A stretch of DNA of 64,000 bases from Oryzias latipes (taxonomy: Eukaryota > Chordata > Actinopteri > Beloniformes > Adrianichthyidae): contig NC_019872.2 of NCBI RefSeq assembly GCF_002234675.1, positions 13,079,950 through 13,143,949 of the forward strand, written 5' to 3'. A program made the position numbers and the translations under genes. Position 1 is the stretch's first letter. Each line of letters begins with the position of its first letter. Below the pieces are notes generated by a model. That model searched no databases and was not told the DNA's origin. It was given only the letters and a program-made list of their open reading frames with translations. Shown in pieces: positions 1 to 64,000 of this stretch.

Positions 1-179
1 ATTAAGAAACTAAAATGTGAATGGATTTGACATAACTTCTTGTTTACTTGTTTGTACACATATTGAATTTACACTTGATTATCTTGCAAGAAACACAAGG
101 AATCTGGAAAACTTCACCTGCTCTGTTCAGTACCAGGTATTTATCTCTGAGTCACACTGGTTGAGGTTTGGGCTAAAAA

Positions 180-297
180 TGTCCTGGATCCATTTTAGGT
201 CAGTGAATCGGATCGTTCCAAATGAACCAATGTGGACTATGAATCGTATCAGCAACAACCTATATGAACCAAATTATTGTTAAAATGAATCGTTACA
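180..297. mobile_element. fragment of a DNA-transposon-like repeat (AATCGTTACA end)
   Basis: The stretch from about 195 to 296 (GTCAGTGAATCGGATC ... AAAATGAATCGTTACA) matches 28285-28413 in content and order. The fuller copy at 28033-28414 is bounded by GGTGTAACGATT and AATCGTTACA, so this is a truncated copy of a TIR element. Confidence 0.5.
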
Positions 298-1479
298 CCC
301 TTAGACAGAACTAATCATGCCAGGCATCGCCATGTTTAACACTTTAAAGAAATGCCCCATTTTTTTTTAGCCCTGACAGGTGAGCTGTGGCAGTCAGCTC
401 AAAGGCAAATGCACCGTTCAGCACTGTATTGTACTGGAAGAAGCTTTGGGGCCAGTGTGCAAACTGTTGTGACATCTGCTGCAGCTTCCTGTTTTTCAGT
501 CAGAGATAAAGCCGCTCTGTGAAGTAACTTGCTGGCGCGCACGTCTGCATGTGTGATGATCAAGTGTGAGGCTGAAACATGTGATTGTCATGCTGAAGGA
601 TGGATTAATGGGCATGTGGGTGTAACAACAAGACAGGGGCCAAGTGTCCGCCTGCCGCCATGGTGTTTCCGGCCATTTGAAGGATGCCCGCAGGTTTGCC
701 AGCTGGCTCCCCCATGGTGTTGCAGGCTGAGCCGTTTTACTCTCCCCAGCATAAAATGTTCAAATCTCATGTTTGGGTAGGCACACGGGACAGACTAAAT
801 GCGACCAACAGACACACCCTCACAAATTTCTGCATAATCCACTGCCCACAGCTGGAACATACAGACGTGGAAGAAATAATCCCACACAAACACTGGCCTG
901 CTGTCCTGTCAGCCTTTTGTGCATCTCTCTCCAGACTCTGCACATTGATCATCCCTACCTCTGTTTTAGCACATGCAGGTAATGTTCCTCCACTGTAGTT
1001 TCTTAATATCTCTCCATCTTTTGTTCCTTCTGGTGACCCTTTTCATGTCTCATTTTTGAGTCACAAATGTAGCAGTCACAATAATCCTGCCAGTTGAGTG
1101 CTGGCCAAGTTTAATCTGCATATTCCCACAAACATTACCCATACACCACTTGTATTACGGCCAGATATAAATAAAATTATTGTTACAATATTGCATGCAG
1201 AACATTTGGCAAGATACCATGTAGATAACGGCCTATGATCCAAAACAGTGGTGGGGCAATCGTTCATCAACTTGTCTTTTGAAGGAAAAAAGGAATAAAC
1301 TTCAAGATACATGGTATTAGTAATTGGCATTCCATTCATCTTAAAAACTAGATTCATCCCTGGAATGGGTAGGAATAACTGCTGCCAAAAGCTTGAGTTG
1401 ATCACTGATCTTTTTTACTACTTTAAGACCAACTCTGATGAAAATTTTGTTTTAGGTGTTTTCAACACCATCATTTTTC

Positions 1480-2035
1480 TAAAGATGGAGAACATATATA
1501 ATGAAACATCAAGCCTAAAATTGTATTTCTAAAATTGCTATGGATCAGGAGCAGATGAAAATTCAGTTTAAAAGAGCTTGTGGTCGTGACGGGGAAGCGA
1601 CATTTGGCAAGCAACAAGCTCCCCGCTCTGCTCCATTCTGATGCATCCACTTGCAGACAAATAGATCCATGCAAGCCTTTGTTTTCCTCCTCCAAACTGA
1701 CATCTGGCTTAAAACTGTACAGCTGGATAGCTCAATATTGATCGCCACTTTTGTTCCACCGGAACTGTTAGATTGGCGGTGTGAGGGGCTGTAAACTAGC
1801 AGGAGAGCATGTAAACAGACTGGTGATGGGAACTGTGGGACTTGCTTACAACTGTCCCGGCCACAACTCAGTGGCAAATTTCTGATGAACTACTTTCGCT
1901 GTGCAGAAAATGTCCTGGGAACCAAACAGTTTTTTTTTAAAATTTTGGCTAAAAACTGCATAATGGTAATTAAAAGACCACTGGGAACACTTTCAAAATA
2001 GATGAAAAGATGACTGGAGTGGGCCTTAAAGCTTT
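1480..2035 (+). mobile_element. non-autonomous TIR transposon, family A copy
   Basis: It shares ordered blocks with the full copy at 50164-50743: AGGAGCAGATGAAAA, CTCTGCTCCATTCTGATGCA, GTGTGAGGGGCTGTAAACTA, and the 3' end around ATAGATGAAAAGATG and GAGTGGGCCTTAAA. No reading frame of transposase type is seen, so it is non-autonomous. The 5' terminal repeat is not clear in this copy. Confidence 0.55.
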
Positions 2036-4618
2036 CTTTTTCATCATCTTTTGTTCTTCTTGGTCAAGCCATAGCCTGTCAAAGCCCCTTCTGCAGCTTT
2101 GAAACAACTTTTGCATAAATTCTTAGCCATATCAATCACTCATGGTCCCTTAAATCAAGCTTTAAATAGGACAGAACACACACACAAAACACCACTTTGT
2201 GATTTATCTCAATACTTACAAACCAAGCACATTGACCAAACCTCTTTCCATTTGATATTTGAAGCTCAGCAGCAACGCTTGTGGTTAAAATATTTAAAGG
2301 GAAGACAATGAGTAATTGTTAATTAATTGGCCCATAATTGTGTTGGGTCACATTCCAAACAAGGACAGGACACAATTTAGCTTGTGAAAAACAACTCCAG
2401 AGCTGCCATACACAATGTCATGCACACTCACACACACACATAAACATGTGGTTGTTAGATTTTCTTTAAGCGTAGTAAAATATTTAGATCATGAACTTTT
2501 TGGTGCATGGCTTTTAGTTTTTATTCTATTTCTGGTCTTTCAGGATCACAAGTTACAAACCCAACGTAGCAGCGGGGTTTAAATCCCAGATCAATCACAG
2601 ATTTGATGACCTAAAGATTAAATGGTTAATCTGTCCCATTTCTCTCTGTGTTTTTCATTTTCTCCTTCAACATACCAGGTCAGTTTCTTTTTTTTAGCTG
2701 ATGGCCAAACTGAGTGAAGTTTATGGAAAATGTCATTGCTGTCATGTGATCTTCAGTAACATTGGAGGGACACCAAATTTAAAGATTATGTTTTATTTGT
2801 ATTTATATGATTTTAAACTGACGCACTGAAGAACACCCAGAAAAAATCTCTGGATTTAATGATTTACTGATATGCATGTTGGGTAATCTGGTGGGTCTGA
2901 TCTTTGTGGCAAGTGTGGAGACCAAAGTCTCCTTTAATGGACCCAAACTAAGATCTTAAGGCCTTGTGTTTTAGGGACCATCCATGATCGAAGCACGAAC
3001 ATAAAAGGTTAGTGGCATGCAACTTAATAAACTGCCTTCATTGCAGAATGTGTTGTAATTTTAATCCAGGATCCACTCAAATAACTGAGCACTCAATTTA
3101 GAACCAAGTGCAGCGTCTTTTCCTATCTCATTGTTGCCACTTATGTTCATGATAATTACCTAGAGCTAGACTCTGGATTAGCTTTGAATAATCTGTTTTT
3201 AGGATTATTTCTGGTATTCTCCTTTAAACTTCTGAACAAGTTCTCAAGATCTTCCTCTTAAGGCAGAACTCATCCTCAGCCCATAGTCTTTCAAAGTAGT
3301 GCAGAAAAATGAAACAGACAGAAATGAATCCTGATTGTTTCCCACTGATCTGTAAACCTCTACAGGATCTCAGTTTTGAGAACCACATGAACTACTAAGC
3401 AGAAAACCTTTTACACTATGGCTGTTTTAAAGATCTTCAAAGTCGAGAACAGGACGATCAATAAACAGGATACCTGGTAGAGTCAAGCATCCACAAAAAA
3501 TGACCAATTCAGTGGATGAAATAAAAGTTCTCAAATGGGCTCAGAAAACATGTGTACACTGAACTCTGTATATCTACACTGATTTAGTTTACTCTTCCTG
3601 CCTTAACATCTTGTAGGAAATGGGCAAAATGTGCAGCTCTTTTAAACATGGGAGTTAACAGAAATTCTTTTAAATCCAGCTTCCTGTGGTTATTTGAGTA
3701 ATTGCAACATTTGGTACTTCTGGGTTTGCTTCAAATTTGAGATTGGGCTGTGGGGGGTTGGTCTGGCTGTATAGAAACTAAATGGTTCTTTGCTATAGTC
3801 TCCCAAAACAATGCCTCAGAAAAACTTCCCCAAATATTGAAAGAGACAGTGTTGCAAGCTGTCCTCAAGTCCAGTGTCAGGCTACCATTGACCCGCCAAT
3901 CGGCCCCTGACATTTTTGTGTTTATGCAAAACATTATATTAACATTTTTTGTTAGTCTCTTGAATTCCGTTTGACTATATGGGTTGATATCGCCCCCAAA
4001 AACCTGCTTCTTAGGTTATTTGTCAATTCTAAATTGTCCTTAGGTGTGAATGTGTGTGACTCTCGCCTAAAAGTATCTTTAGAACACAGGTGCCAAACTC
4101 CAGGCCTCAAGGGACAGTGTCATACATGCTTTCCAACTAATCTCCCATTGTTGCTTCTCATTGGAAAAACACATCTGAACCGGGAAATCAGCAACAAGTA
4201 GGGCCAGGTTTCTGAAAAACCCACAGGATGCTGGCCCCCGAGGCACCTCTGATGTATATGCTCCAGCGACTGCATCACCCTGAAAGAGAGTTCGGAAAAT
4301 TGTTGGATGTTGCTTTATATTATAAAAAGTAATCAGTCCCATTCATAGAATATTGAATGATCTTACAGAGATGTGGTAAAAGTTCCCATCTTAAAGTTGC
4401 ACCATATTTGACATTGGACGAATGAATGTAAAATATGAACTGATGTCCCTTTTAAAGTTAAATTGTGGCACAGAGCGTGTTCAACCTGTCAAATCTTCAT
4501 CAAAATATTTGTGGTGGACCCATATTCAAACAAAACGTAATTCATCAAGCTGTCATAGAAAACGACTAACACAACAAAAGACAGGTCATAATTGTGTAAT
4601 CAAAGCAGGGTACTTTAT

Positions 4619-4672
4619 ATTATCCATCCCTCCGTCCGTCCGTCCATCCATCCATCCATCTATCCTCACATC
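4619..4672. repeat. (ATCC)n-type microsatellite, short and imperfect
   Basis: This is a run of CCATCC/CCGTCC tetranucleotides. The open frames across it on both strands are artefacts of a 4-bp repeat read in three frames. Confidence 0.8.
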
Positions 4673-6533
4673 CTGCTGAATCTCTTTTGGGGCCAACCCA
4701 GCTTGTGTTGGGTGAAGCTCTTTATCATCATTATAGAATTCCCTTTCGCTACATTGTGTATCAGCGCCTCCGCCAATGTGGGTCATTCATACAACCAAAG
4801 GTTAAATATAGGTTTATCCATAATGATGCATAAAGATGGAGGATGTCCTGTGAATGAAGAATGAAGAATGAAGAAGACCAGCGTCATGCTGTGCTGCTCT
4901 CATGGCTCTTAATGTTTGGTGTGTGCCAAACAGTGATGCTATTGTTTGCTGTCATTCCCAGGCTTCCCTCTTTACCGGGCACTGCTGTTTAGGGATTATT
5001 GTCCCGCGTGCTGGTGAGGTCATTTCCCATGCTTTAAACAATGACAGAAAAAAAAGAATGGAGGCAGGAAGACCAGAGGAGGTGCAGAAATGTGGGCCAA
5101 AGTAGTGTGTTGAGTCAGTTCGCTCCTGCATTACCTAAAGCTTCTTATCAGCTCAGCTGCAGATCTCATCAGAGGCGTCTCACAGTTGGACTTCTTTTAC
5201 CAGGAAAAATTACTCACAAAGGAAGCATGTCAGCCACACGTGAAAAACAACAACAAAAGAAATTGGGGTAAACTGCCTGCTTGCTTCCTGAAATGTCAGC
5301 ACATTTGTGACAACAAAGCTAGAAAAAGATTTGTTTTATAATAAATACTATAAAGATTCAAAAATGTGATTAAATTGATATCCATTTTTTATGCTGTTTA
5401 CAACTTCCTCAATGTTCTGTGTTTGGGGGCGGATTTAAAATAACCTCTTTTAACCACTGGTGTCTCATGTTCACACAGGTCTAAGATGTGTTCACCTAGA
5501 ACCTGAAATGTTCTTTACTTATACTGGTTTTTAAAAAGCCCTGGAAATGACATCCATAGAGAAAAACAATTAGCTGTTCCCTCAAATTGATCATTTATGG
5601 AAAGAAAAGAGCATTTTGCGCACACAAATATCAGTATATCGTAGCCACATAGCCTTTTAATAGCATTATCTGTGCACAAATTAATATTTGGTGTAAACAA
5701 ATGAGTATTTTAGTATAATCAAATCCTACTACTAATCTATGCCAATAAAATACCAATTTTTGCAAAAAGAAAAATATGCTAATTTGTGCTTAGAAAATAA
5801 CACATTTTGGTTAAAAAATGCTAAATGCTATAAAATACAAAATTTGTGCCCATAAAATTGACGTTTGTGTATACAAAATACTAATTACTCATTTGCATTT
5901 ACACACATGTCTTATTTGGGTGTATTTAGTTATAAAACGTGTGTTCACACGGTTTTATTCGCTTTGACCGGCTCTCTTTTAAACCTATTTTGCAGCATTC
6001 TTCTTGAAAAGGTCGCTTCAGTTTGCTGAGGCTTTTTGTACGCTCCATCATGCGAAAGCTCTCTTAAGCATTTCAATAAGATTATATTCTGGACTTTGAC
6101 TTACTCATCCCAAAACCTTTATTCTTTACTCTTTTAGCCTTTCTGGTGAGGATTTGCTGTTGTGTTTATTTTAGATCATTTTCTGGTTGCATGACCCAGT
6201 TTTAAATAGGCTTTTGTTGTTGGTAAAATTGTATTTTGTGTCTTTGAGCATTGCTAGCATTGGGCTGAGTTTGGTGGGAAGTCCTGAGAATTATTTCTAT
6301 TACACTGAATATCGTTAATTAGGAAATAATTTGTCATAACCCTTTCCAGAGTTAGGATCACTGCTAAAGTCTTTTGATGTGGCTGTCCAGTGATGCTACA
6401 GATGACAAAACTTCAGTTTTTCTACACAGGTCATCTGTTTGCATCCAGTTTATCAATGAAGATGATTAGAAGCATCTAGGTGTTAGTCTACAAATGCTAT
6501 GAAAACATTGTGTCTGTTCCTAGTATTACATAT

Positions 6534-6785
6534 AGGGTGCAGTGGTAGAGCAGTCAACCTCTGGTCAGAAGATCGCAGGTTTGGTTCCCGCCTTGCCTGC
6601 CCATGTGTTGAAGTGTTCTTCGGCAAGAACCCCTCATTGCTTCAAGTATAGGTTGGCGCCAGTGTTCGGGAGTGGAGCCGCCATCATTCTGTGAATGCGT
6701 GGGTGTGGCTTAATGTACCTGTGACTGTAAAGCGCTTCTAAGAAGGTAGTAAAACTCTAGATAAGTATTCGCTAATTGCCATTTA
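6534..6785 (+). mobile_element. tRNA-derived SINE
   Basis: The head has a tRNA-like A box (GTGGTAGAGCAGTCAACC) and B box (GGTTTGGTTCCCG). The body and the tail (CTGTGACTGTAAAGCGCTT, then AAGTATT...GCCATTTAC) match the copies at 35211-35478 and 39419-39690. The target duplication was not determined. Confidence 0.7.
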
Positions 6786-8714
6786 CAAGCGTTTGCTCCA
6801 TCTAACCTCAAATCTCATAAATGCAACTGTGTACAAAAAACTGCAACGCTCGAATTATTTAATGTCAATCAACAAAACATAAAAGGAAATAATGGAGTAG
6901 TTAGTGATCATTTTCTTTGAGATTTGAACTGGAGAGTTGATCCAAACAGCTTATAGAAGTGACCACAGATCTTCTGTGGATGTGCTTTTCCTTTAAATCT
7001 TTTTCTGTTCTTTAACTGTGTTGTGTGTAATCTGGAAAATTAGCCAGCAATGAGATCAGAGCTTCACAGAGCTGACCATGGCTCTTGATAATACAGGTTA
7101 TTGAAGTCTTCACTCTGTTGCCCAATGAATTTTGGGTCAGTTGTGCACATTTCTCAATGTTTTCTTTACTGTTTCTCAGTGTTGATGATAGGACTTATGA
7201 CCAAATCTTCATCTTGATTTTAGCTTCAGTCTCACAAAAAAACCTCCACGCATTGCAACCATCTGTATGCACTCCCCAGGCTCCCCCAGTGCTTCACCAG
7301 AATACCGGATAGTGTTTTTTCTGCAGAGTTTATATGTTTGGACTTGTCTTGGCATCAATATGGATTTCTGGCAGCAGTTAATCAAAGTGCAGCTTGGTTT
7401 ATGTCCCAGCATGTCTCAATATTTCCCTGCAGGTCAGATCATTTGCATTCTGTTTCTTGACTGACCATTCTGTTCCCACAGTCTTCTGCAATGTTCCTGT
7501 GGGATTTCCTTTTTTTTTTTGCTCCTTTCAATTGTTTTGAAAAATTAAACCCCCCTCTGCATAGTTAAAAATACATGATTCTATACCCACAAAATCACAA
7601 TGTATGCAAATAAAAATATAAAAGGTACGTACTGGAAATGAACCATTTAAAATAAAACTTGGCTTCTTTATCGGGTACCTATGGTTGTCCTGTCGAAAAA
7701 AAAATTACTGTATTTATTGTTTCAGATAATAAATAAATATAGGAATTAAACACTATTGACAATGAGAAGGTAAAGGAAATATACTGAAGTAAAAGAAACA
7801 TAATTAAGAAATTACACATAGATGTACATACACAAATACATGTAGAAGTTTAAACAAGTTGCGCTTCCACCGTTGGATATAGCATTGGGGTAGATTTGGG
7901 ATTTACCAATACTTAAAAATAAATAAATAAACATTTGTCAAAAACTTCAAATATTTTTGCAGTTGAAGTTTTTTATTAAGTTCTACTTTTTTATGTAACA
8001 TATACAACTATTGTGTAAAATGTTTCAACTCATTCATCATTCATTTTGTTTACTCAGATCTGCCTCAGTTGTGTGAAGTTACATGTGTTCAAATTGATTT
8101 GATGTGTTTTGTGGAAGTAAGATGGATTTACTGGAAGCATTTTGCTCCAGTGGATTAGGTTGGAATGGATTTATCTGTGTCTGTTTAGTCTTAAAAAGAG
8201 ATGTTGTCAGACTGACATCTGCAGGAAGCATGGCATCTGCAGTCAGTGGCTAAGGTAGCGCTGCAGCACTGTACCCTTTACCAAACACAGACCTGCTGAG
8301 TAAAAGAAAAATGCTTCTAAATATCAGATTATTATGTTATAAAGCCTTTTTTGGGTTATTTCATGAATACAAAAACAACTCATAATATACCAGTGATGAT
8401 ATTTTATGTTTTAAAGTGGACCATACCTTCTGAAGATCCCATTTGTTTTGCCCTCAAGCTGCAATAGAGTTTTTGCATGTACACAACCTTTTTATGACTT
8501 TGTCCAAACAAATCAAGCTCACCCATGAGCTTTTCTAATGGGGACTGATCCACATACTGTGACTACATTGCTCCAGAAGTCATAATCAGCAGAATTTTAC
8601 TTCCATCCAGAAGGTCAAAATCTGGCTCTCCATATGCACACCAGCAGATGGACCATGAATTATCTGATTCAGACACAGTTTATTATTCGGAAAACTGTAA
8701 TCTAGTGTTGTTCC

Positions 8715-8950
8715 CCTCATTAAAGTCCTTATTTGATCATCTTTCTTTTAAAAGCGCTCCTAGTGGTATTTTAACTATGATTTGATGAAGACAAAATCAG
8801 TACACCTGTGTTGTTTTTCAGGATACAGTTTCTGCAGAGGGGCAGTAATTTATAAGAAATTCACCTCTCAGTTATAGGCGGAGCTGTTCATGTGAAAAAA
8901 ACTAACCACCCTTCCCCTCCCTGTTGCGGAGTGCTCAGAGCGGTAGCAAA
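8715..8950 (-). mobile_element. family A TIR transposon fragment, reverse orientation
   Basis: The sequence reads as the reverse complement of the family A 3' half (GATCATCTTTCTTTTAAAAG, then GTGGTATTTTAACTATGA, then TTCTGCAGAGGGGCAGTA). It is diverged from the other copies. Confidence 0.4.
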
Positions 8951-10676
8951 TACAATTTTTTATGTTTTTGTCTGTTCCTGATTCAAAACAATTTAACAAC
9001 AAAAAAATACTGAATGACAATTTCAAGATGAATTTTCTTTATATGTGTCCTCTTTTGTCTGAAAAAAAATACTGCATGGGCATGTTAAAAAACACCAAGA
9101 ACACAAGTTTCGTTGGAGTGGGATTTTAAAACTGTAGATTTATGAGAGCATAATTTTTTTTCCATTTTTCATAAAAATGGCTAATTTTTTAACAAAACAT
9201 GCCAAAATAACATTTGTTATTGATTGCTCTGCACTGAAAAATTGCTTATAGTTTGCGCTAAACGTTAGAGCATCTTGAGGGGGTTTCAATTAAAACAAAC
9301 AGAGAAATATATTTTCTAAAGTTTCCATTAAAGATTGATTTTTTTAATACTCAAGCAAAAATTTTAAAAAAGAAGTACGAGAATAAAAAACTGTGGCCAT
9401 TACCTGCTCACACAGGATTTACATTTGCTGCTTTTTTTACATACCGGTAAATGTATTTCTTCATTTTTGTATTTCCTAAATCAGTTTTTCAACTCAATAA
9501 TAGGTCTAACCCTGTAAAATAATTAACTTAGTGTTTGAAAATGCCACCAATATTTGTAAAAGTCTAAGCAGACTCATTAAAATCTTTTCCTAATTATCCA
9601 TAACTCTCTAAATAAAAAGGAAAAGGTTATAGGATACATTTTTAAAGTGAAGTTTTGGGGTTTGGCGCCCAGAAGACCACTACTGGAATGTGATCAAGTC
9701 AGCTTCATGACCCCAGCTGGAAAAAAGCTGGTATGAAAAAAAGATGGATTGATGGATGTTTGGCCTTTGGCTTATAGAAAGCTGGATTACACCGTATAGA
9801 AATCCATCTGCCTGCTCTAAACCTCAGGGCATTATAAACATGTGCTGAGTGATTGTTGAAAATTTAATTTGTTGTATGACAAGAATCAGGATTTCACAGT
9901 CTAAGTTACTATCATTTGGCCTCTTTGAAAAACAGCCTACAGAAAGAAATGTTTCAGAAGGAAATAGACATTTTGAAGCATTAAAGTAAAAAAAATCCAA
10001 AAGTTGTTATTTCAAGGATGTATTCAGACTGGAATAATCATTTGTTCCGGATCGGGTCTGCTGAATTTATTCTGGATGAGTGCTGAACCTTGCAACTGGT
10101 CTGTATTTGTACTGGCATCAAGCGGACCGTTCTGTTACGAACCAAAGCTTGTAAACAAAGCCAAGTGACCAAAGATCTCTTCAGTCATTGGCCAGAAACT
10201 ACAGGGATAGGTCAAAACAACAATTAAAAGGGGTGTGCTGCGGTATATAATTCTTATCGGGGACAGTTTACTTATTGAAACTTTTTATTTCAATTTTGAG
10301 TATTACAGTTTTGAAAGTCGGGAACAATACTTTTTACTTGTCACTTTGGTACGGTGGAGGCATGCTAAAAGGTGGTTTCTGGTAAGAAGACATGCCGTGT
10401 GTACTTTAACTAAGAGAATGCAACAACTGCAGTGATGAGTGGACTTCGGGTAGCTGCTAAGTGTTTATGACATATAGTTTGTCGGGGAAATAGTGAGATG
10501 CTATGTCGGTTGCTACATTCGTACTCTGTTTACATCGGTCCAGTTGTTCCGCTCCGAGGACGGATTGTATTCAGACTGAGGAATCTCAGAGCGAATCGAA
10601 GCTCAGTCCAATTGTAAACGAACTGAGACCACCTTGAAAGATGGGTCAGAGAGCAGTTCCTGATCCCAGACCAGGG

Positions 10677-11190
10677 TGTCAGGTGTTGAGGTCGTCCTCG
10701 CACACCTGCCTGAGGTTCTAGTCACTCACACCTGTTCTGCATCCAATTAGACTGCATATATTAGTCCATCACGCCATCCAGCCATTGTCGGTTCGTCTGC
10801 TTTCTATCTATGGAAGAAACCACTGATCTCTGCTGGTTGAAGCCAAGCCAAGCCAAGCTCAGAGCTAAGTCAAGCCAAGCAGAACCAAGCCAAGCCAAGC
10901 CAAGCAAAACCTAACTGAGCAAAGGAACACCCAACCAAGCCAAGCAAAACCAATCAAAGCAAATCCAAGCCAAGCAAAGCAAAGCAAAGCAAAACCTGTC
11001 CAAACCAAGCTAAGTCAACCTCGCCCGATTCTTTCTGGATTCAACCCCTCAACGCCATCTTAGCACTTCTCTGGATCTACTGCCAGTCGCCTCTCCTGAA
11101 GATCTTCCATTCCCTTTTCTTTTAATAAACTGCTCATCTTCTAACCTTGCCCCTGTCTGCATTCGTGTCCAGCTTATTCGTAACCTGACA
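10677..11190 (+). mobile_element. solo LTR of a retrotransposon
   Basis: The 514-bp element starts TGTCAGGTG and ends AACCTGACA, giving TG...CA ends within short inverted repeats. It is flanked by CAGGG on both sides (10672-10676 and 11191-11195), a 5-bp target duplication typical of LTR elements. A polyadenylation signal AATAAA lies near 11123. There are no internal gag/pol genes and no second LTR, so it is most simply a solo LTR left by recombination. Family not assigned. It contains a pentanucleotide array at 10838-11016. Confidence 0.75.
10838..11016. repeat. degenerate pentanucleotide array (CCAAG/CAAAG)
   Basis: About 180 bp made of imperfect 5-bp units such as CCAAG, CAAAG and CCAAC lies inside the LTR. 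The units drift in sequence along the array, which suggests an expansion of some age. Confidence 0.8.
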
Positions 11191-11793
11191 CAGGGTCTAT
11201 GTGGATGTATTCAGACTGAAAATTTGTTCCAGTTTATCAGGGGAAACGAACTCTGGTTCACTTGCAGCGGACCCAATGTGTCCTGTGTGAAAACACTCTA
11301 AGTAAAGATGTTTCGCTGTTCGCTATTACTTAGCCCTCGCTATTACATCGCTATGATGTCGTTAGCACCTTATTAGCACACAATGACCACTTGAAGTTAT
11401 GACGGTAGACTGGAAAACAAACATTTGACTTTTTAGAACCCCCTTGACATCATTTATGTCTAAACAATACTACCACAGACAGATGCAGGAGAAACTGTGA
11501 CATGGTTGGTGACCACACACACGACTTTTGGAGATTGCCCAATAATAAGACCATTCTTGGAGAATAAAACAAACAAACAAACAAAAATAAAAGGATGGAG
11601 ACGTCTTAAAGATAGATCTCTCCATGAATCCTCTGATATTTCATATGGATTTATACACTAAACATTCACTCACATTAGATCAAGTTTATGCTTTGCATGT
11701 TTTATTGTTGTTTGCAAGAAAGACCATCACCCTAAACTGGGTTAAGCCTTGCCCACCAACTATTGCTCAACGGACGCAAAGCTTAAGACATCT

Positions 11794-11996
11794 CTAGCCC
11801 TTGTGCTATCCTAGGCACTTTAACATTGGGAGTTGGGTCATCTAGACCCACTAGACAGTGCACTGAACCTTTTTTCTTCAATGATTTATGATCTTCACTG
11901 GTGTCCATGGACTACATGAAATCTTTCCAGCTTTGTCATGGTAGGGAGAACATGTCATTGTAAGGATGGGGTCATCTAAGATAGCACAAGGGCTAG
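11794..11996 (+). mobile_element. MITE, CCCTTGTGCTATC family, copy 1
   Basis: The ends are inverted repeats: CTAGCCCTTGTGCTATC and GATAGCACAAGGGCTAG. The internal sequence (GGGTCATCTAGACCCACTAG, then CATGGTAGGGAGAACATGTC) matches copies at 15857-16066, 21326-21535 and 58919-59136. No coding capacity. Confidence 0.75.
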
Positions 11997-13479
11997 TTGA
12001 TGTAGTATTAGATTGCTTAACTACAACTAAAAAATGGCAACTTTTCAAAAAGATGGTCAAGAGTGTTTTCTCTTTTGGACTGTTTTTGTTTGATCCCTGA
12101 ATATAAAATGTTTTGTTGCTGCGGTTCTTTTTTTGTGCTTGTTAGGATGAGCCCAATCTCAACATGCTTCTTTCTACTATTTGTTACGTTAGTTGTCTGT
12201 AATGTTGTAAGTTACGACAACATTACAGGCAATTTAAAAAAATTATAAATGGTTGCAGAATTAAACACAGTATTGTGGCAAAAGATAAACTTGCCTTAGA
12301 CCATTAGGGTAGTTGCTCATCTCTAAGGGGAACACAGAATACTGCATTACCTCTTACATGTTGATTAATGCGTTGTGTAGCAGAGAGTGATTTTGAATTG
12401 TTCAGTAAGGTGCTTTAGATGGGTCCACATCTAGAAAAGTGTTTTCTGGAGAGGCTTCGTCTATTCGGAGAAGAATTTCAACATGGTTTTGTTTCATCAA
12501 TTGCTTTTGCAAATCTTGATGTCAAAACACTGTGATGGCTTTACATGTTCAAATGTGCCATTAAAAACTTAATTTAAATTCAATCTAAATTTAAATTCAT
12601 TCCATTTAAATTTATTTAAAACCAAGAAATGACAACTAATAGACTAAAGTCAGCAATGGTGTTTTACAGTCTGCTCACTGACATGTTAACACACTTTAGA
12701 AAATCACATGAAATTTTGATTGGCTTTAAAATCTTTCCTAATTGGCGACTGATTGATTAATTAAATGTAAACACAAACAGGTGATTTTAAAGATGCATGA
12801 GCTCTTCTGCATCTCTTCCTATTCAGGCTGCAACAGGCACAGTTGAGCATAGCTTGGCATTATGCCTCCTTAAGTCCTTAATGTTTCCTCATTTAGACAC
12901 TTTGAGACACGTGACGCATAGCAGTGTTATGCAACACACAACACGTTAAGTGTAGTAAAATGCCAACTTTTTAGTAATGATCACTGAACAAACTTTTTTC
13001 CTTTTATTTATAAAATACCAAAAATGCATTGTCCCTCATATTATTTATTTATTTTTTTACCGCTTTAAACAGCAAAATGATGTCACAAATTATTGGCCAA
13101 TCTTACACACACTTTGGCAACATTTTCCAATGAACACAAAAATGTTACTGTGTAGATTGAAACATTTAAACGTTTACCGCCGGGGTAATGGTTTCGTCAC
13201 CCTGCATGACCTCACAGTACCAATGCACCAATGTTGATTGAAGGAAGTCAGTGGGATGGGCATTCATAAAATTGCCATCATGTTGTGCACCATGTTTCTA
13301 TTAAAAAAAAAAAAAAAGTGTTTTTTTTTGGTGTAAATTCCATTTTTTGCCAGAAGACCAGGACTCTTCTGAAACAATTTCTATGCACAACGTGACCATG
13401 GGGTCTTACAGATACAGATATCTGAGATAAAAGTTGTTCCAGTGGAAACTGTTGTGTGTGTTTGTGCATATAGCATTAG

Positions 13480-13605
13480 ATCATATAGGGATATTTTGTG
13501 TTATTTTGTGTTGTTTTTCTGGTTTTATATTGCATTAACTCTGTGAAGCACTTTCTGAGTTGCTCTCTGAGGAAGGTGCTGTATAAAGATTTTATTAATT
13601 GCTTA
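13480..13605 (+). mobile_element. possible LINE 3' tail
   Basis: The text GAAGCACTTTCTGAGTTG ... GTGCTGTATAAAGATTTTATTAATTG resembles the 3' ends of common fish LINE/SINE families, which end in GCTGTATAAATAAAATTGA-like sequence. Only the tail is seen. Confidence 0.35.
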
Positions 13606-14507
13606 CTTACTAATTAACGCATGCAAGGGACATTGTGTGTCTAAGCAATGCATTTTACTTTCTTATCCCATAAAATCATAAATGGTTAATCCACTTTTGG
13701 TAACCAAAGAAAAGGTTCATGATCTGGACCCTGATCTGTTTTCAGGGTCTTATCTGCTCTCTCAGTAGGTGGTTGTAGCTGCCGAGGATTTGCTAAAGGA
13801 GATCAGTAAGTCAAGAGAGAACAGTAACTAAATAAATCCTACTTATTTATACCTCTTACTAATCTTCCACTTTGTCCTTAGTACACCTGCAAAATACAGA
13901 AGCAAAGTGTTTTAAACCTGACTGGCTCCATGGGAATTATGATTCAAAAATCCATGAATTGTTTGATTTGTAGAGTGAAAACTTCTCTTTTTTATTGTTG
14001 TTTACTATGAGGCATCGAATGCTGTGTTGTGTTTAAGGTGCTTTGAAATAGTTAATTTGATCAGATGAGTGTTAGCTCACCAAACAAACGTCACTGACGT
14101 AGACCTGAGGATAAAAACAACTTGCATCATTCTAAGAGACACCCCGTCCCTCTTTTTCTAGGGTTGACCCGAACTCCCTCAACTGTTACCTTTTTTTCTG
14201 TTTTTTGCTTTCTGCACTGTTGTCCTACCTCAACAGATGCTGTAACCTCGGTGCAGCCCAAAGTTAGAATTTGTTTTTAAACTTTAAGTTACATTTTTAC
14301 CAATAATGCAAGCTTATATATTTTTTACAGACTGTGGTTTGATGTTTTCCAAGTGGAAAAAGGTAATGTATGGTACATTGACTGCAGAGGAGAACTGGAC
14401 CAAGCAAGTGTGATGTCACCCAGAGAAAATGAATGACTTCTAGTTCATTGCAAAGTGAAGTCAAATCAGTCGCCATTTCTCGTGATACTGACATTGCCAT
14501 GTTAGAA

Positions 14508-14652
14508 CCATCCATCCGTCCATCCATCCATCCATCCATCCATCCATCCATCCATCCATCCATCCATCCATCCATCCATCCATCCATCCATCCATCCATC
14601 CATCCATCCATCCATCCATCCATCCATCCATCCATCCATCCATCCATCCATC
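14508..14652. repeat. (ATCC)n microsatellite
   Basis: This is an almost perfect CATC/ATCC tetranucleotide run of about 140 bp. It creates false open frames on both strands (repeating WMDG on minus, IHPS on plus), which are not genes. Confidence 0.95.
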
Positions 14653-14835
14653 TTCTTCCGCTTATTAGACTGGGTTGCGGGGACAGCAGTCTAAGCAAAG
14701 ATGCCTATACTTCCCTCGTCCCGGCCACTTCCTCCAGCTCCTCTGAGAGGACCCCGAAGCTATCCCAGGTCAGCCCATAGAAGTAGTCTTTCCAGTGTGT
14801 CATGGGTCTTTCCCGGTGCCTCCGCCAAGTGGGAT
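14653..14835 (-). mobile_element. LINE 3'-end fragment next to the microsatellite
   Basis: TTCTTCCGCTTATTAGACTG ... GGGGACAGCAGTCTAAGCA ... CCGGCCACTTCCTCCAGCTC ... CCTCCGCCAAGTGGGATA is the reverse complement of a 3' end found in many fish non-LTR retrotransposons, which often abuts an ATCC run. The fragment is short and the exact family is not assigned. Confidence 0.55.
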
Positions 14836-15539
14836 ACACTTGTTAGAATGTCCGCCTTTCTATGGTCCCACTGTCCATGGTTCTATGTTGAAACCATACT
14901 TATGTGTTACTTATGTGGACTTAATTGTCATAAAACAGTAAATTGACTATTAACATAAGGACTGATTTCCATAAATCCATTTGTGTTCATAAGGGAGTCA
15001 TAATTATTATAGCTCTCACATTTTAAGTCTGTTTAAAAAGTGCTAAATAGACCAAAAGGTGAGCATAAGTTCTATGTTAGAACCATAGACATATAAATGA
15101 GAAGTGATTGGTCCGAGTCATCATTTCTATGACAAACACTAGCCATCATGACTGAGCTTTTTGATAGGTCATACCCCCTAGAACAAGCTCAGATGAATCT
15201 GTCAATCAAACATTTCAAACGTTTGACCACTTTGTCTTATTGAGGTGCCAGTTTATCACTTGAATTACTAAAAAAACTTGTGAAAATTAACAAGAATATG
15301 TTAAAAGGTGGTAGAACAAGGTTATTCTGACAAATTGAATGACTGAGAAATCACTGTTTATTTCTCTATAGAAGTGTATGGGATTTTAGCTTCTTGGAGC
15401 TTTGGGTACTTCAATCAATGGTGACACAATGTTGTCATAGGCCCTGATCATAGGCCCTGATCATTGATCATATCAGTTTGTTACCCACCTTAGATAATTC
15501 AGTGCGCTTTTGCTTTTAACTTTTCTACTTTGTTTCCAG

Positions 15540-18500
15540 AGGTTAATGGGCAGACGGTGGAAATGGATGACGGGAAGTCAGGATACGTTGGCTCAAAGGT
15601 GGATCTCCGCTGTCGGTTCATCAACAGTTCTCCACCAGTCAAAATCTCTCAGGTATTTAACTGTCAGTTGCAACATCTAATATGCAGAAAGTATATTAAA
15701 ATACAATCCACCACACAAATCTAATGAAGAAAGAGTTCTGGTAAGAAGAGGAGGAAAACTTTAGTGATCTGAGAATAAGAAAATGATAATGATGTATACC
15801 AATGAATGCAATGCAGAATATCTCAGAATAGGAAACTAGTGTTAGAGGGCATCGTTTAACCCTTGTGCTATCCTAGGCACTTTAACATTGGGAGTTGGGT
15901 CATCTAGACCCACTAGACAGAGTTCTGAACCTTTTTTCTTCAATGATTTGTGATCTTCACTGGTGTCCATGGATTACATGAAATCTTTCCACCTTTATCC
16001 ACCTTTGTCATGGTAGGGAGAACACGTCAATGTAAGGGTGGGGTCATCTAAGATAGCACAAGGGATAAAGGTCTTTCAAAACTTTTCTGAACTTAACCTG
16101 TTCATTTTAACAACCACTTTTACTTAACCGTCTGTTAAAGAGTTTTTTACTGAAGCTAAGAAACATGTAAAAAGATTTGCGTAGCTGATTTTTTAACACT
16201 TAAGAACATAGTTGGAAAGACAATTTATAGTTTTAAAATAAGAACTATTTTAAAGTTACCAAAGGCCCCGCAACATGCTGACATATTCAGGTTTTACCCC
16301 CTCTTTGCCCAACAGTAGCTTGATTGGGCCTAGCAACCCCGCAACCCTAAAAGGGATTCAGTGGGTTCTCAAAATCGATGGATGAGTTATCAATAAAGAT
16401 ACGGAGGTGGTTATCTGTGTTGCTTTAGTCACCATCCAAATATTTTGCCCATCTCCCCAATGTAATGAACGTTTTCTACCACAAGGTGACGTGGCAGAAG
16501 CTGGTCAACGGCACCAAGCAAAGCGTGGCAATCGCAAATCCATCCTTAGGCGTCTCTGTGGCGCCGCCCTATCGGGACCGTGTCACGTTCAGAAACGCAG
16601 CTGTGAGAAGGCGCACCCCTTCTCTAGAGGACACGACCATCATCTTCTCCTCGCTCCGCCTCTCTGATGAAGCCACGTACATCTGTGAATACACAACATT
16701 TCCTGCGGGGAATAGAGAGAACTCTGTGAATCTGACTGTGCATGGTAAGAACGCACAACAGCAGCCACTGAGAGCAGCACAAGGCAGCTAATTAAAATGG
16801 CATATTGTACTTAGAGAAAACTAATAAGCAAATACATCAACTCATAAAACTGATGCTACAGTTTTATTCGATTCATTGTATGTGATGCACATGTGAAGAA
16901 TTGACAATAAAGTTGACTTTGACTTTGACTTTAAAGGCATGTAGGTTTAGTTTAGTACAGGAATAACATGTAATTTTTTTAAAGTTAAATTTCCTCTGTG
17001 GGGCTGCATGTGGGCATAGTGCTGTCTCATATTGAGAGGGCCCTGCTTCTTTAAGGAGTTTGCATGTTCTCCCCTGGTTGTACCCCGCCTTTTTCCAACA
17101 GTAGCAGGACAGGCTCCAGCAACCCGTGACCCCAAAAAGAATTCAGTGGGTTCAGAGAATGGATGGATTTGCTCTTGATTAGGAATTGTTCTGTATAGGA
17201 ATAAAGTTTCATCTCTTTACAGTCCGGCCGACTACCCAGATGAGTCTTTCCTCCCCCACACTGGTGGCTCGTTCATCTAATCTCAAAACCCCAGTGGCAA
17301 CCTGCATCTCTGCAAATGGAAAGCCTCCTGGCACCATCAGGTGTGTGTTTGTGTGATGTACAAATTTCCCGCGGCATGAGTTATACACTTTGCTTCCACT
17401 GCCCAACTGGTCGCCCATTTTCCTTCCTGTGTTTACAATAAATTGCCTACTTCTGTATTGTGATTATAAATAGGTGGGAGACGAGGGTGCCTGGAGAAGT
17501 GACTACCCGTGAGTACAGAAACTCAGATGGGACATTCACTGTTCAGAGCGACTACATTTTGGTGCCCAGCAAGGAGACGCACAGGGAGACGCTCACCTGT
17601 GTCACAACCTACAATGAAGAGGTCTACACTGACAGTGTCACTCTGGACATTCAATGTAGGTCGCTTTTAAAGCCGTTGCACTCAGCATTGTGATACTGCG
17701 ACAAGCTGATGTTGGTGTTTTCCCATCAGATGAACCAGATGTGACAGTGGAGGGCTTTGATGGGAACTGGTACCTGAATCGAGAGAACGTCCGTCTGACT
17801 TGCCAAGCAGATGCCAACCCTGCTGTCTCTCTGTATCAGTGGAGACTGTAAGTTTCCTGGTAGTTACTCGAAACAATAGAAAGGCAGAAAAATGTGGAAA
17901 AGACCCACTCCGATGAAAAATTGTGTTTGAAACATGCTCATGTAAATGGTAAATGAAGTACACTCATAAAGAGTTTTTCTACCTTCCTCAAAGGCCCAAA
18001 GCGCCTTACAGTCACAGTCCCATTCACACACATATTCACACACTGGTGGCGGCTACAGTGTGTGAATGCATTTTTCTGATAACGGAGAATATATATAATT
18101 ACGCTTAAAATTGCATTTCCAAGTACGTCTTTATTGAAATCGTTGTGAATTAGGAGCAGACAAAAAATGCTTTTTATAAGAAAAATATTTGTGGGAGGGT
18201 AAAAAGCTCCCTGCTTCGCTCCATTCTAATGCATCCACTTGTAAATGTCTTGATCCATGTATGTCTGTGTTTTCCTCGTCTGAGGGGAGTAAAAGGCTGT
18301 AAGCTAGAGGGAGAATGTGTAAACAGAATTCTCAGCAACTGGGAGAGAAAAAGGGGGGAGGGATTTTTTCCGCGCCAATGTTCCCATTCACAATTTCTAA
18401 TGAACTTCTGTTGCTCTGCAGAATTTATGTCCTCGAAAACGACACAAGTTTTTCAATTTTGGATAAAAACTGCATAATCATGATTAAAAGACCACTGAGA

Positions 18501-19650
18501 ATGCTTTTAAAATAGATCAAAAGATGATCGGTGTGGGGCTTTAAATCTGGTCAAAGTGAAAAAAGTTTGATCTAAGTGGGTCTCATGATCTCTCGGTTTG
18601 AACTTTGCAGGGTGAACGGCTCAATCCCCAGCAGCGTTGAGGTCCGAGACAGCATTCTTCTGTTCAAGGGTCCGATCACGTACGACCTCCAGGGCACTTA
18701 TGCATGCGACGCCACCAACAGCATCGGGACCACTTCAGCGTCTGTTGAGGTCAACATTATAGGTACAACTCCTAAACATCTGACTTTTAAACAATTCTAG
18801 ACTTTACTGTTATTGTGTGCAAATACTGAGATTTGTCTATATATGTGTGTATGTTACTCCTATAGAAAAGCCTCAGCCGCAGATCGCAACAGGTGATGTT
18901 GTCAGTGTGATTGCCTTATTATTGGCTGCTGGCGTTCTCATGGGCATCACCATCACTGTGTTGGTGCTCAAAATAAGAACCCGAAAGGATAACACATCGT
19001 ATGTAAAAACCCTAAATTCATTTTTTGTTTGGTTGTCTGTTTCTTTTTTTTTAAATTCCCTTTTCATGTGTTTTTTGTAGAAATGATTCTCCTTCTAGAA
19101 AACTGTCCCAGCCTATAAAAAGAAGACCCGGGGAAGACATCCAGGTGATTAAAAAAGGGGGGGGGGGGCATAATGTGTTTACAGATTTATAAGACAATTT
19201 TTAATAGTACAAAATGTCAAAGAAGGTTGTTTTTGTTTTACTTTCATATATTTTCTAAATGTTAACAGTTTTTCTGTTTTTTTGTATCTATTAACATATA
19301 ATCTATTAAAAAGTACAATTTTGTTTTCATAGCATCTGGGGAAATTTTACGAGGAGCTGCCAAACACAGCAGACTATGTGAGCTACCGACTGGCCTGTAA
19401 CAAAGAGGACTACCCCGAGCCCTACTCCCCACCTATCAACCCTCCTCTGTCATTTCTGCCACAGAACCCCCACCACACCTCACAGACAATGCCTTCAAAG
19501 GGTACCAGCTGCACCGGCACCCCTTCGAAGAACACTTTTAACCCTCCTTCATACACCACAGCCATCTTCAAGTACCCCTCTGTGCCAGGTCTGTCCTCCC
19601 CCCCCCCTGGAGTGGGGTCATACACATTTCCCAAAGAGCAGTATGTCTGA
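15540..19650 (+). CDS. nectin-family cell adhesion receptor (nectin-1/-3 type), first exon not found
   Basis: Single-pass immunoglobulin adhesion molecule of cell junctions. Exons: 15540-15652, 16486-16744, 17223-17340, 17474-17655, 17730-17847, 18611-18762, 18866-18998, 19081-19144, 19333-19650 (TGA). All junctions keep frame and give 485 residues after a missing signal exon that must end in phase 1. The first two exons encode the V domain (LRC ... VTWQK ... SVAIANPSLGVSV ... DEATYICEYTTFPAGNRE), a nectin hallmark. Exons 3-4 encode the first C2 domain (PVATCISANGKPP), exons 5-6 the second (VEGFDGNWYL ... LTCQADANP). The membrane span is in exon 7 (VSVIALLLAAGVLMGITITV). The proline-rich tail ends EQYV, matching the E/A-X-Y-V motif by which nectins bind the afadin PDZ domain. 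Human NECTIN1 is on 11q23, near CHEK1, which fits a nectin-1 paralogue, but subtype is not settled. Confidence 0.9.
15857..16066 (+). mobile_element. MITE, CCCTTGTGCTATC family, copy 2
   Basis: It lies in the intron that splits the nectin V domain. The ends are AACCCTTGTGCTATC and GATAGCACAAGGGAT, with the same internal order as the copy at 11794-11996. Confidence 0.75.
17895..18545 (+). mobile_element. family A TIR transposon, interrupted by a SINE
   Basis: The left end AAAGACCCACTCCGATGAA is at about 17899. Homology breaks at 17943, resumes near 18075 and runs to about 18545 (AGATGATCGGTGTGGGGCTT). The gap holds a SINE fragment. The whole nest sits in the nectin intron between the two exons of the second C2 domain. 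Confidence 0.6.
17943..18062 (-). mobile_element. SINE fragment nested in family A element
   Basis: GTAAATGGTAAATGAAGTA ... AAGCGCCTTACAGTCACAG ... CACTGGTGGCGGCTACAG is the reverse complement of the SINE tail, matching 39419-39535. Confidence 0.65.
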
Positions 19651-20184
19651 AGTGACCCGGTTTCCCCTCACTCAGGCACCTCCGGCCAGCTAACGGAAGT
19701 GACAGGATTCAAAGCCGAAGCGCCCGCTGGGCAATCCAGTTCGGTTTCACGTGGCTGGTCCAAGGACACCGATCTTTTCTTTGCTTAAATGCAACTGTTT
19801 CGTTCATTCGTCCCGTTTTTCACATGTCACATGTTTGAAATGCAATGCTCCATGTTTAACTGTTAGGTTAGTGGAGGGTTTATTTAAAAAAAAGAAAAAA
19901 AAACATTTGATGATTGGTTGTATAATGTTTGATCCAATCTAACTGAAGGGACTGGATTACCTCTTGATGTGCTTTACTCCTTCCTTTATCCACTGTGACT
20001 CATTTAAAAAAAAGGGGGAAAAAGAGAAATAAACCACAACAAATTAAATGAATGCTCCCCTTCTGTATCTCTGATTCCATCCTGTTCATCCTGTGTTGTT
20101 CTGAATGCATTGTTCTAATCCGTTTGGTTATGCATCCTGGTTCTCTGTTGTGCATGTGTTTTGATAATCTGTTTTTCTTTGTAC

Positions 20185-20292
20185 AATAAAAAAAGGCGAA
20201 ATTTATATTAACTGATTTATACATTTGTATGTTTTTATTGGTGTTGTCTGTGGTTGTTGGAGGAACACTGGAGTTTCTAGCATTTCAATAAA
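20185..20292 (+). other. candidate polyadenylation signals of the nectin gene
   Basis: AATAAA occurs at 20185-20190 and again at 20287-20292, about 535 and 640 bp after the stop codon. T-rich sequence follows both. Which one is used cannot be told from sequence. Confidence 0.5.
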
Positions 20293-21325
20293 GAAGATCC
20301 AAACTGCAGTGAACGTCTGCATCACAAAGATCGAACCTCTTTATGGACTTTTTATTTAAAATGGTTAAACAACATTCATTTGGGGATTGAAACAAAAATG
20401 CAACGATAAAAATTTAAAGCTAGGGCAATCTCTGTTGTGAATAAAAAATGTGAAAAAAATACCCCAAATCTTTTGCTTTCAGTGTTTATCCTAATAGACC
20501 TACAGCTGCATAAAATCAACAAAAATCAACCAGAGAGACATTATTAAAGGGTGTGTTGTAGACTTTACAGAGCCCATAAAGTGACATGAAAGTAAACATT
20601 GTATTGGTTTCTCCTGCGCACAATGAAAGTTTCTAAACATTATTTTCCATGAAAATCTGTTAATGCAGCCATTAATACAAATACCAAATGGCATTTGTAA
20701 AACAGATTGTGTGCATTTCTGATTATTGAGACTGAATTAACTCCATACAGTTTGTCGTAGGAATCCAAATGCCAAATATAATTTAGAACCTTTGCGAAGT
20801 AACTACGACGATGCAGACGTCTGGCTCTGACGTTCAACACCCTGTAGGTCAACTTCTTGTAGAATTAGATGGACATTTTCTTTCCTTACATGCAGCCCGT
20901 TTTTAATGCACTTTGCATTCATCCACCTATGCCCATTGGGTTAAACATATAATATTACTTCTTCCTGAATAAAAGTGGTAACCTGATCAAAGCTGGTGCA
21001 CCCCCTGGACCAAAACAAACCGCATGACTTAAAAACTCGTTTTTAAAGTGACTTTCAGAGACAACAGACTGACCAGGCTGGGAAAGCAAAGCTGCAAAGT
21101 CCTTGTAGGCGAGTCCAAAGGTAAAATAAAACTTAATTACCTCATGTAATGTCACTTTCAGGTACTGTAAATGACTCTGAAAAGGTCTCCTGTGCGCAAA
21201 TGACCACTTAGTTTATGGTGCACACTAGATACTTTCTTGTGCGCACAAAAAAACCCTTCAATGTTACTTTAGAGCTCCGTACCGTACTCTGCTCAAAAAA
21301 AAAGTGCTCTATTAATTACCACCTT

Positions 21326-21535
21326 AACCCTTGTGCTATCTTAGATGACCCCATCCTTACATTGACGTGTTCTCCCTACCATGACAAAGGTGGATAAAGG
21401 TGGAAAGATTTCTTGTAATCCATGGACACCATTGAAGATCACAAATCATTGAAGAGAAAAGGTTCAGTGCACTGTCTAGTGGGTCTAGATGACCCAGCTC
21501 CCAATGTTAAAGTGCCTAGGATAGCACAAGGGTTA
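21326..21535 (-). mobile_element. MITE, CCCTTGTGCTATC family, copy 3 (inverted)
   Basis: The ends are AACCCTTGTGCTATC and GATAGCACAAGGGTT. The internal order is reversed relative to copies 1 and 2, so it is inserted in the opposite orientation. Confidence 0.75.
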
Positions 21536-23570
21536 TACTTGATGTGATTTTTACAAGTCACATCAAGAATTAAACTGATATCTGTGCTGCAGTCTTTCAT
21601 AGTGACATTCTCTACTTACCCTCTTAAAAATGTCCCTTCTCATCATTCTCACATTATGTATATTCAGATTCTCAATCTCAACTTTAGCCTTTAATCTGAC
21701 CAGCTCAGTGCACACAGTCTGTGCCATTTTTGCCGGCCTCACCAAGTCCCAAATTATCTTACTGTTGGAAATGCATTTTGCAGCTGAAACAAAGGGACAC
21801 AGTGAGTCTAATAAGCCATGGCTTTAATCCGTCTTTCTCATCTCTTTGTTGTAAAGCTCTTTGACGCTGACTCGGATAAAGTATTTTTCTGCATTCTTTT
21901 ATTTGTTGCGTGGTATCAAGGTTTCAAGCCTCAATCATGTCCACAATTTTGTGGTCTTCTCAGTGAACATTTACAGTAACAAAGGATCTGCTGAGGTTTG
22001 TGAATTCGAAATTTATCTCTTTAGTTTTTGCAAAATATGTTGAGAGTTTTAACATTTTGAATGACAGATTTAGAAGAATCATTTGCAAACTATTATGAAA
22101 TTGCTGCTGGTTCTGGTTTTTGTCTTTGTGTACTGAGCGTTTTTCATTATTGCTTTAATGACTGGATCCTCGCCTTTGCTCTGTGTTGGACTCACTGCAG
22201 TGTTCAGGACTCCCTGCCATTGTGTGTTCCAGCTCTGTCCTGCCTCCTGTGAATGAGTAACTCCCATCAACTGTGGCACCTTCACATATTCTGGGCCTGT
22301 CAGCGTCTTGGTACCAGAATTTTTTGTACCTTTACCTCCTGAGTGTTTTCTGTTGCTGTTTGGACTTCGACCCTTTTTGGATTTGATCCAGTCTTTTGGC
22401 TCTGACCTCAGGAAGATTACCCGTTGCCCTAAACTTGTTTTCTGTGGATGGAAAGTCTTCAACTAATTTGGGAGATTCTAGCAGAACCCACCTTGCTTGG
22501 CCCTCTTGTTCTCCAGCAGGGTGTAGCCCTTAATACCATCTCACACTTAAGTAAATGCACACTCACCAAAATCTCACTCAAAAATACCCTTTTCGATTAA
22601 ATTTTATGTCTATTAGTGATACCAAAGAACCTTGAGCCAGAGACTTGAGGCTTGACTTGCTTCTGTATTGGGAGTGCTGTGAAATGAAACGTTTTGTTTT
22701 GTTATTTTGCCTACACACGCTGCCAATAAGTAATTCAATGAAACTTTGGGACAATAACATTTTTATTTTTACTATAACATTTAAGATGGATATTAACTAT
22801 GAAATAAATGCAAAGACATCAAACTTGATTTGGACTTGCAAAACAGAACTTGTGAACTGCTATGAGCACCTTTTGCAGCCTAATGTGTTGGTTCTTCTTT
22901 TATCCTCATCTCTTTCTTTGGATTTTTAGGCTTTTCTGTTACCCCTTATGCCTTACACCCTTTTCCTTTTCCTTGTCTTGTTCGTGCAGTGCAAAACTTT
23001 AAAAAAAGGACAAGATAGTAAAAATAACTAATTAAAAATGTTTAGCTCTTTAAATACAAAAGGAGTTTAAACAACATCAAAACACACCTTACATGTCCAG
23101 AGATCACGTAATCCTGGTTGTAACAATGAAATTTGCCCAACACAGAGGGTTTTCAGTTTCTGTTTTTTGGACAGGTCAGACATAAAAAAAGACATTTATG
23201 TGTGAAGGTTCGTAAGAATGTACATGTTGGCCTTAATCAACCTGGGCAGAGTAAAAAAACATGTGCAGGTATGTGCTTTGCTGCACGAAGAGGAAAGCTA
23301 AACCATTTAACCATGCAAATGTCCTGTATAATAGATGAGCATACTATCCGTGTGTTGGTTAAACCCCGAGGGAGGAAGAATGGAGATCACAGCAAAGGCA
23401 AAATAGTTTGCTTTACATCTTGTAGGTTTTCAGTCTGACTAATTCTTTGTTGATGGCAGGATTTTAGCAAAACTCAGCAGGTGACCAGCCAAATACCAGC
23501 CATTTGAGGAGTTGTCTGTTTTACGGTGTTGGACTCAAGAGGCAGAGGTACTCACAATCACCATGATACC

Positions 23571-26500
23571 ATGGTGACCCAACTGCTGCGACTGGCTCTT
23601 CTGTCTCTTAGTATAACTCTGATCACTTTTACAGCACAAGGTACAGGTAAGTTATGCAACTAGGCCAAATGTTGGTTGCGATCTATGTGTTTGTCTATCC
23701 GTCTGTCTGTTTTTAGTAGTGCATGTGTTCTTTAACATACTTGACAGAAGACAAATGTTTCAGTTCTGCTTGCTCTTCTCCAAAATGACAACTGAATGAG
23801 GTCAAAACTCAAGCGATATCATTTTAACTTCTGATGAGTAGAGATACTACACAGAAGACTGTTGTCTGTGGCCATGGCAACAAAGAAAGGTCAAGCTGAA
23901 AGGGTTAAGGCTCTGTGTTTATAGGTGTGGTAGAGATGGTTCTGGATGTTTGCAGATTAAAGAATGACAGCCACTCTGACAGACCCAGTGTAATCAATCT
24001 TGCCGTGCCAGCTTGTGGGTCACATGACACTTCTTTTCTTTCTCCCCTCACGGCTGCATCTGTAGATACTTTTGTGTATCCTGTCCCAACCTCAACTGTG
24101 GAGATCAACCCGAACTGGGAGGTGTTGTACAGCAACACCAGTGTGTATGGGGTGGTGACAAATAGTGTGGTTTTGAAGTGTGGTACCACCCTGCCTGATT
24201 TGTACATATGGAGCTTCACTCAGCCTGGCACTGAAGCCATAAAAGCTGTGGTCTATAACCTGGGAAGAGGACCGAAGATCCAGAAGATAGCTAAGACCCT
24301 GGGGCAACTCACGATAGTCTTGAACAGTGCAGATGTGAGCATTGATAAGCTGCTTCTGGCTGCTAACGGCTTGTTCACGTGCCAAGCCTTCTACAACATT
24401 GACGAGGACCCTAAAGTCCACTATTACTATGTTCATCTCACTGTTCAAGGTAAGCTAAAAGTCTGTGTGGACTTGCGATTTTGCAAAATGTCTGACTTCA
24501 GGGTAAAGTTCTGGTAGAATACTAGTGCAGAGGAAAATATTCTCATGTGACAGTGACCTTTTCTTTTTAATACAGTCCCAGTCAGTAAGCCCATCCTCCT
24601 AATGACTGGCACTCCAGTGGAGGGATCCAAATTGTGGATGTACTGTAATGTGACCAATGGCACTGGACCCATTCAGTACGTATGGCAACATGAGACTCAA
24701 AATAAAAACATCACCAACTTGAACCAAAACAACAGCGTTGTCCATGTGGACGAGGTGAACAGGAACTACACTGGCTGGTACCGTTGTGTGGTCAGCAATG
24801 CTGTCAACAATGAAAGCTCAGATCAAGTCTGGCTGGACATTAAATGTATGTATTTACAAATCATGTCAGATAACCGTATGACGACTTTACATTTAGGCTT
24901 GTCCTTGGAAATGTGGGCTATGTGTTTTGGTTTTAACCACATACATATTTTTTTGGTTTTTATCTGTCCATGTTCAGTCTTTTAAACAATAAATTCGTTT
25001 AACCTTCAAAGAATCATTAGAGACTGATGGCTTTTGTTTTGATAAAATCTTTTACCAAAATTTGGTACACTGACATGGTAAAAAGCCAACAGTCTTCAAG
25101 ACATTGGATTTCTTTTGATTAAGGCTTTTGTAAATTAAAGTTTTTATTAATATTATTATTATTTATTAAAAGGTTAGTTTAGTAAAGATGCATTGAAACT
25201 CCTCCTATGGATCTCATCATCTGTAGTTCATTTTCCCACTGTTGTCATAATTTTTCTTTCCTCAGTTGGTCCAGATGATGCTCACATAGACGTCTCTCTA
25301 AACACTATATCGGAGTGGCGATACACCGCTTTGGAAACAAAGAATGTTTCTTTGGTGTGTCAGGCCCAGTCCAACCCACCAAGTCAGTACCTCTGGTTCT
25401 ACAACAACTTTCAGATCAACACCGGGCCACAGCTCAGCATCACCAAAATCCTGCGAAATGACACTGGCAACTACACTTGTTTTGCCCAGAACACCCACCT
25501 AAATACCAGCTCCAACAGAACCATCAGCCTGATGGTGTACTGTGAGTGTGACCATACTGAAAATCCCTTCTTAGAATGGAAAATATCTTAAAATAAAGAA
25601 ACTCGGGTTGTACTAAAAAGATGGTTATCAAGCATTGGCACTAAAACTGTTTTAAAGATAAAATATTAGAGAGAGTTGCAAAATAGTAAAAATGTAAAAA
25701 AAAAAAAAGGCCCCAGACTACTGAAGGTTATCTTTAATCGTGTGAGATTTATATGCAGGTGTTAGTTCGACCATAGAAAATGACTTTGAAAAGGGATTCT
25801 AACTGACTTTATGATGTTTTCTGAAGCAATCCGATAGTATTTCTACTTAGTAGATCTGCTTTGGCTCATGAAGATCATGAATAAATCATTTTAAGTAATA
25901 TTTTTTAAAAGTGGCAAAGGGCTGCAATATTACAGAACAATGAAGAAAACATTTTTTCCCTCTAATCTTGGTGCAAAAAGTCATGTAAACATTTTGCATG
26001 AACTTTTGCTAAACATACTTATACTCACTACTTTCTTATGGCTTCAGATCCTCCTGATGGATCTCCCTCCTGCTCTTTGGAGCCGGCTTTGAATCACACC
26101 TCCCTCAGACTGATCTGCTCATGGTCTGGAGGATTCCCCTCACCTGCCCTCAGCTGGACTGGAAATATCACAGGAGATCAGTCTGACAAAAAACAGCCAA
26201 CAATTCCACTTAACAGCTCTGCCATTCTGCTGCCCTCTGGAGGCCTGACTCCCAACAACAGCTTGTTTACCTGTGTGGGCTCACATCCTGCTCTGAAACA
26301 GCAGACAGAGTGCAGCACACGCTCATGTGAGTAGATCGATCACAGCACAACAAAAAAGCACAACAGAAAAAGGACAGAACAAAGAATAGTTGTATATTTC
26401 CTCCTCCTTCAGATCTTCCTCCTGCAGAGCTACAGTGTTTTACCTATGTGAGCAACAACAAACAATTTCTGATGCTGTCTTGCTCCTGGGATGGAGGGAT

Positions 26501-29500
26501 TCCAAAGGCCTTGTTGTGGTGGGAGGGCCCTGGGGGACAGAAGAAAAGTGGAGAAGAAAGCTCCAATATTTTGGTTCTCAGTTTTGGCACGGCCAGGAAT
26601 GACAGAGCATACACCTGCTATGCTCAACACCCACTACTGGCTCAGCATAAAACCTGCCTTGTGACTCTAGGTCAGTGTTAGACAGAGTACTCACACTGCA
26701 GAATCACACTGTAGAATAGAAGTGCTGTACACTTGAAACAGATGGAAAACATCTACATTGCCACCTAGTGGTGAAATATATATTTTTTCTTTTTACTTTT
26801 TGTGTTTGATCAAACGGTTAAGTCAGAACTTTAAAAAAAAAACTGATGACTAAAGAGGAGGCTTGGAAGGCTGTGGAAGTTAACAATGGTTTAGGAAAAA
26901 AAGGAACGAAAACATTCAGTCAATTAAATGACATAATCTAATTGCAAACATGTCATGCTCAAAAATATTTCAGATAAAACTATACAACACTTCTAGAACG
27001 ATTAAACTGGAGTTTGATTACATACAAAAACTAAATCCGAAGTAGAAATTAACAATGACGTTTGATATTTTTACATAACAGGGAGTAAAAATGAAGCATA
27101 TAACCTTGACTTGAGTCATTTTCAAATCTAAATGTAAGAAAAACCTGTATTTATTTCTGGTTGCTCTATGTATTTAACATCCCTCTGCTTTAAACAGTCT
27201 CGGTAAGTAAGCCCATCCTCACATTGAGAGACGTTCCAGTCGAGGGATCCACAATACGGATGAGATGCAGCGTAAAAAATGGGACTGAACCGATCCAGTA
27301 CATGTGGCAGCGTCAAACCCTCAATGGAAACTTCTCCACCTTCTCAGAGGGGAACCAGAGCTTCATCTTAATGACGTATATCAACAGGAACCACACAGGG
27401 TGGTACCGCTGTGTGGTCAGCAACGCCGTCAACACCGAGAGCTCTGACCCCTTCTGGTTGGACATCAGTTGTATGTATTTATTGAGCACACCGAAGATTT
27501 TTATTTTTAGTCATTTACTTTGTTGGTTACAGAAATTCCTGACATGGTTTGGGTCTAAATCATCCAAAGAAAGATGAATCACTTTTTTCACAGCAGCTTT
27601 GTTAGTTCCTTCTCTGAGGCAGAGAATAAAAAATGATGCAAAATGATGCTGAGTGTAGTCAGCAAACATGAAGATTGTACAACTCTCCCTGGTCTGAGAG
27701 TACTCTGTCACAGGAACCTGCATATCTGGATGGAAACTGAGAAGATATTATTCAGAGCTAAATGCCTCAATGACAAAAAGAGGATTTTGAGTAAGAAAAA
27801 CAATAAAAGCTCTCCTGAAAGGATACAGGAGATTAAATTGTATCAGAAATGGTCTTACTAACCAATGAAGTTGACCTCCAATACATACGGATTTAGTAAG
27901 CATTCATGAGCCCATCTAGTAAATGACAGCATGAACTACAGTTTGTTGTCCAGAAGCACATCCAAATGCTGCACTGAAGAGAGATGTGGAGTTCATTTAG
28001 TCACTGGGAATTAAGTTTATTCTTTAAAATATAGGGGTGTAACGATTAATCAGTTTAATTGATCCATTTATGTTCCTTGAATCCAACCAGATCAATCTTT
28101 CTGATGCAAGTTGTTTAATCAAATCGATCTATTCCATTTTAAAATTGCTTCAAAATGAAATAAATCAATTATATCGACATTAGAAAATACCATTTGGATT
28201 GAAGCAGTTTATTTTACTATAACATAAAAAGGATTAAGCACATCCCAGCAGACAACACAAACGGGATGTATTCCTGATCGATTGTAAGTCAGTGAATCGG
28301 ATCAAATATGGTCGTTTGAAAATGAACCAGTACTCACTATGAATTGAATTGTATCGGCAACCACAAATTATGATGTGAATCAGATCGCTGTTAAAATGAA
28401 TCGTTACATTAATTCCTACTAAAATAGGAAAAGAAAGGAACACTGTGATTTTCTAAAAAAAAAAAGTCATGTAGGGACCTTTTGTCCAAAATCTCACCAG
28501 TCCAAGAAGCTACAAAACATTTGTAGCTTCTACAAAAATAGTAAAAGGTCTGTTTGTGTACAACAATTCACAAACACAACAATATTTTTCAGAATTTACC
28601 CTATTTTAAAGAAAAGTTCTTCTTATTAAATAAGATTCGATAAGAAATTTGCTAAAGACTTGATAAAATATGTGGTTGATAGGTTGATAAACAATGTTTT
28701 TTGTTTCCCTAGAAAAAATTTAAGAAAACAAATTTCTAATTTTCATTTTTATCTTCCTGGTGTCTCTTTTGTTTCTTCTCAGTTGGTCCAGACAATCCTC
28801 AGATAAACATCTCTCCAAACCCCATGATGGACCGGATTTACACCACTGTGGAGCTAGAGAATGAATATGTCACTCTGGAGACACAGGCTGTTTCTTTGTT
28901 GTGTCAGGCCCAGTCCAATCCACCCGGTCAATACATTTGGTTTTTCAACAACTCCCAGATCCACAACAGCTCACAGCTCACCATCCCCAAGATTCTCAGA
29001 AATCACACTGGCAACTACACCTGCTCTGCTCAAAACATCCACCTAAACACCAGCTCCAGCAGAACCATCAACCTGACTGTGTACTGTGAGTGTGACCTCC
29101 AATCGTGTTAACTGTTTTTGTGTCCCTCATGTTTTAATAGTTTTTTCAAGCGTTTTCTGCGAGGAAATGGAAGGCAAATTTCATTACTGTTATACACTTA
29201 ATTCCATTTTTTATGTTTGTTTCCATATCAGACATAATGTCAAAGATACATATCTTATGTTTTTTTGTTCTCACTGTGAAAAACTAAACAAGATTTAAGG
29301 CAAAATAAGTGAGGATATAAGATTATTGTCTTACAGCCAGTTTAGTGAAAGCTCAAACGTGCTAACTTTTGCTGTTTTGTAAAAATATTTGTTTTTCACA
29401 ATGACAGCTGCTTTAGTAGTCTGACCAATTACAGAAAAAGGTAACAGTTTTTGTAGCATCATTTCTACTTTATAAGGAAAAACTATTGTAGAATGAATGA

Positions 29501-32500
29501 AACCAACTTACAGAAAATATAGAATATCTTTAAATTATGGTAAGTGATGTTTGTATGTGTGAAACATAAAGAAAAATGCAAAGCCTTTTGCTTGGTTTTT
29601 CTGTCATGATGTTAAATATTACATGGATACCAGTGGGCAGGGGGGGAAAAAATTAATGCACTTTTTTAACTTCTTCCAGTGATGAAACCGCAAATGGATT
29701 GATTTGAGTCTATTTTAAGTTTGGAGTAATGAATGACTCTATTTCTTGATATTTTTTGCTAGCAGTGGAAAAATAAGGGCTAAACATATTAACCAGAACT
29801 AAAAAATGCTTAAAAAATGGCTTTTACTGTATGTATGTAAACTATATTTATGCCTACTCTCAACCATCATGGCCTTTTTGTTTTGCGTTGTCCCTGCAGA
29901 CCCTCCTGCAGGCTCCCCCTCTTGCTCCATGGAGCCAGCTCGAAATCACTCCTCTCTCAGACTGATCTGTTCCTGGTCCGGTGGATTCCCTTCTCCTGTT
30001 CTACACTGGAGAGGAGATCTTGTACAAAATCTGTCTGATGCAAGACAGCAAACAAATCTACTCAGCACTTCAGCCATCCTGCTGCCCTCTGGAGGAAAGA
30101 CTCTTAACACAAGCTTGTCTACCTGTGTGGGCTCACATCCTGCCCTGAAACAGCTGACAGAGTGCAGCACACGCACATGTGAGTGGAAAAGTCACACAAC
30201 AAAACATAGAGATATTGGATTGTTTACCTTTCCTTCTCTTCCAGTTATTCCTTCTGCAGAGCTGCAGTGTTTTGCCCAAGTCACTGACAACAAAAAGGAT
30301 CTGATGCTGTCCTGCTCCTGGGATGGAGGAGCTCCAAAAGCCTTCATATGGTGGGAGGGCCCCGGTGGACAAAATAAAGGAGGAGAAGAAAGCTCAAATG
30401 TCATGCTTATACGCTATGATACTGCCCACTTTGAAAAACCCTACACCTGCTTTGCTCAGCACCCACTTCTGCTCCAACCCAAGACCTGCAGACTGACTCT
30501 GGGTCAGTACCTATTCTCACATGCAGTACGACAAACAAAACAGACTAGGTTTGCGAATTAGACCTGCATGAGTGCAGAAGTCTGCAGTTCATGTAAGATT
30601 AGGAAAGAATAAGTTTTTTTCTGTAGATTAGACAAAATCGTGTGTATAAATTATACATGTAGCATTCTCATAAAGGTCTGGATACATCACAGGAAATTTT
30701 AGTGCGTCATCTGCAGCACAGCTTCAAATCAAGGCTTGGTGTGTTCCGTTTCTTTCCCTTTGACCTAAAACCAGCAGGTTATCTAAAAGGTCCAGATGCC
30801 ATCAGTAGTTTTCAAAATAAGGCTGGTTTTCCCAGTTTCCTTGTAGAAAGATTACAGTTTATTTAACTCTCTCTACACAGATGCATGTAAAAAAGGAATG
30901 CATTTATGTTGCAGCAGTGCAACAAAACTGATTTACTTGTTTGCCTTCAGTGGAGCACCTTATGGTGTTGCTACTGAAGCAGATACTGTCACACATGTAT
31001 TAACCAGAATAAGTCAGAAATGGGTTTCCTCGCCTGCAGGGTCACAGATTAATGGATTACACACATTGTAAGGTCTTACCAGTACTTTGAAGTTTTTATC
31101 TGTAGTTGAGCTGCCTGTTTAGCGCATTGTGATCAAGCATACTAGCAAATTCTGAATTCTCATGCAGTAAAAGAACAGCCAGAGGTTTTCTCAAATAAAA
31201 GTCATGTGTTTGGGACTTTTAAACATGTTATTGGTGTATTTTCTGATGAAAGAGGACATATATTAAGAAAATTAAGCTCAAAATCGCATGTCTGAGTATT
31301 TCTTTATCCAAATAGTTGGGAATCAGGAGCAGATGAAAACATGCAGTCTGAAAAAGAACATATTTGTGACAAAGAGAAAATACAATAGGCGGGACACAAG
31401 CCCCCTGCTCTGAACTTTAAGGAATAGTGAGAGGAATGGGAGGCTGGGTTGCTCTGTGCCAACGGTCCAACAAATCAGAAGTAATGAACTACTGCCGCCC
31501 TGTGGAAAGTATGTCATAGAAAACAACTCAAGTTTACAGATTTTGGCTAAAAATGGCATAATTATAATGGCATAATTAATAAAAGACCACTAGGAACATT
31601 TTTACAATAGATTAAAATATGATTGGAGTGGGTCTTTAAGTTTCAAAAAACACATTCTTATGAAATTTTAAGACTCTGATTGCCAACCTCTGATAAACCA
31701 GGAATAAAAATTGACCATAAAGTAATATCTGCTATAATTGAAAACAACAACTTTCTTACATGTGTGAATCTTTTCCAAAAACAGTCCCTGTAAGTAAACC
31801 CAACCTCCTGGTTACCTGGTTAGATGCTCCAGAGGAAGGATCCACAATGTCGATGCGCTGCAATGTGGCCACTGGAGCTGGACCCATCCAATACATGTGG
31901 CAGCGTGACACCCCCACAGGAGACTTCACATCCTTCGCAGAAGGAAACAGCATCATCATCAACAAAGTCAACCGCAGCTTCACAGGCTGGTACCGCTGTG
32001 TGGCCAGCAACTCCATCAGCAGTGAGAGCTCTGACCCTTTGAGGGTGGACATCATCTGTAAGGTTCAACTCACACATTTTCAGCAGAAAACTGTGTTGAA
32101 ATGAAAAAGTTTGTGAATTTGAGTGTTTATAGATAAATTCAGCTTATGCTTACCCAGGATTAATAATCGGTTTGCAGTTCATCTTATTTTACCTATGTTA
32201 GTTTCTTATTACACTCTCGTCAGCAGAGGGTTTGGGTCAGGAAAGTGTTCAAGAACGATTTAAATGGACATTCTTGACAGCGCATTTAGCTCAAAGTGTT
32301 CACACTGGACAAGCATGGATGGACAACTTCTTTTTTTTCTGTTTCTTCTGCTTACCAGCACATTTCTGCCACCTGCAGTTGGAAGAGGTTTGGTAAAAAT
32401 GATCAAAGCCGTGTAAATCTTGTGAATCTCGCTCCAGGCTTTTCCTTTCACAGTTCTATTCTGATACAGTATTTTGAAAGTCTAGGTGTCATATAATTCT

Positions 32501-35500
32501 GGCCAGGCACAAACTGCAATAATTAATTTCTCCTCTGTCAACAATTTTTAAATAGTTGGCACTTCCATGAATTAAAAAGGAAGCCATCCATGTGTCACTA
32601 CCTAATCTGAGTCCCCGATCAGTCAAAGTTCAACCTGGTTTAACTTTCAACACGCATTCAAGGACGCTTGTTTTGTACATAGAGCCCGAAAACGATTGTA
32701 GAAACTTGAATAGCTACACGTGAATGCGAGAGTTTTGAACACAGAAGCCCAAAACACACATTTATGTACGTTTACTTAGACTTTTCTTCAGATGTGGCTG
32801 CTTGAGGGCACCTTGCCAAGGCTGGTGTGAATGTAATTTGATGTTTTGATATTAAAAAACTTTTTTTTTTTTTTTTACTTTTGAGGAGCCATAAACTACA
32901 GATACCTTGAAGGTGGAGAACCACAGGCATTTTGATGAACTCCTGTTTTTTAGTGATTTTCTTAATTCCACCTGGGTATGAATAGACTATTTTTGGATGA
33001 AACTGAAATGAAAACTAAAAAAAGACAATACCAAAATCTCACAGATATAGTACATGACACAAATTTAATTATAACAATCTGGAGTGTTTTTGGCAAGCAC
33101 ACATCTCACTCATTTCCTAAGTGTTTGCTCTAACTTTCTCTTCAGTTGGTCCAGATGATCCTCAGATTGATGTCACTCCAAAAACTGTTTTGGAGCGAGG
33201 ATACACGGCTCTGGAAAAAGAAGCTGTTTCGCTGGTGTGTCAGGCTCAGTCTAATCCAGCAAGTCAGTACATCTGGTTCTACAACAACTCCCAGATTACC
33301 ACTGGGCCACAGCTCACCATCACCAAAATTCTGCGTGTGAACGCTGGCGACTACACCTGCTTAGCCCAGAACACTTTCCTCAAAACTCGCTCTAAAAGAG
33401 CCATCAGTCTGACTGTGTACTGTAAGTGTGACCATGACCACCAGTCATCTTGATCCGTCTAGTTTGAACCATTTTTTGGGGTAAATCAATGTACTCCAAA
33501 AAGGTATCAATTACACTTTTTGCAGACCCTCCTGATGGATCCCCCATTTGCTCCGTGGAACCAGCTTTAAATTACACCTCACTAAAACTGATCTGTTCCT
33601 GGCCTGGTGGATTTCCCTCACCTGCTCTCCAGTGGAAAGGAGATCTTGTAGATCAGCTAAATTCACAGGACAGCTCTACCATTCTGCTGCCCCCTGGAGG
33701 CCTGATTCCCAACAACAGCTTGTTTAGCTGTGTGGGCTCACATCCTGCCCTGAAACAGCAGACAGAGTGCAGCACACGCACTCGTGAGTTTTAAAACCTT
33801 ACAGTCGAAAATATTAAAGAGTGATGGAAAGAACAGAAATAATCAACCATTTACTGCTCCCCCTCCAGTTCTTCCTCCTGCAGAGCCGCTGTGTTTTGCC
33901 TACGTGACCAACAGCCAACAGCAACTGATGTTATCCTGCTCGTGGGATGGAGGGGCACCAAAGGCTTTTGTGTGGTGGGAGGGCCCTGGGGGCCAAAGCA
34001 AAGGTGGTCAAGAAAACTCCAACATCCTGGTCCTTCGTTACGGTACTGCTCGCAGTGGGGAACCCTACATCTGCTATGCTCAGCACCCACTTCTAATCCA
34101 ACCCAAGACCTGCAGACTGACTCTGGGTCAGCACTCATTCTCACAACACAAAAGCACACGTGTGATTGGTCAATCAAACTAATGAATGTATTTTTATGAG
34201 TAGAGGCCCCCGTGTTGTTGACCCAACGCAGAGTCATCTCTGTCTACGAAGGAACTGATGTGCAGCTAACCTGTAATCTGAGAGCTAACTATCTTCCTGT
34301 CAACGAAATCACCTGGTTCAACAATCGAGGTGCTGATATCCGTGACACGTCAAAGTACATGCTGCTGCGAACATCTGCATGGGCCAATCTGACCGTGAGA
34401 GACACAGACGAAACTCAAGACAGTGGAGAGTACAGGTGCTCCACTTCAAATGCTGTTGGAGGAGCAGAAATCAACGTCACTCTGGTGGTTAAAAGTAAGG
34501 CGCTTTGTTATATACCCTTTATCTAAACATATCATTCAACAAACTGATCTTTATTTGCCACCACATGGTTTTCTAAAGGTTGAAAATGACTGATGAAGTG
34601 GGACAGGCATATTGACAGGAGTTTACTTATTCTACCATAATAATGTTCCCAACAATGCTCTTCTTTTTAACTTTAATATTGAACAACAGAAAGACTGTTA
34701 AAACAAACAAACTATGCAATCAGGTAAACGTAATCCTACAGCTTTGAATGTCGTGCATGTTGGTGTCGTTCACCTTAAAAAACAATGAAGGAAAACATTT
34801 CTACAAGTGAAGAAATAAATCAAATCAGGCACGAGAACTAGCAACAAAGAAAATGTCAACAGTCTTGATGTAAACATGACTTAGGAAAGCAAACACAAAA
34901 CCTGAACCGCATGTAATATAACTAGAATTCTGTGTATGTACTACCTACAAATGGTTTGGGCTACCCACCATTATTTTTGCAATTGTATCTGTGCTGCACT
35001 CCACTCCTTATAGTTAGGGTTAATTCAAAATACTCTTTACTCATGGAAAAATGATTTAAACGCAATGCATTGTGGTTTATATTCATAAATATTGATGATA
35101 TATATGATATTGGTGATTAGTGTGGCAATTTGGACCCAACCTGGATGTAATGCTTCGTGGCAGGAGGCTAAAGCCATATGCGCTATGCTAACACAAAAGC
35201 ACCATGCCGTGGGCGGCCGTGGTGCAGCGGTAGGGTGGCCGACCCATGATCGTAATATGGCAGGTTCAATTCCCGCTTTGCACGCCCATGAGTCGAAGTG
35301 TCCTTGGGCAAGACACTGAATCCCACCTTGCCTCTGGTGGTAGGCAGGCGCCTGTGTTTGCCAGCTGAGCTGCCACCAGTGAGTGAATGTGTGTGTGACT
35401 GGGTGAATGGGTCTGTGACTGTAAAGCGCTTTGTCCTTGTAGGAAGAGAGGCGCTAAATAAGTATTTGCCATTTACCATGCATTGATTTTACTTCATTAT

Positions 35501-37249
35501 GTTTTTAATCTTTAATGTTTAATTTTTGTGTTTGGAAGTTTGGAAGAACGCTCCATTGTTGTGTCTTTTTCACCTCTATATCAGAATATCCCATGCCACC
35601 CAACGCCACCCTCATCAGGGTGATGTACAACAGTCGACAACGGCAGCAAGTTGAGGCAGAGTGGCAGGTTGAGAGTGGGGATAATGGAGGCTGGACAGGA
35701 TTTTTCCTCGAGTACCGCAAGGTGTCAGAGCGACCTGGAAAACGGGGAGGCAGCAATAGCTCACAACAGCAGGTGCAAGAGAGTGCTGCTTCCCAAGACT
35801 GGTACAGAATCATCATTCAGGATCCAGAGACCAGGAGTCATACGGTTTATGGTTTGATACCCACTGTTACCTACCAATTCCGCATCACAGCCGTTAACTA
35901 CCACACTTTTGGACATCCTTCTGCAGTAAAGATTCCAGGTACAAAACGGGCATTAGAGTGCATTAATGTGTTAAACTTTTTAACCCCAAAAATTAGAATT
36001 TTTAAAAACCAATTGATGAGTAATGTTTGCTACAAAATTGTGTTTCACAATTTCACAGAGACCACTTCTTGTGAAAACCATATTTCTGAACTGTCTGGGT
36101 TAAATAATTCAAGTAAGATAAATTAAAATGTAAATTATGGGTTGGAACTTAAAATGAATTCTGGAACTCAGTAGTCATTGGAAGTTCCCAGGGTGGTGAT
36201 ATCTCTCAGGCAATTTGGCCAACATACAGAGATTTCAAAGGTTTTTAAAGTGTATAAGGTACAACGGTAATGTGTTGCAGGGGAGCAAAAGCATGATGTG
36301 TATCCCACTGTGATTGGAGCAGCAGTGGGGGGGATGATTTTTGCAGCCATTCTGATGTCTCTCCTGCTTGTGTACATTGTCCGAAACCGCAACAACAACC
36401 CCCGTGAGTCCCAGTAACTTTTACTCCCCACTATAAAAAATCTTCTGAAACATGAGCTGGGCCAACACCCTGTGTCTCTTTCCTCAGGACTGCATGACAT
36501 GCTGTTTGGCTCGTGAGTATTAAATAACCAATCTGCATTTCCGTCTAATGCTGCGTTCACACCGCCCTAAGCAACGCGCCATGAAAAGTCGATGTTAATG
36601 CATGTTTCGGACTTCCGCGTTCAAAACTCTCATCTTTAACCCAGCTACGCAGGTTTTTACGACCGTTTTTGAGCCTCAGTTATAAACATGAGGCCATTGA
36701 ACACACATTGCCAATTAAACCAGAACGAACTTTGACCATTTAGAAGCTTGGATTTGGTTTTGAGGCATGGATTTGTTTTTTCTGGTAAACCCAGACACAG
36801 AAACAAGCCTGACAATATCTGTGTTTGTTTTTCAAATACAGATAAACCACGGCTACTTAATCCATATTTGCGTTTGCAAGGGCGCTAGCAATAAACAGAA
36901 TTGGTCCTGTTTAGTACCCAAATCATGAGATTTGCACTGCTTCGACATTTCGCACCAAGCCTCCTCCAACTGTAGGTGGCAGACATGTGATAGTAAACAA
37001 TAGAAAACGAGAAAGAAGAGGAAGCCCCTCCCTGCTTGTCAAGTGTGAACACCATGGGCTATACATGTGTTCAAGAACTTAGAGCAACTGCCCTGTGTGC
37101 ATGTGGCTTTGGTACACTGGTGCTCCCTACTTGCGAAATTGTTGAGACAATGGTCTTTTTGCGTTTCTAGGCAGCACAGCCGGTCAAGGGAGAACATCAA
37201 CTTCCCAGAGGATGAGGTGGTTGGTAGATCAGAGGGAGGAAAAGATTAA
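23571..37249 (+). CDS. vsig10l2: VSIG10L2-like multi-Ig/FN3 receptor, copy 1 (long form)
   Basis: Predicted type I membrane protein of about 1530 aa, presumably an adhesion or recognition receptor; ligand unknown. Exons: 23571-23646, 24066-24449, 24576-24845, 25266-25541, 26048-26326, 26413-26670, 27198-27470, 28783-29085, 29900-30178, 30245-30502, 31785-32057, 33146-33421, 33526-33783, 33869-34126, 34204-34494, 35585-35938, 36281-36403, 36488-36512, 37171-37249. Order: signal peptide (start MVTQLLRLALLSL), N-terminal V-like domain (VVLKC ... YIWSF ... LFTCQAF), three cassettes of four Ig domains, one membrane-proximal Ig, FN3, membrane span (VIGAAVGGMIFAAILMSLLL), short tail. Each extracellular exon is one domain in phase 1-1. 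The first in-frame ATG of the signal exon is used; an upstream ATG at 23563 runs into a stop. The name rests on architecture and on chek1 proximity. Other Ig-superfamily assignments are possible. Confidence 0.85.
24066..24449 (+). other. copy 1: N-terminal V-like Ig exon
   Basis: A 384-nt exon, the same length as its counterpart at 42541-42924. It holds the Ig pair CG ... TCQAF with YIWSF as the core tryptophan, and the strongly conserved stretch TQPGTEAIKAVVYNLG. It is the best conserved part between the two paralogues outside the gene-conversion tract, suggesting that the outermost domain is functionally constrained. Confidence 0.85.
24576..26670 (+). repeat. copy 1: Ig cassette 1 (exons B-C-D-E)
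   Basis: Four consecutive exons (270, 276, 279 and 258 nt), each one Ig domain. B has SKPILLMTG ... GWYRCVVSNAV. C has VSLVCQAQSNPPSQYLWFYN ... YTCFAQN. D has LICSWSGGFPSPALSW ... LFTCVGSHPALKQQTECS. E has LSCSWDGGIPKALLWWEGPG ... YTCYAQHPLL. D and E each carry two extra cysteines beyond the usual Ig pair. Confidence 0.85.
27198..30502 (+). repeat. copy 1: Ig cassette 2 (exons B-C-D-E)
   Basis: Second unit in the same order (273, 303, 279 and 258 nt). Exon C is 27 nt longer than in the other units, adding about nine residues before VSLLCQAQSNPP. The D-E intron (30179-30244) is only 66 bp and has no in-frame stop. This unit shares more residues with cassette 1 (for example NTSS after the C-domain, SKPIL at the start of B) than with cassette 3. 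Confidence 0.85.
28033..28414. mobile_element. TIR repeat in copy 1 intron
   Basis: Bounded by GGGTGTAACGATT and AATCGTTACA, this is an element of about 380 bp without coding capacity in the intron between B and C of cassette 2. Its right half matches 195-296. Confidence 0.55.
31245..31640 (+). mobile_element. family A TIR transposon in copy 1 intron
   Basis: It carries the blocks AGAAAATTAAGCTCAAAATC, GGAGCAGATGAAAACATGCA and ATTGGAGTGGGTCTTTAAG. It is internally deleted compared with 50164-50743 (the middle with TCCATTCTGATGCATC is missing). It lies in the intron between cassettes 2 and 3. Confidence 0.6.
31785..34126 (+). repeat. copy 1: Ig cassette 3 (exons B-C-D-E)
   Basis: Third unit (273, 276, 258 and 258 nt). 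Exon D is 21 nt shorter than in cassettes 1 and 2, exactly as in copy 2. B begins SKPNLL and C has ASQY and a basic TRSK end, features shared with the single cassette of copy 2. This is therefore the likely counterpart of the ancestral unit. Confidence 0.85.
32600..32760 (-). mobile_element. fragment of a 'TTCACACCGCCC' repeat, reverse
   Basis: CAAAGTTCAACCTGGTTTAA ... GAGAGTTTTGAACACAGAA is the reverse complement of parts of 36552-37055 and 62208-62720. Confidence 0.45.
33518..34555 (+). repeat. near-identical tract shared with 45917-46957
   Basis: About 1.04 kb covers exons D and E of cassette 3, the membrane-proximal Ig exon and the introns between them. It is nearly the same as 45917-46957, introns included. 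In the three exons only S/L (in FPSPALQ) and Q/H (in NSQQQ) differ at protein level. Similarity ends abruptly at both edges. Confidence 0.9.
35211..35478 (+). mobile_element. tRNA-derived SINE in copy 1 intron
   Basis: GGGCGGCCGTGGTGCAGCGG starts a tRNA-like head, with a B box around CAGGTTCAATTCCCG. The tail is GACTGTAAAGCGCTTTGTCC ... AAGTATTTGCCATTTACCA. It lies in the intron before the FN3 exon. Confidence 0.75.
35585..37249 (+). other. copy 1: FN3, membrane span and cytoplasmic tail exons
   Basis: FN3 exon 35585-35938 (PMPPNATLIRVMYNSRQRQQ ... VTYQFRITAVNYHTFG). Membrane exon 36281-36403 is followed by the basic stop-transfer sequence VRNRNNNP. A 25-nt micro-exon, 36488-36512, encodes HDMLFGS. 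The last exon encodes QHSRSRENINFPEDEVVG and stops at TAA 37247-37249. A tail-extending exon like that of copy 2 was not found here. Confidence 0.8.
36552..37055 (+). mobile_element. 'TTCACACCGCCC' repeat in copy 1 last intron
   Basis: It begins GCGTTCACACCGCCCTAAGC and carries CGTTCAAAACTC, TTTTTACGACCGTTTTTG and CAACTGTAGGTGG. The order is shared with 62208-62720. No coding capacity; likely a non-autonomous DNA transposon. Confidence 0.55.
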
Positions 37250-38639
37250 TCACCTAATCCAGGCAAGAGAAAAAAAATGGTCCCCATGGCTACTCAGCAC
37301 TGAAAATAAATCTCTGCATGATGCAGAGAACCTTTACATTTCAATAAAGCACAGCTGCTGCTATTAAATAGCTTCTAAATAAATATTATTTTGTTTTTTT
37401 CTAGGTGATCCCAACACTTTCCCACATCTTTGACTTACTCAACTGCTGCCCACAGGAGCTTACAGGCACCAATGTTTTCTTTAAGACCACATACTCCGAA
37501 ACATCTGCTTAAGTCAGTTAAAACTTTCTGTCAGCAATGTTTTATAGAAAATGGAAAAATCATCTATGGCTGAAAGAAAAGGATCAAGGGACCTCAACTT
37601 TTTGCCTTCATGAAGTTTTGTCGAAAGAAATTACAGATTATATGTTTTTCTAAAATAACCTCAGATTCATTTCAAGATGTTCAATTAAGCATGTAAAAGG
37701 TTCTTAGTGTGCAAGCTTGAGTGATTCTGGATGGAAGGCATTATACCATAGCATTCAAAGGTCTTGTAGCTCAAATAACAGACCGCCACAGAGCCAAAGT
37801 CACACATGTACGCTGAAGTGAAGTATAGAAACATGTTAGACACGTGCTTTAATCTTGTCAGACAAAAGCCCAAGATTTTTGCCCCTTATTTAGAAAAAAA
37901 GTTATAATTGAAAGCTTTTCTAAAAAAAAATTAAATAAAAATTAGATGATGAAGCATTCATTAAAAGCACAAAACTGTACTTCTCTTAAGAATGATGCAC
38001 TGAAAACCTTGTTTCATTATGATTTCTAAAACAAATAAATGTTGGTATTATCCTCTCGTTATTTCTGCTATTTTGATTGCATTCAATCATGATCTTACAA
38101 GTTATATTCAGATGTTTTGTCCATGAAGAAGAGCAGAATACTTGACTCCCAAATTGAATCCATTCAAACATCTTTCCCCAAATTTGCAAATGTACCATTC
38201 TGGCCTGGCCAAACACGCCACTCTAAAACCACAGACATTTGAGCCTTAGAGATGCTTGATGACACACAGCTTAAATATCACTACTTACATGTTCTACATA
38301 GAGGTGCACCATTGTATCTGTTTGTATATACTGTAATAATGCAGTTTTCAAAAGTCTGACACATATTCAAATTTTTAATAATATTACACCACCTAAAGAA
38401 GTTTACTCCAAGTGTGGCCCAAACCTACAGAGCCCGTCTGATGTCATAGTATAAAAAATAAATTGTAGCAATTAAGTAGATGTAACATGGAAAAAAATAC
38501 TAGTTTGTGGCCACAAAAATATTAATAGTAAAGTAAACATGATGACAACATTTTTGGTCTGTTTGTTAAGAAAATTGACGTGGAGTAAAATACCATGAAG
38601 GACAGAGACAGTATGATTGAGTTTTCACTAATACACACA

Positions 38640-38960
38640 GGTGGTTTGGCAGAGATTTTTATGCCGGATGCCCTTCCTGACTCAACACTATGTTTTATCC
38701 AGGCTGGGGACTGGCACAGGAGTCCCCATCCATCCATTGCTGTTTTATTTTGTCAATGCTGATGCCTACACCAGTGGTTGTAGGGGGGAAGGTGGGGCAC
38801 ACAGACGCATGAATCAATGGTGGAAACATGTTTTTGGACTTTGGGAGGAAGGTGGAGAGGTCAGAGAAAACAATGAAAACATGCAAGCTCCACACAGTGA
38901 AGATCCATGGCTTTTCTGCTGTGAGAGTGGAAGCCACTACACCACTGTAAAGCCAATTTT
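38640..38960. mobile_element. retroelement fragment (ATGCCGGATGCCCTTCCTGA type)
   Basis: GGTTTGGCAGAGATTTTTAT, GCCGGATGCCCTTCCTGAC and GGGGACTGGCACAGGAGT form a string seen in widespread fish retroelements. Short open frames across it are not genes. Confidence 0.45.
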
Positions 38961-39249
38961 TGCAGTCATTATTCTGATTTCCTTTTTTTATTTAAAAGAA
39001 AAACCTATGAAAAGATAGTTATAGTAAAAGTTAGCTCAGGAGCGAGAGTGATTCCAGATTGCAAATGGCTCCTCTGTGCTCCTTTACTTTGCCATGGACC
39101 TCGTCTGTGGCTCATCTCGAACCCACAGCTGTCCTCCAATTCCATCTGGATGAAGTCCATCTGCTACACTATTAAAACATGTAGTTGTAGAGTTAATTCT
39201 ACAATTCTAATTCTTCTCTAACAGTCTATATCGCCTGTCCATCCTGGGA

Positions 39250-39294
39250 GAGGATCCCTTCTTCATGTGGACATCACATGAAGAAGGGATCCTC
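39250..39294. repeat. perfect 20-bp hairpin
   Basis: Arms 39250-39269 and 39275-39294 are exact reverse complements around a 5-nt loop. It lies in the retroelement tail. Confidence 0.8.
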
Positions 39295-39418
39295 CCGAAC
39301 CTGTTTTTTAAGGAGTTTTTCCTTACTGAGAAGGAGGATCTAACGGTTGAGATGTCCAGTTTAGCTTAGTCTTTTAGTTTAGTTTAGCGATTTCATATTG
39401 TATTTATGACTGATTTCA

Positions 39419-39690
39419 TGGTAAATGGTAAATGGCGTATTCTTGTATAGCGCCTTTCTTCCTACAAGGACAAAGCGCTTTACAGTCACAGACCCATTCA
39501 CCCAGTCACACATTCACACACTGGTGGCGGCGCCGCTGGCAAACACAGGCGCCCGCCTACCACCAGAGGCAAGGTGGGGTTCAGTGTCTTGCCCAAGGGC
39601 ACTTCGACTCATGGGCGTGCAAGGCGGGAATCGAACCTGCAATCTTACGATCATGGGTCGTCCGCCCTACCGCTGCACCACGGCCGCCCC
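39419..39690 (-). mobile_element. tRNA-derived SINE, reverse orientation
   Basis: This is the reverse complement of the SINE at 35211-35478, including GGCGGGAATCGAACCTGCA (B box) and CGGTAGGGC read on the minus strand. It is a full-length-looking copy, with the tRNA head at 39690. Confidence 0.75.
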
Positions 39691-40514
39691 AAATGTACTG
39701 GTATGAAGGCCCTTGAGACAACTATTGTTGTAATATTGGGTTATATAAATTGAACTGACTTGAATTAACGAATAAAAGAAAATCCATTGTGTCAAAGAAA
39801 ATTGTGGGGGTTAAGAAGGTACCTAAAATTATCCTTGAATATGGAAGAGACAGCATCTCAAACCCAATTTTCTTGTGACCAAAAATAGTTCTGAAGGTGA
39901 TTATTGAAGGTAAATCAATGGAGAAATATAGTTACGGTTTGAATATGAACTTCATCGTGTTGCTGGGATCTGTTGGGGTTTTCTGTGCAGAGGTGGGAAA
40001 ACTGATCTCTGTCCTGCATTCATTTAAGACAACATCTCCAATTACATTCTCATAGTTCCACTTAACAGTCTCTCCTGCTTCTTCCCTTCTGTAAACTGAC
40101 TGGCCATGCTTAGAATCATCAGAAACTCTTCCAGTAATTTCAAGTCAAGACTGAACCCACACAGAATTAGGAGCATGGTAGGGAACAAATCATCAAGGTC
40201 ATTTTATAGTGTTTGACCTCTCATCTCTGGTCTGCAGTGCTTCCTAAACCTTCAAATTAGTAATACGAAGCCTTTAATTATGCAACTTACCTTAAAGGAC
40301 CAGTCACGGAAAAAGTAGCAAATCATGCTACAATTACAAAATGGAAAATGTTTCCACATTGACCTAAATATATTTGAGTCAAATTTGGGTTTTATATTGT
40401 AATCTGTTTTATGCATTCATTTTTCTGCATTAGTTCTGGAACACCTCCTAAAAATGTCTAAAATCTGTATTCTGCATTCATTGTCACACAAAATTATAAA
40501 CGTTCAAATTAACT

Positions 40515-40930
40515 ATTAAAAAAACGTTCCAGATGGTCTTTTAATTATGACTATGTTGTTTTTGGACCAAATCAAAATTGTTTTCTGGGACAAAGATTCT
40601 GCAAAGCAGCAGTAGATCGTCAGTGCCTCCAAGTTGTGGGCTGTACCATTAGCATGGAGCAAGCCCGCCCCCACCTCCCATCATTGAGACCTCGGAGCAG
40701 AGATCTTGAGGCCCAGCCTGCCCATCAGATTTTTTGTCAAAAACATGCTCTTTTTCAAACTGCCTTTTTAAATTTGCTCCTAATTCAAAACCGTTTGAAT
40801 AAAGAAATACTCAGAAATGCAATTTTAACCTTTATTTACTTAAGATATGACATCTATTATCAGAAAAATGCCACAAAAACATATTAAAACCATTAAATCT
40901 CAATAGCCATCAGAGTGGATCTTTAAAGTA
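40515..40930 (-). mobile_element. family A TIR transposon, reverse orientation
   Basis: GATGGTCTTTTAATTATGAC ... TTCTGCAAAGCAGCAGTAGA ... ATTCAAAACCGTTTGAATAA ... GAGTGGATCTTTAAAG shows the family A blocks on the minus strand. Confidence 0.5.
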
Positions 40931-41485
40931 CTCCAAAGTTTTTTGCCACAACTGTAAATGTTGCACTGTCAGCTGTAAAAACAGAAGACTCCAGACTTTC
41001 AACAGTTACTATGACAACCATTTTCCAAGTTCAAGAAATAAAATTTCACAAAAATTTGGCAAATTTGTTCAAAATCCAGAGAATAGTTCCAAAAGTTGCA
41101 TTTTGTGTGATTGTTAGTGCAATGTGATGCAAATACGCAGTGTGGTGGAATGCTCAGAGGACCATTCATGTCATCCTGCATGTCTGTGTTTGTGTTGCTG
41201 TGTTGTATAATGAATGAGTCCAGTATCATTGTGTCATTCTAACCCATTAGAAAGAGCCAGAGAGAATAGAAAACCAGATGAATAATTGAAGGTAAATCAG
41301 TTGAGACCTGCGTCCCCTTCCTACTCTCAGTTGGATGAAGCCAGGATCTTCAACTGAGCTCTTTAAAAAAAAACAGGGGGAAAGAGCAAAGAAGAGGAGC
41401 AATAGGCTGGATTTTGATTTTCTATAAATTTCTTTAGTCATTTTTTGAATAAAGAGGTGACTGGACTCAGGATCATCATGATACC

Positions 41486-44400
41486 ATGGTGGCCCATCTG
41501 CTAGGGCTGGCCTTTCTCTACCTCACCACCAGTCCCGTTACATTTGCAGCAAATGGTAAGACGTTTACCCTTTTCTACAGCATTTCAAGACAATTTGATA
41601 TTAAATCTATTGTTTTTACAAAGAGTGGTGTTTGCAATGTAATTCTCACATAGTTAATGCAACAAAAAGTGACTTAACAAAATCATATGCAGAATATAAA
41701 TGTTTTTATAAAACATTTTTAACTTCTGAGCTGACACAAGTGGGTCGATGCACAAACAATGGCTGTGTCAGAATTCCTTCTCTTCTCCCTAACTACTAAA
41801 AACTATATAGCACAGGACTATCTAGTGTCCTGGATTTTAATAGCAATTCAGACACTATGCTCACTACTTTTTTTAAACAGCAAATATGACGTCACTGATT
41901 TTCTGAGGTAAAAATCTAATAAATATGAGCATTTTACAGAGTCTATTTATAAATCTACTGTGTTCTGAAGATGAAAACTTGGATTATTTATAAAACATAA
42001 GTACATGTTTTCACATTTAAAAAATCCTTTCAAATGCAATGCATTGTGGTATTTATTCGCCAACCTAGTTAGCATCGGTGCACACTGGTTTTTCGCAGAG
42101 ACTTATGGGATATTTCTAGAGCACTAGATTTTGCAATTGTAGATTCTGACAGCCCTACAAAATGGTGAATGCACTTTGTGCTAAGTAGTGAGTAGTGAAG
42201 AAACTTGGACACAACTGATGAATTCCAAAGTTACGAGATTTTGTTTTACTCTTTAAATGTATTTAACCTTTATCTAAACAGGTTGGTCTACTAAGAACCA
42301 ATTCTCATGTTTTATGATGGTCTGGACTTATAGAGCAAGTTTGTTATGATTCAAATTATTAACATGCAGTGTATATATTCCACACACATGTGTAGTCCTT
42401 GAAACTTTTGAATATAGCAGCAAAGAATATAAAAGACAGTTCTGACTGTCTGAAACACTGGTGTAATCAATCTAACAGTGGAACATTAGCAAGTCACATG
42501 ACACCACTGTCCCCTCTCCCACTCACACACTCATCTGCAGGCATGTCAGTGTATCCTGTCCCAACGTCAGCGCTGGAGGTTAACCCCAACTGGGAGGTGG
42601 TGTACCAGGATATCAGCGTTTATGGGGTGGTGGGCAAAGCTGTGATCCTGGAGTGTGGTCCCACCGTGCCTGATATGTACATATGGAGCTTCACTCAGCC
42701 CGGCACCGAAGCCATAAAAGCTGTGGTGTATAACCTAGGTAAAGGTCCAAGGATCCAGAAGTTGGCTGAGACCCTGGGACAGATAACCATAATATCCAAC
42801 AGTGCAGCTGTGAGCATCGAAAAGCTGCCTCTCGCTGCTCATGGCTTGTTCACCTGCCAAGCCTTCTATGACATCGAGCGAGAGCCCAAAGTCTACTATT
42901 ACTATGTGCACCTTACTGTTCGAGGTAAGACCAGCTCTTTGCTTTCTTCTCTTTTGGCAAGGAAGAAGTGTGGCTGTTAGAGCTGATGTAATTTTGTAAA
43001 CCTGCTCTTTGAAACTGGGAACATCTATCACTTAGGGAAAACAGAAAACGCCTACTGGGAAGGTTCCTGGATCTTAGCTAGATTGTAGTAAAACTCTGAG
43101 TTGTCCTGGAGAGGGACAACATTATCTTTCACTGTGGAGTGGTCATGTGTGAAAGGCATAACTCAAGGAGGATTTACCTCTCTTTATGAGCCCAACAACC
43201 TTTTGGAGAATTCTTCTTGGAGTCTCTGGTCAGACGGTGCATAACCACAGAGTTATTGTATCTTAGCATTTTTGTGTAGTCCGAGTGGTGTTAATCTTGT
43301 TACCAAATGTGACCATGTGACCAAAAGAATGATCAGAAGTGCAACTAAAGTCAGGAAGCTGTGTTCAGAAGGCTAGTGATTTGTTTTGTTCTTGTGTTAT
43401 CCGATTTGTGTCCAAATATTTCCAACATTCAACCATGCATGCTCAGTAACAGCTTAACATGGTGGTGAGCTGGATAAAGAAATAGGTGAAGATGTTGCAT
43501 ACCATCTGCTGGTCAATAAACTGCAAGCTGTTGTCCTGGAAAACATAGGTTAAGACTCAGATCAGATTTAGATGTACGAGTTAGTGCTAACGAAGATAAG
43601 GATAAAAGATTTGGGATTGTATGAAGAAGTCGAAAAACTCATAATGCAATTCTCATAGAACCACGACCGAATGTACAAAAAAATCCAGATTCTGAACGTG
43701 CCAGAGCAGGCAGAGGTTGATGATGCTGACTGGGCCATTTTCCAGGTCTCTGTTGCAGTAGAAGAGGTACACAGCAAATGTCATACAGTGTTAGCCCTGG
43801 AGTCCCCAAGAAAAAATGCTTTACTTACATTTGTGTTGCCATCACGAAACCTGCAGGTCAAGCAAAGCAGACAGAAGCCCAACAGAAAGACTCCAGAACA
43901 CTTTTTATTTATTGCCCCATTGTAATACATATTTAAAACAGGGCTGAAAAATTGTTAAAAATAAAATCTGGACCTGCTTGAATTCTGCAATGTTTTTAAA
44001 ATTCACAGTACAGTATCATGGGATGTTTTTTTTTATATCTATTTTATTCTACACATTTGGACACATATTAATTATGTATCATGGCTTTTTAATTACTGAT
44101 GCACTTTTTATCCAAAAACAAATTAATTGATTACAATTTCCTATTTTGAATGACCAATTTATGCACCTTTATGCATTATAGTAGTAGGTTCAAGGGCTGT
44201 CATCTGGACTTGGTTTTTAAAGTTGAAGACATTTCACCTCTTATCCAAAAAGCTTTGTCAATTCTGAATTAGCTAGTAAAAGAGGTGGTTTATATGTGCT
44301 CGTGGGGGAGGAGTCAGGCCTGAAACTAGATGGTATTGTCAACTTAGACTACATGGTTTCGGGTCGGTAAGGGTCCATTGTCCTGAGCTGGGGGTTGGGG

Positions 44401-47400
44401 AGACAATGGCTACCCTCCCCAAACTGGTCATCTCTTTCAGCTGTTAACGACCCAGGTGAAAATGGTTCAGTTTGTTTGGGTTTTAGAACACTGTTGTAGA
44501 TGGATGGAAGAATAAACCTAAGAACACCATTCTTATTAAGAGAAGGTTTATGGCTTCTTTCACTCCTCGCTCAAACCATCCTTTCTCTCTGGCTAAAATT
44601 CGGACTTCACTATCCTCAAACAACCTCAGCTGAGGACAAAGGACAAAGTGTGTTCCAACTTTTTAGACGTTTCAGGCTCATGAGGAAAGAATGGAGGTGT
44701 TTTGGAGGAATGAACATGTGTGTCCTCTTCTCATTCAGTCCCAGTCAGTAAGCCTAACCTGCTGCTAAGTGATGCATCACCGGTGGAGGGATCCACAATG
44801 TGGATGCGCTGCATTCTGGAAAATGGGACAGAGCCAATCAAGTACATGTGGCAACATGAAACCCGCAATGGCAACATCACAGTGATTGCCCAGGGCAGCA
44901 GCAGCATCGTCAACATGACTGACGTCAGCAGGAACCACACGGGCTGGTACCGTTGTATAGCCACGAATGCTGTTAATACAGACAGCTCCAACCGCTTATG
45001 GCTGGACACCATCTGTGAGTAGTCACTAGTTATTTTTATTATTTTGAGAGTTCTTTAAAGGTCATAATGTGACCTCCACTGACCCAGAGTGAGCGTGTTC
45101 TTCCTGTCTCCACAGTTGGCCCCGACCTTCCTGAGATAAATGTGACTCCGTTCAGCATCACAGAACGAGGATACTCAGCTCTGGAAAGAGAGACTGTTTC
45201 TTTGCTGTGTCAAGCCCAGTCCAATCCAGCCAGTCAGTACGTTTGGTTCTACAACAACTCCCAGGTCTACACTGGTCCACAGTTCACCATCACCAAGATC
45301 CTCCGCATGCACACTGGCGATTATGCTTGTTTAGCCCAGAACACCTACCTGAACACCCGTTCAAAAAAAACCATCAGCCTAACCGTGTACTGTGAGTATA
45401 CGCTTGACTGACTCCCTAGCATCGCCTCTCTTTGAACCTGTCCTCATCTTCTTTCCGTCTCACTTCTGCAATCTGCAAAATGATTGAAAAAGTGAGATAA
45501 GATCTTCTTTCACTTGACCTTCTCATGAATGCACCATTTATCTCCTCTGGCTTATCTTACTCCATGCATCACATCAGTTGTAAACTTTAAACACTCCAAC
45601 ATGGCAACACGCATACACAGAACTGAAAATGGAAATGCTGCAGCCCAGTTCTTCTGTTCGGACCACAGCGAAATATGATGGGACCCCCATGCAGGTACCT
45701 AACCGTAATAATGCAGTCTTTTCAAGTGCTTATTGGTCTTTGCATGCCCCTCAGTTTTGATGTTTCTTCAAAGATAAAGTTCATTTAAGTACTTTCTCAA
45801 CTCTGATGTATGTTTTCTGGAATTTTCCAAACAAAATGTTGCCAGATAGATATTTTTTTCCAATAAGATTTCTCATCACTCCTACTTTCCATGCCACTGC
45901 GCTGTTATTTTGTCATTTTTGCAGACCCTCCTGATGGATCCCCCATTTGCTCCGTGGAACCAGCTTTAAATTACACCTCACTAAAACTGATCTGTTCCTG
46001 GCCTGGTGGATTTCCCTTGCCTGCTCTCCAGTGGAAAGGAGATCTTGTAGATCAGCTAAATTCACAGGACAGCTCTACCATTCTGCTGCCCCCTGGAGGC
46101 CTGATTCCCAACAACAGCTTGTTTAGCTGTGTGGGCTCACATCCTGCCCTGAAACAGCAGACAGAGTGCAGCACACGCACTCGTGAGTTTTAAAACCTTA
46201 CAGTCGAAAATATTAAAGAGTGATGGAAAGAACAGAAATAATCAACCATTTACTGCTCCTCCTCCAGTTCTTCCTCCTGCAGAGCCGCTGTGTTTTGCCT
46301 ACGTGACCAACAGTCAACAGCATCTGATGTTATCCTGCTCGTGGGATGGAGGGGCACCAAAGGCTTTTGTGTGGTGGGAGGGCCCTGGGGGCCAAAGCAA
46401 AGGTGGTCAAGAAAACTCCAACATCCTGGTCCTTCGTTACGGTACTGCTCGCAGTGGGGAACCCTACATCTGCTATGCTCAGCACCCACTTCTAATCCAA
46501 CCCAAGACCTGCAGACTGACTCTGGGTCAGCACTCATTCTCACAACACAAAAGCACACGTGTGATTGGTCAATCAAACTAATGAATGTCTTTTTATGAGT
46601 AGAGGCCCCCGTGTTGTTGACCCAACGCAGAGTCATCTCTGTCTACGAAGGAACTGATGTGCAGCTAACCTGTAATCTGAGAGCTAACTATCTTCCTGTC
46701 AACGAAATCACCTGGTTCAACAATCGAGGTGCTGATATCCGTGACACGTCAAAGTACATGCTGCTGCGAACATCTGCATGGGCCAATCTGACCGTGAGAG
46801 ACACAGACGAAACTCAAGACAGTGGAGAGTACAGGTGCTCCACTTCAAATGCTGTTGGAGGAGCAGAAATCAACGTCACTCTGGTGGTTAAAAGTAAGAC
46901 GGTTTTTTTTATATACCCCTTTATCTAAACATATCATTCAACAAACTGATCTTTATTTTTGCTGTTTGTCCAATTTCACTAAAAGATTAAAGTTTATTAC
47001 AAGACAGATACTGGACAAGGACTCAGTGGACCACTGCAATATAAAGGCTGAGCTTGCAGGATCTCAGGCCTCACTTGCTCTCAATTCAAGTTTATCAGTC
47101 TTGCACTGATGTTTTCTTTATAGATGAACTAGCAATTTAGGATTTCTTTAAAGTGTGAAGTACAACATAAATATAATTTATTCAACATTACCTTCCTACC
47201 CTGTTTTGGTGTGCAAAGTTTGGTGGACAGACTTTTATCATTAAATTATAAATGTTTTTAATGCAATGCTGAGATCATAGAAAATGATCTTTGATTTTCA
47301 GGCTTGTTGATTGCAGCACATAAAGGTTTTGTCCAGTACTCCAGTTTTCTTTTTTTCTGTCTTGTAGAAGAACAGGGGTAGGCATACAGTATATACACAT

Positions 47401-50400
47401 GCTTCTTTCCACTCTCTTTCAAATAATTAATCAAACTCTATTTGGCGATAATAATATTTAATGTATTCATTGTGTCGCGTGTATGTATGTTGTATGTATA
47501 ACTGCAAATCTGTCTGTTTATGATAAGGAGCAATTATAATGTAAAGAAAATAACTAAGTATTTTTATTGTCTTTTCTTTTGTTTTTACGCGTTGAGCGCG
47601 CTCTTGAAAGAACAGTGTGTGAATGTAACTTTAATTGTAATGTGATGAGTATTTTTTCAAAGTGTAAGCTACTAGTCTAAAAGAAAAACAAATTATAATC
47701 AAGTCTTAGCATTTCATAACCAAATTTTAAAAGTGCTGTTTCTCAACTGACCACTGGAGGCAGATCCGAATTCTATGACACAAACAAAAAGTAAAATTTT
47801 GCCACAAAACTCATAAATAGCTAGTTGCTTACCAAACAGTTTTCTTAATTTTATTTGGTGTTTTGTTTTAGGAGCTGGGTGGACCCATTGATCGAACAAA
47901 ACTCCCACTTTAGTTTGTCTCGCCATATCAGCCATATTTAAAAATATGCCAAACTCCTGTTCACATGCATGATGATTTCATTTAAACCATCAGAATCCTA
48001 TGAGTGATGTCAGAGCTGCCACAAATCTAGTGTATATGTGTCTACAGTTACAAAACAGAAATCCTAGATGCAAATGTTGGACCTTTTAGGAGTCTCCTTG
48101 TTTAGGATAGTGTTAGCACCTGTTAGCGTGGATCATAACCCTTTGCACCACCACTGCATGCGGCCATCATGATGCAGTAGTCGAATTACTAAGTGAAGTA
48201 TGATTCTTTAGACCAGGGGTCACCAACCCTGTTCCTCGTGGGGTACTGTCCTGCTTGTTCTGCAGCTAACCTGCTTCAGTAGAGGCACTGTTTCTGACTG
48301 ACTGAACAAACCTGATCCAGGTGAGCAGCAATTACTGAAGCAGGGTTAGCTTGGTTGGTGACCCCTGGTCTATACTGCTTAGGATAAATTATCCAAGGTA
48401 AATGTGTGTGTTTTTTTTGTTCTAAATTACACGTATTTGTTTTCATCAGAACACCCCATGCCACCCAATGCAACCCTGATCAAAGTGACATACAACAGCC
48501 GACAGAGAAACCAGGTGGAGCTGGAGTGGCAGGTGGAGAGTGAGACAAACGGAGGGTGGACAGGCTTTTCTCTCGAGCACCGCTTGGTGTCCGAGCGACC
48601 AGGAAAGGGGAGAAATAGCAATGGCTCCCTAAAGCAGGCGAAGGAGAAAGCTGCTGCCACAGACTGGTATCAAAACATCATCCAAGATCCAGATGTGAGG
48701 AGTCACACAGTACAAGGGCTGACACCGACGTTTACATACCAGTTTCGCATCATGTCTATTAACTACCGTACCGTCGGATACCCGTCTTCTGCAAAGACTC
48801 CAGGTACAGGATATAATATGGGTCGAATGTCCACAATTTATCATTTTAAGCAAAATTTTAAAAATACAAAAAACGAGGTAGTGCAGACAGTGTTATAAAA
48901 ATCTGAAGCAGGTGATTATTCAAACGTATTTTATATTTCTGCTGATTGCTTCAATGATAACGGTCTGTTTTCTCTTTTTGACCCTCCTAGGTGAACAGTT
49001 ATGTCACTCGCTCACACACGTCCCCTCACAGTAACACAGCATCCACTGGTTCCTCTTGACACCTTCTGCTTTCTTTTTTCTGACTGAACGTTTTCAATCT
49101 CCACTCACTGTGAATGAAATATCTGAAACAGCAATGAATCTGCATTGAGGGTAGGAAGTCCTGCAGAGAAGAGGGGAGTACTGCAAACCTTTAGGCACCA
49201 CAGAGCAATATCTGAATACCTGATCTGTGATGGAGTACTCAGTGCTATCCAGTTGTCATGGAAACAACATCACCAATGGGCAACAGGAAATTGATCAAAT
49301 CTTTTTAATGCTTGGAAACAATTGATCTCTTTTTAACCTACAGGCATACACAATCTAAGAGGATAAAAACTGCAGAAAAAAACTTGTGCAGTGACATTTG
49401 GAAAATCAAAAGATATGCAGCCCCTGACGAGTTTAGGGAAAGTCTGACCTGCATCATCAGTTCAAAATGGTCTAATGGCTTTCAGGCAAAAGAATTACAG
49501 TATTGCACAGATTCCCCTGTTTGACCAAGAGCTGCAACTCTTCATTAGTTTACAGTTGCAGGAAACGCTTTTCTAATATATGGGGGTTTATTTGCACTTC
49601 AGCAAGCAATTCTATTAGTGTCAACTATTTTGCAATGTGTAATTGTGATGTGTTGCAGCGGAACCACGCAGCAACATGTACCCTGCTGTGATTGGAGCAG
49701 CTATAGGCGGGATGCTCTTCGCAGCCATTCTGACGGCTCTGCTGCTCGTGTACATAATCCGCAACCGCAACAACAATCCCCGTGAGTCACAGCAACTGCT
49801 CACTATAAGAAATCCACTGAAATGCTGTGCTGTGGTATAATACTGTCTCTGTTTCCACAGGACTTCATGACATGCTGTTTGGCTCGTAAGTAACACTTTC
49901 AAAGTTGATGATGGGTAGTTTCCCACATTTACATTGATCTGCTTTGTGTTTCCAGACAGCACAGCCAATCCAGGGAAAACATCAACTTCCCCGAGGATGA
50001 GGTGGTCAGTGGCTTAGAGGGAGGAAGAGAGGACAGGGGTGGATCCTCCAGTGAAGGCAAGATGAACACTCAGACAAAATAAACACAGAAAAAGTGAAAT
50101 GCATGAAAGTTTCTTACGGGGTTCATTGCAACTTTTGAATCTTGTACAAAAATGCTTACTATTAAGACCCACTTCAAAGACAATTCTGTTTTTGTGTTTT
50201 TTTTATTACGTTCTTTTTTGGAATTTTTGTCATGTCATGGTTATATATTAAGAAAATTAAGCCTAAACTTGCTTTTCTGAGGATTTCTTTATTCAAATTG
50301 TTGTGAATCAGGAGCAGATGAGAAAATGCTGTTTAAAAAAAGCCTGTCTCAGTGAAATAGGTGCCACAGTTGGCAGGCTACAAGCTCCCTGCTCTGCTCC

Positions 50401-51380
50401 ATTCTGATGCATATCATATCATATCAATAATTCTGTAGTTCTATACGGCTCTAAACTGTACGGTTGGATAGCTGCAATATTGCTCACCATTTTTGTTGCA
50501 CTGGTAATGTTAGGTTGGGGGTTTGAGGGGCTGTAAACTAGCAGGATAGATTTTAAACAGAGGTGATGGGAATTGAGCAAAGGCTTAGTCCATATCAGAC
50601 AAACTACTACCGCTCTGCAGAAACTATGTCTTAAAAAAGGAAACAGGTTTTGGGATTTTGGCTAAAAACAACATAATCATAATTAAAAAGATCACAGGGA
50701 ACTCTTTCACAATAGATCAAAAGGTGATCCTAGTGGGTCTTTAAGAGTAGAGGGCAAAGCTAGGAATCCAGTTGATTGTTTTGGGTATTTTGGGTAACGT
50801 TTGATGGTAGTTCGGAGTTGTTATCAAAGCCCAGAATAACCAAAATCAAGCAAAAGGTTGGACTAACAAACAGGTGGGACAGGTTTTAGAACACACCCAT
50901 TAATGAAATAAAATGGTGAGATCTCAGGATTTAATGATCACAGGTCAAAAACACTACATTACCTTTCAAGCTTAACTTTATTTTTGAATAGTAAAAAAAC
51001 AAGCCTACGGCTTGACTAATTTCTATTAGTGAAAGGGGACCTACTTGTGTACCAACTACAAAGCCAACACTGTTTGTTAGAATCATCTCTAAATTAGCCT
51101 CTAACAAGAGCTCATTGGGACACGGAGTAAGGTTTCAGATCTTAAATCTGCATCCAATGATCAGACCTAGTAAGGAGGCAGGTAGGCATCCTTAAGTTTC
51201 TCAACTGTCCATTATTCCTCTTTTTCAGGTCCAGTTATTGCGATACCCCGAGCAGCCTCACCGCTTACCATCCCCCCTCCGAGTGCCACTCCAAGCCCCA
51301 CCCCCACAATCCAAGCCCCTCCCACAGATGATAACGAGCCCGTCAGCGTCACTATCACAGTCAAGGCTACAGGCTCGTAG
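41486..51380 (+). CDS. vsig10l2: VSIG10L2-like multi-Ig/FN3 receptor, copy 2 (short form)
   Basis: Tandem paralogue of copy 1 with one Ig cassette. Exons: 41486-41555 (signal peptide, start MVAHLLGLAFLYL), 42541-42924 (V-like), 44739-45014 (B), 45116-45391 (C), 45925-46182 (D), 46268-46525 (E), 46603-46893 (membrane-proximal Ig), 48450-48803 (FN3), 49659-49781 (membrane span), 49861-49885 (micro-exon, MLFGS), 49956 onward. Reading on from 49956 gives a TAA at 50080-50082 (about 813 aa). A donor after 50050 joins in frame to an exon at 51229-51380, rich in Pro/Thr/Ser, ending TAG (about 853 aa). I give the longer span; both ends may be used. Six Ig domains plus FN3. Function inferred only: cell-surface adhesion or recognition. 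Confidence 0.85.
41765..42212. mobile_element. hAT-like MITE candidate in copy 2 first intron
   Basis: The ends GTGTCAGAATTCCTTCTC and GTAGTGAAGAAACTTGGACAC form imperfect inverted repeats. In between are AT-rich sequence and the motif AATGCAATGCATTGTGGT; a similar motif occurs at 35061-35076. No coding capacity. Confidence 0.4.
44200..44500. repeat. repeat-like sequence of unknown class
   Basis: GACATTTCACCTCTTATCCA ... GGGGGAGGAGTCAGGCCTGA ... GGGGAGACAATGGCTACCC has the look of a fish retroelement fragment, but I cannot name the family. It lies in the intron between the V-like exon and exon B of copy 2. Confidence 0.3.
44739..46525 (+). repeat. copy 2: single Ig cassette (exons B-C-D-E)
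   Basis: The four exons match the cassettes of copy 1 in order, phase and length (276, 276, 258 and 258 nt). D and E are almost identical to cassette 3 of copy 1, while B and C are clearly diverged from it. Confidence 0.85.
45917..46957 (+). repeat. near-identical tract shared with 33518-34555
   Basis: Partner of the tract in copy 1. Differences I can see are few: TTGCCTGC against CACCTGC in D, CAGTCAACAGCATCTG against CAGCCAACAGCAACTG in E, one base in each short intron, and a small cluster just after the last exon. Confidence 0.9.
48210..48371. mobile_element. palindromic MITE
   Basis: 162 bp with inverted ends GACCAGGGGTCACCAACC and GGTTGGTGACCCCTGGTC, flanked on both sides by TA. It lies in the intron before the copy 2 FN3 exon. 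The TA flanks would suit a Tc1/mariner-type insertion. Confidence 0.75.
50164..50743 (+). mobile_element. family A TIR transposon, near-complete copy
   Basis: It starts AAGACCCACTTCAAAGACAA and ends AGTGGGTCTTTA; the ends are inverted repeats. At about 580 bp and without a transposase frame, this is a non-autonomous element. It lies in the last intron of copy 2. Confidence 0.65.
51229..51380 (+). other. copy 2: alternative terminal exon, Pro/Thr/Ser-rich
   Basis: The acceptor TTCCTCTTTTTCAG precedes a 152-nt segment. It continues the frame from the donor after 50050 and encodes about 50 residues rich in P, T and S (PSATPSPTPTIQAPP), then TAG. No known motif is seen. AATAAA at 51683-51688 is a fitting polyadenylation signal. 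Confidence 0.6.
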
Positions 51381-51642
51381 TGGTACCTGATGCTGACCAT
51401 AGCTGAAGGGTCCAACAGCATTCTAAAAAAAAAAAAAAAAACCAACCCATCTGTTCACAGAGATTTCAGATATTAGCACTTTAAAAAAATAAAATTATTT
51501 AGCGCAGTCATTTCAAAACCTTATGGTCAGTGGGCGCTTGTTTCCCCCGCATTATTTATACGTTTCTTTTCAGCTGAAGTTTTTCCACAATAGGTTATGT
51601 CTGTGTTACGAAGGATGCAGCATACAGTTGGTCTGTCAGTCA

Positions 51643-51688
51643 TTTATTCATCTCTTTGTAAAGCCTAATATTCATGTAATGTAATAAA
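51643..51688. other. overlapping convergent polyadenylation signals
   Basis: AATAAA on plus (51683-51688) would end the copy 2 transcript. TTTATT at 51643-51648 is AATAAA on minus, about 200 bp past the chek1 stop. If both are used, the two 3' UTRs overlap. Confidence 0.45.
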
Positions 51689-51848
51689 AACATCTTAGTC
51701 TAAACACAAGCAGTCTGTCACTGTATAACCGAGTTTGTTCACTTTCAAACTAGAAATATTAAACAGGAACTTTGCACGATGACAGCGGAACTTTCACACA
51801 CAACACGGAAATATGTACAGCGAAAGCCTGGAGTCCATTTGAAGCTGT

Positions 51849-54800
51849 TCACACCACAGGCAGTAAAATCTTCTGACTGTTGACAATGTCGCCCAGCTTC
51901 TGCTTGATTTTCACAAAGAGGCGCTTGAACTCCAAACCGTCACCCTAAAAAAAACACAAGGAAAACATGAATACCTGTTGGTCTATCCTTTACTGTAAGA
52001 GATTAACATTGAAGGTACTTTAAAAGGCCAAAGACAGGAAGCCTTTGTACAATAGACACGTCTTTTTAACATGATCTTGTGGCCTTTTTCTCATTATGGA
52101 GGACATATAGAAAAGACTTCAAGTTTAAAACAGCAATTCTGAGTATTTTTTTTTAATTAAAACTGTGGTGACTCAGTAGCAGATGAAAAAATGTCCTGAA
52201 AAAGCTCCCAGTTGTGACGTAGAAAATACGCTGGGTACAAGCTTCCTGCTCCGCTCCAATCTGATGCATCCACTTGCAGACAAATACATCCATGCACGTC
52301 TTTGTTTTCTTTCTCTGAGCTGGAATCTGGCTCTAGACTGTACCGCAGGATGGCTCCAATACTGCTCGAAATTTTGTTACACAGGTAATGTAAGGGAGTG
52401 TGAGCTAGGGGCTGTAAGCTAGTGGGAGTGCATTTTAAAGGGATGCTGGGAAATGGAGGTAGGCTTACTCTGAATCAACAGTTCCGCCCACAACTCGGAG
52501 GCAAATTTCTAATGAACGTCTGCTGCTCTGCAGAAACTTTGTCTTAGAAAACGACAGTTTTTGGATTTTGACTAAAAACGACATATTTATAATTAAAAGG
52601 ATGACTGGGAACACTTTGACAATAGATCAAAAGATGATCAGAGTGGGACTATGGACTGTCCTCTGCAGTCATTTCTGATTTTTCCAGATCTTTACTCCCA
52701 AGTCAGACAAATACAATAAAATAAATAGAAATGTAAAACAATTTTTTTACTGGTTTGTTTTTACCTTTCAGCTTTTGTTGGTGGTCTTTTTATTATCTCA
52801 TTAGTGAATGACAGTGACGATGATTTAGATTCATGGGGCAACTACAAAACAAAGCCTAAACCTACCTTAGACAGCCTGAAGTCCAGAAGCACTTTCTGGT
52901 TCAAATGCAGGAGCAGGACCTTAAAGACTAGCGGGTTGTTGCGTTTATCCAGCGTGTTCAGAGTTACCTGTAAGTATTGAGAAGAGATCGATGTTTCTTT
53001 CCACTTTTACTTAAAAAAAAAAACGTGGTCATCTACAAAAAATACAGCTTTACCTGTCTGCAGGTGAGTTTGAAACCGAGTGCAAGAGCATCACAGGTGT
53101 CTTTCAGCGCAGACAAAGTTGCATCAGCATCCACTGTGGTGAAGAAACGGGTCATTCTCCGAACTAATTTCTGCCACGGCGACTGTGGAACACAAAAAAC
53201 TGAAGTTAGAACTGGGAGGAGGTGGCGATAGATGATAACAGACATCCAGAAAGAAGAAGAACCATCCCTGAAATTTAACCATCACCTGACTGGCTCCAGG
53301 CGTGGCCAGTAACTGACTACCCAGCAGCATGTGCTCAGGCTTGGTCGGCTGCGAGAAGCTGACTTGACCTTCGCTTTGCCCAAACACCAGCATGGCTTCC
53401 CAGCCGCCAGCGGCAAAATCAGGCTGAGAGCTGGACAGCTGCATCCTGTCGTCACTGCACAGAAGAGGAGCTTTAAGCACATGGGTCAACAAAAACACAA
53501 GGAGGAGGAGAAGGACACGTTTCAGACCTGCTAGCACGGAACATAAAATCCCTGTTGTTGTGAAGAACCTTGCTGCAGCCCGAGCTCAGACATCCTGAGG
53601 AGGCACAGATTCATTAATACATCATTATCCTGCCTTAAACCCATTTTACAGAACTTCTCAACAAACTACAAGCATATCAAAGGTCATTGTAAAATAATGA
53701 CTTTTTCATTATATCTTTATCCAAGAATATTCCAACAGTGAAGGATCAAATCTTTGCAGCAGGTCTGTGTGGGACTGATGGTGCCTCTTGCCTTGTGTAA
53801 ACCAGCGGTCTTTCTTTAGCTCTTCTCCAGTGATCCGGGTATTGGGATTGGGTTGCAGTAATTTGGACAACAAGCCTAAGGACATTAGAAGAATTATCAT
53901 CCAACAAAGTCATTTCTGAATCTAAACTGAAGCACTTTTATTTTAAAGCAATCTGATACTAGGCTCCAACATTAGTCCAAACACAGAAGTGTCTTTTCCT
54001 TATCAAACATATTTCTCCAATGGCAGAACCTGATAGAACAAACACAATGAACTAAAAGAAAAGACAGAAATGTTGGAATAGAAGTCTAAGAAATCTCCAC
54101 CAAAGGTAAGAAGCTTTTATGTTATAATGAGGTGGGAGTATGATTACGCGGGACCACATGTGAAGAGCAGTTGTTGGGAGAATGACATTAAAGATCAGGG
54201 GCCTCATTTATAAAACTTGATGCGTAGGATTTGTGTCAGAAGTGGCGTACGGATGAAACATAGGACGTGCGTACGCACAGAAATATCCGGATTTATAAAA
54301 CCGTGCGCACGCACATCCTACGCATCTTTCCCTTAAAAAATCACAACCGATTCTAAATGCAGCGCAGCTTTTGCGGCTGCATGAAACGCCCATAGTTGCC
54401 CATAAATAGTCCGTGAAACGCCCACAAATGAATATTCATTGATTGCGAAACCATGGCAAATACAGAGAGGAAATCAAAAAAACGGAACTTCACTCAATGT
54501 GAAGTAGAAGTTATCGTTGGCGAGGTGGAAAAGAGGAAAAAAAGTGTTGTTCTGAGGGCACAGTGTGGGCATTACTAATGCCAAAAAGGCACGTGAGTGG
54601 CAAACGGTGGCAGACGCCGTTAATGCTGTAGCCTCACAACCTCGGACCGTGGCCGAAATAAAAAAGAAATGGTCGGACATCAAAGTCGAGGCAAAAAAAC
54701 GTCTAGCGCTCCATCGCCTGAGTGTGTCTGCCACGTGGGGGGGAGACACCGGAGCTGACCCCTCTTGATGAGAGACTGGCGGCAATAATTGGGGAATCCC

Positions 54801-57800
54801 TATTAAGTGGAGAGTGCAGAGGTCCAACAGGACGGCTCGAGGAAGTCGGAACCGGCTCATAAGCCACTCGTCCTCGTTTGCCAGCAAGTCTTCTTGCTGT
54901 CTAAAGATGCGTTCGCTCCGAATTCTTCCATTTGCCACATCTTCTAAGAGCGCAAGATCAGCCATTGTGCGTCATTACGCATTGTGATGGGGCATTTTAT
55001 GTCCATCCATTTATTTACATCTGACAAGCTACAGATGTCGGTAATAATCGACGTGGAAATGGGAAATTGTTCAGCGCAAATGTAATTTCTTGTTGCTTTC
55101 TGAATGGTTGAGACATACGCCATACATTGTTTTATCAAAAAGAAAACAAACTAAAGGCATATGCATGAAAACCATAATTCCGTAACTTGTGAAGAAATGT
55201 TTTACTATGAAAACAACTTTCCCCAGTGGACAATTAATACGTCTGTCTGTCTGTCTAATTGCCCCTATATCTGCTCCGCCAGACGGACACATTAACGAGA
55301 ATATCAGTTTTGTACATTATTTTGTTCTTTTAACTAAATTATTTATGAGGATGAATTGCACAACATGCCAATATTGCAGAACATATTTCACTTTTCTTTT
55401 TGCAAATATGTGTTCATTTGAATTTCTGTTGTAATTTTCGTTTGATTTTTTTTGTTTGTCTCACTGCTGATCGATCAAACGGGTGTTCGTGTAGGCTTTT
55501 AATTGTAAGACTTGCTTTGTGAAGTCTTCATGTTATTTATGAGAGGCAGTATGGTCATTTTCACTTTCACGTGTTTCTTCCATCTGCCGACGGTGTCGCC
55601 GTTTCTCATTTCACCCGTTTTTGTGCGTACGCCTGGGTCAGAGCTTGCGTGAAGGACCGCACATTTTCCCGTCAAGTTTGCTTTTTATAAATATCAATTA
55701 TTGCGTAGAGAGAGGCGTACGCCTTCTTTTGTGCGTACGCAACGTTTATAAATGAGGCCCCAGCACACAGCGAAATCAGACTCACTAAGGGGGGCTGGTT
55801 GTATTTTCTTCCAGGGAGGTAGGTAGGTTTTCCTCTGAAGCCAGTCTGCATACTCCTGACAGCTCTCAGTGGGTTGGTCCCATGGCAGCTCTGACAAACA
55901 CAAAAATACTGTTACAGAATTCAAGGACATGGATCATACATACAGACTTATGGACAAATATTGAGCATTGTGTAACTATTGTGGTTTTTGGTTTTGTATT
56001 TGCGTGACTAAATCTTTACTTAGAGGATATAGAGGATGTGAATGTATCCGTCACGTGTCACTCCTTGATTGGAAATAAAGCTCTAAAAGATATGTTTTCG
56101 ACTGTGAGTCTTACTGAAAGGCATTGAATTTATTTAGTATGTTTGGAGAACTGGGTACAAATTAACATAATTTTTTATTCCAGTCCTTTTCCATGACTCC
56201 GTTAACCTTACCTCCAGCCAGCATGGCAGTGAGGACGATCCCACACGCCCAGATGTCTGCGGGCTGAGCGTGGTACTCGCTTTGGCTGAGCAGTTCCGGA
56301 GCCACATAAGGCAGAGTTCCACAGAGTCGATTCAGACGCCGCTCGCGTCCTTTGAAGCGAAACATGGTAGCCAGGCCAAAGTCGGTCAGCTTCAGATTGT
56401 CTAAAGACAAAATCGTTGGTGTTTAGGGAACCACGAGGTTTTGAGGGAAGACGCGACACACATACAGTCTATAACCTTTGTCATCCAGAAGAATGTTCTC
56501 AGGTTTTATGTCTCTGTGGGTGATGCCGAGTTTGTGGAGGTATTCCTGTTAAATACAAACTCCGGAATTAGCGAGCAGGAACGGACAGACTTATGGATAC
56601 ACTGGTGAGAGTTACTTACCACAGCGGCGATGAGCTGCTGGAAAAACCGATGAGCATCTCTCTCTGGCATCCCCACATCAGGTTCTGGAGGAAACATTAG
56701 TTAGAAGTTGCAAACAATGTGACCAACATTAAACCACAATAATCCTTAGAGACAAAACAAGTAAAGACTCCGCTGAATTTAAAGTGAGCATCTTACCAAT
56801 GCGGTCAAACAGCTCCCCTCCAGTGCAGTATTCTAGGAAGAGATAGACGGTTGTTCCTTCTCTCCGATGACCGAAAAACCTTACAATGTTGCAGTGGTTG
56901 AGAATCTACAAAAAAAATAATATTTCAGATGAACAGACAATTTCAAAGACCCACTCTGACGAAAATTGTGTTTCTGGTTTTCTCAACATGTTCTCATGAT
57001 GGAAAAAACTATATGAAGAAAATTGAGCTTGCAATGGTATTTTTGAGTATTTTTATTTTCAAATGGTTGCGAATCACAAAAAAAGACCGTTTGAAAAAGA
57101 ACGTATCTGCAATGTAGAAAATACAATGTCTCCCTTTGTATTTGTCCAATTACTTAAGAGCCCATGAAATGAAGGGATTGTGTTTAAAAAATGCTTTAGT
57201 TTTTCATAATTCTATGAAATCTTTTAGTTCAAACCATGGTATAAAAGCTGAAAGTCTGCACTTTAATGGCATCTGAGTTGTTTTATTTAAAATTCACTGT
57301 GGTAATGTACAGAAAGAATGTGTCTCTGTCCAAATATTTATGGTCCTGACTGTAGATGAATATATCCATGTAGGTCTTCGTCTTCCTCGTCCGAGGTGGT
57401 ATCTGGCTAGAAACTGTACGGCTGCATGGGTCCAATGTTGCTCGCCATTTGTGTTGCACCGATAATGTTAGGGTGAGGATGTGAGGGGCTGTAAGCTAGT
57501 GGAATAACATGTAAAAAGCTGGGTGTCAGGAAGTGAGGACAGGGTTGTTCCGTGTCAACGGTTCCGCCCACAACTCAGAGGTATATTTTTAATGAACTGC
57601 TACAGTTTCCTCAGCGTAATGATGGCTCCTTTCACCTGCATGGTGAGCTCCTTTGACCACATGTCTGTTCACAGCAAAATCTTCAAAATGCAAGCACGAG
57701 TCCTCTAATCAACCCCAGGCCTTTTATCTGCTTCACTCATAATGACATAACAAGGGAATTGCCCACACCTGCCCATGCAATAGCATGGAAGTCAATTGTC

Positions 57801-59365
57801 CAATTACTTACGAGCCCATGAAATGAAGGGATTGTGTTTAAAAAATGTTTTAGTTTTTCACATTTCTATGCAATCTTTTTGTTCAACCCATGAAATAAAA
57901 GCTGAAAGTCTGCACTTCAATGGCATCTGAGTTGATTTATTTCAAATTGTAGTAATGTACAGAAACTAAATTAGAAAAAATGTGTCTCTGTCCAAATATT
58001 TATGGTCCTAACTGTATGTCTTAGAAAACGACACATTTCTTTTTCATTTTGGCTAATAATGGAATAATCGTAATTGAAAGACCACCAGGGACATTTTTTG
58101 AAAATAGATCAAAAGACAATCGGAGAGGGAGTTCAAAGCTTTTTAATTAACCAGTAAGAATGGGTACTTATTCAGGTTTTTAAAAATGCAAAAATTATTC
58201 AATAGATTCCTTTTTTAATCTGTAAACAAATTGCTTAAACAACAAAAATGAGAGATGATTTGTGTCAGAAGTGCCTGGTTGGGACCAGCTGTTTTAGACG
58301 TGGCTGGGATACCTTATGGATGCAGATCTCTTTCTTGACATTTTCTGCACACTCCTCTGCTTGTGACGTGTCGATCACCTTTACCGCCACCGCCTCCTCC
58401 GTCTGCCTGTTCACCAGCAGCCTCACTCTGAACACCAGATCAGCGTAGGAACAAAAACAAACCAAAAATAAGGATAAAATCAATTCTCAATTGCATTGCT
58501 CCCTCTTCATTTATTAAATTTCTATTCAAAACAAATCAGTTTGGTTAAAAATGTGTTTGCAAAAAAACATTTTTTTGTAAATAATAATTTCATGTCAGAT
58601 TCTTATCCTTTTTGTTGCATTACACTTTCATCTTTATAATTTATCTGAATACATATACAGCTGTTCTTCTCCTGCCTCTCTTCCCGTGTGATAAATCCTC
58701 ACTAAAACTCTTTCTACATAACTTTTTCTGATGGGTTTTCCACATGGTCCTATTCTAAAATATTTAAAAACAGATTCGGACCGCTTTAATCTAAGCATAT
58801 CATATGTTATGCTTGTAATCATTTTAATGGCAAAACATTTACAATGATTTTTACTTTTATGTCTAATTTACAACAATGAAAGTTTTCTGTTAGTTAGATT
58901 TGGCTTTGATCCATCAATAACCCTTGTGCTATGGGGTCCAGATGACCCCACCCTTACATTGACGTGTTCTCCCTACCATGACAAAGGTGGATAAAGGTGG
59001 AAAGATTTCATGGAATCCATGGACACCAGTGAAGATCACAAATCATTGAAAAAAAAAGGTTCAGCGCACTGTCTTGACTTGTGGGGTCCAGATGACCCCA
59101 CTCCCAGCGTTAACGTGCCTTTGATAGCACAAGGGATAAGTGTCAAAATCTTCCAAAACTGAAACCCGCTCACTAACTCCTCTACTAGTCTTCAGCAGAT
59201 GTGTGTGCAGATGTTGTGTGTGGGTTCTAATGAACACGTGTGGTCCTGCTACGCCATGAAAAGACTTTCTGAAGGGTCCAAAAAGAAAAAGGGTTCCTAC
59301 TCTCCATAAGCTCCTTCTCCCAGCGTCTGGACCACGTCCCAGTCCTGCACGAAAGGCACCGCCAT
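51849..59365 (-). CDS. chek1: checkpoint kinase 1 (serine/threonine-protein kinase Chk1)
   Basis: Nuclear Ser/Thr kinase of the ATR DNA-damage and replication checkpoint, phosphorylating CDC25 phosphatases. Exons, in transcript order: 59301-59365, 58313-58427, 56797-56905, 56620-56684, 56476-56545, 56212-56400, 55786-55890, 53792-53875, 53528-53594, 53286-53454, 53054-53182, 52866-52967, 51849-51944. The sum is 1365 nt, 454 aa (human protein 476 aa). Start [10 protein letters not shown]; glycine loop [16 protein letters not shown] with the ATP lysine; catalytic loop [11 protein letters not shown] in [22 protein letters not shown] activation/P+1 region; [16 protein letters not shown]. The C-terminal part has [14 protein letters not shown] and the KA1-like end [17 protein letters not shown]. 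The linker around exons 8-9 is short, and intron 8 appears to use a GC donor. Identity is firm. Confidence 0.96.
52095..52655 (+). mobile_element. family A TIR transposon in chek1 last intron
   Basis: CTCAGTAGCAGATGAAAAAA ... CTGCTCCGCTCCAATCTGAT ... TGTGAGCTAGGGGCTGTAAG ... GATCAGAGTGGGACTATGG follows the block order of family A, on the strand opposite to chek1. Confidence 0.6.
54565..54768 (+). pseudogene. Harbinger Myb/SANT-like DNA-binding protein fragment
   Basis: About 67 residues with the spacing of a trihelix/Myb-like domain: [14 protein letters not shown], then W in [15 protein letters not shown]. In intact Harbinger elements a separate Myb-like protein helps nuclear import and binding of the transposase. 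Here only one piece remains and no proper gene structure is seen. Confidence 0.6.
54810..54965 (-). pseudogene. Harbinger transposase N-terminal fragment
   Basis: The frame opens with [13 protein letters not shown] and runs to about [10 protein letters not shown]. This resembles the N-terminal region of HARBI1-type transposases ([12 protein letters not shown]). The DDE catalytic part is absent, consistent with internal deletion. Confidence 0.65.
57147..57355 (-). mobile_element. Tc1/mariner-like MITE, copy 1
   Basis: CAATTACTTAAGAGCCCATG ... CCAAATATTTATGGTCCTGA. On the minus strand it begins TCAGGACCATAAATATTTGG, a string typical of a widespread fish MITE. It is nearly the same as 57797-58014. 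Confidence 0.55.
57797..58014 (-). mobile_element. Tc1/mariner-like MITE, copy 2
   Basis: CAATTACTTACGAGCCCATG ... CCAAATATTTATGGTCCTAA repeats 57147-57355 in the same orientation, with scattered substitutions and one short insertion (CTAAATTAGAAAAAA). Confidence 0.55.
58919..59136 (-). mobile_element. MITE, CCCTTGTGCTATC family, copy 4 (inverted)
   Basis: The ends are AACCCTTGTGCTAT and GATAGCACAAGGGAT. It lies in chek1 intron 1. The internal text (CCTTACATTGACGTGTTCTC) is in the same orientation as the copy at 21326-21535. Confidence 0.75.
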
Positions 59366-60878
59366 GATGATGATGAGGATGGAGAACAGAGAGAGAGAGC
59401 CGGTCAGAACAGAACCAGTCCTGAAAGTGGACAACAGCTGCTGCTCGGCTCAGAGAGCCTGGTTTGGTCAGACTGAAAAGTCCAATCTACACGGCTGCTG
59501 TCTCCTCTTGTTCCTTTTCACAGATATCCATCGAGCCAGTTCGGTTCAGAACCAGCAAAGCTTCACGAATTTGGCGCTAAGAACTTTCCCAGTGACAACT
59601 TCCGTTTCTTCTTCTTCTGTTGTTGGAAAACACTTTTTTGTGCATTACCGCCACCACGCGGGTCATTCCGGAATTGGAGGACATATTACATTCCACTCAT
59701 AAGTATCCCTCCGAGGAAAGTTTTTGACATGTCTTTCTGGCATTTTTCTTATGAAAGAGAACAGTTGTAATAAAAATCAGTTCATTTTTGCATGTCTGAG
59801 TATTTCTCCTTTTAATTTGCTGTCAATCAAACGGTCGCAAAGATGCTCTATTTAAATTGATGACCCGTTGTGATATTGTTGTTTCATTTTATTTGCTGTG
59901 CGAGTGAATTCAACAATCTGCATGTGCTAGCATCAAATCAGTTACGAGCCACAGCCAGTGCTGCTTGCTGGTGCAATGTCGCCTAAATTATAATGTTATT
60001 AAAAGCATTTTCATGGACTTATCAAAGTTCTTTTTCATGTGTAACTGTATTAAAGCGAAAGTAAGTCAATAATAAAAACTTTGGTGATTTTTTTTCTATC
60101 CTACATTGACAAAAATGTTGAAATGAAATCTTAAACAACCCACTTCAAGTGTTACCAATTAAATGGTATAAATAAGTTAATCTGTGGCATAGGGGCTTAT
60201 TTATTAATTTTTGCATTGGTGTTTTTGCATCCTTATTTGATTTGATTAACAGCACCTTGAGCTGTTTTCTTTACATGAAATGTGCTGTATAACTAAAATT
60301 AATCTGAATTGATATGAATATATTTGTTAAACTGACTGATGACATCAGTGCCTCACCAGCACTCACCACATCTCACTGCTGAGCATGTTAAGGTAAAATT
60401 GCTATGAGCAGAAACTTACCAAATGTAGCACAATTCACACAAGCTGAATTCCATCTAAATTCCCCAAAATTGTATTTTCTGTATGTTGTTTAACAGAAGG
60501 ATTGACACGTTTAAAATTAACATGGATTGTTATTTGCAAATAATACAAATTTGAAAGCTGTTTCCTCAGCACGTAGAGCTGCATTTTCCTCATAGAAGGG
60601 GACAACATTAAGTTCCAAGCATGAACTTATTAATACTTTCATACAACTGTTTGAAATCCTTTCACCTTCTTTTAGATGAACTTTAGTCTTGATCTAAATC
60701 AGACCATGAAGAAGGACAAATACTGCAGTTGGGGAAAAGTCTCACGTTGCATCAGTCTTTTGAAACTGAATAAATAAAAGAGTGATCTTTGTTCAAAGAA
60801 TTTTTTTTACATAACTCCTTAAAAAAAGCTTCATTTACACAACCCAAATTTCAAACTGTTACTTTTAACTGGTTCAGC
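59366..60878. other. head-to-head spacer between chek1 and the factor B-like gene
   Basis: The chek1 start (minus) and the complement gene start (plus) are 1.5 kb apart and divergent. The first 300 bp next to chek1 is the richest in GC here and probably holds its 5' UTR and promoter, but I see no specific element. 60195-60310 resembles a LINE/SINE tail (GTGCTGTATAACTAAAATTA). No other gene is seen. Confidence 0.45.
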
Positions 60879-63186
60879 ATGGAAGCTTCTGTCCACTGGA
60901 GAAGTCTTGCTGTTTTCTTTTGTCTACTTTGCACAGGTAAAATATATCTTTTGTGGCTTTAAGCAGGCATTTCATTTTTAATTTTCTTCTTTTTTTAAAT
61001 TCAATTCATGAGATAAATAATGTGTTCAAAATTATGATCATGCATAATTTAATTCAAATTACTGTAATACAGTTTTTGTGGAAACGAGGAGTAGATGTTT
61101 CTGTAAGAATAAAAAATTCCTCAATATCTTTGAATTATTTTTTTTTTTTCTTAAAGGACACAGACTAATTTAAACAAAATGTTCACAGGAGACACATCCA
61201 CCAAAGTCCAGTTTTTCATGTTTGACTGCAGAATCTTTTTGTCTTTTTCTTTATTAAAACTCTTAATCAAGTCACAGCACACATGGCCATCAGTGAGTGA
61301 CACTGGCATAAGCTGTTTTTGACCCCAAAGTCATTTTTACTTTTTCAAAAGTATGTCTATACATTGTATATAATTAAAAATCAGACAGGCCTGTACTATA
61401 CTGTATGTAAAAAGTGTGATGGAATATTGGAGCCAATCCCAGCCACTGTTGAGTAAAGGTTGGGTACATGCACACACACATTCAGACATAGGGACAATTT
61501 AAAAGCATAATTGCTCATTTTCTTTTTCATATTTCAAACCACGTTATTTTATCAAAGCAATCCTTGTCTTGTACATTTGAATTTTTTTTCCTTCTTTGTA
61601 GGATGAGAGGTTCGTTGTGACTGCAGTAAAGATGACTTGGGAATTAAGCAGGGTAATTACACTCTGACCAAGAACCTGGAAAGTGGCTCTTTGCTGGTCT
61701 ACCAGTTTGCTGAAGCCTTCTACCCACACCCTACAACCCGCCGGTGCCAGTCCAATGGTCACTGGACTCCCTCATCCAAAAGGTTTCCTCAGACTTGCAA
61801 GCGTGAGTAAGATAAATATAAAATGATCTAATTTTTCCTTCTGCTCTGCTTGGAAAATATACTGATTTTCTATGTTGCAGCCGTTAAATGCCCTGACCCA
61901 AATGTCTTGGAGAATGGAAATGTTTCCCCATTTCAAGAAAGATACTCAGTGGGCCACACCACCAGGTCTGAGTGCTACCCTGGATACACTCTGCAAGGTT
62001 CCTCCAGTCGTACCTGCTTATCAAACGGGAAGTGGAGTGGCTCTACTCCCATCTGTAGTCATGACAGTAAGTCCTAAATGATGCGTAGAACAACAAAAAC
62101 ATAAAAGTTTCATTGTGTTGTTTAGAAAACATGTGATAGATAGTTTTCAGTCATGTGACTAGCTGGCCCTGAGGGTACAACAGAAGTCCAAGATGCAGGC
62201 TGATGCTACGTTCACACCGCCCTGGGCAACAGGCGTTCAAGCAACCACTTTCAATTAAAAGTCATGCCATCACACGTTTCAGGCTTTCACGTTCAAAACT
62301 CTTGTGTTTACGGGTAGCTACATACATTTTTAAGACCGTTTTTGGGCTTTACATACATGCCTCCATTGAACGTGAATCCAAAGTTAAACCAGGCTGAACA
62401 TTGACCAGTCAGGGACTGGGATTTGGTAGTAAGATATGGATGTCATCCTTTTCAATTCAGGGAAGTGTCAACCAATTGAAAATTGATGATTCAGGAGAAA
62501 TTAATGATTGCGGTATACACTGTATATTTCATATATCGGAATAGAGCTGTGAAAAAAAAAAGCCTGCCGCAAGGTTCGCAAGATTATGCATCGCTGCGAC
62601 ATTTTGCACCAAGTCTCTTCCAACTGTAGGTGGTGGACATGTGCTAGCATTGATGAGCAGCAGTCCAGCGTAAAAACCACATGCTAAATGTGCATTTAGC
62701 ACATTCTTGGCCAGTGTCAACGAAGCATTAAACTTGAAATTTTCACTGTTGCAAAAAAAGCAAAAGCCACCTAATATTCCAGTGGCTTCCTTTGACAAAT
62801 AATTTGATCACCAGTTAAAAAGATAAACACTTTTGTTCCTCTTGTTGCTTGAACAGTGACAATATTTGACCTTTTAGGGACCAAATGAACGTTAAAAAAA
62901 ATCCATTGTATTCAAAGAGTTTTCTTCCTCCTCTTCTATATTTTTAAATGAATGAAACACCTAATCCTTTAAAGGCTTTTAAAAATCTGTTTGTGTTTTT
63001 ATGCCACAGGTGGAGACACTTGTTCAGACCCTGGTGTGCCAGCAGGTGCCTCAAGAAGAGGGAACTTATTTGCCACTGGTGCCATAGTAATGTATACCTG
63101 CAAGGACAACACGTTCTTGGTGGGATCCCAAGAAAGAACGTGTCAGGAGAATGGCAGATGGACCGGCAGAGAGCCTGCATGCTACT
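60879..63186 (+). CDS. complement factor B/C2-like, 5' part (signal peptide and three SCR domains)
   Basis: Secreted complement serine protease precursor that forms C3/C5 convertases; only the regulatory front end lies here. Exons: 60879-60936 (signal peptide MEASVHWRSLAVFFCLLCTG), 61608-61802, 61881-62066, 63010-63186, each joining in frame in phase 1. SCR1: CDCSKDDLGIKQGNYTL ... TTRRCQSNGHWTPSSKR. SCR2: CPDPNVLENGNVSP ... SRTCLSNGKWSGSTPIC. SCR3: CSDPGVPAGASRRGN ... ERTCQENGRWTGREPAC. The order and the end at CY before a donor at 63187 fit factor B/C2; the von Willebrand A and protease exons should lie beyond 64000. Odd points: the second cysteine of SCR1 is Phe (codon 61706-61708), and the exon 2 acceptor sits 6 nt after another AG. 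It may be a diverged paralogue or a decaying copy. Confidence 0.8.
62208..62720 (+). mobile_element. 'TTCACACCGCCC' repeat in factor B-like intron
   Basis: ACGTTCACACCGCCCTGGGC ... CGTTCAAAACTC ... TTTTTAAGACCGTTTTTGGG ... CAACTGTAGGTGGTGGACAT is the same family as 36552-37055. It is an insertion between the SCR2 and SCR3 exons. Confidence 0.55.
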
Positions 63187-64000
63187 GTACTTTCCCAAGA
63201 TGTTTGACTAATGTGTCCTTTTTATCTTTGACATTCCTGGGAAGAATGTCTCTTCTTAAAAGAAAAGCTTCAAATCTGGGAAAATCTGTTTTTCTTTTCT
63301 TTTTATTATTTTACCCAGGCATAAGCAAAGACACAAACTATAAATTCACTCATAAACTTTTGTCTTAATAATTTAGCCGCCTGCTCAACCAAATGGTAGA
63401 GCACATTTAGAAAAAATGTTATAAAAACATTGTGTGCATTACTCCTCCAAGGTAATAAGCAGCAGGGGAAAAAATAATTAATACTGTCTTGGTTGAGTTG
63501 TTAAAAAGTTTATTGACAGCTAATTTTTTAGCTAAAACTCAGCTCCTTCATCTTTACAGTGATCATGGAAACTTACACGGCAAATTAATAATGGAAGCTT
63601 ATTAGTTCCAAAAAAGATGATGACTTTCAGAGTTAGGCCAGACCGAGTCCAGTTCAGATCAGGACCAGTTCAAATTTGCCCTGGAAAGAGAACCATCTGT
63701 TATGTTTGGAAGTAGACTGAACCACCTCTTCAAGCAGTTTAAGGTCTGCTTGTTTGGTCTGAACCAGATTTTGGATGAATTTTTTTACACTTGGTTCAGA
63801 TGAATGTGGGAACAAACTCTGGTCTCTAATATAATTTCAACCAAATGGTAGACCACATTTAGAAACATGTTTTTAGAAACATAGTGTACATTACTTCCCC
63901 AAGGTAATAAGCAGCAGAAAAAAATAATTGAGTTGGTTTAGTTGTTAACAAGCTGATTGACAGCTAATTTTTTTAACTAAAACTCAGAAGAAATGTAATC
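63187..64000. other. intron of the factor B-like gene with a duplicated segment
   Basis: No exon is recognised. 63379-63545 and 63836-63990 are diverged direct copies (ACCAAATGGTAGA ... GTAATAAGCAGCAG ... TTGACAGCTAATTTTTT). The sequence in between has no recognised feature. Confidence 0.5.

Follow-up and report, generated by a model that had tools for sequence, protein, structure and literature searches.

The window, by which we mean the whole 64,000-nucleotide stretch of Oryzias latipes DNA analysed here, contains two predicted genes in tandem on the same strand (Table 1). Exon models were predicted from open frames and phase-1 splice signals (AG/GT) rather than from transcripts, and the open frame of gene 1 spans 1528 or 1530 amino acids, depending on the choice of the first donor. 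Gene 1 carries three tandem four-exon B-C-D-E modules (24576-34126), with D-E about 74% identical between modules, and gene 2 carries one, a difference that is due to exon-block expansion within one gene. Exons D and E of the third module (33526-34126) share 28-32% protein identity and look like distant duplicates of each other. The C-D intron of the same module (33422-33525) is only 104 bases long, compared with 506, 814 and 533 bases in the other three modules.

Ten frames were submitted to Pfam. Matches above the curated cut-offs were obtained for exon B (Ig_3 in two frames, 37.1 and 40.8 bits), exon C (Ig_3, 45.7 bits), exon F (I-set, 50.8 bits) and the FN3 exon (fn3 in two frames, 33.5 and 29.8 bits), and matches for exons A (V-set, 16.1 bits), D, E and TM stayed below the cut-offs. 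The Ig and fn3 matches identify the products as immunoglobulin superfamily receptors with an FN3 domain. In a PDB sequence search, exon D gave weak Ig matches, the best being DCC at 0.0053, and exon A gave one match at 0.86. We tentatively take both genes to be VSIG10L-like or VSIG10L2-like Ig-superfamily receptors, a putative name. The layout of such receptors, with a V-like domain, several C2-type Ig domains and one transmembrane helix, resembles that of the genes described here, although gene 1 differs in its three tandem B-C-D-E modules. No domain layout for VSIG10L or VSIG10L2 to set beside these genes was found among the papers listed for VSIG10L or in the available portion of a paper on VSIG10L2 (PMC12409954).

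Table 1. Predicted genes, exons and near-identical tract copies in the window.
Feature	Positions	Strand	Description
Gene 1, predicted	23571..37249	+	signal exon, V-like exon A, three B-C-D-E modules, F, FN3, TM, two tail exons
Gene 2, predicted	41486..50082	+	signal exon, A, one B-C-D-E module, F, FN3, TM, two tail exons; 813 aa open frame
Gene 1 module 1 (exons B, C, D, E)	24576..26670	+	outside the proposed conversion; D-E 74% to tract
Gene 1 module 2 (exons B, C, D, E)	27198..30502	+	outside the proposed conversion; D-E 74% to tract
Gene 1 module 3, exons B and C	31785..33421	+	directly upstream of tract, unconverted; 69.7% / 76.2% to gene 2, dS 1.18 / 1.10
Tract copy, gene 1	33517..34556	+	exons D, E and F of module 3, introns D-E and E-F, first 62 bases of next intron; 98.75% to gene 2 copy
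Gene 1 exon D, module 3	33526..33783	+	Ig-like; AG/GT phase-1 boundaries; CD80-like C2-set Pfam match below cut-off; dS 0.016 to gene 2
Gene 1 exon E, module 3	33869..34126	+	Ig-like; Pfam matches below cut-off; dS 0.017
Gene 1 exon F	34204..34494	+	I-set Ig domain (1.7e-13); 291/291 bases same as gene 2
Patch just after exon F donor	34500..34514	+	4 of 10 substitutions and sole gap of tract
Gene 1 FN3 exon	35585..35938	+	downstream of tract, unconverted; 73.2%, dS 1.14; fn3 33.5 bits
Tract copy, gene 2	45916..46958	+	partner of 33517..34556
Gene 2 exon D	45925..46182	+	from splice boundaries and comparison with gene 1
Gene 2 exon E	46268..46525	+	from splice boundaries and comparison with gene 1
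Gene 2 exon F	46603..46893	+	from splice boundaries and comparison with gene 1

Comparison of the window with itself using BLASTN revealed a single outstanding pair, 33517-34556 and 45916-46958, with 98.75% identity over 1043 aligned columns. The first-pass annotation had reported that exons D and E, the Ig exon F and their introns are nearly identical in the two genes, which this figure bears out; the coordinates it gave, 33518-34555 and 45917-46957, were right to one base, each edge lying one base further out. A column-by-column alignment separated the copies by 10 substitutions and one 3-base gap. Both amino-acid differences that had been named were found, S/L in exon D (33619-33620) and Q/H in exon E (33924). 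The description of exon F as membrane-proximal did not hold: the FN3 exon sits between F and the transmembrane exon, and F is therefore not the last domain before the membrane. The left edge of the tract lies 9 bases upstream of exon D, with 9 of the 9 bases matching, and the right edge lies inside the intron after exon F, 62 bases in for gene 1 and 65 bases in for gene 2. Beyond either edge, the match is lost within a few bases.

Divergence between the third module of gene 1 and gene 2 was compared for exons A, B, C, D, E, F, FN3 and TM, with the signal and tail exons left out. Within the tract, exon identity was 99.2% for D, 99.2% for E and 100% for F, with dS values of 0.016, 0.017 and 0, respectively, whereas outside the tract identity was 80.1% for A, 69.7% for B, 76.2% for C, 73.2% for FN3 and 75.8% for TM, with dS values of 0.566, 1.184, 1.098, 1.136 and 0.816. 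The strong differences previously noted in exons B, C and FN3 were thus reproduced, and a second computation, made alongside the intron comparison, gave 76.4% and 73.4% for the next exons beyond the tract edges. By the dS values outside the tract, the two tandem genes are old paralogues. Exon A has the lowest dS outside the tract. None of the 141 fourfold-degenerate sites in D-E-F differed, compared with 72 of the 160 in the five other exons.

The sliding-window check proposed in the first-pass annotation showed a sharp rise over D, E and F only: in 90-base coding windows, identity lay at 64-88% in exons A to C and at 97-100% in exons D to F, was 90% in the one window that straddled the right edge, and fell to 67-77% after it. 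Uniform divergence across the gene pair was ruled out by these windows. A permutation in the style of GENECONV, rather than the program itself, was likewise in line with the proposal. The best shared fragment scored 777, the highest value among 10,000 column shuffles being 175, and it was matched in 0 of the 10,000 shuffles, both for 2187 coding columns and for 301 fourfold sites; the shared fragment is not due to chance.

The introns inside the tract follow the exons, with 84 of 85 positions (98.8%) identical in the D-E intron and 76 of 77 (98.7%) in the E-F intron, and the piece of the intron after exon F that lies within the tract is identical at 58 of 62 positions. In the 96 bases up to the left edge, identity fell to 38.7% of 62 aligned positions (shuffled mean 45.4%, sd 4.8; 20 shuffles), and in the 100 bases past the right edge it was 51.1% of 45 aligned positions (shuffled mean 45.5%, sd 7.4; 20 shuffles). 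Because the inner introns are near-identical and the bordering introns are at the level of shuffled sequence, the homogenisation is not confined to coding sequence and its ends are sharp. Fourfold and intron positions are as completely homogenised as those that alter amino acids. This agrees with the earlier observation that similarity begins just before the D acceptor and stops abruptly. Elsewhere in the genes, about 80 intron bases before exon A (23988-24065 and 42461-42540) are still alignable between the two, unlike the introns bordering the tract, and are possibly a regulatory element. The intron after exon F also holds one of two inverted repeats (35211-35479 and 39425-39689; 91% identical), which we assume to be SINE-like.

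A DNA search of the whole genome (734 Mb in 25 contigs, with the window on contig 14) returned four places, namely the two tracts and the D-E parts of modules 1 and 2 at 74%; the tract was thus present at high identity only in these two copies, although the absence of a match in such a search is no proof of rarity. No third genomic source of the tract was found among the four places returned. Exon F had five genome matches, comprising the two tracts and three at 32-36%, and FN3 matched the gene pair only. More distant relatives compared by tblastn lie on contigs C16 (exon D, 36%) and C13 (exon A, 39%). These were considered as outgroups, judged too distant to polarise sites, and kept out of the trees described below. 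Of the three modules of gene 1, only the third is involved in the tract.

We interpret the tract as the product of interlocus (ectopic) gene conversion between old tandem paralogues on the same strand, with tracts about 12.4 kb apart, and assign this reading a probability of about 0.9. The proposal in the first-pass annotation, a recent conversion of about 1 kb between the paralogues, is well supported by dS, fourfold sites, introns and the permutation. One gene would have suffered a break within or close to exons D-F, and the matching D-E-F block of the other gene, introns included, would have served as the template for repair, so that about 1.04 kb would have been overwritten while both flanks and the gene order remained unchanged. 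Synthesis-dependent strand annealing is the usual repair route, and we infer that it acted here in a single event. The tract is collinear in the two genes, with unconverted exons on either side, and the four introns bordering the tract contained no leftover of a displaced D, E or F exon (best matches at chance level, E 0.18 for protein and 0.055 for DNA). A collinear block with old paralogous sequence on both sides, its counterpart replaced without remnant, points to interlocus gene conversion, and the left edge, at which homology among all D exons also begins, suits a homology-bounded process. Some observations count against conversion. The neighbouring exons are 70-76% identical and the bordering introns unalignable; if D-F was equally diverged before the event, the identity preceding it would have been below 80%, the level above which conversion mainly occurs according to a review (PMC3924818), and the tract is long beside most of the mean lengths given there. 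The disagreement between the tests of direction described below and the comparatively low dS of exon A also weigh against this reading. The low identity surrounding the tract is a little unusual; previous conversions of this block would account for it, although one genome cannot show them. We regard it as unlikely that the D-E-F block has been homogenised repeatedly as a shared stalk or partner-binding module, with the outer domains left free to diverge.

In the most probable of the alternatives, the old D-E-F block would have been replaced through microhomology-mediated templated copying (template switching) or by a duplicated segment, with no extended homology at either end. Introns without detectable homology at either edge are what such copying would leave, as is a right edge lying 62 bases beyond the last shared exon, inside an intron. 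However, the left edge coincides with the point where homology common to all four D exons begins, as homology-bounded conversion predicts, and the block sits in exactly the corresponding place with no remnant of the old exons found. We consider template switching improbable.

Nearly identical tracts can be mis-assembled, and one tract could in principle have been filled with the sequence or the reads of the other. The 10 substitutions and the gap between the copies speak against this, as does the absence of any N from the window, and, relative to long reads, a 1-kb tract between unique flanks is small. In a four-module alignment read by eye, with modules 1 and 2 as the reference, gene 1 seems to have changed at 33861 and 33924 and gene 2 at 33915 and 33619; site 33620 is less clear, module 2 having a third base there, and the alignment stops short of sites 34190 and beyond. 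Private changes in each copy are indicative of two real sequences rather than an assembly copy. An assembly error behind the tract is unlikely, and we rank it below template switching.

Crossing-over, by unequal exchange or a double crossover instead of a copied patch, has in its favour that tandem same-strand genes with repeated modules invite unequal exchange, as the three modules against one may illustrate. A single crossover leaves one junction, however, and here both genes return to the old level of divergence on either side of the tract; a pair of crossovers less than 1 kb apart is far less probable than a single conversion. This explanation appears very improbable. Strong selection keeping D-F alike since the genes split has a negligible probability, as selection alone is contradicted by the unchanged fourfold sites and the matching introns, the latter point having been anticipated in the first-pass annotation, and the D-E parts of modules 1 and 2 match the tract at just 74%. 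In favour of selection, modules 1 and 3 show unusual similarity at synonymous codons between mid-D and early E, and part of this region may be constrained.

Under gene conversion, the differences between the two copies would have accumulated after the event. A T-rich patch of 15 bases downstream of the exon F donor holds the gap and four of the 10 substitutions. The four lie within 11 bases, closer together than uniform placement would allow (P = 0.0007, in a test chosen after the patch was seen), and the patch may be a mutable stretch or an island that escaped conversion. In the remaining 1025 bases there are 5 events, near 0.5%, counting an adjacent double change as one event. A divergence of 0.5-1% between the copies suggests that the conversion was recent.

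The direction of transfer was assessed from distances to modules 1 and 2. The pooled synonymous difference was 0.403 for exons D and E of the tract, which is closer to the 0.457 of module 3 than to the 0.546 of gene 2, both in exons B and C. When the synonymous ratio was normalised by module 1 versus module 2, gene 1 (module 3) was favoured as donor in 0.805 of 1000 bootstraps; the nonsynonymous ratio showed no preference, with gene 1 favoured in 0.443. Exons D and E may simply evolve more slowly than B and C. In IQ-TREE trees of D and E and of B and C, module 3 and gene 2 grouped in exon C at 72, module 2 and the tract grouped in exon E at 79, and the tract pair in E grouped at 98; the D/E and B/C splits received 100, and the remaining supports were low (32-57). 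There is a weak lean, from synonymous distances only, towards gene 1 as the putative donor and gene 2 as the recipient.

A scan of six module pairs also detected a fragment running from mid-D into the start of E between modules 1 and 3 (P = 0.0002), and likewise between module 1 and gene 2, with 2 of 47 and 1 of 43 synonymous codons differing in the respective comparisons. The likeness between modules in this region involves 26048-26670, 29900-30502 and 33526-34126. In the other three unconverted module pairs, the best fragment likewise began at D codon 60 and extended into E (P = 0.062, 0.061 and 0.0086), and the D-E intron, by eye in the four-module alignment, looks much less alike between modules. 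Because the best fragment recurs in all unconverted pairs and the intron is less alike, constraint on the exon is as likely an explanation as an older exchange.

According to the available portion of a review of conversion between duplicated genes (PMC3924818), conversion occurs mainly above 80% identity and is possible below it at a low rate, and mean tract lengths are mostly estimated at 50 to several hundred bp, with one estimate above 1 kb. The present case shares with those in that portion the local near-identity, the abrupt edges, the proximity of the paralogues and the likeness of exons and introns alike; it differs in the 70-76% identity next to the tract, below the usual 80%, and in its length of about 1.04 kb, on the long side of the mean lengths. 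A further parallel is provided by the cattle CEACAM1 paralogues, clustered Ig-superfamily receptor genes whose concerted evolution by sequence exchange was found with GENECONV. As given in the accessible part of that study (PMC7042247), there were 23 events in a stretch that begins at the leader exon and ends about 1 kb beyond the N-domain exon, the lengths stated there being 14-118 bp, and the homogenisation of CEACAM1, 33 and 35 involved introns only to a minor extent, whereas in the medaka pair one long block comprises membrane-side Ig exons together with their introns. Recurrent homogenisation of D-E-F, if true, would explain conversion between genes whose neighbouring exons are only 70-76% alike, and would reverse the cattle pattern, in which, in the same part of that study (PMC7042247), the outermost N domain is reported to be kept alike. 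A literature search on gene conversion in tandem teleost immunoglobulin superfamily genes yielded, by title, nothing evidently on these genes. Exchange among clustered Ig-superfamily genes is already documented; the mechanism proposed here is ordinary and the example is clean. In work on these two genes, phylogenies or divergence dates derived from exons D-F would make the duplication look recent when it is not, and short reads mapped to the tract, or expression counts taken there, may be credited to the wrong gene of the two.

Other open frames in the window lie upstream of gene 1 on the plus strand (15494-19690), presumably a nectin-like Ig gene by its look; on the minus strand at 55697-56422, which by look we take to be a CHEK1-type kinase; and on the plus strand at 61832-63365, apparently CCP (sushi) modules, again judged by look. 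A second set of inverted repeats, of about 215 bases and 95% identical, occurs at 15854-16068 and 21324-21538, with related copies near 11.8 and 59 kb.
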